64,000 nt of DNA from Clytia hemisphaerica (Eukaryota; Cnidaria; Hydrozoa; Leptothecata; Clytiidae), in contig CACVBU010001190.1 of the NCBI GenBank assembly GCA_902728285.1, forward strand, positions 62,001 to 126,000, given 5' to 3'. The notes below the pieces were generated by a model. That model did not search any database, had not been told where the DNA came from, and saw only the letters and a list, made by a program, of their open reading frames with translations. A program made the translations under genes and the position numbers. Of this stretch, positions 1 to 64,000 are shown piece after piece; the stretch's first letter is position 1, and each line of letters starts with the position of its first letter.

Positions 1-858
1 GTATTCTTGGGAGTAGAGATTGATACGGTTAAGTTAACCCTTTCTCTCTCCGAAAAGAAACTTGCAGACCTCAAGGTTTTCTTGCAGTCCTTTCGATCAA
101 AAACGAGGACTACCAAAAGACAACTCCAGCAGTTAGCCGGACGCTTAAATTGGGCCTGTAAGGTTGTCTTTGGTGGTAGGACATTTCTTCGTAGGATCCT
201 GGACTGGATGAACACTCTGCCGAAGCAATCTGCAAAGTGTCGTCTTAGTGGGGAGTTTCTCAAGGATATTGATTGGTGGCTTCAGTTCTTGGAGGTCTTC
301 AATGGGTTCTGTCGTTTTCATGACCCCCGCCCGGTTGTTGACCTACATACTGATGCATGCTCTACGGGTATCGGAGCTGAGTTTCAAGGAGATTGGTTCT
401 ACTCCAACCTCCTGGTTGACTACCCACCCTTTTCTGGTTCTCACATCAATTACAAGGAGGCCTTATGTGTTGTCCTTGCCCTGAAACGATGGGCTCCCCT
501 TCTTCAGAATAAGGTGGTCCACGTTCACTGCGACAACACAGCAGCGGTAGCAATGTTGAACAAAGGTACCACTAAGGATCCAGACATGATGTCCCACCTG
601 AGAGATGCCTTTTGGCTCTCAGCTACTTTCAACTTTAGTATCAAGGTGTTTCATGTTCCTGGTAAACTTAATGTCCTTGCGGACCACATTTCACGTCTCC
701 ACTTTCCCTGTCACCTTCAGGCCTTTGCTCAACATTTGCTCTACTGGTACGGTCCTAACTCTGTGAACCTTGCAGCATTGGGGCACATGTCCCCTTGCTC
801 GTTTTTCTTTTTGGTGGGGCTGCTTCACTCTAGCCTCTGCTTCTCATCTGTTTTTTAG
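1..858 (+). CDS. Reverse transcriptase C-terminus plus RNase H of YR retroelement (partial)
   Basis: The frame is open from base 1 (VFLGVEIDT...), so the gene begins upstream. The first 100 or so residues are the RT thumb/connection of DIRS-type elements (FLGVEIDT, LQQLAGRLNWA). The RNase H domain follows: DLHTDA, NYKEAL, HCDNTAAV and LADHISR supply the four acidic residues in order. The protein would copy element RNA into DNA and remove the RNA strand. It ends in a TAG at 856-858, where the recombinase frame is already open. The TAG sits in a pyrimidine-rich TTTTTTAG context that could also be read as a splice acceptor, so expression by splicing or frameshift is possible but not shown. The ORF has no internal lesion in this window. 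Confidence 0.88.
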   Translation, partial: VFLGVEIDTVKLTLSLSEKKLADLKVFLQSFRSKTRTTKRQLQQLAGRLNWACKVVFGGRTFLRRILDWMNTLPKQSAKCRLSGEFLKDIDWWLQFLEVFNGFCRFHDPRPVVDLHTDACSTGIGAEFQGDWFYSNLLVDYPPFSGSHINYKEALCVVLALKRWAPLLQNKVVHVHCDNTAAVAMLNKGTTKDPDMMSHLRDAFWLSATFNFSIKVFHVPGKLNVLADHISRLHFPCHLQAFAQHLLYWYGPNSVNLAALGHMSPCSFFFLVGLLHSSLCFSSVF

Positions 859-1841
859 GGCAAGACATCGCGTCTTCGCTCCTGAACGATGTTTTGTTTT
901 ATCGACAGGCTACATTAGCCCCCAATACACACAAGGCCTATCGTACTCACCGTAAGACCTACCTCCGTTTTTGCTCCATGATGGACATCTCACCCGCTCC
1001 TGTTTCTACAGTGCATCTTTGTTTGTATGCTGCCTACTTGGCTCGTTTTTTGTTGCCCCAGTCAGTTTGCGTCTACATTAGTTATGTTGGCCTACTCCAC
1101 AAGGACTATGGTTTGGTTAATCCCTTGGCAGATAATTGGTTTTTGAGCTCGGTTCTCAAAGGTATCAAACGCACCAAGGGATCCCCTCCAGTGCCTAGAC
1201 TTCCTATTACGACTGATATTCTTTACCGTATCCGGCAGCATTTGGAACTTTCTGACAGCAAGCACGCTTCTTTTTGGGCTATTTGCCTTGTTTCGTTTTT
1301 TGGTTTGTTTAGGAAGAGTCACCTCCTCCCTCTCTCCCATCAGGATTTTTCCCCAGCTACCTTTCTTGTCAGGTCTGACTTCACCCTGGATCCTTCTACA
1401 GTTTACATCAGGGTCAGGTGGAGCAAGACTATGCAGCTGGGTCAACGTACTGTTACTATACCCTTGGTTGCCATGTCTTCTCCCCTTTGTCCTGTTTCGG
1501 CTGTGAACCACGCTTTTCAGTTGACCCCTGGGGCGGGACCCCAAGCTCAGGCCTTTTGTTGGAGGGACTCGTTTTATGGCTCAAATAGGATTTTCACCTA
1601 CAGAGACTTCATGCTTTCTCTCCGCAACCATCTCTCCAACATTGGCCTTTCCTCGTCTCAGTACGGCTCACATTCCTTTCGGCGTGGAGGAGCCTCTTTT
1701 GCATTAGAGGCTGGGATCCCACTTGACACGATTGCAGTGATGGGTGACTGGAAATCAGATGCTATCTATCTGTACCTCCACATGCCTCTGTCGCAGCGCT
1801 TGCATGCCCAGCGCACGCTCTCAGATTTTCTCTCTTCTTAG
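858..1841 (+). CDS. Tyrosine recombinase of DIRS/Ngaro-like element
   Basis: This is a site-specific recombinase that integrates the circular cDNA of YR retroelements. The N-terminal SAM-like core-binding domain starts around FYRQATLAPNTHKAYRTH. Catalytic residues visible in order are the first Arg (FGLFRKSHLLPL), Lys (RWSKTMQ), the HxxR box (SHSFRRGGA), a Trp/His position (MGDWKS) and the nucleophile Tyr (AIYLYLHMP). The frame is open from 852 and has no ATG at a sensible position; coding similarity begins before the TTG at 894. It lies in a different frame from the RNase H ORF, which it abuts. Length and motif order are normal and there are no stops, so this may be a young copy. Confidence 0.9.
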   Translation, partial: GQDIASSLLNDVLFYRQATLAPNTHKAYRTHRKTYLRFCSMMDISPAPVSTVHLCLYAAYLARFLLPQSVCVYISYVGLLHKDYGLVNPLADNWFLSSVLKGIKRTKGSPPVPRLPITTDILYRIRQHLELSDSKHASFWAICLVSFFGLFRKSHLLPLSHQDFSPATFLVRSDFTLDPSTVYIRVRWSKTMQLGQRTVTIPLVAMSSPLCPVSAVNHAFQLTPGAGPQAQAFCWRDSFYGSNRIFTYRDFMLSLRNHLSNIGLSSSQYGSHSFRRGGASFALEAGIPLDTIAVMGDWKSDAIYLYLHMPLSQRLHAQRTLSDFLSS

Positions 1842-1894
1842 TCTTTCATCCTGTATATATATATTTTCTTTTACACTACACACTTGGATTTGGA

Positions 1895-2022
1895 CCTTTT
1901 ATTTTCGTAGTCTATTCCTATTTTACGTGTGCACTATTTTTCGAAGAACTGATATGATCACTGATATGCCATGTCTCTGTTCAACCCCTTTGGTTCCCCT
2001 CGGGAGGACTGTTTGTGTTTAA
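1895..2022 (+). repeat. Split direct repeat, copy B1
   Basis: A 128-bp block starting CCTTTTATTTTCGTAG and ending TGTTTGTGTTTAA. By eye it is identical to 2460-2587. It lies 53 bp after the recombinase stop. Confidence 0.9.
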
Positions 2023-2459
2023 GTGTCTGATATATGTAGGTATATCAGAGTTTAGATACATCAGTTTGTTTTGATTTGTGTCTGCCCTGTTGGGCTCAGA
2101 TTTCCCATTTAGCCTCTCTTTCAGACTCCCATACATATAGCAGAACAGGGTACCTGGCCAGTCCTTTTCAGTTCTTCATTTTGCTGTACTGCTGTTTTTA
2201 TAATTTGCTCCACCAGCCCTCCCCATCAACTACATGGGGGAAAGCTTTATACGATTTACTTATAACACATATTTATCCAATATTCATATTAGGCATATTA
2301 TATTCTAGTTTGGCTTTATGCTACTTCCTGTATTTGGTTCATTACATATGTTTTGCTTTTATACGTTCATTGTCATGAAATTTATTTGATTAGGTATATT
2401 CATTGTTATATGTTTGTGTTTTTTATTGTCATTTATGATTATTCTTGTCACAGTGTTTT

Positions 2460-2587
2460 CCTTTTATTTTCGTAGTCTATTCCTATTTTACGTGTGCACT
2501 ATTTTTCGAAGAACTGATATGATCACTGATATGCCATGTCTCTGTTCAACCCCTTTGGTTCCCCTCGGGAGGACTGTTTGTGTTTAA
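2460..2587 (+). repeat. Split direct repeat, copy B2, element 3' end
   Basis: Second copy of the 128-bp block, offset 565 bp from the first. The sequences diverge after TGTTTAA (G follows the first copy, T the second), which fixes the probable 3' end of the element. Confidence 0.88.
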
Positions 2588-4466
2588 TGAGTTTTTCTTA
2601 AAAGTTTCAAAAGTTCCACCGATTAAAATCCCTTCAAATTTTAGAATGTTCTTTCTATACATGATATTATACCACCCTGAAAATGTTTTGCCAAAAAAAG
2701 ATCGCTATCAAAAGTTAGAAGCTGAATTAACCCACTTTCCCTAACCCCTTGCATGCAAAAACGTGTTCGTTTACCTCCCAAACAATTTTATAAACAACAG
2801 AGCAGAGCACATTTTTCCAGGAAGTTTGAATTACGGGAAAGGTGTATTACCCTAACTTGGTCTAATGTTGACATCCCTCCTCTAATTTCAACACTCTTTT
2901 TCAAAGCTGAAAATAAAAGAAAGGTTTGAAACTTCTTTTCTAGCATACTTATAAGAGTGGAAAAATCATTTTTCAATTAGTAATTCCAACTAATTTACAG
3001 TAACACGGGTTATTAGAGGGAGTTAAACAGTTCATCAAAATCCTTGTAATGCAATCCAATATTCAAAAAATTTAAGTTGTCTTTTTGATTTCCCAAACAT
3101 TCAATTAAGCGTTGGCTTTCCACAATAATTTATGTAATTACACTTTCGATCAGTCACGTTCATATAGGTGTGTTTTTTGTCATACTTTCAAACAACCAAA
3201 ACAATCTGGGGGTAAGTTTCAAAACAACACAGATTATTCTTAAAACTAAAGAAGTATCTTTTGGCATGGACAATCAAATATAATTTACCAGTGGATACCC
3301 CGTAAAACCTACAAAGTTGCACTTTGGGCTGTCTTAGCCACCAGACTTAATTCAATATATTATTTAATTCACTTTTTTACAACCTCTTATAAATGAACTT
3401 TCATTAAATACAGTACCTAATCTCAAGGATTTCATTTATCAAAAACAGTCAAAAAGTGTTGTAAAATTCGAAGTATTCAAAATTTTATTAAAAATCCCTT
3501 CAAAAAATCAAAATTTTTGGACCTTAAGATTACACAATTGAACAGGTCATAAAACCTATTCTAGCAAGTATTTGATCAAGTGAATCACCGTTTAGTACCT
3601 GAATTGCAATTTCACAGTTTCAGTAAGTTATGAGTAAGGGGTCAATGTTTGTAGGTTTTAGGTGTAATAGTTTAGGTTTTAAGTTGTATTTTGATTTTAA
3701 CTTGACCTTTTTTGGAGCATGGGGTAATTTGAACGCAGTCGAACGACAATTGAATACAGTTGAACCAATCGAATATTACTCAGAATAGTGGGAGGACACA
3801 TAACCTATAGAATCAGTTCTGCATATTTAATTTTTATTACAGAAATAAACCCTAATACTTTATAGCACATTGTGCTGGAAGATTTGCAGCGTTATTGATC
3901 TCACAATTGATTTATTTTTGAAGTTATATTTCATCACTTGCTGGCTCTAGCCTGTGGTTTCCTTTAGCCTTAGTTCTTGTGATATTCTCACCAGCCAATC
4001 AGATTGAAGCTTTACATAGTTCACAACTACTGAAAAATATAAGCATTTTAATTGGTTGTGATCTGCAAAATAAATGCAATATATGATATATGATATTTGA
4101 CATGTGCAAAATATGACCGGCTATTATTTGAGGGACTGGTTTCAGCGGGTGAAAAATCAAATCAAAACAACCATGGAAAAGTAAAAAAAAATAAAGCAAA
4201 AAATGAGCAAAAGTTTTCAAATCAAATCTAGCCTGGGAATCCATGCTATGATTTCTTATTTGATAAACTGATAGCGAAATGTATAGCATGGTATGGGCTG
4301 AGAGTTTGAATTTCTCAGATCCTAATAACGGTTGAAAACATAGCCAATCAAATTTTGTTATTCTTTTACTGGTCACACTTTCTTAGAGAAAGCGCAACTT
4401 TCGAGATTTGGTTTTTATTTTAGTAAGTGAGGACAGCGCTAAATTCGAATTTCCCACTGTAAAAAA
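2588..4466. other. Non-coding AT-rich stretch
   Basis: No convincing gene. ORFs here are short and biased toward AT codons. A segment near 2843-2893 (TTGGTCTAATGTTGACATC) resembles 9040-9090, suggesting an old dispersed repeat. A segment near 4100-4170 resembles 55990-56070. Confidence 0.6.
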
Positions 4467-4490
4467 TGTGAGTCCAATATTGGACTCACA
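4467..4490. repeat. 24-bp perfect palindrome
   Basis: TGTGAGTCCAAT followed directly by its exact reverse complement, with no spacer. No other copy was noticed in the window. Confidence 0.85.
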
Positions 4491-5020
4491 GCTCCAACCC
4501 GTCTTGTGTACATCAAATTATAAAAAAACACACGACGGTTCTCCTGTCTAAATCAAATCATGTTTTGAAGTTGAATAATCCTTTCAAAATTAGCAATTTA
4601 TCCCCTTGCTGTTCAAATTTTGAATTTTTTTTCACAAACTTGAGCATTTGTACTTAGCAAAACTCCTTTTGGAAGAGTCATTCGATGGTAAGAACCCTGT
4701 GAGAATCCTTTTCGCCCAAAATTTCTTTGTATATTTATAGTTTCTTTCCAATGAGGGGTAATAATAATACATAGCACCTTTTAGTTTTGGAAATAATGAC
4801 AATTTTTCCCATTTTTGTGGTAGTTTTTACTTGACAGTTGTCCCTTCAACTTTCTACAGATCCCGTTTAAAATAAGATCCAAAAGGTAGGTGTTATCTTT
4901 TTTTAGGTATTATTATTGAGAATAGCAATTATAGTTTCAAGCTACAGCTACGGCTACAGCTACGGCTTCAAAATAGTTGAAAAGTACTGTATCAACCTTT
5001 TTCAGGATATTGAAAAAGAA

Positions 5021-5611
5021 ATGAATAGACCAAAAGAACTTAAAGATATTCTTGAACAGTTGCAGAATGATTCATCTAATGAAGATATCAACAAAGCTTT
5101 TCACGAGTCCTTTGTGCTAGTTGATCAATTGCTTAGAAAACAAGGCAATCTTGAAAGGATTTCAGAAGAACACATGAACAAGCTGAAACAAGGATGTAGC
5201 CAATCTTCAGAATGTGCTAAAGAAGCAACAGCAAAGATCAACAAGAAGTACAATGATCAAATGAAGACCCTGCGAGAAAACCAAAAAACTGAAGAGCAAA
5301 AACTATCTAAAGAAACCAACGTGCTGGAAGAAATTACAAACAAAATGCATAATGTTGCTTTGGATGAAAAATCACTCTCCAAAAAGGAAGTGGAACTGAA
5401 AAATAAGAAAGCTATTGATATTGAAAGAGAAAAAGCAAAATTCAAATTATTAAATACACTGAAAATCAAATGGGATTACACCTGCCAAAAAGACAAAGTT
5501 GTAGGATTTGTTTCTGGAAAATCTCCTACTCCATTCTCAGTGAATCAAAAGGAACACTCTTGCTTTTATACAGCTAATTATCTTTGGGACTTGATTGAAT
5601 TGACTAACTAG
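5021..5611 (+). CDS. SPC24: SPC24-like kinetochore protein (NDC80 complex)
   Basis: SPC24 pairs with SPC25 in the NDC80 complex and links spindle microtubule attachments to the inner kinetochore. From the ATG at 5021 the product is 196 aa, close to the vertebrate length of about 197. The N-terminal and central region (about residues 10-140) is a charged coiled coil. The C-terminal globular domain carries the family pattern: KIKWDYTCQKDKVVGFV, then YLWDLIELTN at the very end, matching the conserved WDY...G and YLWSLV features. Open frame extends upstream to 4916, but that part is a low-complexity SYSYGYSYG stretch and is probably not translated. A good acceptor (CCTTTTTCAG) ends at 5005, so an upstream exon is possible. 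No intron interrupts the 590-bp body, so an intact retrocopy cannot be excluded. Confidence 0.8.
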   Translation: MNRPKELKDILEQLQNDSSNEDINKAFHESFVLVDQLLRKQGNLERISEEHMNKLKQGCSQSSECAKEATAKINKKYNDQMKTLRENQKTEEQKLSKETNVLEEITNKMHNVALDEKSLSKKEVELKNKKAIDIEREKAKFKLLNTLKIKWDYTCQKDKVVGFVSGKSPTPFSVNQKEHSCFYTANYLWDLIELTN

Positions 5612-5651
5612 TTAGTATGTCTTATTATATTATATATTATACATTATATAT

Positions 5652-5663
5652 ATTATACAAATG
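5652..5663. repeat. Target-site duplication, left copy
   Basis: ATTATACAAATG, identical to 6923-6934 on the other side of the Penelope-like fragment. Confidence 0.75.
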
Positions 5664-6399
5664 CGTTCCGTAACCTTTATAGGATTGTAAGGAAGGCACA
5701 CTCTATTTTAGCTTTTGATAAAGTACACCAAAAGGTTTTCCAAGACGTGCCGTTAGTGGGCTTTCGCAAGGGGAAAAGTCTTAAAGATATGTTGGTTCGC
5801 GCGAAAGTCCCCCTACCTTGGGGGATGATAACAAAGGCCAGAGTGAACCATGTCTTGGAAAACGCTGTGGTGTTTGTCCTTCAGTTAAGAATACATCAGA
5901 GTTTGCTTCTAGGAATGGAAAGATATACAACATTCGTGGGTTATCTATGAACTGTAGCTCATCCAATGTTGTATACCTTCTTAGATGCAAAACCTGCGGT
6001 ATTCAGTATGTCGGTAGTTGCACGACTCCTTTTAGAACAAGGTTCAGTAATTATAAATCGTGTAACAAATATCACAAGGACAAAACTGTGCCACAACAAG
6101 AACTTCACAAACATTTTGACCTACCTGGTCATTCCGGTTTTGCAGATTTTGAATACACTTTTATTGACCAGGGAAGTAGCCTTGAAGATGTCAGGAAGAG
6201 AGAACGTTTTTGGCAATATAAACTTAATACGTTCCTTCCTCACGGGTTGAACGTGAAGTTGTTGTTCCGGATTAGGCCATTTTTTGAACTCCTCAGTTTT
6301 CTGGGGATAACTGATGCTAGTATTGAGCTTATACTGCGGTCATTTGGTTATGACCGGTCGTTTTTGGGAGAACGCCCTTCTTTGGACTGCTTGGTATGA
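5664..6399 (+). pseudogene. GIY-YIG endonuclease of Penelope-like element, frameshifted fragment
   Basis: The GIY-YIG nuclease nicks DNA to prime reverse transcription of Penelope-like elements. The first part (FRNLYRIVRKAH... VGFRKGKSLKDMLVRAKVP) is the linker after the RT. The frame then shifts by one base near 5808, in the run of C's before TTGGGGGATG. The second part, open to 6399, contains the zinc-binding CLGKRCGVCPSV, then the nuclease core NVVYLLRCKTCGIQYVGSC with TRFSNYK and the helix ELHKHFDLPGHSG. The RT domain is absent because of 5' truncation, so the copy cannot be autonomous. Confidence 0.85.
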
Positions 6400-6849
6400 C
6401 CTACGGGCATGCCTACAGCACAGTTGTGTGCTCTACTAGTATCAGGTGTTCCCATGTTTTGTTCCGTAATTTCTTTTTGTTTTGCTTTTTGTCCTGAATA
6501 AACCAGAAGGGGACACGAGCATTTAATTTTCCGTTTTAATTTCCACTGCGTTTACTGTGCTAATTCGAAACCTTTTTTGTTAAATTTTTAGTTTTATTGT
6601 TTTCGACGATTATTCCCCACGGGGTTGTTTTCATCAATTTTATTGTACTGTTTTAACGTTGTAAATATTATCGCTACGCACCTATTTTTATTAAATCTTT
6701 TTAACATTTTCTTTGTTTTATTCCCTATAGAATTTTTTCCTTTGTTCATTAGAATTTTTTATTTCTCGCCTCCTTTTTTTTTTTTTTTTTTACGCATCAC
6801 TGATTTTTGTAGCATTTAAAAATGTGTTAACGCTTGTGCAGTATTATAC

Positions 6850-6884
6850 CTGATGAAGTTCTGAAAATAGAACGAAATATCGTA
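6850..6884 (+). ncRNA. Hammerhead-ribozyme-like motif in Penelope-like 3' region
   Basis: The core boxes appear in order: CTGATGA (6850-6856), a five-pair stem GTTCT/AGAAC with a GAAAAT loop, GAAA (6874-6877), and a very short stem ending in GTA (6882-6884). Hammerheads are known in Penelope-like elements. Two oddities: an extra A sits between CTGATGA and stem II, and I see no good pairing for stem I. It may be degenerate or need a dimeric form. Confidence 0.35.
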
Positions 6885-6922
6885 AAAAACAAACTGTGTT
6901 GATTTTACTTTTTTGTTCACTT

Positions 6923-6934
6923 ATTATACAAATG
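6923..6934. repeat. Target-site duplication, right copy
   Basis: ATTATACAAATG, identical to 5652-5663. Follows the element 3' end directly. Confidence 0.75.
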
Positions 6935-7282
6935 TTTTTACAAATAAATTTGAATTCTTTTAACAGAAAAGGATTTTGCAGAAATTACTTTTAATTTCAG
7001 GAACTTTAACAGATTCTGTTTAAAAAAATGATTTTGAAATACTTTATATAAATTTTGTCTTTTAATTCATCTTAAAATTATTTGAATTTTGCCCAATAAA
7101 AACAGGATATGGTATGGAAGCAAAGAGAAGTTATCATCCCTAGATCTCTATTTCATTCTATTGGAGAATTCACTCAGGGTTAATGAATTTATGCTTCATT
7201 TATAATATTTACGGCAGATTTTTTTCCTTTTACTATATATTTTGTTAGTTATCGTATTACTTTAAATAAAAAACAAGACGTT

Positions 7283-7674
7283 TTAACCCTATTTCGCCTA
7301 GGGGGGGGGGCTGTTTCTGTTCGGAGGTCAAATAATTAGTAATAGCTCTTGAAATATTAGAGCTTTTGCCATGAAATTTTCTGTAAATTATTGAAAATTT
7401 AGGATAAAATAAGCAATTTTTTTCTATAGCTTTTGTTAGAATACAATAGCTATTTTATAAGAACAAAGAAAATTTTCGGTTTTTGTTCACTTTGCCCATG
7501 ATGAGTGACGTCATCAAAAAAATTTTTTGTCAAAAGTTACCTTATGTGACAAGGATCCTGTGTTCCAAATTTCATCCAAAAAGACCCACTAGATCAAAAG
7601 TTAAGGGGTGGTACAGGAAAAGCCCCCCCTCTAGTTCTGAACTGCCCCTAAAAGCCTATGTTGAATAGGGTTAA
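7283..7674. mobile_element. MITE-like element with TTAACCCTATT ends
   Basis: TTAACCCTATT at 7283 is repeated inverted at 7664-7674, with further loose inverted similarity inside (CCTAGGGG against CCCCTAAAAG). About 390 bp, no coding capacity. It contains a G10 run at 7302-7311. Confidence 0.45.
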
Positions 7675-9514
7675 GTGAGTATCACATGGAGCATGACTTA
7701 ATGTGGTAACAATTGTATTTATTCAGTATTCAAACGAATTTTGACCCTTTTTACATCTCTAAAAATGACATGTTTGAGCTGAAAAACAAAGTCAAAGAAA
7801 AGGCAGAACAAGGTTCTTTTTCACTTTATTAAAATTACATTATTGAAGATTATTTAATAAACGCCCCTTTCTTTTAAACGCCTCCTCGAATGAACGCCCC
7901 TCCTAAAATTCAAAAAATTTTATAAACGCCTGAGGTGTTTATTGGCCCAGCGCGGTTAGCGTAAGGGCCTTTCATTTGCACTGTGCCCGCTGTAAGTAAC
8001 TCGCATGGTAGACGGAGCTCGTTTTATTATTTGAGGAAAACAAAGATTACAGGCTAATCATCAATTCTTTGCCGCGGAAAGTCATGTGATATACTTTTCA
8101 ACCAATCAATGGTTTAACTCACTACAAGCCGTATATGTATAAAAGTTGCGAAGCGTTCCAGAGCCTCCTCGATTCGCAAGTTGCAAGCAAAACATTTAAT
8201 GACATACAAACACTGTATATTCAATGACGCGGCATTTGTGCAGTTTTCCTTTACATTTGCTGCAGTCTTTCCGAATATCCTATCATTTGCAAATTTTTTA
8301 TAGTCCCTCTCTGTAAAAATGACATCTGTAGATTATCTCTCATTGAGAAAAATGAAGCTTCAACCGTTCTACTTTTCATTTTCTAGAATAAAAAGCAAAA
8401 AAGTTTAAAGAAACAACAATATAAGAAGATGAAAACACTAAACACACTCAGGGCATTTTGAACTTAGAAAATAAAAACAAACTGTACCCTTATAATCATA
8501 AAGGTTGGTGAGTCCAGTCAAAACACAGATTTGATCTGTAGCATCACGCTTCACCTTTACAAAAAGGAGGATATCATAAAATGAACCAAGGAAAATTTCA
8601 TAATTTCAAAAAAGTCATTTTGCATTATCATACAGTAATATAACTATAATGTTAAAAAAAAAGAAAACTTTCAAAACAGGACAAAGCAATTCCATATTCA
8701 TAATTTCCAACAGATTGCAAGGAGGGAAAAATATCTTATGGGAAACATTTTTGTAATCTAAAAGAATGCCCAAAGTGGAAGAAAACTTCAAGTTGCCAAC
8801 AAAAGTTTTCCATATTAGACGTCAAACGTGGAAGAAAATTTCCAAATTGACAAAAAAGCTTTCCACATTTAAAACACAAATACCAAGTTCAAGACAGTTA
8901 AGTTTCCATATTTGAAAAAGAATGCAAACAAAAATGAGAAAAGAGACTATTTAATCTAATGTTTCCAGACCATCTAAAAAAGAAACAAAAATAACTATTA
9001 AAAAGCCACAAAATGAAGAACGACAAACCCTAACTACCGTAAGTTGGTCTAATGTCGACATCAGTCTTCTAATTTTGACATCCTTCTTTATAGTAGTTGT
9101 ATTTTAAAGACCAGTCAGGTCATTAATTTGAGGGCTATGCATGTTAGCTTCCACTGATGCAAGTTACCCAATCTCACGGTACATGTGGTTTAAAAGAACG
9201 CAAAACTATGTATGCGTATAAGTCTCTATTAGGGTGAGCTGGAAAGATTAAATGAATTAACTCATATAAGCAACAAAAGTTTTTCACATTTTAAACAGAT
9301 AAATGCAGTTAGGGAAACCATCCAGGATCCTGCCATTCTATAAGCCAGCCAGCCAAAACTAAATGACACTTGTAAACTTAAGTTTCTTACCATTTTCCAT
9401 CAAAAACAACCAAAAACATTGCTATATCCCAAAGCCGGAGACCAAAACAAATTATCTTCCAAGATTATGGCGCTGAAAATCGAATAAACTGGCTGAATCG
9501 ATAGAGATATCAAG
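7675..9514. other. Non-coding stretch, possible old SINE at 7940-8020
   Basis: No gene is seen. A GC-richer patch at about 7940-8020 (GCGCGGTTAGCGTAAGGGCC) resembles a tRNA A box as found in tRNA-derived SINEs. I cannot find a matching B box, so this is only a suggestion. Confidence 0.35.
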
Positions 9515-9699
9515 ATAGACCTTTTTTCAAAGAGGCCACCCTGTTGAATAATTATGTAGTCCAGCAAAAAAACAATAATAAAACCATGCATAATTATTAC
9601 AATATGCATGATACAGTAATTATGCATGGCTCTATCATTGTTTTTACGACTGGACTACATAATTATTCAACAGGACATCCTCTTTGAAAAAAGGTCTAT
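9515..9699. repeat. Long foldback hairpin of about 185 bp
   Basis: ATAGACCTTTTTTCAAAGAG at the left end is answered by CTCTTTGAAAAAAGGTCTAT at the right. The arms continue inward with GTTGAATAATTATGTAGTCC and its complement, down to a short loop near 9605. Arms are about 85 bp with few mismatches. No ORF; probably a foldback MITE. Confidence 0.8.
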
Positions 9700-10737
9700 T
9701 ATGGCGCCCTTTTGGATCTATTGTTAAGGCCATCTAAAATGGTGGAAAGAGTTGCAGAAAGACAAAGTTGCCGCGCGAGTTATGTCATGCACTCCACTGC
9801 AGCGCACAACGAAGTGTGTTTCAATGAATATCATTAATTATAAGAATATCTTATGTGCTTACTTTCAGTAAACTTTGAGTGCTACATTAAAGATGAAAAA
9901 GGTAAGAAGATAAAAAATGCGCTGCATAATTTTCATTGTAACAGTTTGGTCAATCATCGCTGAAAGTTTGAAAAAAGTTTTTCCGTCGCAAAAGAAAATG
10001 TCAACCAATTAAAAGCACAGTGCTTAGTGCTTATACTTACTATGTTTGCTACATCGTCTAGGCTAAAAAAAATGCGAAAAGACATGAACGTCATTTTTTA
10101 ATGAGTGTTGTTATGATTTTTTAGATCACGGTTGCGTACAGGAACTCGCCAAATGTTCCTAACTGTCCATGTTTTAAAGGCTTGTCAAAAGTGTGTTTAC
10201 AACAAAGGTTTTCCACGTTCAAAATGCACAAAGAAAATTTCAAAGTACTGTAAGAAGTTGTGCAGAATCTGGCTCTGGGTTCTGGGTTCACCTCAATTCA
10301 GCCAGTTTACCAGATGAGTTCACCTCCGTTCTCCTTGGTTCCCCTGGTTCACCTTTTTCTAATTCAGTTAAGTCAATACTACAGAAGAAGAAGATTTTGA
10401 TCTAAGGTTGAGTGAAAACTAACCTGCCTAAGTCAGTGAAAATTTCAAAATTGTCCTTTTTTTGCAAGAAATTGCAATTGGCATCTCTCATTCCAACCAT
10501 CAAAACGGAAACAAAACATTCGATTCAGGAAAGAATGATAAGTACACTACAACATAAGCCATTTCTTGTGACAATCATACAAAAATCTTGATCCAATTCA
10601 ACTCATTAATAGCATGAACACCAAAGACAACAAAGTAAAAGAGAATAGCAACAACCTATTTTTGCCGCCATGTTTGTTTTGATTTTTGAAAAAGCATAAT
10701 GGCATCACTTTCGCTTTACAATAGATTCAAATAATAT
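9700..10737. other. Non-coding stretch
   Basis: No gene or clear repeat recognised. Short ORFs at 10132-10405 look random. Confidence 0.5.
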
Positions 10738-10975
10738 CAATTTATTATAACGGAGGTAATTTGTTTTATCATTTCCCGGGATGTTCTTCACGTTTGTTAT
10801 CTCCTAAATAATGACTTCCCGGGTCACGGAGGGTTGACTCGTTCTTCGTATCATTCTGACGTACACGTCAAATTTAATATAACGGAGATAATTTATATTA
10901 AATTTCCCGCATTATCCTTCATATTTTATCTCCTAAATATTTTGGTGTCGCGCGACTCGGAGATACGAAACGTTT
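10738..10975 (+). repeat. Two diverged direct repeats, about 130-bp period
   Basis: The block TATAACGGAGGTAATTTG ... TTATCTCCTAAATA at 10748-10812 recurs as TATAACGGAGATAATTTA ... TTATCTCCTAAATA near 10879-10940, each followed by a ...CGGAG tail. The copies are diverged. Confidence 0.6.
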
Positions 10976-11791
10976 TTCCCCTCTCCCTGCCTTATAGAGA
11001 GTCGAAAGGATAGATAGTTAAAGGTACGCACACACGATAGCAAAACTGCTTCGCTCATGTACATTCGCTTCGCAAAAAGAATTTATTCAGCTATAAGACA
11101 ATGTTAATCTTTAGTAAGTGTGATCTAATTCTGCTCAAACTTTATGGAACTAATAGATTCTGTCTTGTTTTCATCTTTGACGTTTGACTGCTTCAGACAC
11201 ACGTTTTTTTACCAGTTGTAACTATCCATATCATTATTGATGCTGAAAGTAGTTTTTCCTGCTGATCCTGTGGGTATTTATTACAAATAGTGCAAATACA
11301 AACATCCATATCATTTGGTGCTGACTGTAGTTTCTTGCTCAATCGCGAATCTGCTCCCTGCTATCATCATATACATTTCTTTCAAAAGGTAATTAATTAA
11401 ATCATTGAGACATTTTTTTAATATAGGGGACTATAAAAAATATGTTCTGTTTGTGTCAGCCGACCGACCAAGAAATTGACAGACAAAGATTCCAAGTCTG
11501 ACAAGTCGGAAAATTGTTGCAATTTTTCATCGAGCGAGCGAATAAATACTAAAAACTATACTTTGAAATCACCTAATTTACTACCGTCATCCTTTACATC
11601 ATTTACGGTTCGGTTATAACAATCACACCACCCCTGGTCGCAAATGAATAATAAAGAAATGGCGGCTTCAAATTGAAATTGAAATGAAACCGTGCACACC
11701 AAATTGCCAAATAAACTGGAATACAAATACCATTTTAGAAAAATGGACGGTTTCCACATCCATACAAATCTTTCGCCCGCGGGCACTGCTT

Positions 11792-12531
11792 GGGGCCATC
11801 CATATAGTACATACGCAGTGAAGGGGGAGAGGGGGGTTTAGCAAAAGCTTACATCTATTGTTTAAACGACATCATTTCTATTGTTCTCTGCGTACGTACA
11901 CGACCCTCGACATGGCCCGATAATTCTCGGGCCAAAACTTTTACTGGAATGCGCATAAAGCCCGAGCATGGCCCGAGTTTTCGGGCCGCGGGCGGGCCTC
12001 ACGCGGGCCACACGCAGGCTAACTTTTGAAATCATGATAAACCCGCGTGTAATTTCAGGACTGTATTTTTTCAATATTTTCTCTAGAAAAACTTGATTTC
12101 ACTTAAATATTTGCTATTAGACTGGTCCTGGTTTTAAACTTTGAAGCGTGGTCCACGAGGAGTTTGTTAAGTTCATTTAGCAAGATGAAACGCGACGAAA
12201 TAAATTAAAATTAACATTTTCACACATTTTCAACGTCATTTTCACGTTTTAATTTCATTATGACTGGACAAGCTGGATTAATCAATGGAATCTTCTGACA
12301 CAGGCACAAAGGTATAGGTTGAACAGTTTACGTCTTAAGTCGTAGCCCGAACGTGGCCCGAATGATTTGGGTCAAGTTCGGGCCAAAAGAATTGATAGGG
12401 TCTCTCGGCCCGAACATAGCCCGAAGAGGCCCGAGAATTCTCGGGCCATGTCGAGGGTCGTGTACGTACAAGGGAGGAGGGGGTATCAAATTTTTGGAAA
12501 ATCTTTGCGCACGTACTATATGGACGGCCCC
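11792..12531. mobile_element. Inverted-repeat DNA element, 3-bp target duplication CTT
   Basis: The ends are GGGGCCATCCATATAGTAC at the left and the near-complement GTACTATATGGACGGCCCC at the right, flanked by CTT on both sides. A second inverted pair lies inside: the segment with CGACCCTCGACATGGCCCG near 11903 and its complement near 12430. Internal sequence is GC-rich around 11930-12020. There is no transposase, so it is non-autonomous. A 3-bp duplication would suit a Harbinger-type transposase, but that is inference. Confidence 0.72.
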
Positions 12532-12534
12532 CTT

Positions 12535-13940
12535 ACTATTTAAGCAAGTTCGAGAGCTCACAGAAACTAGTCCTTCGTTTCACTCTGTATGTAATCATGA
12601 AAATAAAACAATAACAAAATGACACTCTTGTGCGCTCGTAAAAAAGTAATGGCTGTGGTTTTGACGCGAACGGAACATATTTTCGATTGCCGCCATACAC
12701 CGAAACAATATATTTGGAATGGCTAACAAATAATAGTGTCTATTAAATAGATTGTGCAGCTCCCTTTTAATGTTGTTGCTTGGAGAACGTAGCAATGTCG
12801 GTCGGATCCCTCCACACCTTTCCCGTAATTCTGGTTTTCTGGATTTTTTTTCTGCGCAGTCTTTGCACTACATCGCTTTTTAAAAGGGAGGTAAACAAAC
12901 CCATTTTGTTTGCTTTTCCTTAGGGAAGAGTGGTTTTTGGCCTTTTTGGCCTTTTTCTCAACTTCTATTGCATGGAATTTTTGAAAACTTCAGTATGCTT
13001 TTACTACCAGTCAGCAATGCTCAAAGAAAAAGATAACAATTTTTACGTTTGCTCTGAAAATAGTTTGTCTTACTTTAGTGTGTGATTAAAATGACACAGT
13101 CTGAGACTAGATGGCATAATGTTTAATCTATTTCTGGTTTAAAACAATGGATGTAGTAATATGTATTAAAAAATACCAGAATGACCCTTTTTGAAGCGCT
13201 CCCTAAGCGCTGCACCTATAGATTTTTTTCAAAATAAGCGCCACACCTAGAATCCGATGCAAAGCGGCGCTTATTAGAAAATCAAGAAAAATAAAGCCAC
13301 GCTTATTAGGACATAAAGAAAAATGAAAAACACATGTTTTTACTCATATTCTACTGTCATCAATTCGTTTAACAAAACGCATTAAATTTTTCTACTGAAA
13401 CATAATCTTATAAAATATATTCCATTTTTTCTAGTGCTCACTCGAATAATTACTGACAAGAAAGAAATCCTATCTTGATTCCAATCCTTTATAGGTGAGT
13501 TGACTATGTTTTATTAACTGCAAGTTGTATTTAATTGAAGGGGAAGTCGAGTACATTTTAAATAGAAGAAATTTTTGTGGCATTCAATTTCGTGTGGTTG
13601 ACAGACACCCAAAACCACAAAAATTTCTTCCCTCTAATCAAAAACAAAAAATGGACGGGGTCTTTCTTTTTATTTACTGTAATAATTAAAACTTAAAATT
13701 GCATTTTAGGGCTGCTTAAAATAATTTGAAATTTTTGTTTTCTCTTTCGAATTTTGATTAAATGTGGATGGGGGGCTCCTAGTCCATTATAAAATTAACT
13801 TTGTGATGAAAAATTTTACACCCCTCCTATCTCGCTCTCTCTCTCTCTCACAAAAGACAAGGACATGAATAGAAAAAATAGGCTCATTAGCAGTATTAAG
13901 AAGTCACTGAAAAATTATTCCCCTGCCTTTTTAGGGGCTT
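12535..13940. other. Non-coding stretch
   Basis: No gene seen. AAGCGCC/GGCGCTT-like motifs recur around 13190-13310 in both orientations, and a CTCTCTCTCTCT microsatellite lies near 13832-13850. Confidence 0.5.
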
Positions 13941-13949
13941 ATAATCTTA

Positions 13950-14170
13950 TCGAGTTATAAAATATCGAGTTAGTCTTCGAATTAGGAAGCATGACGCCAT
14001 GCTTCGAGTTATGACTATTTCCTAACTCAATGAATCTGTTTATGAAATAAGGTATCGAGTTATTTAACATTCCTAATGAAATAAAGTCACCGAGTACATA
14101 ACTTGATAAGTTTGTTTAAAATAAGTCATCGAGTTACACAACTCAATTTTCTTAACTCGAAGATAATAAC
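13950..14170. repeat. Cluster of ATCGAGTTA-type motifs
   Basis: ATCGAGTTA or close variants (CATCGAGTTA, CACCGAGTA, TTCGAGTTA) occur at least six times, with inverted forms (TAACTCGA, TAACTCAA) among them. Probably a decayed foldback element. Confidence 0.45.
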
Positions 14171-14488
14171 TCCCCCTTTTTAGGAGAGAATAGCAATTCA
14201 ATAAGAAATTGACGTTTCATATTTTCTTTTTCGTTTTAGGAATCAACGCCGAAACCACCGATCTGTCTACACAGCCAAACAGCCAAATCTTACTAAACTT
14301 AGCTTACTAAACTTACTAAACTTAATCAGCTTACTCGGTTAACAATACCGTTTTAAAATATACATTGAAGTTTCCTGGGAGTTTCCTGTGTCATTTTTTT
14401 TGTTCTTCCCTTCGCATAGTAATCTTTAGGCGAAAAATCATGATATCGATCGAAGCTTATCGTAGTTCGATCGGCAACTTTAATGGAA

Positions 14489-14771
14489 CTACATGTTGTT
14501 TTTTATAAGCATACAAAAATCCGAAAACAGGCTCAGAGATGCTTAGTTCGAATGCTTAATAAGGCTGAAAAATGCTTGAGGGGATGCTTAAATCCAAAGC
14601 ATAAATTCAGGGAAATACTGAAAATCCATAAAATTCCAGCCAAAAAAAGCCAAAATCAGGAAAAAAACATTTTTGTAGGCTCAAGCAATGCTTGCCATAT
14701 GCTTAATTTTTCCCCATATCTGAGCCTAGATATGCTTATAAGTGCAATGCTTATAAAAAATAAACATGTAG
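14489..14771. mobile_element. MITE family A, copy 1
   Basis: Inverted ends CTACATGTTGTTTTTTATAA and TTATAAAAAATAAACATGTA. The interior is rich in ATGCTTA and AGCAT motifs and GGCTCAG/CTGAGCC. The 128-residue ORF over it is an accident of this sequence. The copy at 56485-56654 shares the ends and the GGCTCAG motif. Confidence 0.7.
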
Positions 14772-14915
14772 GCAATTCGACCTTCGTTCAATATATCGAG
14801 GTTTTAAGGTTGGCTCGTCACTTCCCAGTAAAGAGCTTTCTAGACTTCTTAAACCCTTCCCTTTTTTAGTAGAATCTTTCTAAAGTAAAAGAAAGTAGAT
14901 CAGGGTTTTCGAATA

Positions 14916-15215
14916 CCTTAAAGGAAGAAATTTTGGCGGAAAGAAAATTTGGCGGATTTGACTGAAATCCGCCAAAATTTCTTTTTTCCGCCATCCGCCA
15001 AATTAAACATTTTGAAAATATGATCTCTTTTAAGGTGTTTTTGCTATTTTTTCGCTGTTTTGACGCCATCTTAAGGTTAAATTTTTAAGCGACCGCTAAA
15101 TTAAATTCCCGCCAAATTTAGTTTTTTCGTCCATCCGCCAAATTAAATTCCCTCTGAAAAAACTTTTTTGGCCATCCGCCAAATTAAATTCCCTCCAAAA
15201 TTTCTTCCTTTAAGG
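14916..15215. mobile_element. MITE with TA duplication, CCTTAAAGGAAG ends
   Basis: Inverted termini CCTTAAAGGAAGAAATTTTGG and its complement are flanked by TA on both sides, as for Tc1/mariner-type elements. The interior contains repeated CCGCCAAATTAAATT-like blocks in both orientations. No coding sequence. Confidence 0.78.
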
Positions 15216-15546
15216 TAGTATTTTTCAAAAAGTCGAAATAATCTCTGTAATCTGAAATGAAGGTGCGTTTTAGCTCCGAACCAGGTAGAAGAATGTGCAT
15301 GCTAAAATCATTTTTTATAAAAAGTCTTTTAAGTGAGGATGTTTTCAGGGAGCAAACTTAACGGAGGAACAGAGCATTTAATTTTTGTAGAACGTTATTT
15401 TTTTCAAGGAGATAAAAAAAGCATTACTAATACATACGATGGAATAATTACAAGTAATACTAATAACTGTAAAATGAAAGATCTATGTTCTACAAAGTAA
15501 AATTATTTCTTAAAAAAAAACTCCTATAGCTCTATTACAATAAACA

Positions 15547-15861
15547 TTGCCTTACATTCTTATAAAAACGTACCTATTGGAAACACCTGAAAAGACGGAA
15601 ATTGACCCATGTGCTGTTATTTCTATTAAAAAACAATATCTGAAATACTACAGATTATTCAGTGCCATCTACAAAACCTCTATAGAAGGGAGGCTGCGTA
15701 CCAGAAATATACATTTTAACAATATAAATATGAAAAACTATGTTCGAGAGGCCTTGAAGCGTCACGGGAATAGGCCACTTGGTGTCAGATTAATATTGTA
15801 CATTCGATACAATGAAAGACGTCTTATGCTGGGCCGTAATGCCGCCAGGCTACTTGTTTGA
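15547..15861 (+). CDS. Small basic ORF of unknown origin
   Basis: A 104-residue ORF rich in Lys, Arg and Tyr, for example KTSIEGRLRTRNIH and KRHGNRPLGVRLILYIRYN. I do not recognise it. The start used is a non-ATG codon, so the real start or exon boundary is unknown. Its 5' portion (GGAAACACCTGAAAAGACGG...) is clearly similar to one arm of the foldback element at 28711-28860, so part of it may be transposon-derived. No neighbour suggests a function. Confidence 0.25.
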   Translation: MPYILIKTYLLETPEKTEIDPCAVISIKKQYLKYYRLFSAIYKTSIEGRLRTRNIHFNNINMKNYVREALKRHGNRPLGVRLILYIRYNERRLMLGRNAARLLV

Positions 15862-16333
15862 AGTAATATGGTAACTGTATCATTGTTATCATCAGTCGAA
15901 ACTAATGTAGTATATTGACCATTGAACCTTATCTACAGAAAATTGGTAGTTTCAAATAACTGGTGCTACTTTCTGCTGTGTACTAATAATGTTGTGTAAT
16001 AATGTTGTTACTTTTTGTGAATTAATTCCTAATGTAACTTTGTTTATATCCCTTTTATTTTTCATCTTTGGCCAATTTTGTATTTTTTCGTTTCATTTTA
16101 TCTGTATTATACTATAACATTCTTATTTATCTAAATTTTGTGTAGTTTGATTTAGTGGCTAGATAATGCAAAAAAAAAACTTACAAAAATTCATTTGTTG
16201 ATTCTCTTTTTGGAGAAATAGTCCACCTACTTCATTTTTCCTTGAAACTGTTCTCTGTAATGTCTGTATTCTTTATCAATGCTAGGTTTTCTTAATATTT
16301 TGTTCTTGTATTTCTTTTTAAGATATTTAAAAA

Positions 16334-17099
16334 ATGGCAAAAAGTAAATTTGAATATGTAAAGAAATTTGAAGAAAATGATGTGTTGGATAGTTGTGCGC
16401 ATTGATGGTAGGAGTTTTCATCGATTTTCTGAGGATCATTGCTACTCAAAACCTAATGATATAAGGGGTCTTTCATTGATGAATAAATGTGCTGAAGAAG
16501 TGATGCAACAATTTCATGACATTATCTTATGGTGAAAGTGATGAATACAGTTTTATTTTCAAGAGGAAAACAACACAATTTAGTCGAAGGAAAAGTAAAC
16601 TAATGACGAATATTGTGTCATTGTTCTCTTCCTGTTTTGTTTTCCATTGGCAGAAATTCTTCCCGGACACTAAACTTCAATATCCACCAATGTTTGACTC
16701 AAGAGTCGTTGTATACCCTGCTCTTGAGAATATTCGGGATTACTTAAATTGGAGACAAGCCGATTGCCACATTAATAACCTTTATAATACTTGTTTTTAG
16801 ACGTTAGTCAACAAGGGTGGTTTAACAACGACTGAAGCTGAAAAGAAATTAAAAGGAACATTGTCAGGAGATAAAAATGAAATGCTGTTCTCAGAGTTTG
16901 GTATAGATTACAATGAGGAGTCTGATATCTTTAAGAAGGGATCTGTGTTGATAAGAGATACGAGGATGAAGTTGTTAAAAAAACAAAGGATGGTGAACTA
17001 ACAAATGAAACAAACAAACGTACAAGGAGCAAAGTTGTACTTCTTCATCAAGACATAATAGGAAATTCTTTTTGGAAACAACACCCTAATATTTTATAG
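16334..17099 (+). pseudogene. THG1L: THG1L (tRNA-His guanylyltransferase) intronless pseudogene
   Basis: The active enzyme adds the G-1 nucleotide to the 5' end of tRNA-His. This copy starts with the family N-terminus [16 protein letters not shown]. It carries the metal-binding [59 protein letters not shown] and the C-terminal LHQDIIGNSFWKQHP, collinear and without introns. It is broken: a deletion plus frame change near 16385, another frameshift near 16515, a nonsense TAG in place of the expected Trp codon at 16798-16800, and a frameshift near 16963. The lack of introns points to a retrocopy, but no poly(A) tail or target duplication was found. Confidence 0.88.
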
Positions 17100-17371
17100 A
17101 ACTTTTTCTCTTTTTATAAATAATTTTTCATAAAAAGCATTTTATATAAGATTATTTTTATAATGGGCTTAGTTATTGATTATTTTTCCTCACTGTAATA
17201 ACATGAGAATATGGAAATGCAGAATATCAAAATGAAAAATGAAAACCGATAAAGAAATCCCATTTCACTCTTATCTTCCTGATCAATTTTATCCAAAGCT
17301 TATTTATTAAGCTACTTTGATAAATGGAGGAATAGTTCAATCGTTTTGAGAATTTCTGAATAATAACACAC

Positions 17372-17377
<6 letters not shown>

Positions 17378-17402
<25 letters not shown>

Positions 17403-18421
17403 CTTTATTGAAACAAAAACACGTGTACACTACGAACATATTACAAAACATTACTTAAACATAAAATATAGTCCCTCCCCCCGCTAGGAACTAACGTTAT
17501 ATCGCCAGAGGTACTAGACTATGTAAAAATAAATAAATAAGTAAATAAAGAAAAAATCTTGGAGAAGGAAGCTACAATTGTTAGGTAAAAGCCTAAAATA
17601 AAGCACCGCTAAACCTTCCAGTTTCGTTAAGAAATTCAACAACAGAACAAAGAATAGATTTATTTAGATTTGAAGTCAAACTTTCATCCCCATATAATAA
17701 AAGCCGACAGAAAAAAGGAGGGTTAAGCGGCGGATGAAAAATAATGCCTAGGGTCTGAAGTTTGTCGAACAAAGAATGTCTTGCATGGGAATATATAGAG
17801 CAGTGCAGAAGAAAGTGCTGAGTGTTTTCAACAGAGTTAGTTCGGCAACCATAGAAAGGGTCTAAAGTGTCGCGGAAGCCATGTCTAAATTTATGCTCGT
17901 TGAGATGGCTGAAACCGACCCGAAGTCGATTAAGAAAGATCACTCCTTGAATGTCAGGAACATCAAAAACATGAGATTGCTTGGGTCTCAAAAATTCATA
18001 GATTGCTTTTTTGAAAGTTTTAATTGAAGGTAGATCTCGTATATTACCTCCCAGAACATTCCACTGAGATATGCAGTACGGGAAAAAAGTGTTACGGAAA
18101 CGCTCGGTTCGTATATTAAGAGGATAAATAGGATTTCTTGTTCTAAGGCCACCTGGTGCTGTAAGTCTTACTGGCAGGTAGTTACGTAAATACGAAGGGG
18201 CTAAATTGTTAATAATTCCATAGAAGAATGTCATTCTTCTAGCAAAGCGCCTGTCAGCAAGACTTTCAAGACCAAGTTCTGAATATAGTTTTTCTTGAGA
18301 CGTTCCACGAAAACAGCCTGTTATAGCTAAACAGGCATTATATTGAATAGATTCAAGCTTCTGCACAAAGGTAGCATTTCCCGGGCGGTCATATACGATA
18401 TCACCATAATCAAGATGAGGC
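17378..18421 (-). mobile_element. 5'-truncated LINE with poly(A) tail
   Basis: On the minus strand this is the C-terminal end of a LINE ORF2, then a 3' UTR with AATAAA close to the tail. The tail reads as the T run up to 17402. CTATATT at 17371-17377 and again at 18422-18428 is a likely target duplication. The insertion ends fewer than 80 bp before the first visible TMTC exon. Confidence 0.8.
17593..18421 (-). CDS. LINE ORF2 C-terminal fragment
   Basis: The reading frame enters from the truncation at about 18421 (RPHLDYGDIVYDRPGNATF) and runs to the stop at 17593. RPHLDYGD is the conserved block after the reverse transcriptase in Jockey/CR1-like LINEs. The downstream part (LGLESLADRRFARRMTFFY, NIRTERFRNTFFPYCISQWN, then a Cys/His-rich end near CRTNSVENTQHFLLHC) is the usual C-terminal extension. 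The RT catalytic domain is lost through 5' truncation. The remaining frame has no stop, so the insertion is probably recent. Confidence 0.8.
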
Positions 18422-18499
18422 CTATATTCATGTTTGAGAATGACAATCTTTCATATAACCTACAATATTTCCCCCTTTTAGCAATGATTAAACTATCAG

Positions 18500-21400
18500 A
18501 TGACAAACAATTTAATAACACTACTAATAACATTGGTTTGTTTCATTTGCTTCTACAACTCGTTGGAAAATGGATTCGTTCATGATGACATATTCGCCAT
18601 TGTCAACAATAAAGACATCCTACCAAATACCTCTGTTTGGAATATCTTTTACAATGATTTCTGGGGACGTACCCTGATTGATTCCAAAAGTCACAAATCC
18701 TTCAGACCAATATGTACTCTGACATTCAGATTTGATTATATGGTATTTGGATTGAACCCATTTGGTTATCACTTGGTCAATGTTTTGCTCCACATATTTG
18801 TCTGCAATGTGCTTTTTCAAGTGTTACGAGATATTATTCTATTTGACACAAAATTATCGTTGATGGCAACTATACTGTTTGCAACACACCCTGTTCATGT
18901 AGAAGCTGTGAGTTTTTTATTTTTTTACCTTTTTATTCAACGTAGTCAAAAAACGTTTTTAAAACCCTCTAAAAGTTAGCAATCACTGTCTAAAATCTTT
19001 CACAAAAGTTTTGACGTTCGGAAACCCAACCACCCTATTTGGACCCGTCCTTTTAGAAGACTGTTTTATGACTCATATTGATGATTTTTAACCATATTCT
19101 AGGTAACAGGTGTTGTTGGAAGAGCTGATATGTTGTCTTGTCTATTCGTACTACTTGCATTCAAGGCTTACCACAAGTAAAATATATATTCATTAAAATT
19201 TTATAAAACTCTTCAGTGATTGCATTTCTATAATTAAAACTTAAACATTTGGATGAGTCACAGGCAAGAAACAACAAAAATTTATTTATTGATGATATTT
19301 ATTGATACTCTATGGTAGAGCATCTTCAGATCTATCATAACTTGGCATATAACATCTAGCATTTACAAATTCAGACATTTGATTAAATAATTTAAATTTA
19401 TCGCGTTCATATATTTATATAATTCCTACCTGTTATGAACCAAAATTAAAACATAAGATAACTGGAATACATAAATAAAACTCTAATCCTTTCTTTTTAT
19501 AGATATCTTGTGACAACTCAACAGGTAAATATACTCTTCCTATTCATTTTCAGAAAAACAAAAACAAAAGGTGTTTATTCATTTTTTTAATTTTATGAAA
19601 TTTGCAATTAAAAATGAAGATAAAACTTGCCGTTTCAAAATTACCCAAAAAGCCAAACAGTTATATTTATTCTTAACTAATATATTGATTACATTTCAGG
19701 ATGTTTTTTTCACTAGCGACCTTTTGGTAGTTGTTGCATATGGTACATCCACATTCTTCATCAAAGAGCATTCTGTCATGATATTCTTTGTATTGATTGG
19801 TTACGATGCTCTATGTAATAAACAATACATTGCAAGGTATTGCCATGATATTACTTTAATAGAGTTTTATATTTGGGAAATAAATGTTAGAAATTTTATA
19901 ATTTTGCTCATTATTTTGAGCGTTCTTTTCAGCATCGAGATTCCGCAAAATTTAATACCACAATTTTTAAATCAATGGTCTGTCTGGTCCCTGTCTTATT
20001 TCCCTGGATGGTGGATGAGCATATTCGGGTGAAAGCGTGCTCACCCCTTGCAGGTCACTTCCCGTAAGCCCAGGCAAATCGACCACATAATGACTCGTTC
20101 AACGGTAATCGTCAGTTGTACAAAGTTTCTCGATTCTGGTTGGTTTAGAGTACCGTTACCTGCACTATTACCACTCTTTGCATTCTACGGCAGGGGTCAC
20201 TTTTGTCAACTTGTCACTTTTGTCACTTTGAAAGACAAAGAAATTTTGCAATGCAATATCTTCTCTTGATGAAAACAAAGAAACATCGCACAGCAATGCC
20301 TTCTTTTAGTCAAAAGAACAAAAAGAGGTTTTCGAATCGAATTTTTGCTAAGATATAAAAAGATAAGAAATATTTTCATAGACGATTACCTCGGAATCGT
20401 ATGGTTTGGGGTGCAATTAACGATGAATGACTCGTAACAAAGGAGAAAATACCTTAATTTTCTACTCGTGATTAATCGTTAATTGCACACCAAACCATAC
20501 GATTACTAGTTCTAATTAAAATCACCCAAGATCACGGGTAGAACCAGCCCTATGGAATGATATGAATTTCATAAAAACTTTTTAAAAAACGATAAAAAAG
20601 TTAAATTTTCGTAGGTTCTATCTTCTGATTTCATTGAGAATAACAGAAGGGGACATCAGTCTAACTTATTCAGCTATTTAATGATTTTATTTTATATTGA
20701 TAGCATGTTAACTGATGGAATTCATAGCAGCACAAAACAAATGCAAACAAGGTTTTTCAAAAGAGTTGGATTTCTATTGGTTTGGGTGAGATTTTAGTTT
20801 AAAAAAAAAACTCATTTAAAGCAAATTTTTAGGGATTGACACCTTTAGCTATTATTTATGCTACTTTTAGACCGTCAGGTTGGTTCAATGAGCATTGGTG
20901 AACTTCCTATAATTCTTTTTCACCTACCTCGAGGTTTACTTCATAAACACCAGCAATAAATAATCTTTATTATCATTTATTTAGTTTTTGGCGTTGTTTC
21001 GATACCGTATGTACCCGATGAACTACACTTTACCAAAGTTCAAACTAGAAGACAACCCTGCATCATTCTCACCACATCTCCAAACACGCATCTTAACTTA
21101 TCTCTACTTACTCATCTTCAACCTTAAACTTCTCTTATCACCCAATGTTCTGTGCTACGATTGGCAGATTGGAAGTATACCACTGGTTGAGACACTATCG
21201 GATACAAGAAACTTGGAAACATTGTTCGGCCTTTCATTTTTTGTTATCACTGGTGTTAATCTTTTGACTTGGGTTTTTAAAAGGCCATCAAAAGAGGTAT
21301 ACACATTATATGAAATGCTAGAATGTTTCTCGTTGTATTTCATGGTAATTTCACGGGTGGCATAGTTCACACCACTACTTGGTGGTACTAACTGGGTTAA

Positions 21401-24400
21401 AGCCCTGAAACTCTTCTTGTTCTCTTCTCTCGCAACCCAACAGTTTTTAAATACTCCAAATTGACTCAAATTCACCTCGTCCTGTCCAAAGGACAATACT
21501 GTATACTGTCAATTAGATCAATTTGAAAGTGGGTGATAAAACAACCCAGTTCTATCCTGAAGGTCGGGAAAATTATAGTTGATAAAGAATTTACCTAGGG
21601 TAGGGGTTTATTAGGGGTTGTAACCCCTTTCTGTTCTATGAAACGTTACATTTTGAAGTTTTTGTTACATTTCCCTTTATTCATACATAACTTAGCTTTT
21701 TAATGTAAAATTCTTCAATCCTAGGTTGGGAAAGAAACAGAAGTTTACAACTGCATACTGTATAGTTTGTATCAAATTTTCTTGAGGAAAAAACATTTTT
21801 TACATTTAATCGTTTAGGATTCAAATGACAACCATGCATTGGTGGTTGGTCTACTCTTTCTGGTGATTCCTTTTCTGCCTGCTTCTAATTTCTTCATTCG
21901 TGTTGGCTTTGTGGTTGCTGAAAGGATTCTTTACATTCCAAGGTAATACACAGTCTGTTTTGTAACATGATTGTAACACATGTGAAAAGTACAAGATTTA
22001 CATTGGGCTTCTTTAAGCCTTTGTTCATTAAAAGATTCTTACCTCATCTTGAGCTTTTACTTTATTCATATTGCACAATTATTAGTAAAGTAAGTCTACG
22101 ACCGCAGTCGCAGGCGACCTGGAGGCTCCTTCTTTCGATGGCTATCTACCCGAAGCTAGGGAGGGCGCCGCTCTTTCTCCCTTGATTGCTCCATTAACTC
22201 TTGATATTTCTCTTAATTGCTGAGCATCAAGTATCAAGTACCAATACGGGAATCTTTGGTATGAGCTGCCTGAGGGTTGAACCCACAACTTTGCGCACCG
22301 TAGCCGGATGCTCTATCACTACACTACGACCGCACAATTATTAAGTGATCTACTCGTCAAATAAACGCTGTATTATAAATATTCTTGTTTTTAGTGTTGG
22401 TTACACTATCTTGGTTGTGGTTGGATTGAATCGACTGTGTCAGAAATTCCCTAAATTTAAAAACACCTCCTACTTTATGTTTTGGATGGCAGTCGTTCTC
22501 TTCACCTCCAAAACGATTTCTTACAATCGAGTCTGGAAAACAAGAGAGACACTGTTTAGGTAGGTATGACTAAATCAATAGTCATAAAAAATTTTCATTC
22601 AATGGGCAAAGTTGTTTAAATAGAATATAAACAGTGATGCCGAAGTATGTAGTGACTTTACGTACCTTTAAGAAGTGGTGCAAATAAATGGGCTATATTC
22701 CATAAAATATTCTATTCAAGGGGGAGGACGAACCTTTTCAAGTTAAAAAAAGATTCTTGGAAATGTGTAGATACCCCCTGGAAAATAGTAAAATTTGCAA
22801 AAAAAATCCTTGGAAAACTATTTGTACCTTATGTTATAGTAACGGTGGATGAACTAAAATCAGTCTTTTACCACCTAGAAATTTTACAGTAACTTTCCAC
22901 ACCCAAGAAAAATTAATAAAAATCCAAGGCTAAAGCTTTGGGACAACCTGGAGAAAATAAAATAATATTGTTAAATTAAGGTATACATCGAGAGAATCCG
23001 TTAAGAAACATAACTTAACTTAAGGCAAATTCATAAGAAGATTTCAATTTCATCATTCTTGTAAAAACTTATTTTATCATACCTATTTTACATAGCAGGC
23101 GTCCACACCTTACCACACAATGCAAAAGCTCACTACAACTACGCTAATTTTCTCAAAGACGAAAATCGAACTAAACAAGCTGTTTATCATTATAAAAAGG
23201 CGGTCGAGTAAGTTTAAGTTGAATGGGATCGAACGTAATTTATTTACCTGCCCTTTGATAAAATTTTGAAGCAAAATCAATTAGCTATAGAGGTATTACC
23301 ATCCAAAAGATGCAAGCAATCATTTTGCTTTTCTGTCAAGAGGTTGATGATGTTACTTAAAATTAGTTGTTACATTTCTTATTGCTGCATACTTGCTACA
23401 ACTAAAAGAAAAAAATGAGGCTTCCTCTACTTTTTCGATTAACCTCGTGTTTACTACTACTTAGTGCACCGTTAGACCATGTTCAGACGTTACGGTTCCG
23501 TATCGCTCCGGTGTTGTATGTGTTACGGATAGGAAGTGTTCATACTCATTCTGGAACGTTTTGGAGCAAGAAAACGGAGCAGTTCCGTTCCGATGAAAAT
23601 AGTGGAGCGAAACCGTTTCGATCTGTTTTGCTTTGTACCAATTTTGACGCTCACACAGTGTTTCGGAACCGTTTCGTTTCGGAACGAAACGGAACGTACC
23701 GTGTGAACATGGTCTTAGTGTAAAGGTCGAGTATTCGGGAACAATGCGCAAGGACGTGGGTTTTGAATGCCTGGCTGGGACGTATCAAAGATTCGAAAAT
23801 TGTACTAGATGCCTCTCTGCTTAAAATGCTGGGCAATGAATGAGAATGACTAAGGGGAAAGAGGAGCATTCAGGCTAGCCTAGTTAACTAAGCCTTTATT
23901 CACAAGGCTAAGACACAGATTATGGCAATATAGCGTTTTCGGTGCTTTGAAGTATTTTTATAGTTACGGATTTTGAAGATTGCATTGGAATACTATTCAG
24001 TTACAACTAAACAGCAGATTAAACGAAATGACTGGATCAATCTAGCTTATATTTTATAGGCTAAATCCAGGTCTTCATTAGCACATATTTGCAGTCATAT
24101 TATGTTCTTGATATTTGAGATTTGTATCAATTTTTCCAAAAACACTATCGAATGCTTCTTTTGTAGATTATACCCACCACATTCCAGTTCACACAACAAT
24201 CTCGCTACACTGTTGCAGAATGATCAACCAGGGGTGAAATATTCTTCTTACTACTTTAATAGTTATGTATATGTATATTACAAACAAAAAAGATTGTCTA
24301 AAAACTTGAAAAAATGTTGAAGTATCTTAATTTTACTATAATGTTAGTATGTATCATTTGCTACAATCTTTCAAGAAATATTTGAGACAAAGGGGAGTTC

Positions 24401-25315
24401 CCGGTGTAATTTTGAACACCACAATTGATTTTTAGGCGCCTTAAACTACAGTTGGAAAGTAGAGTTTTAACTCTGAGTTTTAACATGAGACTTAAGACTT
24501 AGGAGCTTAGGATCTCAGGATTTAAAAGCTCAAATTTGCTCGAATGAGGCTTGGAATATAGCTTAGAAGCCACCAAACCCCTCTAAAATCGAAACATTCA
24601 ATGGAAGAAAGTGGAAGTGCTAAAATAGCAATTCTCGCCCGAACTTTAAATTCTGAAAAACGTTAAAATACACTAAAATCTCAATATATTTCAAGGGAGA
24701 TTGTAGGATGCGTGACCTGTTAAGATTTCACATCAGTTTTATTCTCTTCCAATAGGTTGCAGAATATCACTTCAATGAAGCCATCAAACACACACCTGGT
24801 CATTACCGTGCAATGTTCAACATTGCCCATATTTATAGGTAACAAATATTGTCCTTCGTTTGGGATGTCATATTTTAGGTACGGCTTTTTTTTAGCGAAA
24901 GATTTTTTAGCGAAAGATTTATTGCAAGAAAATTAAACTGAACCATCCAACCTCAAAAACTTTTTGCGAACTGTATTTAGCTAAGTTATTTAACTGGTAT
25001 AAAAAAACTAACTGAAATGGCATAGCAATGGAGACGCCCTTCTTTTTAAAATGGCAAACCTAAAATCTGACCCTTTCTTTTAGAAATTTGCAATAACATG
25101 TTTGGTGGATTGGGTTGTTTAAAATGTTCAAAATCTTATATCTCGTTAGCCTCTAATGATAATTTTTTTGTTTTGAAAACTTGAGGTGTTAAAGATGAAA
25201 CATAGACATTGCGTTAAGAGTAACGAATGAACGTTTTTGTTAATTTTAGAAGTAGAGGAGAGTACGAGAAAGCATGTGATATTTTGAAGACATGTTTGTT
25301 TTTTTGTCGAAGTTG
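18500..25315 (+). CDS. TMTC: TMTC family O-mannosyltransferase, multi-exon, possibly incomplete
   Basis: TMTC proteins are ER multi-pass membrane proteins with C-terminal TPR repeats that O-mannosylate cadherins. Exons with fitting splice sites: 18500-18907, 19103-19176, 19503-19524, 19700-19836, 20728-20785, 20985-21296, 21818-21942, 22395-22559, 23096-23207, 24167-24233, 24756-24838, 25250-25293. Family blocks include NSLENGFVHDDIFAIVNN with the luminal DD, SHKSFRPICTLTFRFDY, ATHPVHVEA/VTGVVGRADML, CYDWQIGSIPLVE, LPASNFFIRVGFVVAERILY, and TPR-type NAKAHYNYANFLKDENR and NNLATLLQNDQPG. Exons 8 and 9 do not join in frame: either acceptor (23095 or 23098) is off by one. The last exon has only a weak donor (GTTTGT) or reads through to TGA at 25313. 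Most expected TPRs were not found downstream. The copy may be decaying or the rest may be rearranged. Which TMTC paralogue it is remains open; TMTC4-like features are suggestive. Confidence 0.85.
20395..20504. repeat. Small foldback element in TMTC intron 4
   Basis: Left arm AATCGTATGGTTTGG plus GTGCAATTAACGAT and a right arm that is its near-perfect complement, about 30-40 bp each, enclosing a short loop. No coding sequence. Confidence 0.75.
22085..22331 (-). mobile_element. tRNA-derived SINE with 12-bp target duplication
   Basis: On the minus strand the 5' end shows an A-box-like TAGTGTAGTGATAGAGC and a B-box-like GGTTCAACCC at tRNA spacing, followed by an unrelated body. GCACAATTATTA at 22073-22084 and 22332-22343 is the target duplication. 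It sits in the intron before TMTC exon 8. Confidence 0.82.
23475..23714. mobile_element. MITE family B, copy 1, TTA duplication
   Basis: Inverted ends GACCATGTTCAGACG and CGTGTGAACATGGTC (inexact) are flanked by TTA. The interior is full of CGGAACG/CGTTCCG-type motifs in both orientations. It lies in the intron after TMTC exon 9. Ends resemble those of 43222-43733. Confidence 0.68.
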
Positions 25316-25821
25316 ATTGTCACTTCTTTTATGTATCATGTATTGCTATTGTTAAAGGAACCCATTTGGGCGGGAACTGATTTTATTAATTGGTGGGTGT
25401 GGCTACAAAATATGTCACCTAAGCTAAATATTATGCATCACTTTAATGCTTACGAAATGTATGTAATTGCCCCCGCAGGAGCGCAGCAACGAGGAGGCAC
25501 TCATAGCTTCACGCATAGATATTGGACTGGAATCTCGAAATTTTGTTGTTTGTTGTCGCGCAAGCATCCCCGTAGTTAGTCTCTTCCGTAAAATATTCGG
25601 TTTTTTTCGGGACGGTTGTATAAATATTTTCATATTACGTTATTATATGCTATTGCCATTATTACATATTACATGTTATTAGTTTTGATTTACCACTGAA
25701 AAGCTGAAGCGAGTGTTATAAATGCAAATTATAACAGGTGTATGATATAACACAAATTACAATATTACTTGTGCAAATCAAAACAAACAAAATGGCAGAC
25801 TGGTTATAATGATGAGCTGAT

Positions 25822-26331
25822 TCATTGACTGGAAAAAGTGTTTGGTATGTCAAATTTAGCGCTTTGATCACCAAGTTTAGCTAGCTGAGCTTTGGATTTG
25901 CATTCGGCCATTCTCTGGATATGAAGTTTTATTGAGTCGAGCGCTTGAGTGAGTTTAGGAAGTAACTGATGTTCAAGATTTTCAGCAAGGATCAGTTGTT
26001 GCTTTTTCTTCAATGATAGACGAAGGGTAGCAAGAGTTGTAGTAACAGAATCGAAGTTACTCACATAATCTGGGTGGACTGGACTTTCGTCAATGACATC
26101 CTGAATTTCGGAAATGATGACGTTGGTGTCCATTATGAGTTCTGACGGTTTCGACATCTCGTCTAATGTCAGGTTATGGAATTGAGTTGTGATTGTGTCT
26201 TCAACTTCAGATGATGTCGGTTGATCAGGCTGCGGTGGTTGAGGGTTGGCTTTAGGAGACGGAGCTGTCTTTCTACCAACGTCGTTGTATACAGAATAAT
26301 CAATCCGGGGGAATCTCCGAGGTCTTGACAT
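25822..26331 (-). CDS. Unidentified 169-residue ORF, possibly gag-like
   Basis: It begins MSRPRRFPRIDYSVYNDVGRK, continues through a Pro-rich linker (PQPPQPDQPTSSE), and has a helical C-terminal half with heptad-like Leu spacing (LATLRLSLKKKQQLILAE). I do not recognise the family. Upstream on its strand lies an LTR-like segment with a TATTTAAG box near 26768-26775 and an AATAAA near 26670, so the start of an LTR-retroelement gag gene is one reading. No protease, RT or integrase follows, so the element would be truncated. Confidence 0.4.
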   Translation of the reverse strand: MSRPRRFPRIDYSVYNDVGRKTAPSPKANPQPPQPDQPTSSEVEDTITTQFHNLTLDEMSKPSELIMDTNVIISEIQDVIDESPVHPDYVSNFDSVTTTLATLRLSLKKKQQLILAENLEHQLLPKLTQALDSIKLHIQRMAECKSKAQLAKLGDQSAKFDIPNTFSSQ

Positions 26332-26529
26332 TCAATTGAAATGATTGATGAGTAAAAACGACAAAGTCCAAATGAGTGAAAAATGAGTGAAAATGGCTAA
26401 GTCCAGAAGTCAGAATGCCTGAGGTCAAGTAGACAATGAATACAATATGAAGATCTGAATATATAAGCTATGAGCATATAAATATATAATGTCTATGTCT
26501 AACTTAACCTTAACCTAAATGTGAAAAGA

Positions 26530-27013
26530 AAAAAGCAAAAACAAGATGGCTGACTTACCAGTTAGGCCATGAATGAAAACTGTGAAGGTGTGGCCATACA
26601 GGTAAGTGTGAGAGACAAAACAAACTGAGACTGTGACTTGTCTTCAGTTGTTGAATGAATTGAGTTTATGTTTATTTGAATTGACTTGAGTGACTCGAGT
26701 CTGGAGCTGAGGTCCTTACTCCATGGCTGTCAAGAGTCAAGTGAGAAACTGAATGCCTTTAGGCCTTAAATACACTTGATGCACCAAGTTGTCAAGGCAA
26801 CAAAAAACAACATGGCTTGAGAGCATGACCTCAGTTGGCCAAATATACTAAAATAAAATGGTAGCTAAGCTATGAAAAATGTAAACAAAATGTAAACAAA
26901 TATGGTGGCTAAAGCTATGAAATATTCTAATAAATTTTTATGAAATTTTCTTTTTATAATTTTTATAATTTGGTTTTATAATCAATAACTTTACATATGT
27001 CACATGTTCAACA
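26530..27013 (-). mobile_element. Possible LTR upstream of the 169-residue ORF
   Basis: Read on the minus strand the segment starts TGTTGAACATGTGAC, has a TATA-like TATTTAAGG about 240 bp in, then AATAAAC, and a TGGTAAGTCAGCC that could serve as a primer-binding site after the LTR. No second LTR copy was found in the window, so this rests on layout only. Confidence 0.3.
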
Positions 27014-27027
27014 ACCCATTTTTTCCA

Positions 27028-27306
27028 CAGCTCACTTGTTCAACAAATTCTTGTCAAATTGGATGTCGAACAAGTGGGTTGTGGAACAAATGGGTACCAA
27101 AATGGTCGACAACCCAGTTGATTGACAATCCACTTGTTCGACAATCTATATAGTTGTTTGAGAAAAGAGTGTCGAACAAGTGGTTGTCGAACAACCATGC
27201 AGTTGAGCAAATGGGTGTAGAACTAATAACTGTCAAACAACCTGAAAAAACTGGTCTAACAAATGTACCGTCGAACAAGTATACTGTCGAACAAGTGGGA
27301 TTTCCC
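27028..27306. repeat. Irregular array of GTCGAACAAGTGG-type motifs
   Basis: The motif GTCGAACAAGTGG or variants recurs at least eight times in about 280 bp, in both orientations (CCACTTGTTCGAC near 27130), with CAACCCA and TGGGTTG pairs. This looks like a foldback element built from short repeats. Confidence 0.6.
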
Positions 27307-28710
27307 CAAAATTATAGTTGTACGTAGATGAAAATTTGTCAGAATTTATATTATGGTGAAAATTCAGAATTCTCAGTTTGACAACAAAAATTTCACGAAT
27401 AGGTAATTTTAATTTACATAATTATATTAAATTGTAAGATTAGTGTGGCAAGAAAACTCTTTAAAAAATTTTGCCATAAATCTTAAAGTGTAAGGTTTTC
27501 AGCACAGCCACAATCTATAGAAAGAGGTCAGAATTTACAATAATTCTCTTCTCACAACAAAAATACAGCATTTTTCTAAAATTATGAATACGTTGTACCC
27601 AAAAACTTTTCTGTCACCATATAAATTCTGGATTTTCTATCACAGCACTAAATTCTGCAAATTTCAATTTTTCACAAATTAAATTTGTGCATGTCAGATG
27701 TTACATTTTTCATGACAGACTGAAATAATAATACACTGATAATAATAATTAAGCACCAATGTGTCATTGTTTTGAGGTTGGAGTTTTAGTTATTCAACAT
27801 GACACTTAAAACTAGCATCAAAAGGTCTATCCATTTAATTTTCTATGCGTACATGTAATTTTCCTGTGCTTGGCTGGTACGTTACATGCTGACAGTCAGG
27901 GCAGGTTGTTTTTTGTAGCAGTGAGTCTGTTGAAGAGGGTTATGGGCTGTCAGACAGCAGCCTGGCAGTAATGACATTGAGAGTGACGAGAGGGAGAATC
28001 TTTGGAGTTTCTTTGAACTAACCGCAGGAAACGCTGTTTATTCTCACGATAACCTAAAAATGGTTTTCAAACCGTACCAAAAATTTTAGTCAACTGCATA
28101 TTATGGTTGCGTTTCCTCCGTAACTAACATATCCCTCTCTTTCTTAGATGCTTATTCTTAGAAGCATCAAAGACATGGGGTCCTTTATTTCAGGAAAATA
28201 TATATTTATAGCAAAGGCTTAAACAGAAAGAAGCAACAGGTTCATTATGAGGTGTAATTTTGAGCAGATTGGCATTGATCAAAGGAATCCTGTGATGTTT
28301 AAACCATATTTTGGAAAAAAGAGAGTAAATGAGGGCGATTGTAGCCATACTAAATTGAAAATTTCTCCCGTCGGCGCAAACCATGGTTGCGCCTCCTCGT
28401 TCCCCATTTGAAAACTATTCACGCTAATTCACAATTAATGCCAATGGGTCCCGTCAAAAGGGGGGCATGGCCCCTCATGTTTTACCAAAAAACTTTGTAC
28501 TTTTAAAAGATTTCCATTATTTTTACATGAATTATTTTTCAAATTGAATTAAAAAGGGTCCTAAAATAGCACTTTGAACCCTTCAAAATTCAAAAATTTT
28601 CTCCGTTGCCCACCCCGTGGGTTTTGTCAATTTGCTCAAATATACCTGAGCCCTAAAAACCACGGCCCTTTGATGTGACCCACCAGTTGTCAAACAATTT
28701 TTGATATGCA
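27307..28710. other. Non-coding stretch
   Basis: No gene recognised. The short open frames at 28190-28384 and around 27900-28030 have no family features. Confidence 0.5.
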
Positions 28711-28860
28711 TAAGTCAAGATAACGTCATTTTTCCTATCGGAAACACCCGAAAAAACTTGAAGTTGACCCCTGTGTATTACTAAAAATGGAAAAACAGGT
28801 CAAATTCCTTCCAGATTTTTCGGGTGTTTCCGATAAGAAAAATGATATATTCTTGACTTA
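28711..28860. repeat. 150-bp foldback element
   Basis: Left arm TAAGTCAAGATAACG ... TATCGGAAACACCCGAAAAA is mirrored by TTTTTCGGGTGTTTCCGATA ... TCTTGACTTA, about 45 bp each. The left arm and adjacent sequence resemble 15571-15620. Confidence 0.8.
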
Positions 28861-28999
28861 CGCGAATGAGAATGCCAAAAAACTGATCGACCATCAAACA
28901 CATACCTATTATTTATAGGCAGAAATTAAGTTTTCATAGCGGCATTTTATCCATACCAATGGGTCTAAACGTGGTCTAAAATAAAACTGAATCAATCCA

Positions 29000-29135
29000 G
29001 AGAATACGAGCGTGAAAACAAAAGTTTCTAGGCGTAATGGCGTGAAATCGAAAAAAATTGGCGTGATCGTGAAAATCAAATTTTTCAGGCGTGATGGCGT
29101 GAAATCGAAACAAAATTGGCGTGATGGCGTGAATT
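29000..29135 (+). repeat. Short tandem repeats of GGCGTGATGGCGTGAA type
   Basis: GGCGTRATGGCGTGAA recurs three times, with GGCGTGAT-CGTGAAAATC variants between, period about 50 bp, imperfect. No coding role seen. Confidence 0.6.
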
Positions 29136-29211
29136 TGGGGTCCGCTGAGGGGGCCTCCTTCAGATGCTTTAAATTCGATTTATTGTGTAAGTTAATGTTA
29201 GGTCAATTTTA

Positions 29212-29460
29212 TCATAGTCCGTATAAGAAACCTGGGTCTGGATGCCTTTTGTTTTTTCGTTTTTTCTATTATTTCGAACTTGAACTGGCGTTGAGAAATT
29301 ATTTTGTTTTGCTCAGTTTTTGATCATGTGATTAACTTTTGAACCAATCCCAAGAGGAGTATTTGGTAACGATTTTTATAATCGTTATTAACAAAGAAAG
29401 AAGTTAACAAAAAGTTACAGCAATTAGCTTCCAGACCAGGGTTTTTTATACGGACTATGA
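29212..29460. mobile_element. 249-bp MITE with TTTTA duplication
   Basis: Inverted ends of 31 bp begin TCATAGTCCGTATAA and end TTATACGGACTATGA with few mismatches. TTTTA at 29207-29211 and 29461-29465 is the likely target duplication. Confidence 0.8.
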
Positions 29461-30791
29461 TTTTATATAGACTCTCATATGTTAAGTTATGTCATACCCT
29501 GCAACGAATATTGCCCTACCTTAAGAATTTAGACTCCCTATCTTTAACGAGGTCATATAATATGTACCTTTTCGACCTTAGCCGCCAATTGCCGCGCGGT
29601 CATTTTCTTGTCCATTTTACCACCTTAAAACCGTCCCAGTCTTTTTTTCGTGCCTATAGACAATAGAAAAAAGTTTAGAAAAAGGATTGGGTCGATCTTA
29701 GGGGGATAATCAAATATTAAAGTGGTACACGCCTGACCGCGCGACTACGGCCGAAAAGGGCACACATCTGTTGTTGAGAGAAGCGCCCCTGAGTGAATAT
29801 TTTCCTTGATTGCGTAATTCTTAATGACCTATAATCTTCCCAAGAGAAAATAAACAAAAGCAATAAGATGCTATTAACGACTCGTGAGAAAAATATCACT
29901 AAAGTAATTAAATTTGTAAAATACTTGTGGTTCTTGAGTTTGGATTTTTATCAAAAGTTGTTGATAGAAATTCCTTCACGAAGTTTTGGATCATTTTAAA
30001 TGTCAAGTTTATAGTGGCTGCTTGGTGGAGGGAGTTTCTTTAAAACTTGAAGGTGGTAGGATCTGCTAAGGCCATTATTATTTGCGAAACAGGGGTCTGG
30101 ACCTGGAGGCTTATGGAGGTTGAGGTTGCCTAAATAAGTTTAATTTAGTTTGCTCAAAGGTCGTTGGCTAATGAAATTTTTCAGCTTTTACAAACAAACA
30201 AAATAAAAGCTTCTTTCAATAAAGCTTTAGGACAAATTTTCACTAGAGCCTCACGTGTATCTTAAACTCACTAATTCCATAGTGATGTCAAATTTGCCGA
30301 CAATGAGTACACAGAGCACAAAAGCATTTTATCTGGAATTTGAATTTATGAATTAAATTTTTCAAATTGAAAAAAAAGGTTAGCGTATTATAGCAAAAAT
30401 AGGGAGTAGAGATGTCCTTCATTTCAAGTTTTATGGACCTGCTGGTTTTTCATTTCGACCCGCTTTAACGCACGCAGTATGCCTTTTTTTCTTTTTGCCC
30501 CGCAGGGGCTTTTGTTGCTTCACGTAGCGGACTTGCTCGCCAGAAAAATATTCATATTCAGAATTCATGTTTCTTCCGATTCTGAGCGGGCCGCGCGCGG
30601 TTAAAAATGTTCGCGCGCGATATCTCTTTTGCTGCTACTTGTATTGATTTCCAAGCTATGCACGGACAGAGAAGGTAGCTTTCCTAGCTATCCACGATGG
30701 TTGAAATTTGACAATGACTTGCTTTTGTCCATAGCTATGTGTCTTTTTGCTGAACAAGAAAACAGAAAAAGGTATAAATATTCAAATATCT
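29461..30791. other. Non-coding stretch
   Basis: No gene recognised. A GC-rich GCGGGCCGCGCGCGG patch lies at 30586-30600, followed by a CGCGCGCGATATC patch. Confidence 0.45.
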
Positions 30792-30940
30792 ATGAAAATG
30801 TCTAAGAAAAATCATGATGAGCCTTCTTCAGAAGGAATTTCTCAGAAATTTATTGAGCCTTCTTCAGTTTCTGATGAAGGAATTTCTCAGAAAATTATTG
30901 ATGAGCTTTCTTCAGAAGAAGAACAGATAGATCAGGAGAG
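30792..30940 (+). CDS. Candidate 5' coding exon of an unknown gene
   Basis: From ATG at 30792 the frame reads MKMSKKNHDEPSSEGISQKF and continues to a consensus donor GAG|GTACGT at 30940/30941. The peptide has an internal near-repeat (PSSEGISQKFIE, SDEGISQKIIDE), is acidic and Ser-rich, and looks disordered. No second exon was recognised to 33 kb. It could be a short spurious frame. Confidence 0.3.
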
Positions 30941-31369
30941 GTACGTGTACAAAAATGATGGAGGTAATAGAGATTTACATTAAAAATGTTCTTCAAAGTC
31001 CACAACTTGCAACGGTGCTAATTTCATAACAACAACATACTGAACACGCGCCAACTCTGTCACATGAAAAAAATTTGATTTCAACAAATTTTAATAGCAT
31101 AATTAAAAAATGGCGCAACGATGGAGTGCGATGTTGTAGACAAAAGACGGATCGATTTGTGAATTACGATTAATTCTCACACATGCAAATTCATAATTGC
31201 TTTGGCTTTTTTTATGACGATAAGGGAACATTTGCAAAAACATCGATAGAAAGACGGGGGCATTACTAAGCGGAGAAGCTCAGTGTAACGAAGATCTGGG
31301 ATTTCGTACCTTCGACGAGTTGAATGATTCTTCTACACCCCCATCTCAATTAAAGCAAAATAAAGTCTA

Positions 31370-31595
31370 CTTTAATTGGATTAATTTTCGTGAATTTATA
31401 TTTTCGCTTTTTTGCAAATGCTTGCCTTTCATTCACGAAAATAAAATCTTGCTATATTGCGAGAGAAAACTGAGTTGCGACATTCAATACTCGCAAAACT
31501 TTTGTTTTGCAATCGCCGATTAGTGAATATAAATTCAAAAAAACGAACCTTTTGCCTCGCAAAATTACAGCTTACGAAAATTAATCCATTTAAAG
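31370..31595. mobile_element. MITE with TA duplication, CTTTAAWTGGATTAA ends
   Basis: CTTTAATTGGATTAATTTTC at the left and its near-complement at the right, flanked by TA on both sides. The interior contains CGCGAAAA/TTTTCGC-type pairs. Non-coding. Confidence 0.72.
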
Positions 31596-33030
31596 TATGC
31601 TGAGATGAAAACGAAACAAAATATTGAATTAAAAGTTGGGATTACGACGGCAGGTTACGGTAACAAATCAAGGACCATCATCCGTACCTTATTGTGATTT
31701 ACCATCTTATGGGACTAGCGTATAGATGGATTTCCATGAAAATTTTTGAGTGAAAAATTTTGCCGAATTCGCCAAATTTGTAAGGCAAGAAGTCTTCCCT
31801 TAACAAAATGGAAAGTTTTATCGAAATATAGTACTAGATGTTTTTGACTGGAGAGATTCAATCATATATAATATATACTTTCATAGGGATAGAACACTAA
31901 AAACGCGTAAAATTTTTCTCAGGAAGAATCTTTAGCGAATATTATTGGGTATCACTATTTGCGTGTTTCCACAAAAAAACAACCACCTTGCTCTTTCAAA
32001 TTTTAAGTTTGACACATTTTTTGGTGGTGATAAAACACAAAATGAAGACATTCGAGGAAGAGTATAGGCTCGGGAAAGCTTATACGTTTAAATAAAGGTT
32101 TAATATATTATTTCTTTTAAGTCTTTCGTCTTCTACCGTTGGAATCCCCAATCCTCGTCATAGTATGCCAAATTCATTCATCGTTTTGCTATTGAACTTT
32201 ACTTCCGGGGTGAGAGAGGAGAGAGAGTGTTTTCGATCTTATGTATTATATAATTACAGAATCTAATTTTTGCATTGAATCGTTGAATAGATACAAAAAA
32301 GTTCGTCCCCGTTGATTTCATCCCCATTCGAAATCCATCCAATGTAAAAAATTGCACTCCAAAACCATCTTCATTGTGTATTTTAAAGCTTGGAACAATA
32401 GAATTCCTATCCCCATAGAGATTTTGATAGAAATTGTTGGCCCCGTTGTGGGAAAAATTCCACCGGGGCTTTGAGACAGGTGTTTCGGCATGACATGATT
32501 TACCGTATTTATATATAGGACGAGATTTGTAAAAATTCGAGAAGAAAACGGATATTTACTTTTTACCATGTATCCCGTCATTGTCTGCCCGGAGTTCTGC
32601 GTTCCCAAAGAGTGACACCTCTTAGACTGAGAAATGATTGTCTAATGCGCTACTCCTTCTCTGGTTCCCATTGACGTGATACTGGAATATTCATCAGAAT
32701 ACTCATCTCATCTTCATCAGAATACTCATAACGCTCATTTGACGTTGACTTTGCACACACCCCTGTCTCACAATCTATATCGATATTGGGTATGCGGGAA
32801 GACTTGTAAGTCTTCCTCAAGGAATGCTTCTATTTTGAAGCCTGGCGCCCTTGCCCCGCAGAGCCAACACACTAGGGTTTTATAAGACAGTCAGTTAGAT
32901 CGTACTGTTTAATAAAACTAGTGAAAACGTAATGTTAACCTGTACATAATAACTTTGTTTTACCTGTATATATGAATGAACTGAGAACTGTATATATAAA
33001 TGATGTATCATATTTTAACTAAACTATTTC
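31596..33030. other. Non-coding stretch
   Basis: No gene recognised. AGAGAGAGAG-type low complexity lies at 32213-32230, and a CATCAGAATACTCAT motif is repeated at about 32690-32730. Confidence 0.45.
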
Positions 33031-33493
33031 AACACTTTTCCCATAGGTGTAGTTGGAACATCTCATAGCCCAGTTAAGGCAGTCCAAATAAGAGAAGGAA
33101 AACTCTGATATAACACCAGCTGGAGAAAACCAGTTTTTAAATCTCACTCTGTTGCAGGTAGAGTGATAGGGGCCACTAGGCAGTTAGCATCTAATAGTTA
33201 ATCTGGTTTTTGTCCCTCTTCTGCTTAGTTCTTGAATTAAGGAGATATCTCTCGAGTTAGTTGAGTACTGCCCCACCCATGGGAAAATGGGTATGTAGCC
33301 GTTGCGCAGCACATACTATTTTAGCAATTGAAAAGATAATGGATTCTACACCAAACAGCACCAGGGTCCGGGATCAATCGGTTGTCCTTCAGGACACGCC
33401 CTTGATCCCCGGGCAAGCCCCTGATTTTATCATTTTTCTCTCTTTGATACCATAACGGGATCCAATGATGGAGAGATCTTCACCCCCAGTTCC

Positions 33494-34507
33494 TTGGGGA
33501 GGATTTCTTCTGACAAGAAAGAACCTGATCACCAAAAACAAAACAAATTACTGAGATGTACCAATCTCTTGAAAATTAGTACTTTCAATGTTCGAACCTT
33601 GAATGGACCTACACAAATAAACGAGCTCGTGCGTTCAATGTCTGAAAATTCCATAGACATGATTGCAATCCAAGAACATCGCATTTTTCACCCTGCTGAT
33701 AACCTTCTGTATTCTTCAAACTCTACTTTTCAACTTATTACATCTTCAGCAACCAAAAACTCTGTTAATGCTACGGTGGGAGGAGTAGGTCTTCTTCTTT
33801 CTTCCAAAGCTAAAAATAACTTGATTAAGGTAGAATCTATCACGCCTAGAATTTTGATTGCTGAGTTCTCAAGCAATCCAGTTTTATCAGTTATTTGTGT
33901 CTATAGTCCACACAATAGCGCCCCCAAAGAGGAAGTTGAGGAATTCTATTTGGAACTTAAAAATGTACTCGACGATATACCAAGACATAATTTCATAAGC
34001 ATTGCGGGTGACTTTAATGCGAAGCTTGCATGTCCCGATGTCTCTTTCTCCTTTAATAAGCACACTAATCGCAATGGCGAATACCTCTTAGATCTGATTG
34101 ATGAATACGGACTTTTCTCCTCAAATAACTATTTCATGAAATGTGCCAATCACCTTTGGACATTCCAATATCCAAATGGCGATAAAGCTCAAATTGACTA
34201 TATTCTCTTTCGTAAAAAATGGAGGAATAGTATTAAAGACTCCAGAGCATATTCCTCATTCTCCACTGTTAGCTCTGATCATCGTATTGTTTCCTCAAAT
34301 ATCAAATTGAGCCTTCGTGCATCAAAACACTCGAAGCCACACCCTCTGAAGAAAATCGATTGGAAGGAATCTTCTCTCAATCCTGAAATCCGTAACAGAT
34401 TTACTGTCGAAGTATATAACCGCTTTTCTCATCTTTTCATTGAGGATCTAAATAAAGACAACATTGAAGATGCTTATTCCAGTTTGATTGAAACCACTGA
34501 AAAATAG
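33494..34507 (+). pseudogene. LINE endonuclease domain
   Basis: APE-like endonuclease nicks target DNA to prime reverse transcription. Visible active-site blocks are LKISTFNVRTLN (Asn), IAIQEHRI (Glu), SIAGDFNAKL (Asp and Asn), AQIDYILF and SSDHRIVSS (Asp-His pair). The frame ends at TAG 34505-34507, but coding similarity resumes at once in another frame (ALEQLPRKRKEN), so this is a frameshift in one ORF2 and not a true terminus. Confidence 0.85.
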
Positions 34508-36400
34508 CTCTCGAGCAGCTTCCTAGGAAAAGAAAAGAAAACATCTCAAACTCGAAAGACATCCCGTCTGTCATTGCAGCAAGAGAAAATCTCAAACTTG
34601 CAGCATCTCTCTACAACAATGTCCCTACGCGCAGGCGAAAGGCAAATTTAGATTCTTGTAAAGCTAAACTTGACGAGGCCTACCTAGAAGCCAAAATATC
34701 CTTTATAAACGGCAAGATAAACTCCATGTCTGAATACTTCTCGCATAACTCTCATCGAAATGCATGGAGCCTAGTCAGAGAGCTTAGTGGAAAAAATTCA
34801 AAACCCCCCATTCAATTAAAAGGCGGATCCACTGCGAAACGTCTAGATAATTTGCTCAATCATTTTAAAAATCTTCTTGGCAAAAAGCCAATTCTCTCTG
34901 AAAATAATTCTCTACCCAGGGAACAAATATCTCCGCCTTTGGACATTCCTCTTTCTCCTTTCACTTTAAAAGAATTAACAAAGGTCCTTTCCCAAACTAA
35001 ATCTTGTAAAGCTTTCGGTCCAGATAACATTCCACCTATTATCTGGAAAGACGAAAACTTCCACAGTTTCCTTCTTAATCTCTGTAATATCGCGTTCGAA
35101 GAAAATGTTTGCACAAATCATTGGCTAAAATCTCATATCATTCCTGTTCCGAAAAAGGGAGACCTCACTCTTGCTGTACTAACTATCGTGGTATATCTCT
35201 TCTTCCAATAGCGGCCAAGATTTACAACAAACTTTTACTCAATAGGATTAGGTCTAAAGTCGAACCCATTCTTCGTAAAAACCAAAATGGTTTTCGTAGT
35301 GGGCGCTCCACACTAACACAAATCCTATCCCTTCGTCGCATACTTGAAGAAGCCAGGAATTTCAATCTCGACGCTATACTTGTATTTGTTGACTTTAAAA
35401 AAGCTTTCGATTCAGTTGATCGAGATAAAATGTTTGATATCCTCTCACTATATGGCATTCCCTTGAAAATCATTAATGCCATCAAGCTTCTTTATACAGA
35501 CACCAAATCTTCTATCCAGACTACAGACGGCGAGACTGATACTTTTCCCATCTTAGCAGGTATCTTGCAAGGTGATACCCTCGCCCCGTTTCTTTTTATT
35601 TTAGTTGTAGATTACATCATGCGTGTTTCTGTTGATAAAATCTCACAATGTGGTTTTCTACTTAAACATAAACTTGGGCCTCGTAGTCCAGCGACTTATC
35701 TCACTGATACAGACTTTGCTGATGATATAGCTCTAACCAGTTCTAAGCTTTCAGACGCTCAAAAATTACTAAATGCACTAGAATCGGCTGCAAATTCCAT
35801 AGGCTTACATCTTTAACGAATCAAAAACCGAGTTTTTCAGTCTCAATCCCATTGATCCTTCCGAAAGTATCAGAACTGTTGCAGGAATCAAATTAAAGAA
35901 AGTTGACGATTACAAATACTTAGGCTCCTATATTTCGTCATCTGAAAAAGATTTTAAGATTCGCAAAGCACTTGCCTGGAGTGCGTGTAACAAACTACAC
36001 AAAATTTGGACATCTTCTCTTCTTGACTCTAACCTTAAGATTAAAGTTTTTAAATCCACCATAGAACCTATCCTTCTTTATGGTTCGGAAACGTGGTCCT
36101 TCACACGTAAATTAGAAAAACAACTCGATGGAACATGCACACACCTTCTAAGAAGAGTTAAAAATCTTTCCTGGCGCGATCATCCCACTAAAAACACCAT
36201 CTATGGTTCGATTAAGCCTATCTCAAACATCTTAAAGGCTAGACGTGTTCAGTTTGCTGGTCATTGCCTTCGTGCATCCACAGAAGTCATCTCCTCTCTC
36301 TTACTCTGGAAACCCAAGCGGCTGGTTCAAAGATCGAGAAAGTTAACTTTTACTGACGCAGTTAGGGAAATTGGACTTCATTATAGTGACCTGGAGACTG
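34507..36400 (+). pseudogene. LINE reverse transcriptase and C-terminal region, frameshifted
   Basis: Continuation of the same ORF2 across three frames. RT blocks: SCKAFGPDNIPP, then a frameshift near 35190, NYRGISLLPIAAKIYNKLL, NQNGFRSGRSTLTQIL, motif A FVDFKKAFDSVDR, motif B GILQGDTLAPFLFI and motif C TDFADDIAL. A second shift near 35815 leads into the thumb-like DDYKYLGSYIS and the C-terminal ILLYGSETWSF and LRRVKNLSWRDH. The YGSETW pattern is usual in RTE/CR1-related LINEs. It is not functional as it stands. Confidence 0.83.
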
Positions 36401-36480
36401 CCATGCGCGACCGCGATTCTTGGCGCCAGAGAGGGTGGAATCCATCATCTCGACCGCGGTCGAAAGATGATGATGATGAT

Positions 36481-37684
36481 CTATATCGATCGACGAAACG
36501 TCCATATACAGTGTTACATATACTTTCTTTTACACCCCTGTATCTTAACTAAATTCGGAACAGGTTTGAAGGAAAAATAATCACTTTTGATTAAAAAAGT
36601 TCTTAAGAAAAATTCAAAATTGGCGTCTGTACAGGGTGTGTTTTTCTTTTCCGAAGCTCTTATCCTTCTTGCATTTCTTATACTCTTACAAAATTGGCTC
36701 TGATATTTACTCCTCATTCCTGAAGGGTTGCTTTTTTTTATCCGTCCTGTCTTTTGGTCATTCTTTTTCCGTAAATCCAACGAATAGCATACCGTAGTGA
36801 TTCTAAAAATAGACATCAAAATTACTATTTGTCCGAGTTTTAATCCCATCATCCCTTGCATTAATTGCTTTTGCAAGTCAATTACACTTATTGACAATAC
36901 AAAAGTAACAACTTGCACGCATTACGAATCAATATGAAACGGATTGTGGGATTGAATTTCGGTCAAAAACCAAAAGTAATAATTATGACGTTTGCATACC
37001 GGTGTGCTATTGTAGAACTTATTTCAATTAAATTTTTCTTATAAAAGAAACGCACTTGAACAATCCTTGACCCCCTGATCGTAAAATTGATGATTACAGT
37101 TTAACGACGAATGATTTTATTGATTTCTTTTGAGGCACTTTTATGACACCAGTCTTGTTATTAACATGATTAGTTTTCGTATGGGACATTAGGAAGCAGA
37201 ACTTCAGCTGAGATCCTTCAGTTACAATGGTTGATTGATTTAACATGTAAGCATTGGTAATTATCCAATTTATGCATCGAAACGTCTCTTCGTTTTGAAA
37301 TGTAATCTAGCAACTTCAATCGAAGAATACGGAAGAACGAAAAAGTGTACGAGCTGCGGATTTCGACCCAGCAAGGCCTCGTCTTTCTTCTTTCGAACTT
37401 TCTAGAAATCGCATCGTAAGACAACGTCAATCGCCCAAGCGTGGGGGTTTATTGGAGTGACCTAATTATTTTCATTTTTTCATCTTCATCTTCGCAACAA
37501 ATTATTCAATCGGGCTTGTTTTGCTTGATTAACGTGTAGTTTACCATTTTGAACATTCCCTGAAAAAATGAAAGAAAACGAAGCAATCAACGTGGAGAAA
37601 ACGTAAATAAACAAAGCTGTTGCAAGTTAAGTCCGTGTTGCAAGTTATGGCCGTTTACGGTATACATGTGCAGTAGACTCGTTT
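36481..37684. other. Intergenic stretch with one MITE
   Basis: No gene apart from the MITE at 36783-37011. The short frames are AT-rich and unrecognised. Confidence 0.5.
36783..37011. mobile_element. MITE family C, copy 1
   Basis: Inverted ends AATAGCATACCG and CGGTGTGCTATT. The internal segment GGATTGTGGGATTGAATTTC is also present at 43062-43081 inside the larger copy 42896-43791. Confidence 0.65.
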
Positions 37685-38019
37685 TTGGAAATAGCATATT
37701 CTACGTTTGGCCCATACATTGCTGAAATTGAGACACAGAGCTTATTCTTTGATTTGTTAACAAATTGTTTGAAGTCATACAGTATCATTTTAAATTCAGA
37801 CATCACAGACAATAGAGAAAATGAAGAAAACTTATCTATTATTATTCGTCAGCCTGTTTGGGACTTCTTAATTGCAAATTGCACATCTTTTGAAAAACGT
37901 GATTGCGAGGCTGAGTTCTCTCAGATTTTTTCAGGAAGTATTGTTCGTAATTTTTCAGAGCAAGAGAAAGCTTTATTTGAGACACCTTACAGAATAGAGG
38001 GATCATGCTCTAACTGTAT
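37685..38019 (+). pseudogene. Helitron N-terminal segment
   Basis: The peptide begins EIAYSTFGPYIAEIETQ and ends ETPYRIEGSCSNC, where the LINE insertion starts. The CSNC pair belongs with the Cys-rich segment that resumes at 40148 (GEELIRQCSIFLNYISEL). I do not recognise a catalytic motif in this part. The start is set by a stop just upstream, so the true N-terminus is missing or lies in an unseen exon. Confidence 0.6.
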
Positions 38020-40147
38020 ATATATATATAAAATTTACTGTATCCCTATTCCTAGGTTAAACAGAGATAGAGAGATGTGCAAGGAGAGGAAACCTGGGAT
38101 AAGTCCCTGTTTTCTCAGTCACACATCTCTCCATCAAATTCTAATTCTTGCCCTTAAGGGCAAGAGTGCAAAATTCATCAATAGAAATATCTAAGTTATC
38201 TAAGACCTGGTCGAGTAGAGTTCTCACAGGCCTTCCTCTCTTTGTATATTTATCATCGTTAAAAGCCAGCTGCTTGATTGAACGTTCCGCGTTCATTCGA
38301 ATAACATGTGACATATAGTTCTTTTGTTGATCTCTTATAAAAAATTCTAAGTCACGTGTCTGACAAATTTCGTGCAGATGTTGATTAGATATAATCAAAC
38401 GATAATCGTTTTCAGTCGGATTTACAAACTTTCGACCATTACGTATCATTCGTCGAAGAAACGAACGATAACTAACATTCAATCTTTCAAATTGATTTTT
38501 TGTTAGATTCCAGTTTTGACACGCGTATGTAAGCCGACTTCTCACAAAACTATTGAGGAAGTTGATTCGGGTGCGAAGGTTGATTCGTTGATTTTGAAGG
38601 AGATTAGACATTTCGTTGAATTTAGCAGATGCCATTTGAATGCGATTATTGACTTCTGCATTTCCGGTATTAGGCTCGTCATGACTAATTATCGATCCAA
38701 GGTATGTGAATTTGGTGACGTTTTTGATTGGTGTCTCGTCGAGTGAAATGATTGTGTTGTGATAGTGTTGTTCAAGAATTTGGTGATTCAGAACCATAGT
38801 TTCTGTTTTGAGTTTGTTAACTAATAGCCCAAAACTACCGAAAACTTGGTTTAGAAGTTCAGAACCAGATAAAAGACTTTCTTTGTCAGTAAAGAAAAGT
38901 ACTAAATCATCCGCATACCCAATCCATGAGAGTTCCGCTTGTCCAGACGTTTGGATGTTTTTATTTCGTATTTGGTACCGCTGTGTTCGGGTGAGACTTT
39001 TCAAGTTGATGCGATATTTGTGCTTGAAAAAGTTGATATCATTTGATTTTTCTTTGAAGAGTCTCATGACAAAGTCAATATAGAGATTGAACAAGAAGGG
39101 ACTTTCTGGTCCTCCTTGTCGAACACCAGATGAGGTTTGAAACGTTTTATTTGCATCTTCGTAAGTTAGACTTGTATTTTGATAAAGTTTTTCAAGAATG
39201 TCGAATAGTGGGGTGATTGACGGTTATCGAATCGCAAACGAATCGATTCGAAAAGCCAGTCTCGAGGGATGTGGTCGAATGCTGCCGTCAGGTCGACGAA
39301 AAGGAGAAAAAGGGGCTGTCTTTTTCGATCAGTAATCTGTTGGATCCGTTTAATTGTGTATATTCCTTCAGTTGTTCCCCTATCTTTCCGAAAACCATTC
39401 TGTTCGTCGCTTAGTTGTAGCTCGTACCAAGGACGAAGTCGATCGAGAATTAAATTGATCAAGAGTTTACAAACGGTTGAGCCAACACTTATCCCACGAT
39501 ACTTTTTGGGGTCTTTTTTGGATCCTTTCTTTTTCCATATGGCTTGCAGACGGGAATTCCCCCATGCAGTCGGGACGTCAAAATTTTCCCAGAGATTTGA
39601 AGACATTCTGTGTATCACTTGGAGCATAACTGGATGATCGAGCCGTTTGATTAGAGTAGGGTCAATATCGTTGAAAGCTCTATCGACTTTAAGTTTCGTA
39701 ATTTGTTGACTTATCTCGTCAGTATCAGGGGGTTCACTTTTGATGTTTGTTGTAGCTGAAATTTGTCGAAGTTGTGTAACATAGTGGGGAAGATCATCAT
39801 TCGATAGTTCGATTGGCCTGTTTTGTCGTTGGGTAGGGTTGAAGTGAGATTTGAAGTGATTGAGAAGACTTTGGGTTGGACAAGAAGCTTGAATATTTGA
39901 AAGAGTGCTACTTTGCTCTTTTGCCCGTTTGAAAAGTTTTTGTAGGTTGCGATTAATTGCTAGCTGGTTCAATTTTTCAGCTTCTGTTTTCAGATACTCA
40001 TTCTTAAGAAAACGTGCTCGTAATCTGATCTTTTTACGAAGTTTTTGAATATCTGCGGAGTCAATGTTTTTTGTCATCAATTTGTCTTTTTGTTGGTATA
40101 GATTATCTAATTTTTCATCGTTGTGCCATGGGTGAATTATACGGTTT
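38020..40147 (-). mobile_element. 5'-truncated LINE inserted in the Helitron
   Basis: Minus-strand LINE with an ORF2 fragment and a TATATATATA 3' tail at 38020-38031. It interrupts the Helitron between the CSNC and GEEL codons. The two flanks (AACTGT, AGTTGT) are only loosely alike as a target duplication. Confidence 0.82.
38141..40147 (-). pseudogene. LINE reverse transcriptase ORF2 fragment, frameshifted
   Basis: From about 40147 the frame reads through a basic helical segment (KLRKKIRLRARFLKNEYLK) into the RT: KKDPKKYRGISVGSTVCKLL, QNGFRKDRGTTEGIYTI and motif A LFVDLTAAFDHI. A frame break between 39166 and 39094 removes the motif B area. The second part has motif C WIGYADDLVLFF, then thumb VTKFTYLGSIIS and the C-terminal region RLTYACQNWNL. 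The endonuclease is lost through 5' truncation. It differs from the 33-36 kb LINE (YADD versus FADD, different C-terminus). Confidence 0.83.
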
Positions 40148-40602
40148 TTGGTCAGTTGTGGTGAAGAATTAATTCGTCAATGTAGTATATTTTTGAATTA
40201 CATTTCAGAATTAAACTTAAATCCTTTAGATGACTTCAATAATTGGCAAAATCTTTTAAACCCAGTTATGATTGATAAATCAATAATGTGCAGTAGTTGT
40301 GGGAATATTTCTCACAATACATCGCTAGTGTCATTTGTTGCAACCTTGTAGAATTTGGAGGTGATTGTGATATAGAATTTGGACAGAATTTGGTTTTAAA
40401 TGATCAAAACTATGTCCTGAGAGGTCTTGTTAGGCATAAAGGGGACCACTTTTCATGTGCTGTATTAGATGATAATAATTGGTTCTATATTGATGCTTTA
40501 CATGAAAAAACATTTTGTTGCGAAAGCTTGCGTCAACTTTATGAGATTCAAAAAGATGGATGGTTTTTTTGCATTTATATACATAAAGGAAAAAATTTCT
40601 GA
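40148..40602 (+). pseudogene. Helitron cysteine-protease-like (USP-type) module
   Basis: It contains a zinc-ribbon-like CSSCGN and, after a frameshift at about 40340, the segment NYVLRGLVRHKGDHFSCAVL with WFYIDAL. This resembles the His box and Trp-Asp pattern of ubiquitin-specific proteases (C19). The catalytic Cys box was not identified. Cysteine protease domains (OTU or USP type) are known passengers in animal Helitrons. The frameshift makes this copy inactive. Confidence 0.6.
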
Positions 40603-40708
40603 TCAAACTAATTTTGTACATTTTGAGATAGCTAGCACTTTGAGGAAAAGAAAGATTGGCAAAGATGATTTATAAAGGACTATCCATTAAGAAGCAAAAG
40701 CAAAAAAA

Positions 40709-41010
40709 TTGAGGAAGATAAAGCTGAGATCAATAAAAGATATTACTTATGCAAAAAATAAGGAACGTATTAATTTGAAAAGGAAGAATTATTACAAAAA
40801 CAACTGTGAGGATCGGGGTGAGGATAAAAAAATCTATTATGAAAAGACAAAAGACAAGCGTAAGGAATATTTTGCCAAAACAAAAGATTTGCGTAAAGAA
40901 AAACAAAAAGAATATTATGAGAAGAATAAAGAGAAAATAAAGGCTCAAAAAGAATGGTGACTTTTTGGGTGATAAATTTCACAAAAAATTAGAAATGACT
41001 ATTTTTCTAT
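40709..41010 (+). pseudogene. Helitron Lys-rich linker up to the insertion site
   Basis: Repeated NYYKNN, IYYEKTKDKRKEYF and EYYEKNKEK units give a highly basic linker often seen ahead of the DUF6570 region in Helitrons. The first frame stops at 40958-40960. The neighbouring frame (GDKFHKKLEMTIFL) runs to the insertion at 41010 and joins FSATLVDKSNYEC at 45450 once one CTAT is removed. Confidence 0.65.
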
Positions 41011-41998
41011 ACAGGTACGAGCCGGGAAGTATCTTATCCATTTGGTGGACTAACTTTCTTGGGGTTTTTCTTGTTCCTTATGGTAATAAGAATATTTTAA
41101 GCTTCTGGGCCACCTGGATTTCTCACCTGGGTATCCATAATGGCGGATTTTTGGTCATGTGACCCCCGTAGGAAAAACTGAAAATTCTTCCAACCCAAAT
41201 ATAGGCATATCATATATCAATCGATCGGAAATTTGATACTGATTAATTTTGAGATACAAAGTTGGGTCTGAAAACTTTCCTATCTCGAGATATAAATCAC
41301 TTTCGTTTTCTCAGGTTTGGCTGCAGTTGTAGGCGGGCTTTCATGGAGTGAGGCAATTCTTTTAGTCATATCTCAAGAAATATGCTTTTAAACATATCAA
41401 AACTTTATGTGCTCCTAGAAAAGGCATTAAAAATTGTTTGTGAAAATTTTCAAAAACTTTGCATTAAAAATGTGTATTTTACAGACCAGAGTACAATTTT
41501 TTTACCGTCGAAAAAAGATCTTTTTCTCTCAAAATTGGTCTTTTTGTCTGAAATGAATTAGTGAAAAGATGCTTAATAAGGTTTAGAGCCACTCGATTCC
41601 TCATATTATACTCAGAGAGATACCTGGGGAATATATAAGGGCTAAATGTGTCTGGTCAGCACTTTACAAGCATGTTTTTTTGGTAAGATTTGATCCAAAA
41701 AACGGTAAAACTTACAAGCTATTACTCAAATATTTGACAAAGTCTCTCATTGTATCTCGACATTAAACAAAGTTGAACCTTATTCTTTAGTTTGACACAT
41801 GCAAAGAATCAAGAATACATGTAAATCGCTGTGTGTATTTTACAGACCAGAATTAAGTGCTTCTAGGTGGTTATATTGCCCTAAAATGTTTAAACTTACC
41901 ACGGAAAAACCCGAGCTGGAGAATTTTACTGAGTAAAATCCGTCAAGATCCTCTAATTCCTATATCTTTATTATTCGTGCATGTAACGAGAAATCTGT
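41011..41998 (+). repeat. Left long terminal inverted repeat
   Basis: Matches the complement of 44590-45449 over most of its length, for example CACATTTAGCCCTTATATAT-type and CTGGTCAGCACTTTA segments. An extra block of about 60-120 bp near 41780-41900 is absent from the right copy. Confidence 0.85.
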
Positions 41999-43094
41999 GT
42001 AGCCTGTCTTTGAGACTTCGGGAAGTGCTTAGAACTTCCAGAACTGCGTAGCTACATAAGCATAAAATTTTGATGAAATTAGTCTGGCTTTAAGACCACT
42101 AAGCCATGATAGCTTTGTATGCGCCAGACGTCAGACTTTGAATTATTTTCCTAAAAAAGAACAAAGCCCCAAAGTTTTTATTTCTTGCAAGCTTGCTAGA
42201 CACTAGCACAGATTTGTCGCACAGTCACTGAACGGCCTGTAGAGTTTCTGTCCACCCTACGACCATCACATGGTATGGGTTGGCCCTAGCAAAGTAGCAT
42301 TTACTTTTCATTAAGTGAAACACAGCACCGAGTTGGAGTTAGTCCTGATCTCCTAGACGACGGTCAATACTACTACTGCGCCTTCACATGGGATGAATCA
42401 TAACTGGACGTCTATCTTCCATTGTGTCTTTGAAGCGAGCTTCGTTGCCGCCTGTATTATTAAATTGGTATAAAAAATCCGTTGATATTCCGTCACAATG
42501 CTATTTCGTTGAACTACTTAGGTAAAATGATTGATAGATAGCTTGATAGTTTGAAAATCTATATATTAATATGCTAAAACGTGTGTGTTTACAACGTTTT
42601 ATAAAAAGTTTTCGAAAATCTAACAAAGCTCTACAAAGCCTCCTCTTCATGGCGTTGAACTTTTTTCTCCTTTCTTTTATAAAATCAAAATCTTATCATC
42701 AATCAGCAGCTATCTTTCTTCCGTTGGGTTTTTTTAGATGTATAGTGATTTGCTGGATTGGGACACGCAGCGTGCGACGCTGCGCATACGGCTAGTTACT
42801 CTCAAGTCACAAAATGATTATTTTCAATATTTTTTAATACGCAGAAATGGAGAATTTCAACTGCGTGTATACTTTTGAATCACTTTTGTCATTCCAATAG
42901 CATACCGTAGCGAATCGTATCGAATTCGTAATCGAATTGATTTTTCTGTTTGACCGAAATTCAATCCCGTCAACCTTTGCGTCAATTATGCTTGCACGCA
43001 AATTACACTCAATTACAAAGAAAAAGTAATAAATTTCACGACTCTTGAATTAAAACAAAAAAGGATTGTGGGATTGAATTTCGGTCAAATGAGA

Positions 43095-43742
43095 GGGACA
43101 AGCTGGAGTTTTTACAAGCTCATATTTGATTTGGTTGGTCGTTAAGAAAATTTTTCTAAAGAAAGCGTCATCTCTATCACTTTAAATGACCAATTAGTGA
43201 AGTATCTTGTAAAAACTCCAAGGCCGTGTTCAGACCTAGGTTTAAAGTAATTATGTCCGCATGCTTCTTTTATATTCCTTTTGTATTCAACTGCACGCTC
43301 CTCATTAGTTAAACCAAAGTTTAAAAAGGAATCACCCTCTGGCTTAAAAAAAAAGTTTTTACGATTTCGTGACAGTTTTCTGAATAGACGAAATCAGAAT
43401 TCGCACGCATTCGCATGCTCCTTTTGTAAATTATGAAAGGAGAACGTGAAATTTATGACTTAGAGACGCTCGGAACGTCTTTAGCAATTCAGGCAGTTAA
43501 TGGGCTTTTAATGAGAATATCATGGATCGAAGTAGGGAGATTCCCTTACTCCACAACAAAAAAATGAATTTGTCAATGTATTACTCAAACATTAAAAAGG
43601 GAATTCCTTTTTCCTCTCTTATGTAATCTATATAAATGATGAAATAGCAATTAAGTCGTTGCATTTCTTAATTCGCATATCAACTTAGTACTACTTAAGC
43701 CTTAAACTTAAACTTTCAGGTCTGAACACGACCCAAGGCATC
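43095..43742. mobile_element. Nested insertion with 11-bp flanking repeat
   Basis: TCAAATGAGAG at 43084-43094 recurs at 43743-43753. Inside, GGAGTTTTTACAAG and CTTGTAAAAACTCC form inverted ends, with GGTTGGTCGTT/AATGACCAATT near the middle. It is itself interrupted by 43222-43733. Confidence 0.6.
43222..43733. mobile_element. MITE family B, copy 2, CAA duplication
   Basis: Ends GGCCGTGTTCAGACCT and AGGTCTGAACACGACC, flanked by CAA. Same terminal pattern (GRCCRTGTTCAGAC) as 23475-23714. Subterminal TTTAAAGT/ACTTAAACTTT pairs. Non-coding. Confidence 0.75.
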
Positions 43743-44589
43743 TCAAATGAGAGAAGTAATAGTCTTGACGTTTGCACCACGACGCGCTATTAGTTTTTTT
43801 ATTGACTTGAAAAAAAAAGTATGCCAAAGTTGTGAGCCTGTGTCATAAGAATATCATAATTTGAATCCTATACTCTCAATCCTATATACTCGATATTATT
43901 TCATCGGAGTTTTGAAAAATGACGATGATTTCGCATCTGTTATCTTTGTTATGATATAGATAAAAGACTGGAGAAGAGTAGAACAACATGGACTTTGTGT
44001 AAGTTTTGACGTTGTTAGCAAGGTATTCCCAAGGTAGATCATCAAAACCTATTGTTTCATTTTATGTTTTAACGAGGCGGCAACGAAGCTAGCAGTGCTT
44101 ACAAAGGAGAAGGATGTCCAGTCGTTTATTCATGTTCTGACAAAGCCACAGAGACCAGATTATTCTAAAACTTTAAAACCTCATGAGGGGAAAGGAAAAT
44201 GGGATCACCATCAGCAAGCCATGTCCAAAACAAATAAGAATTTTAAAATCAAGATTTCTTAATATTATACTTAGATTTTTGTAAGAAAACGGGGATATTT
44301 TGGACATGTAGCTTTAAGCATTATTTTATATGGCAATAACTTCTTTAAAGCGCTTTAAGTTAAAATTCCTACAGTCTGACTTCTTCAACTAGCTGAAGGC
44401 TTCGTGTTGCATTCATGTAGTTAAAGCGGATATACAATGATGCATTGGATTCATTATACGCCTCTTATAATTGTAACAGTAACCAGAATAGCCCCAAGCA
44501 GGTTCACAAATATGGCTCCATCACTAAGCTTCCTACAATGGCCTAGGATTATCGCCTCTCGAAGCCATATTATGCCAACGTTTTTTGGT

Positions 44590-45449
44590 CCTACAGACAA
44601 CACAGATTCTAAGCCCTCTAAATCTCGTTTCATGCATGAACAATAAAGATAAAGGAATTGGCGAATTTTGACGGATTAACTCAGTAAATTCTCAAGTTTT
44701 GTTGAGATGTTGAGATGCAATGAGAGAATTTTTCATTAATTATTTGGAAATTTCACCGTTTTCGGGATCATGTCTTACCGTAAATCATACTTATAAAGTG
44801 CTGACCAGACACACTTAGCCCTTATATATTCCCCAGGTACCTCTCTGAGTATAATATGAAGAATCGAGTGGCTCTAAACCTTATTAAGCATCATTTCACT
44901 AATTCATTTCAGACAAAAAGACCAATTTTGAGAGAAAAAGATCTTTTTTCGACGGTAAGAAAATTGTACTCTGGTCTGTAAAATACACATTTTTACTGCA
45001 AAATTTTTGAAAATTTGCACAAACAATTTTTAATGCCTTTTCTAGGAGCACATAAAGTTTTGATATGTTTAAAAGCATATTTCTTGAGATATGACTAAAA
45101 GAATTGCCTCACTCCATGAAAGCCCGCCTACAACTGCAGCCAAACCTAAGAAAACGAAAGTGATTTATATCTCGAGATAGGAAAGTTTTCAGACCCAACT
45201 TTGTATCTCAAAATTAATCAATATCAAATTTCCGATCGATTGATATATGATATGCCTATATTTGGGTTGGAAGAATTTTCAGTTTTTCCTACGGGGGTCA
45301 CATGACCAAAAATCCGCCATTATGGATACCCAGGTGAGAAATCCAGGTGGCCCAGAAGCTTAAAATATTCTTATTACCATAAGGAACAAGAAAAACCCCA
45401 AGAAAGTTAGTCCACCAAATGGATAAGATACTTCCCGGCTCGTACCTGT
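44590..45449 (-). repeat. Right long terminal inverted repeat
   Basis: Complement of the left repeat, ending GGCTCGTACCTGT at 45449. Inner similarity is still visible at TTACTGAGTTAATCCGTC (on the complement), near 44670. Confidence 0.85.
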
Positions 45450-47418
45450 CTATTCAGTGCAACACTTGTTGATAAAAGTAATTATGAATGCGTACGATGT
45501 AAAAGAGATAAAACTCGGCCAAAGAAATTTAGTATTGAAAATGATATGATTCCAAGTAAAGTTCCACTGGAACTGCAAGGTTTAACACAGGTTGAAGAAA
45601 TGCTTATTGCTAGAGCATTTCCCTGTTATTCAAGTTTATACTAAGCCAAATGGAGGGCAAAAAGCTTATAAAGGACATGTTCTAACTTTACCTCATGATG
45701 TTCAGCACATTGCTAGTGTTTTGCCAAGATATCCCAGTGATATACCAGTTATCGTTTTTAAAATTGACGGGAAAGATAACAGATCAAGAGACCTAAGAGT
45801 GCGGAGACAAAAAGTTCTTGATGCATTAGTGTGGCTAACCGGAAAGAATAGTATGGGGGAACCAAATAACCCAAGGTACCAAAATGTGACTATTGATAGA
45901 AGTAGATTTGATTAATTGCCTGACGATGATTATTTGCAAATGCCAATGAATGTAGACTTCAATCAAGAAGAGGTTGAAGATGATGATTTAGATAATGAGG
46001 GAATTCTTCCTGATTTTGGTCCAAATTCTGAGGATAGTGAAGAAAAAGTTTATGATTGCAATACTGAAATGGGGAGTTTTATTCCAATTAAAGTTAAAAC
46101 TAAGAAAGAAAAAGATATAATTGATGATTCAATTTTGAATCCAGAATCTGTTAAGATAGGCAACGAGCCTTTAAATGAGTTCACTACAGAGTATTTGGCT
46201 ACTTTAGCTTTTCCAACACTTTTCCCAGATGGTAAAGGAGATCCAACCAATTCAAGCATCAGAAAGTCTATTGCTAAAAGTGATACAGAATCCTTTTCTG
46301 AAAAGATTAAACATTTGATAAAATTTGCTGGAATGATAGATGGGAAATGGGTATACAGATTTGCAGCCGGTCCTCGATTTGGGTTTTGAGCTTACAATAT
46401 GCTTTATCGTAGACGTCTGTTTGGACAAGGAAGTTTTTACTTAAAGCAAAATCCAGGAGAAGCTAATTTGACGATTAATGAATTACAGGATATGGTTAGA
46501 GAAGGTAGTCATGCTACAATCATGAAAAAGCTAATGAGATATGCGAAGAATGTAACAGGTACAAATGCGTACTGGAATCATGCTAAAGAAGAATTAAAAG
46601 CTACAATTAGTCAGGTTGGTTCTCCAACAATTTTTTGGACTCTGTCATGTGCTGAATTCCATTGGCCAGAATATCATGCATTATTTTCAAATGATAATGA
46701 TAGCTCAAGTGATACATTGCGAGAAAATATTATTAATAATCCTCATTTGATAGACTGTTTTTTTACTGTCAGAGTTGAAAACTTTGTTAAACTTTGGCTT
46801 TATGAGACTTTAGGTGCTGAATGGCACTGGTACAGATTTGAATATGCTGTTATGAGAGGCTCTATCCACTGTCATGGGGTAGCAAAACTTAAAAATGACC
46901 CAGGATTGTGCTCTCTTACTCAAAAGGCTTTAGAAGGACATATAGCTGAGAAAGAATTACTAGATTCTGAATTTGAAGATAATGTTAGAGTGGAGCTTGA
47001 AACTAAAGTCAATGAAGGAAAAGGAGCAGAAAAGGAAGTTACTGAATATGTTGATTCTATTGTGACAGCGTGTAACCCCTGTACTCCTGAAGAAGGCTGG
47101 GTAAAACCGAAAGTGCACCCATGCAAAAAAAAAGTTGAAGACATTAATGAAAATGAGCTTGACGATGATTATGCAAATTTAGTAAATAGTGTTCAGAGGC
47201 ATACTAAGTGCAGTACAGCCTATTGCTTACGTAAAAAGAATGATGATGAACAATATTGTAGATTCAATTTTCCTTTTGAGGATTGCAATGAAACTTATAT
47301 TGAATTTGAGGAATTGAATTCAAAGAAATATGGTAAGCAGTACAGACCAAAAATTGTATTGAAAAGAAACGACTCAAGAGTAAACAGGCATCAGAGATTG
47401 CAATTGCAATCATGGAGA
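45450..47418 (+). pseudogene. Helitron DUF6570-like and Rep N-terminal region with HUH-type motif
   Basis: Order: a Cys pair CVRCKRDK, then PLELQGLTQVEEMLIARAF and GGQKAYKGHVLTLPHDVQ (DUF6570-like). Next come NEFTTEYLATLAFPTLFPDG and NMLYRRRLFGQGSFYLKQ (Helitron_like_N), GSPTIFWTLSCAEFHWPEYH, and the nuclease His motif RGSIHCHGVAKL. Rep nicks and joins DNA during rolling-circle transposition. Lesions: a one-base shift near 45620, TAA at 45913-45915, and TGA at 46387-46389 where a Trp is expected. The frame ends at the third insertion (47418). Confidence 0.87.
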
Positions 47419-48717
47419 TAGGGTAGATCGTCAACTACCATTTTTAGCATGATGTCAGAAAATTCAAAGTGTAATATTTTTTTGTGAAAATTTAATCTAT
47501 TGTAAGACATTTTGCGCAATTTTTAACCTCCTAGGTCAAAAATCCAGCATTCCCCAGGGGGGTCTTTGATTCGCACTAAAGCGAAAAATGAGTAAAATGG
47601 CATTTTTTGCCCATTTTAAGACTATGAAAGCCCAGTAAAGGGTCAAAATGGTTTCTAAATGGTTTCTTGTACTAATATTCAACATAAAAAGACAAAATAA
47701 CCCCAGCGAGATCGCTCGTTGTTTCAATTTCAAGCTAAAAAAGTTGATTTTCTCTGATTCTGGGTAGCAAAAGACATGAAAGCAGCATTTTTGAGGACCC
47801 ACAACTTTTAAACTTTTTAAGGTACACACTTGAAATTTTCAGTAATTTAACAATTCAGAGAAAGCTCCAAGAAAATGCTAAATGCTAAATGCCAATATTT
47901 CAAGCTAAAACTTGGTTTTCTCAGGCTAAAATCTCAAAAATGGTTTCAAATGGTGTCCTGAAATCTTTTGGTGTTGAAAGTATTCTGAAAATACTCTGGG
48001 AGAAACAAAATGGTTTGGGTCAGAAATTCGCCCAAGTCTGCCATTATGGTATTGCATTTCCCACTAAAACACGATATTTAGAGTTAAAGTCTGATTTTCT
48101 CAGGCTAAAATCTCAAAAATGGTTTCAAATGGTGTCCTGAAATCTTTTGGTGTTGAAAGTATTCTGAAAATACTCTGGGAGAATCAAAATGGTTTGGGTC
48201 AGAAATTTGCCAAGTCTGCCATTATGGTATTGCATTTCCCACTAAAACACGATATTTAGAGTTAAAGTCTGATTTTCTCAGGCTAAAATCTCAAAAATGG
48301 TTTCAAATAGGGTCCTAAAATTTTTTGGTGTTGAAAGTATTCTGGATATACTCTGGGAGAACCAATATGGTTTGGGTTTGAAATTTGCCTAAGTCTGCCA
48401 ATATGGTATTGCATTTCCTACTAAAACGTGATATTTAGAGTTAAAGTCTAATTTTCTCAGGCTTAAATCTCAAAAATGGTTTCAAATAGGGTCCTGAAAT
48501 CTTTTGGTGTTGAAAGTATTCTGGGAACAATCAAGGAAAATCATGCCATTTTTACTCATTTTTCGCTTTAGTGCGAATCAAAGACCCCCCTGGGGAATGC
48601 TCGATTTTTGACCTAGGAGGTTAAAAATTGCGCAAAATGTCTTACAATAGATTAAATTTTCACAAAAAAATATTACACTTTGAATTTTTTGACTTTGCCA
48701 TTTGACGATCTACCCTA
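47419..48717. mobile_element. 1.3-kb inverted-repeat element with internal tandem repeats
   Basis: Termini TAGGGTAGATCGTCAA and its complement, extending to inverted repeats of about 190 bp (47419-47610, 48530-48717). ATGGAGA at 47412-47418 and 48718-48724 is a 7-bp target duplication. No transposase is present. Confidence 0.9.
47925..48525 (+). repeat. Tandem repeat, about 179-bp period, 3.4 copies
   Basis: Units start at AAATCTCAAAAATGGTTTCA (about 47929, 48108, 48288, 48467) and contain TTGGTGTTGAAAGTATTCTG and ATTGCATTTCCCACTAAAAC. The last unit is cut short by the right inverted repeat. Divergence grows toward the right. Confidence 0.85.
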
Positions 48718-49040
48718 ATGGAGAGCTAATTGCGATATACAACCAATTATTGATTACAATGCATGTTTAGAATATCTTGCTAAGTATGCCTCAAAGGCAG
48801 AAAAAATATCAGATGTTGCTCGAGACGCTTTTGTTTCTGTTGCTGAAAATTTAAAAGGAACTGAACAAATGAGATGTGTTATTCAGAAATTAATGATTAG
48901 AGCTGTCGGGGAAAGAGATTTTAGTATACAAGAGGTAATGCACCATATATTATCATTAAAACTGGTCAGTTCATCTTTTCAAGTTGTTAATGTTTCGGTT
49001 GACGGATCTCGAAAGGTTGAAATCAATAATGAGGATGTCC
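48718..49040 (+). pseudogene. Helitron Rep catalytic tyrosine segment
   Basis: Resumes with RANCDIQPIIDYNACLEYLAKYASK, which carries the paired-Tyr motif of Helitron Rep (YLAKY). It continues MRCVIQKLMIRAVGERDFSIQEV. The frame breaks near 49035 (VPY stop versus SLTEASTVDNYANR in the next frame). Confidence 0.8.
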
Positions 49041-50899
49041 CTTACTGAAGCTTCAACTGTTGATAATTATGCTAACAGAGCTAACCTTGAAGGATGTGAT
49101 GCATTCGTTTTAGATAGCAATTTTATGCAATTTGTTTCAAACTATTCAGTGCAAAAAGATGTTTTGAAAAAACGTAAGAAGCCAGTTATTGTTAGAGCCT
49201 TCCCAACACCATCATTTGATCCAAAAGGGCCTCATTTTGATGTATTTTGCAAATACCAACTGCTAAAATACAAACCATGGAGGACCAGGATTAGTGATGC
49301 TTGGGATGGTTTAAATGAGGATGATACTGATATGTTTTGCCAAAAATGGAATGAGTTTTTGCAAACTGATTTAGGTCAAAGTGTTGTCCCTAATTGGAGA
49401 AGAGAATTTAATAATGCTGAATTATATTTTGAAAGGTCAGAAACTGATGAATTTGAAGAGAATGTTGAAGGGGAACGTGAAGAATGGATGCACTTAGCTG
49501 ATTTATGTGCGAATAACAATGAAACTAATCGAGATGAGCCATCTCATAACGATTTAGAATATTGGCAGTCTTGTAGAAATAATTACACTGAAGACCAGAT
49601 TGGAAATATGGTTTCTTGGCTTGACAAAAGAAAAGCCAAAATGTCTGAGAACCCAGTTGAACAAGTGTTTGAACTAAAAGTAGACTCCCTTAATGAGTCC
49701 CAAAGAAAAGCATTTGATATATTATTATATCATGATATGAATCAGAGAGATCAGCTATTCATGATGATTACCGGGTTAGCAGGGAGTGGAAAAAGTTACT
49801 TAATTAATAACATTAGAGCTTTACTGAAGGAGAAATGTATTGTATCAGCCTACTTTGGAATAGCTGCATTTAATATTAATGGTAAGACTTTGCATTCTTT
49901 ATTGAATCTTCCAATAAGAGGAAAAAACCGAAACGATTCGAAGGTTCTTACGCCTACAAGAAAGACTCAGTGGAGTTAAATATATGATTATTGATGAGTA
50001 TTCTGTTGTTGGTCAAAATATGCTAGGATGGATAGATAAACGGTGTAGACAAGGAACAGGTGAATCAGACAAAGCTTTTGGTGGAATATCTATAATCTTG
50101 GTAGGAGATATTGCTCAATTACCCCCTGTTGGAGATGAAATATTGTATCATAGGAAACCTAGAAGTGAAATTGGTACAATGGGTTTTTGCATGTTATTGA
50201 GATTAAGAAACGGTGATTCAACTGAGGAAGATTGGTTGATGTTCTTATCTAGGACACCTGCCAATTTGACTGACAATTTAAATTTAAAAGACTTTGTGAA
50301 ATTATCTTTTTCAAATGAGAAAGTTGCTTCCGATAACCATGAAGCATTGATGAGCTTAAATGTCCCAGTGGCACAAATTAATGCAAGACACAGTAATAAA
50401 GAATCAGCTAAACTTTCTTCAGACGACATGGGTGGATTAGAACCTAAGGTTTTTTTAAGCATCGGTGCAAGAGTAATGTTGACTAGAAACCTTTGGACAG
50501 ACCAAGGACTTTGTAATGGGTCAATGGGAATAGTTAAAGATATTATTTATCAAGAAGGAGATTCTCCTCCAAATCTACCTATAGCTGTTATTGTTCAATT
50601 TGACTCTTTTTATAAAGGACCAAGTGTATGCGAAGACCAGCCTCGCTGTGTTCCGATTATTCCTTTAACAAATTCTTCAGACCTTCGCGGTACATCGCAT
50701 GAGCGACAACAACTACCTTTGAGATTGTCTTGGGCAATAACTATTCACAAGTCTCAAGGATTAACTTTGAATAAAGCATGGATTGATTTAGGAAATGGAG
50801 CCAATGACATTAGAGCGATTACAAGATATTAAGAAAAGGAAAAATTTTAAATTTAGAGAATTAGAAGAACAAAATATTAACAACGGTTTGACACTAAAG
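49041..50899 (+). pseudogene. Helitron PIF1-family helicase, internally deleted
   Basis: A 5'-3' helicase that unwinds DNA for rolling-circle transposition. Visible motifs: FCKYQLLKYKPW at the Rep-helicase junction, Walker A GLAGSGKSYLI, a frameshift near 49950, DEAD-like IIDEYSVVGQ, motif III VGDIAQLPPVGDE, GARVMLTRNLW and the C-terminal LSWAITIHKSQGLT. Two in-line deletions are apparent: after GTMGFCM, where the Arg-containing motif IV region is lost, and after AWIDLGNG, where the usual FVALSR block is missing and the reading passes to PMTLERLQDIKKRKNFK in another frame, ending at about 50899. Not functional. Confidence 0.88.
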
Positions 50900-52544
50900 T
50901 GACAAAAAAAGATAACATAACCCCCGTTTTTAGTAATAAGTTGGAGATTTGATATTTCACAGAAAAGTGCTACCAAGGGGTATTTCGGGTCCCATATCTT
51001 CCGAAGGACTTTTCAGTTTGCCTTGAAATTTAACAAACTTCTTAACCTAAGGTCGACCTATCACTGGTGTAAAAATGAATGTTATAGCATAAGTAGAAAA
51101 AAAGCTCAATTTTTGCAATCGCAAATTTAACCGCTAAAAATTGCGAATTTTTCAACCAAAAATACATTCAAATATAGCGCTTTTGATTCTCTAAAACAAC
51201 CTAAAAAAAATTCCATAATTATATTTGACTATCAAAAGTTACAGGCATTCTTGTTCCCACTGCCAATTATATCTGGACAGACTTTAGAAACTGAGACAAG
51301 ATTGATTTGATAAGGGTGTATATTGATGAGAACTAAACGTTTTCAATGACTGGGTTGGGGGGAATGCATTTGTAAATAATGATTTTTTCTATTTAAAGCT
51401 TGATATCAAATGAATGTCACAAACACAATTCAATGATGTTTCTGCATGACTCTCCCTAAAGGTAAGAGTTGTATTTTTAGTTGCTGTAAGTAGTTAAGAT
51501 ACATACAGTGGGACTTTTCGTTTTCATTTATTTCTTTAAATTTTCTTGTCAAAATAGCTTTCCCGAAACCTATTACGTAATCGTTCTTTAATAAAAAATG
51601 TCTTGACATTTTCAGGGATGTTTTTTTAGAATAAAACAAATTAAAATGACGTGTTTGATTGCTCAAAATTCACACTATGCAGAAAGTAAATGTTTTAGGA
51701 TTTAAAAAAAGGTCTATTCGTTCACATATTAATGTTAATTATCTGACCTGTGGGAAATGATTGATAAAATTGCTCGAAATGAACACAGTAAAAGTATCAT
51801 GAGTAGTATGCCAAAATGATGATCCTGTTTTACATACCTAATGGGGATCAAAGGATAAGGCTGAATTAGATTTACTTAGTCTGTTGTTCGAAATGAAGAT
51901 CCTGTTTTGCCTAGCATGGATCTGAGTGGGAATAAATGGAGACAAGATAATTGAATGAAGCCGAAATTTATTAAATGAAATAACATGAAAATCGATGAAT
52001 TGCTTTGGGGTAACATTGGGGATGTGCTGTGTACCTTAATTCTGATCAAACAAGTGAGCCATGATATCCTGTGCACTGTATGGACTGAGCAGTCAGGACA
52101 ATGACACTAGGAATGTAAGGAGGCTCTAAGGTTACCGAAGGTAAGCCAACACACCCAAAGCCACCCCAAATGCAAAAAAAAACAAAAAAACATAGCATAC
52201 ACGATAGATAAAACAAAACTTGAACACAGTGCATGGCTCTGAATAGAGTTCTAGGTCCCCCCACTTTCAGTAAGGTTCAGGTCCCAGTTGAAATCTAAAG
52301 GCCCAGGCCCCCGCAAAAAGTACCACACCCTCTGGCACGCAGATAAAGAAAGAAACAGTAAAATACTTAAAACCAGAACATTAAAACCAAAAAAAAAAAA
52401 AAATATTTTTACAAATTTCTTAATTATTGTAATCAGCCCCCAGAACTTTAGTGCACCCCCCACTTTTTACGGTGGGAAGTTGGGTAAAAACTGTAAGAAG
52501 GACCAGGCATACTTGATACTCTAGTACATAATTCTCACCTTTCA
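50900..52544. other. Non-coding stretch after the Helitron
   Basis: No gene recognised. The Helitron 3' hairpin and CTRR end should lie in the first few hundred bases, but I could not identify it with confidence. Confidence 0.5.
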
Positions 52545-52685
52545 TATATTTTGTCTACCCTTCACATTCTTATGCTTAACATTCTATTGTTCTTAAACAA
52601 TAGAGTCATTATTTAGGTACCAAAAACTGAGCTTCCCTATACTTTAAACGTGGTTCCAGAAAAAATAAAAACAAAAACATGTGAT
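52545..52685. mobile_element. MITE family A, copy 3, partial
   Basis: The complement of TTCTATTGTTCTTAAACAAT occurs at 56570-56592. GGTACCAAAAACTGAGC mirrors GCTCAGTTTTTGGTGCC at 56532-56548, and the right end reads AAAAACAAAAACATGTG. The left end is poorly preserved. Confidence 0.6.
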
Positions 52686-55307
52686 TCGAAGACTGCTACT
52701 AGAGGGGCAGATTTGAAACATTGCCTTGTTAGCAAGTGAAAATCTAGAGTGGTGTTAAAATAATCCAAGATAATGTGAAGGTGTTGAATGTGACATGGAA
52801 CCTGGGTAGAGTTTGAAGATATTAAATCCAATAAGTGAAAAAAATAACCCAGCATGTTTGGTAAAGAACTCCAGAGAATATAAATATAATATAAACTTGA
52901 TAGACTTGAAGGATAGCTTGCAATTGGCTAAGAAAACAGATGAAAACGTGAAGGGGAGTAACTGTTAGATTCTTGTCCCTGAAAAGGAACCAAATCCAAA
53001 AGACACGTTGGTAGACAAAGCTAGGATAGTGAACACATAATTAATAGGACTTAGCTTAAGGAATTCCCATTCTAAGAGCAGAGGAAGGTAAGCCCCATGG
53101 TAAGATCTTCTAAACACCTTGATAAATAAGATGAGAGATATGAAGATGATGGAGAAGCTTGGCTACAGAAGTATGATGGGCAACAAAGAAAATTCTACGA
53201 AGTTGATAACCTGCAAGCAAAGGAATGAGAGCCTATTAGGGAAGAAAGGAGATTGTGCTTGGTTCATTTCTTCCGAACTAACTGAGATTTAACAGTATTG
53301 GAAAGACAAAATTATTATCTGTAAGTAGTCTGTTTAGAAGGAAACTAATTCTATGCACTACATAACAAAATGTATACAGCTTCAAGCCAATAATTTCTCA
53401 ATACAAAATATAATTTGTGTTTTTATTGTTTACTTTGTATTCGGAGGTTCATATTTGCTTTTAAAAAGAGACTGTGTATGGTTACGTTGACCAAAATTGC
53501 CAGCCCCCTTTATTATTTGAACCCCTTATTTTCACATCCCCTCTAATTGTTAGGATAATCTTGGTAACCCCTTACAAAGACCCCCAAATTTTGGGATATC
53601 CCCTATTATATTAAAATATGCATCTCATTTTGAACTTTGTGCATTATTTGTGCTAGGAGCTAGACTCTTGCCCCTGAGGGCAGGAGGGAGAGGAGTGGTT
53701 GCTGAAAAGTTAAACTCTTGTGTTCACTTATTTCCCTATATTATACATATCCCCCTTCTGTAATGAAATATCTAGAAAATCTGTTTTATAGGTAACTTAC
53801 TACTTAAGTGATGTATTTCATGTAGCAGGAATGGGCCTTCAGGCCTGATGTTGCTTAGGTAGTTATCAAAGAGTACATATGTATAGTCACAAGCCAACGA
53901 TTCCACGATAATATTGCAATATATTCAACAATATAATAATAAACACATATATAATAGTATGTGTTTTAACATGATACACGTGTTTGGGTGGTATATACTT
54001 ATTTATACTTATAAAAGCAGACTGACCATATTTGTATGTGATTAAGTTGATCAAAGTTCCAAAACCTCTCCTTAATAGACCTCCTAGTTTTCCAGCTAAC
54101 TTAGATGTCCCCTTACAAAGGCCTTCTTTAAATTTAACTTATGGCATCCTCCGTAATAATAGGCAGGGGTGTGAAAGTATATTCTGGGGTCACAAATCAT
54201 TTAAAGTTAGGTTCCTTACATACAGAATGAAATATGACCCTCGGTTGAGCTCAATGTAACTTTTGTAGCAAGTTGTGTAGGTAAGCAAGAGACTGAGACA
54301 AGACAGGGCTTTATCGTAAGTATACCAGGCTGAGAAAATGTATATTGCTAACATTAGGATTAACTGTAAAAATAGCACAGCAGATTAAGCCATAAAAAAA
54401 AAACTGTAACGGTTGAGTGAAAAGGGGTCCAAGCTAAAGACAAAGTAAGAAAATCTCAACTTCTTAAATGCCTTGTCCTTTATGAGTAGTTCTCTTTTGG
54501 TCGAGGTTATTGCTGACCCAGAAAATACTATTCCCATAGAAAAAATTTGGCAACTATTGGTGTTGGTAGCTCACCCAAACATTTGAGGAGGTAAAGAATC
54601 CAAGTTTACAAACTCACCACGTCTGATGCAGTTGATAACATTGGCTGGAACTTGAGATGATTGTAACTTTGCGAGTTCTAAGAGCGGCCATATTGATCGT
54701 CTTGTTGATATTGAAGTTAAAAGAAATATACCGGTGCCGATGGTTTGTTATGATTTTGTCGAATAGAAAATGGCAGATCAGGTTGTGTTGCTGTCAGTTC
54801 ATTGTTTCTTCGATTTTTTAGAACTACAACAGATGTTTGTTGATCCATAGTAAGATGATCTAAAGTTTTGTTTTTTATTCAATTTCATATCAACATGGTG
54901 TAAAATTATTTTAAGTTATTTGGCAGAGGTGGAGAATACAAGTGGAGTCTATTTGTAGGATCTACGCTGGCCATGGTTCCAGAGATAATTGCCGTCAGCC
55001 GATCATTGAGAAATAACATGGCGGAAAAGTATTGGCGGGAATATTGACCCGTTAAAGTCGGATGCTAGTCATGGGAATCTGTGTGCGGGAGAAGCAGGTT
55101 CGATAATTAACCTAAGCTAATAAATTAGCTCCAATTATGATTTTCAAGCATATTCATTAAAACGAAAAAAGACTCCAATTATCAACCTTCGTATCTGTAT
55201 TTCACAAATCGACATTCACTGGCATGCTCTAACCTTATTGTCCCGTCAATTCAATGCTATTCATTCCTGTTCATTCAGCCATTTTCCATGATGTTCCTGG
55301 TGTATGT
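52686..55307. other. Non-coding stretch
   Basis: No gene recognised in about 2.6 kb. Loose similarity between 53470-53590 and 54010-54130 (AAAAGMAGACTG..., GTTGAYCAAA, CCCCTTACAAAG) suggests an old duplication with a period of about 540 bp. Confidence 0.45.
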
Positions 55308-55315
55308 ATCAAGCA

Positions 55316-55603
55316 TTGAGTTTCAAGCCCGAAGGGCTAGAGTTCAATCTCTAACCTTTCTCAGGCAAGAAAAATTGAAGCCTTAAAATATACGCCGTAT
55401 TTTTGATGACGGATTGAATCTAGCAATTCCTTTGTTTTCGAGTGATATATTTTTCAAAATTAAGCGGTAAATTTTAGTTTCAATCTGTCATTTGTGTAAA
55501 AACCAGGCGGGTCGCTCAAGGCGGCGCAACTTTGGTAGGATTTGCTGGCTTCAAATCCTACCACAGAGATTGACTTCTAGCCCTTCGGGCTTATACTTCA
55601 TTG
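55316..55603. mobile_element. 288-bp hAT-like MITE, 8-bp duplication GTATCAAG
   Basis: Inverted ends CATTGAGTTTCAAGCCCGAA and the near-complement TTCGGGCTTATACTTCATTG, with AGCCCGAAGGGCTAGA as the strongest block. GTATCAAG at 55308-55315 and 55604-55611 is the target duplication. Eight bases suit hAT transposases. Confidence 0.8.
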
Positions 55604-55611
55604 GTATCAAG

Positions 55612-56484
55612 TCAGAGCAATTTTTGAAATTAATACGTGATTACTGGATTTCAGTAAATCGAACGTGTTCCAAATAATTTACATTCAACTAATAAACAAG
55701 TTTGTAATGGTAGTGAATTCGGAACTACAAATTGGTGATACAATGGTGCTTATTTTCCAGTATTTACAGTAGGCTGATGTTCTTGGTCGTTTAGAAGTTT
55801 TAAAAGCCACACCAAACAACGTGGTCATTGGAAATTGAGTTGTGTTGACATATAAATATTCTAAAAGCAGGAAGCATATATTTATAACATTGTTTGTATT
55901 TTAAAGGATATTATTGCCGACCCAAAAAAATATCAGCGTTTTGATTGGTCGAGAGCATCGAGATATTTGCGATATTTCATATTTCTTTAGTCTGGAAATA
56001 TGACCGCGTTGACTTTTGGGGGACTGGGTAAGCGGCGGGAGAAAAATCAAAACAAAACAGCCGAAAAGAACTGACTTTCGGAGAAACTGACTTGGGAATC
56101 AAAGGGAAAAACGCAACAAAAATATGTTCAGATTAACTTTTACTTTGGAGTTCTTCCATAAAAGACACTAAAATCAAATCTGATGAACTAAGAAATTATA
56201 AAACTACTTGACACCACCCAAATATTTTCAGCTTTTGGCAAATTTGTCCGTGTGATAACCAAACAGTTTTTTATCAATGCATACAAAATAACTTGAGATT
56301 CTTGAATGTTGGCCAATAAAATTTCTCATAACATAACAAGGGAAGTGTAATGTCTTGTATTAAACCAAATGACGAGTGATTTTTATAAAAGTTCTCTCCT
56401 AATTCTCGTTCTCGACAACAACGTACGTCCTTGACTTTTCAACTCAAATTCGAAACATTTAGAGCTTGACGATAATCAAGAAAG
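55612..56484. other. Non-coding stretch with an old dispersed repeat
   Basis: No gene. The segment near 55990-56070 (AAATATGACCGCG...GGGGACTGGGT...GAAAAATCAAAACAAAACA) is homologous to about 4100-4170. Confidence 0.5.
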
Positions 56485-56654
56485 TACATGTTTTTTCTTT
56501 TATAAGCATAACGTTTATAAGCATATGCAGGCTCAGTTTTTGGTGCCTAAACAATGGCAGGACAATGGCTCTATTGTTTAAGAACAATAGAATGCTAAGC
56601 ATAATGCGAGCCTGATATAGGGACAGACACTTGCTTATAAAAAAAAAACATGTA
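56485..56654. mobile_element. MITE family A, copy 2
   Basis: Ends TACATGTTTTTTCTTTTATA and TATAAAAAAAAAACATGTA in inverted orientation, with internal AGGCTCAG and GAGCCTGA. About 170 bp. Confidence 0.72.
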
Positions 56655-57218
56655 TCCAAATTGTTTTGCTGTTGAAAAAATGTTGTTCTTTAACCATTAT
56701 TACAAGCATACATTTCCATCGTGGGACTCCTTTCCTCTGCTATTCTTTCCCATGGCCATATGTCATCGAAACAAAAAAATAGAAAAAGACTGAATGTTAT
56801 CAATCTGATTAATCCAATGATGGAGGGTTTCTTCTCCATCGAAACAATACTGTACATCATCTGCATTTTGAATTATCAATCTAGAAACTTTCAAATACAT
56901 CTCTGAAAAATCTGCAACTTTTCAAAACAAAACTTCTGGATCGAAAATGATCGAAAAGTTTTGTTTTTGTGTGAATATTTTTAGCGGGAAGTTATCGAAT
57001 GTTTTTGTTCGAATCTAACGTTCGAATTAGAGTTTCGAATAAAAACATTCGAAACTACACAGAAGCAAAAGAAGGCGGAAGTAAGTTTTGAAACAAAAAG
57101 AGGACAATTTTTTTGAGTCGACAATAAATTAGTTATCACATGACTTCTCGTGCAATACTCGATATTTTACTCGTTCCGAGATTTTACCGATATTTTTCCT
57201 CGCCTAAAGGCTCGGCCC

Positions 57219-57577
57219 TTATTGGTATATATTTTCGCGTGTTACAAATTTTCGCGAATCGCGAAATTTTTTCGAAAAAACGTGCTTCGCGTGTATTAAA
57301 TTTCGCGATTGCAGACTTCTGGAAAATTTTCGCGTGTATTAAATTTCGCGATTCGGAATATAAAGCAAGAAAAAGACTGATTTTGCTTGAAACACAACGT
57401 TTTTGACGTAAAAATACTAACAAATTACTAAGAAAGAATTTTTCGCGTGTATTTAATTTCGCGATTTTGTAATTTTGAAAAATTTAAACAGTATTAAATT
57501 TCGCGAAAATTGACCAAAAAACTCGCGAAATTAAGTACCCGCGAAAATTTGTAACACGCGAAAATATATACCAATAA
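57219..57577. mobile_element. MITE with about 40-bp inverted ends (TTATTGGTATATATTTTCGCG)
   Basis: The left end TTATTGGTATATATTTTCGC plus GTGTTACAAATTTTCGCG is mirrored at 57539-57577. The interior repeats CGCGTGTATTAAATTTCGCG several times. It ends about 55 bp upstream of the helicase gene's TATA-like box. No target duplication was settled. Confidence 0.8.
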
Positions 57578-57632
57578 GCCATTCGATTGTTTTTTATTCC
57601 CTCCGCGAATTTTTGTAAAAACTTGTGTGACC

Positions 57633-57638
57633 TATAAA
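57633..57638 (+). promoter_or_regulatory. TATA-like box at the 5' end of the helicase gene
   Basis: TATAAA. It overlaps the first in-frame ATG (57638), so if it is the real TATA box the start of translation must be downstream or in another exon. Confidence 0.3.
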
Positions 57639-60600
57639 TGATCGAATTTTCTCTTCTCACACCACGCATCTTTATACAAGTGATAAGCTTGTATTGTGTG
57701 TTTGTGTTAAAATTAAAATGTAGTGAAACTTCAAGTGATGAGCGAGCCACTCTTCGTCAAAATGTTGCTGCCAAAAAGAATGCAAATAAAAAATTCAAAC
57801 CGAATAAATCATTTAGAGAAGTTCCTCTACAGAGGGCTTTGAAAACTTATGTCATTTCAAACATTGTGGATAGTTATAATGTTCTTGCAATAAGAGTGCT
57901 GTGGAAGGAGGAGAATTATTCGGATATGTTTACAAGAAGGCAAAATTTGGAGAATATATTCAGGGATATTGTTCCAGTTAAAGTGTTGATCAGCTGTGTT
58001 ACCGCAATGGAGAAGGGTGAAGAGTTAGATACGGGACTAAGTTTTTGGATGGCATTTGATTGGCCTGATATCACAGCAAACAAGTTCGAGAACATGCTAT
58101 GCAAAAAGGTTATGGAGTCTGGTGTTAAAATCGATTCGTGCAAGGGAGTCAAACCAAGAGGTATGTCTAACTCTTCGATAATTCAATCTTTATTTCACTG
58201 AATTATTCTGATAACTTGTTACAAAACTTAATTTTTATTACAATTTTTGGTCGATTTGTTACAACTTGATACAGCTTGATACGCTTTGTTACTGCTTGTT
58301 ACATACTTTTTACACGGAAAGTCGAATTTTGAGACAGTAATAACAGCATTTTTTACATATTTTGAAGATCTAAATTTTGTTACAATTTTTGGTCGATTTG
58401 TTACAACTTGATACAGCTTGATACGCTTTGTTACTGCTTGTTACATACTTTTTACACGGAAAGTCGAATTTTGAGACAGGGGTGGCAGCATTTTTTACAA
58501 ATTTTAAACATCTAAATTTTGTTACAATTTTTGGTCGATTTGTTACAACTTGATACAGCTTGATACGCTTTGTTACTGCTTGTTACATACTTTTTACACG
58601 GAAGGTCGAATTTTGAGACAGGGGTGAGAGCATTTTTTACAAATTTTGAACATCTAAATTTTGTTACAATTTTTGGTCGATTTGTTACAACTTGTTACAG
58701 CTTGATACGCTTTGTTACTGCTTGTTACATACTTTTTACACGGAAAGTCGAATTTTGAGACAGGGGTGACAGCATTTTTTTCAAGTTTTGGACATCTAAT
58801 TTTTGTTACAACTTTTGTTCGAATTGTTACAACTTGTTACAGCTTGTTACAGCTTGATACGCTTTGTTACTGCTTGTTACATACTTTTTACATGGAAAGT
58901 CGAATTTTGAGACAGGGATGACAGCATTTTTTACAAATTTTGAACATCTAAATTTTGTTACAATTTTTGGTCGATTTGTTACAACTTGTTACAGCTTGAT
59001 ACCCTTTGTTACTGCTTGTTACATACTTTTTACACGGAAGGTCGAATTTTGAGACAGTAGTGACAGCATTTTTTACAAATTTTGAACATCTAAATTTTGT
59101 TACAATTTTTGGTCGATTTGTTACAACTTGATACAGCTTAATACGCTTTGTTACTGCTTGTTACATACTTTTTACACGGAAGGTCGAATTTTGAGACAGG
59201 GGTGACAGCATTTTTTACAAATTTTGAACATCTAAATTTTGTTACAATTTTTGGTCGATTTGTTACAACTTGTTACAGCTTGATACGCTTTGTTACTGCT
59301 TGTTACATACTTTTTACACGGAAAGTCGAATTTTGAGACAGGGGTGACAGCATTTTTTACAAATTTTAAACATCTAAATTTTGTTACAATTTTTGGTCGA
59401 TTTGTTACAACTTGATACAGCTTGATACGCTTTGTTACTGCTTGTTACATACTTTTACACGGAAGGTCGAATTTTGAGACAGGGGTGACAGCATTTTTTA
59501 CAAATTTTGAACATCTAAATTTTGTTACAACTTTTGGTCGATTTGTTACAACTTGATACAGCTTGATACGCTTTGTTACTGCTTGTTACATACTTTTTAC
59601 ACGGAAGGTCGAATTTTGAGACAGGGGTGACAGCATTTTTTACAAATTTTGAACATCTAAATTTTGTTACAACTTTTGGTCGATTTGTTACAACTTGATA
59701 CAGCTTAATACGCTTTGTTACTGCTTGTTACATACTTTTTACACGGAAGATCGAATTTTGAAACAGGGGTGACAGCATTTTTTACAAATTTTGAACATCT
59801 AAATTTTGTTACAATTTTTGGTCGATTTGTTACAACTTGTTACAGCTTGATACGCTTTGTTACTGCTTGTTACATACTTTTTACACGGAAAGTCGAATTT
59901 TGAGACAGGGGTGGCAGCATTTTTTACAAATTTTGAACATCTAAATTTTGTTACAATTTTTGGTCGATTTGTTACAACTTGTTACAGCTTGATACGCTTT
60001 GTTACTGCTTGTTACATACTTTTTACACGGAAGGTCGAATTTTGAGACAGGGGTGACAGCATTTTTTACAAATTTTGAACATCTAAATTTTGTTACAACT
60101 TTTGGTCGATTTGTTACAACTTGTTACAGCTTGATACGCTTTGTTACTGCTTGTTACATACTTTTTACACGGAAGGTCGAATTTTGAGACAGGGGTGACA
60201 GAATTTTTTACACATTTTAATGCTTTTATTCTTTTTATTTCATAGGTGCATCGATCGGTCAAATTGAAAATCTAGCCGCATCCCAATTGTACATTACCCT
60301 GAAGGACCATAAATTAGCTGAGCCTCTCAAAAAGATTGTTTTGAATAAAATGCGCCTAGCAAGAGCGGAGGCCATCAACCGGGGCGAGGATGAAGACAGC
60401 ATCGAGATTCCTGTTGACGAGTCTGTAAAGCCTGTTAACATATATGTATCGTCAACAATTGCCAAAAATGTCCACGACAAATTATCGACAGAACTACCAC
60501 GTCTAAGACAGTTTAACCTGGACTTCGAACTTGACATGAGAAACTCTTCAAGTAAGTAATTTTAAATTACATCATTGCAACTATCTCAAGTTGATTATCA

Positions 60601-63093
60601 TAGGAGGAAAGTGAGTTTTTACATCAAATTTTTTACTTCTATTTTAGACAAGGCTCCGAAAGAAGTTGCAAAGCCTAGAAGCAGACTGAACCAAGCCATT
60701 GACGTAGTTGCTAGAGTTATGAAAGACGAAAAATGTGAACTGTTCAAAGGATATATCTATCGACATGTTCCAGAATCGACCAGAACCTATTACCACTATA
60801 AACCTGTCGAGGATTATGTCATGAGGATCCTTAAAAATTCATCAGTTGCGGATTCCTTATCTGGTCAAACATGGGACGTGATACGGCACTTGGAGAAACC
60901 TTCTTGTCGAATAGTGAAACAGATGAAAATGGACTACAACTACATCGAAATTAACGATGGCTTCTTTTTTAACATAGAAAAGAAGTGTTTCGAGCAGAAT
61001 CCAGCCCTGACCGGCTCCCCTAGAGCCTTTGTAATTTATAACCACAAAAAGCGTCCAAATCCAACACCATTTATGGAGGGTAAGCTTGTTTTTTTTCAGT
61101 TTTGTATCCTATCGACAGCTCAATAAAACACTGATTTGAACTCTCCTGTAATGATTTATTGGTAGTCGTGTTATATTGCCTCAGCTTCCTATTAGAACAA
61201 AACGAAATATCTTGCTTGATGGACACATTTTCATACTTTATATTACTACTTTGTTCCATTCAGGTATTATGAACAGCTTTCCCAATCCCATCATCAGAAA
61301 ACAGTTTCTGCAGAAATATTATCAATTGCTGATGCACAAAAAGTTTCCCAAGAAGGAGAGAAAGCTAATGCTGGTTGGCGACTCGGATTCAGGCAAAACT
61401 AGCTGGTTTTGTCCATTCGAAGGCATAATTCCATCGACCTTTATCAGCTATATCGTACCAGATGGACGTTTTTCTGCGTCAACTATCAAAAGCAACACCC
61501 AAATCGTTTGCATGGACGAGTGGAGTCCCGAATCACTGTCTTGCGAAGATGCAAAAAGACTTTTGCAAGGTAAAACCAAAATAAGATTCCATACACTAGA
61601 ATAAATAACCTAGTCGATCGTATAAACTTGGAAATGCAATTTTAAAAGTAAAAGAACAGAAAACAACTTGAACTATATTGCAGTTATTAAAAAGATGATT
61701 AAAGTTGATTAATTTTCTGATCGTTTTAGGTGGTCGCATCACTGTGCAAAAGAAACACAAGGGAGTAGAGAGTTTCCACTATAATTCTGGATTCTTTATT
61801 ACAACAAATGAAAATCCTGATTTTGGCCCTGGTAGAGACGGTAAAGCAATCAAAAAACGTATCTGTGAATTTGACACAATCGAGCTTCCGAAAGTGGATA
61901 CATCTATGAGCAGTAAGTAAATTCATTGTCAACTATCAAACCTGCCTGATAGAATAAAAAAACTTCATCTTACCCAACAACGAGTCGAGGTGTATTTTAT
62001 GCCCTGAGAGATTATCGTTTCAGAAAATAGCTGAGGAAAATGTATTTATTGATCAATATCATGATTTTATTTGTCAGTAAAAAATTACACTACTGTCAGT
62101 TTCACGTTGAACAATTGTCAAGTGTCTATATTGATCACAAAAATATTCGAAATACATTTCTTTAAATTGCTTTTAGATTGGCTACGCAAAAACTGCATGG
62201 AAGTTTTCCATTGGGTTGCGCTACAGCTCAAAGACGTACCAATATTCTCTTGTCCGATCAGAGAAAAAACAAAAGATGGTGCCTGCTACAACGACTTCGA
62301 TAATGAAAATCCTTTTTCATCTGACGATTCAGACGCTTTAGAATTTTCATTCACTCAGCCAACTGCTGCCGAAGAAGTTGCAAATGCCCAGCCAGGTCCT
62401 AGTCGGCCATCATCATCATCATCTAGATGTAAAACCTTTGAAGATGTGTTAGATGAAACATATTACATGTTGGAGAACTTTGACCGTTATGCTTCGAATC
62501 CAGATTATCAATACAGAGAAAAAGTTTACAAGTTGCTAAAAGAGTATCGAGAGGTGAGAGTTCCGATGCCGGATGAAATATTGAAGAAATATCGTCAGCG
62601 CTATGAATCTGATTGGCAAGGAGCAGACACCGTATACGATATGTTCTTATTAGGGAAGCAAAAAGAACGAAGCTGGTTCCCATATGAAATTTTTGAAGCA
62701 GAGTATCCTGACTACCAATCAATCATTGGCGCAATTATCGATGAACGCTCGACCGACAGGGCTTCAACTACAGACGAAGATAATGAACAACAGAAAAAGA
62801 CAGCACACAAATTTCAGACACAAACTCGTAAACTTTCTAAGAAAAAGAAGCGAGCTGTCACAGACCTTGATACTAGCTCAGATGATGAGAACGGTGCGTC
62901 GAAATCCACTCAAGGTGTTCCGGAGAAGAGAAAGAAAACAAGTGATGTTTGTGCCCCGATCAAGATCGAAATCCAATCTTCCCTTTCTGACACAAACTCA
63001 GATTCATCAAATCAAACGAAGGGGTCAAAACGAACTATGAAGAGATACATACCGAAAAACATTGTTGACGAAGTCGTAATCATCAGTGATTGA
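57638..63093 (+). CDS. SF3 helicase gene, six exons, Rep/NS1-like
   Basis: Superfamily 3 helicases are hexameric ATPases that open replication origins of small DNA viruses and replicons. Exons: 57638-58160, 60246-60551, 60648-61079, 61264-61569, 61730-61912, 62177-63093. All introns are GT-AG and phase 1; total 888 codons. Walker A GDSDSGKTSW (459-468), Walker B VCMDEW (D505, E506), motif C FITTNENPDFG (N549) and a downstream Arg (KKRICEFD, R566) are intact. Residues 115-197 resemble a Rep/HUH nickase fold but carry GLSFWMAF where a His pair would be expected; YITLKDHK (190-197) may match the catalytic-Tyr region. Residues after about 612 are acidic, Ser-rich and disordered, with a nuclear-signal-like KLSKKKKRA (about 801). 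The N-terminus is uncertain: ATG 57638 overlaps a TATA-like box, and TAG at 57721 could be an acceptor. Endogenous virus relic, mobile replicon or domesticated host gene are all possible. Confidence 0.82.
58240..60235 (+). repeat. Iteron-like minisatellite in helicase intron 1, 14 units of about 142 bp
   Basis: Each unit contains TTGTTACAA, an 11-bp spacer TTTTGGTCGAT, then five consecutive 10-mers of the form TTGWTACNNN, then an A/T-rich tail with CACGGAAAGTCGAATTTTG. The unit length varies little (141, 142, one of 152). The 60-residue open frames over it are by-products of the repeat. Confidence 0.93.
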
Positions 63094-63114
63094 AGTTAAA
63101 TTTTACTAAAATTT

Positions 63115-63243
63115 TAAAAACGAAAAATAATTCATTGAAATTTTAAGATGTTATGTCTTCCATTCCTCAAACTCGTCTTTATTTGAAATTACCAATTTAA
63201 ATTGAACATTAAAATTAAGATAAAGAACCTTTTTTTTTATTTC
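63115..63243. other. 3' flank of helicase gene before the second array
   Basis: AT-rich, with no canonical AATAAA; AAATAATTCATTG near 63125 is the nearest poly(A)-signal-like sequence. Confidence 0.4.
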
Positions 63244-64000
63244 CTATGAAAACTTGTAACAAGGTGTATCAAGGTGTAACAAGCTGTAACAACATGTAAC
63301 AAATAGACCAAAACTTGTAACAAGGCTTTTTTTCGAACTTTTCCTATGAAAACCTGTAACAAGGCGTATCAAGGTGTAACAAGCTGTAACAACATGTAAC
63401 AAATAGACCAATACTTGTAACAAGGCTATTTTCGAACTTTTCCTATGAAAACTTGTAACAAGGTGTATCAAGGTGTAACAAGCTGTAACAACATGTAACA
63501 AATAGACCAAAACTTGTAACAAGGCTTTTTTCGAACTTTTCCTATGAAAACCTGTAACAACGTGTATCAAAGTGTAACAAGCTGTAACAACATGTAACAA
63601 ATAGACCAAAACTTGTAACAAGGCTTTTTTTGAGCTTTTCCTATGAAAACTTGTAACAAGGTGTATCAAGGTGTAACAAGCTGTAACAACATGTAACAAA
63701 TAGACCAAAACTTGTAACAAGGCTATTTTCGAACTTTTCCTATGAAAACTTGTAACAAGGTGTATCAAGGTGTAACAAGCTGTAACAACATGTAACAAAT
63801 AGACCAAAACTTGTAACAAGGCTTTTTTCGAACTTTTCCTATAAAAACCTGTAACAACGTGTATCAAAGTGTAACAAGCTGTAACAACATGTAACAAATA
63901 GACCAAAACTTGTAACAAGGCTTTTCTTGAGCTTTTCCTATGAAAACTTGTAACAAGGTGTATCAAGGTGTAACAACCTGTAACAACCTGTAACAAATAG
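63244..64000 (-). repeat. Second iteron-like array, about 98-bp units, opposite orientation, runs off the window
   Basis: At least seven units. Read on the minus strand each has TTGTTACAAG, a spacer TTTTGGTCTAT, then five 10-mers TTGTTACATG, TTGTTACAGC, TTGTTACACC, TTGATACACC, TTGTTACAAG, and a linker TTTTCATAGGAAAAG. Same cassette as intron 1, inverted. The 250-residue minus-strand frame is a repeat artefact. Confidence 0.93.

What the first reader, a model, noticed from the sequence alone, without database searches (positions are those of the whole stretch)
57638..63093. Initiator-type SF3 helicase encoded as a spliced gene in an animal genome
The sequence shows intact Walker A, Walker B, motif C and Arg-finger positions, in a gene with five GT-AG introns. 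SF3 helicases belong to small DNA viruses and related replicons, not to standard host replication. An intact, intron-rich copy means either a domesticated gene or an intron-bearing mobile replicon. Both would be worth describing.
Basis: partly seen in the sequence, partly recalled or inferred. Interest (0 to 1): 0.88.

Follow-up and report, generated by a model that had tools for sequence, protein, structure and literature searches.

The report
Integrating replicon-like mobile element in jellyfish
The "viral-type" helicase gene is one of two genes of a repeated mobile element in the jellyfish Clytia, which pairs it with a DNA-integrating recombinase and long arrays of short DNA repeats, so it looks like an integrating plasmid living in an animal genome.

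The parts
57218..57578 (.). MITE-like inverted-repeat element with perfect 39-bp arms (CTTATTGG...CCAATAAG): the target into whose end the element is inserted
   Evidence: 39-nt arms, 100% complementary; 6 of 6 non-tandem left ends examined abut such a repeat, arms matching 21-24 of 24
57575..57578 (.). TAAG core shared by left end, right end and tandem junctions (recombination core, inferred)
57579..64000 (+). left 6.4 kb of element 1; continues on the contig to about C820:130,325 (window = C820:62001-126000)
   Evidence: five-copy comparison
57718..58160 (+).
58161..60245 (+). intron 1 (2085 bp, GT-AG), nearly all tandem array
58229..60218 (+). 142-bp x14 array; TTG(T/A)TAC units mostly every 10 bp (53 of 82 spacings exactly 10): iteron array, forward orientation
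60246..60551 (+). SF3 gene exon 2
60648..61079 (+). SF3 gene exon 3
61264..61569 (+). SF3 gene exon 4: Walker A 61377-61400, Walker B 61500-61523
61730..61912 (+). SF3 gene exon 5: motif C 61792-61815, Arg-finger position near 61858
62177..63093 (+). SF3 gene exon 6: end of helicase domain, conserved C-terminal block, low-complexity tail
63240..64000 (-). 99-bp array with the same iterons inverted (GTAACAA, 10-bp steps); continues to C820:126413, then an inverted 142-bp array to C820:126839, then the recombinase gene on the minus strand (C820:127503-129609, outside the window)

Best explanation
The SF3 gene belongs to an autonomous two-gene DNA element of Clytia. A C2H2/tyrosine-recombinase/Myb protein cuts and joins the element at a short core (TAAG), excising it as a circle and inserting it at the ends of resident MITEs or beside another copy. 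The SF3 protein, which has an N-terminal domain without HUH nuclease residues and a hexameric-type SF3 ATPase, binds the phased iteron arrays, opens the DNA and drives replication of the circle with host polymerases, so that one copy becomes many. Shown here: gene pair, arrays, ends, core, target, tandem copies, catalytic residues kept, recent copies. Inferred: circle, iteron binding by the SF3 protein, extrachromosomal replication.
For: Dispersed copies: the six pairs among C820, C340, C18 and C630 are 97.3-99.5% identical over 2.5-3.7 kb of the right half. SF3 helicase fold; tyrosine recombinase fold with R, R, K, R, H, Y invariant in 35 of 35 aligned proteins and kept in element 1. 33 of 123 merged SF3 loci have a listed recombinase within 12 kb against 0.7 expected by random placement, 28 of them downstream and convergent. 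Inverted iteron arrays on both sides of exons 2-6 in all five copies. Repeat words differ by SF3 subfamily: TTGTTAC, CTTGTTCC, CTTATCAC, CTTATCCC, TAGCCCTG, GCCCGTC. Element 1 and the C352 element share the recombinase at 77% but not the helicase (33%) nor the word. TAAG at every junction read except the cut right end of C18; exact head-to-tail 10.33-kb units at C730; 6 of 6 non-tandem left ends at a MITE end.
Against: No circle, transcript or protein was observed. 90 of 123 SF3 loci had no listed recombinase within 12 kb (93 of 461 recombinase candidates scored, query from another subfamily), so part of the copies may be fragments or differ. Recombinase-only units exist (C321), so SF3 is not needed for mobility. 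That unit has a 4-copy 48-bp array and a few TTGTTCC/GGAACAA words near its end, and element 1 has three GGAACAA there, so the word of element 2's arrays may partly belong to the recombinase. At C339 the array lies on one side only and is not phased at 10-11 bp; at C850, C180, C793 and C468 only one side was fetched. The recombinase gene is cut in the C643 and C630 copies. The window copy is damaged at its SF3 start.
Confidence: 0.69

Rival explanations
1. A Crypton-like tyrosine-recombinase transposon that captured a helicase gene as cargo; the arrays are minisatellites or recombinase sites and SF3 does not replicate the element.
For: Recombinase-only units exist and share an end with SF3-bearing elements; such a unit also carries small tandem arrays with words like those of element 2; Cryptons are described with 4- or 6-bp terminal direct repeats and proposed circles (PMC3212892, passages).
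Against: In element 1 the arrays lie on both sides of exons 2-6, inverted, in five of five copies, also on both sides in element 2 at C820 and, as short blocks in the same orientation, at C352; element 1 and C352 differ in word although their recombinases are 77% identical; SF3 is under amino-acid constraint between subfamilies.
Confidence: 0.16
2. An endogenised small DNA virus (RepE1-type cressvirus or parvo/papilloma-like virus) that amplified in the genome; the arrays are its origin and the recombinase a later acquisition.
For: SF3 helicases are typical of such viruses; RepE1 cressviruses apparently integrated in sea anemone genomes are reported (PMC11071296, section 12 read); models match parvovirus and papillomavirus helicases; weak PPV_E1_C and Parvo_NS1 hits.
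Against: No capsid-like gene was recognised in the 10.7 kb (Pfam only); five spliceosomal introns; no confirmed relative in IMG/VR for SF3 or recombinase in three pattern-based scans; diverged subfamilies keep the SF3 + recombinase pair.
Confidence: 0.12
3. A domesticated host helicase gene duplicated by chance.
For: Public gene model present; amino-acid constraint.
Against: Dispersed copies with the same ends at different loci, partner recombinase, tandem stacking.
Confidence: 0.02

Closest known systems
Cryptons (tyrosine-recombinase DNA transposons)
   Same: Eukaryotic tyrosine recombinase with catalytic residues kept; short direct repeat at the ends (4 or 6 bp reported in PMC3212892; TAAG here); no terminal inverted repeats noticed when the two ends were compared by eye.
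   Different: PMC3212892 (passages) describes animal Cryptons as encoding a recombinase without a C-terminal domain. Here C2H2-like and Myb parts, an SF3 gene and iteron arrays are added; no DUF3504 hit at E 0.5 in any of 35 proteins.
RepE1 cressviruses / papillomavirus E1 / parvovirus NS1
   Same: SF3 helicase behind an N-terminal domain of beta-alpha-beta-beta-alpha-beta-alpha order (the comparison is recalled); apparently integrated RepE1 forms in sea anemones (PMC11071296).
   Different: No capsid gene recognised; no H-x-H in the first 260 residues of 8 of 8 proteins checked; introns; tyrosine recombinase partner; no confirmed relative in viral contigs.
Bacterial integrating plasmids and SaPI-type phage satellites (functional analogue, recalled)
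   Different: Animal host, spliced genes, no significant sequence match to solved structures for the helicase; packaging or transfer functions not seen.
Helitrons
   Same: Replicative eukaryotic DNA elements with a helicase.
   Different: Helitrons use HUH Rep plus PIF1 (recalled; RepHel in PMC6431247 passages); a Helitron lies separately at 45.9-50.8 kb in this window.

Membership tests
SF3 helicase | Walker A, Walker B, motif C and Arg finger in one AAA+ core | tested here: met
   motifs at P0001 435, 476, 520, 539; G435, K441, D481, E482 invariant over the 12- and 16-protein alignments
SF3 helicase | SF3 fold | tested here: met
CRESS/parvovirus Rep | HUH nuclease motif and catalytic Tyr | tested here: not met
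   no H-x-H in the first 260 residues of P0001, P0002, P0003, P0005, P0007, P0010, P0011, P0012; the Y of LYITLK is C in P0007, P0010 and P0012
CRESS/parvovirus Rep | Rep-type N-terminal fold | tested here: inconclusive
   strand/helix order fits, but the domain was not fold-searched alone
Endogenous virus | capsid or other virion gene | tested here: inconclusive
   only SF3, recombinase and a small ORF found in element 1; the small ORF has no Pfam hit and no fold test
Tyrosine recombinase | fold and R-K-H/N-x-x-R-H-Y residues | tested here: met
Crypton | element encodes only a tyrosine recombinase | tested here: not met
   SF3 gene in the same element; recombinase-only units also exist
Crypton | short terminal direct repeat as recombination core | tested here: met
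   TAAG at both ends and at tandem junctions; use as core is inferred
Crypton | recombinase belongs to the Crypton/DUF3504 clade | tested here: inconclusive
   no DUF3504 hit at E 0.5 in 35 proteins; no tree made
Iteron replicon | initiator binds its iterons | not testable with these tools
   only indirect: words differ between SF3 subfamilies
Iteron replicon | extrachromosomal circle | not testable with these tools
   head-to-tail units at C730 are compatible

The most novel reading that the evidence does not exclude
A class of animal mobile element that is an integrating plasmid in all but name: its own SF3 replication initiator, its own iteron origin arrays carried in an intron and between convergent genes, and its own tyrosine recombinase that parks it at MITE ends, with the replication module (SF3 plus matching iterons) exchanged between recombinase backbones as in phages and bacterial integrating elements.
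Probability: 0.57. Interest if true: 0.92.

Novelty: new variant of a known kind. Interest (0 to 1): 0.85.

Why it matters
Known animal DNA transposons mostly move by cut-and-paste or rolling circle and borrow host replication. An element with its own initiator helicase and iteron origin would be a native episome-like replicon in an animal genome. It would make three questions testable: whether animals tolerate autonomous extrachromosomal replicons, how E1/NS1-type helicases without a nickase moved between viruses and transposons, and how new initiator/origin specificities arise, since several subfamilies with different arrays coexist in one genome.

Tried and rejected
For these the best explanation went from 0.72 to 0.69, the cargo rival from 0.13 to 0.16, the novel case from 0.60 to 0.57 and interest from 0.86 to 0.85.

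Domesticated single-copy gene: rejected by dispersed copies with shared ends. Endogenous virus: no confirmed relative in IMG/VR with the SF3 alignment A1, the distant SF3 protein P0012 or the recombinase alignment A3; these scans are pattern-based and can miss relatives. Retrogene: disfavoured by introns. Plain minisatellite in intron 1: disfavoured by the inverted partner array and subfamily-specific words. PDB by sequence gave nothing significant for SF3 (best E 0.48 and 0.19); for the recombinase the single sequence gave nothing (best E 0.11) and the profile's significant hits were at the Myb end. The N-terminal domain was not among the VIA rows; that is no evidence against a known fold. 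In one search the rows that pair C340 or C18 with other loci are invalid (minus-strand loci not turned) and are not used. In one search my first intron boundary for the recombinase gene was wrong; one search gives an open frame. In one search the nearest recombinase was taken, so C41 and the second C730 copy are counted as 'upstream' although one search also lists a convergent downstream partner for each; the random expectation there ignores clustering. Counting element-1 ends genome-wide by pattern did not complete.

Not in print: searches of the held open library returned no paper that, from the listed titles and abstract starts and the passages read, describes such a pair; one search listed 20 of 713 papers and 20 of 23. 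Subscription papers and Repbase were not searched. Papers: PMC11071296 (passages and section 12), PMC3212892, PMC6431247, PMC12440569 (passages); others seen only in search listings. The SaPI comparison and general iteron/transposon biology are recalled.
Full report
Identity of the window. The window is G000:C820:62001-126000 of a 417-Mb, 951-contig assembly. P0001, labelled Clytia hemisphaerica, has a longest contig of 1,878,164 bases, the length of contig C643 in G000; the same length match holds for P0005 and C850 and for P0096 and C352. The host is therefore the hydrozoan Clytia hemisphaerica.

The observation. Splicing at five GT-AG introns, all phase 1, gives an open frame of 888 aa. The start at 57638 is not the family's: other copies start at the ATG aligned with 57718, and the window copy has an 8-nt deletion directly after it. 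The four other near-identical copies keep all ten splice signals. Exons of C340, C18 and C643 align without indels (exon 1 from 57720 on); C630 has a one-base gap in exon 4, another in exon 6, and its exon 6 aligns over 799 of 917 bases before running into N.

The element. Five copies (C820, C340, C18, C643, C630) share one unit starting at window 57,579. Their right ends stop at the same sequence, ending in TAAG in four copies and cut back in C18. Right-half identity is 97.3-99.5% over 2.5-3.7 kb for the six pairs among C820, C340, C18 and C630; C643 is rearranged there and aligns in two pieces at 94.6-98.3% to C340 and C18, 96.3% and (through the arrays) 86.7% to C820. Beyond the arrays lies a convergent gene: 642 aa with one 178-bp GT-AG intron in the C820 copy. 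Its two exons align in full and without gaps in C340 and C18, but only partly in C643 (605 of 997 and 471 of 934 bases) and C630 (exon 2, 604 of 934). A small 122-codon frame of unknown role lies beside it. The C-terminus is Myb-like (nearest solved relatives by profile TRF1/TRF2). The family model (P0026, 35 sequences, mean pLDDT 71) matches XerA, XerH, Cre and lambda integrase by VIA-align; Foldseek's best hit is also XerA, at E 1.7e-3. Two arginines, a lysine, the NPTR/HPTR arginine, the KHSS histidine and the tyrosine are invariant in 35 sequences and kept in element 1. Hence it is a tyrosine recombinase.

Generality. The helicase query gave at least 168 places (150 of 365 candidates scored) and the recombinase query 100 places (93 of 461 scored). 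From the 150 listed SF3 rows I merged 123 loci and from 100 rows 90 recombinase loci; 33 of 123 SF3 loci have a recombinase within 12 kb against 0.7 expected by random placement, 28 downstream and convergent. This includes subfamilies only 32-41% identical in the helicase stretch. The count is a lower bound, because the recombinases of four of the five window-type copies were not listed. Recombinase-only units exist too: a 7,376-bp tandem unit at C321 has no SF3 and shares about 50 bp of left end with element 2.

Arrays. In element 1, intron 1 holds 11 to 26 copies of a 142-bp unit in the five copies, and a second 142-bp array (3.5-7.5 copies) lies inverted downstream in five of five, with a 99-bp array before it in four of five. 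The core is TTG(T/A)TAC, with 53 of 82 spacings exactly 10 bp in intron 1 and 32 of 46 in the window part of the downstream array. Other subfamilies have other words. Element 2 at C820 has CTTGTTCC, at 11, 21 and 32 bp among longer steps, inverted on the other side. C850, C180 and C793 have CTTATCAC and C468 CTTATCCC, in 3.3-kb loci that show one side only and weaker phasing. C352 has TAGCCCT blocks with the same steps (10, 11, 11, 33, 8) on both sides of the SF3 gene in the same orientation, plus an upstream 221-bp array with the inverse word. C339 has a 200-bp array with GCCCGTC and GCCCTTG on the upstream side only, without 10-11-bp steps. Element 1 and the C352 element are 77% identical in the aligned recombinase but 33% in the helicase, and their words differ. 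Element 1 and element 2 are 56% in the recombinase, 35% over the SF3 stretches and 59% in the helicase exon, where C352 has 41%. So the word goes with the SF3 gene in that comparison, and the two genes may have different histories; no tree was made. Against a clean split, GTTCC/GGAAC clusters mark the recombinase-side end of element 1 (10 seen, 0.9 expected) and of the C321 unit (11, 1.4), less clearly of element 2 (7 and 6 seen, 1.5 and 1.9 expected), and include GGAACAA/TTGTTCC words identical to those of element 2's arrays; the C321 unit has a 48-bp 4-copy array there. These may be recombinase or Myb sites.

Integration. TAAG is present at every junction read except the cut right end of C18: left ends, right ends, element 1 against element 2, and the C730 head-to-tail pair with a 10.33-kb unit. 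All 6 non-tandem left ends examined abut the end of a 287-452-bp inverted-repeat element whose arms match at 21-24 of 24 bases; positions drawn from the same flanks gave means of 13.7-15.0 and maxima of 16-22. In the window its arms are 39 bp and perfect. By arm sequence at least three MITE families are involved and the right flanks differ, so the insertions look independent. At C643 the MITE-plus-element is flanked by GTAC on both sides, as expected if the element entered an existing MITE; C730 has GTAC and GTAT, and the other four do not show it. The element's right end (GAAATTATATACATTAAG) resembles the MITE end (GAAAATATATACCAATAAG), like an attP/attB pair; this reading is inference.

Selection and age. 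In a helicase stretch of about 97 codons, pS is 0.70-1.0 and pN 0.06-0.31 between subfamilies (valid rows), so amino acids are constrained over long times, while the window-type copies are recent.

Mechanism and doubts. The parts fit excision and integration by the recombinase and replication from iterons by the SF3 protein. No circle, transcript or binding was measured, and a helicase carried as cargo cannot be excluded. The viral alternative is weakened by introns, no recognised capsid gene and no confirmed viral-contig relative, but RepE1 cressviruses apparently integrated in sea anemones are reported (PMC11071296), so the SF3 gene may have come from such a source. Cryptons, as described in PMC3212892, give the closest transposition mechanism; the whole works most like a bacterial integrating plasmid (recalled). 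I rate the novelty as a new variant because each module is of a known kind, although I found the combination in none of the papers listed by my searches.

Noticed in passing
window 45916-50832 (+): A Helitron (Helitron_like_N and PIF1 domains) lies upstream and is separate from the SF3 element.
   Followed up: partly
window 1-1841 (+): RT_RNaseH frame followed by a frame that by eye looks like a DIRS-type tyrosine recombinase (no Pfam hit).
   Followed up: no
window 5785-6399 (+): GIY-YIG nuclease domain, perhaps of a Penelope-like element.
   Followed up: no
window 33425-36552 (+) and 38141-40176 (-): Two non-LTR-type elements: endonuclease hit in the first, reverse transcriptase hit in the second.
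   Followed up: no
window 18488-21365 (+): Frames that by eye resemble a TMTC-type membrane protein of animals; the first frame had no Pfam hit at 1e-3.
   Followed up: no
C820:130322-142816 (beyond the window; L010, L011, L027): A second SF3 + recombinase element of another subfamily starts exactly where element 1 ends, sharing the TAAGG junction.
   Followed up: yes
L010:1058-1426 (-): Small 122-codon frame between recombinase and arrays; 97.5-100% identical in four of five copies and frame-broken or diverged in C643. Function unknown.
   Followed up: partly
right ends: C820:129610-130321, C321:938724-939200: GGAACAA/TTGTTCC words near the recombinase-side ends equal the repeat word of element 2's SF3 arrays; which protein reads them is open.
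   Followed up: partly
C-terminal tails of SF3 proteins (P0001, P0002, P0006, P0008): Tails end in short hydrophobic-plus-acidic motifs (such as VVIISD) that look like SUMO-interacting motifs; recalled resemblance, untested.
   Followed up: no
P0012 (ENA, 67 member sequences), P0009, P0013-P0016: Relatives from sources without an organism name; the SF3 family may extend beyond Clytia.
   Followed up: partly
C321:936504-966228: Four recombinase copies in two pairs, each pair 7,376 bp apart; the fetched unit has no SF3: recombinase-only or deleted derivative.
   Followed up: partly
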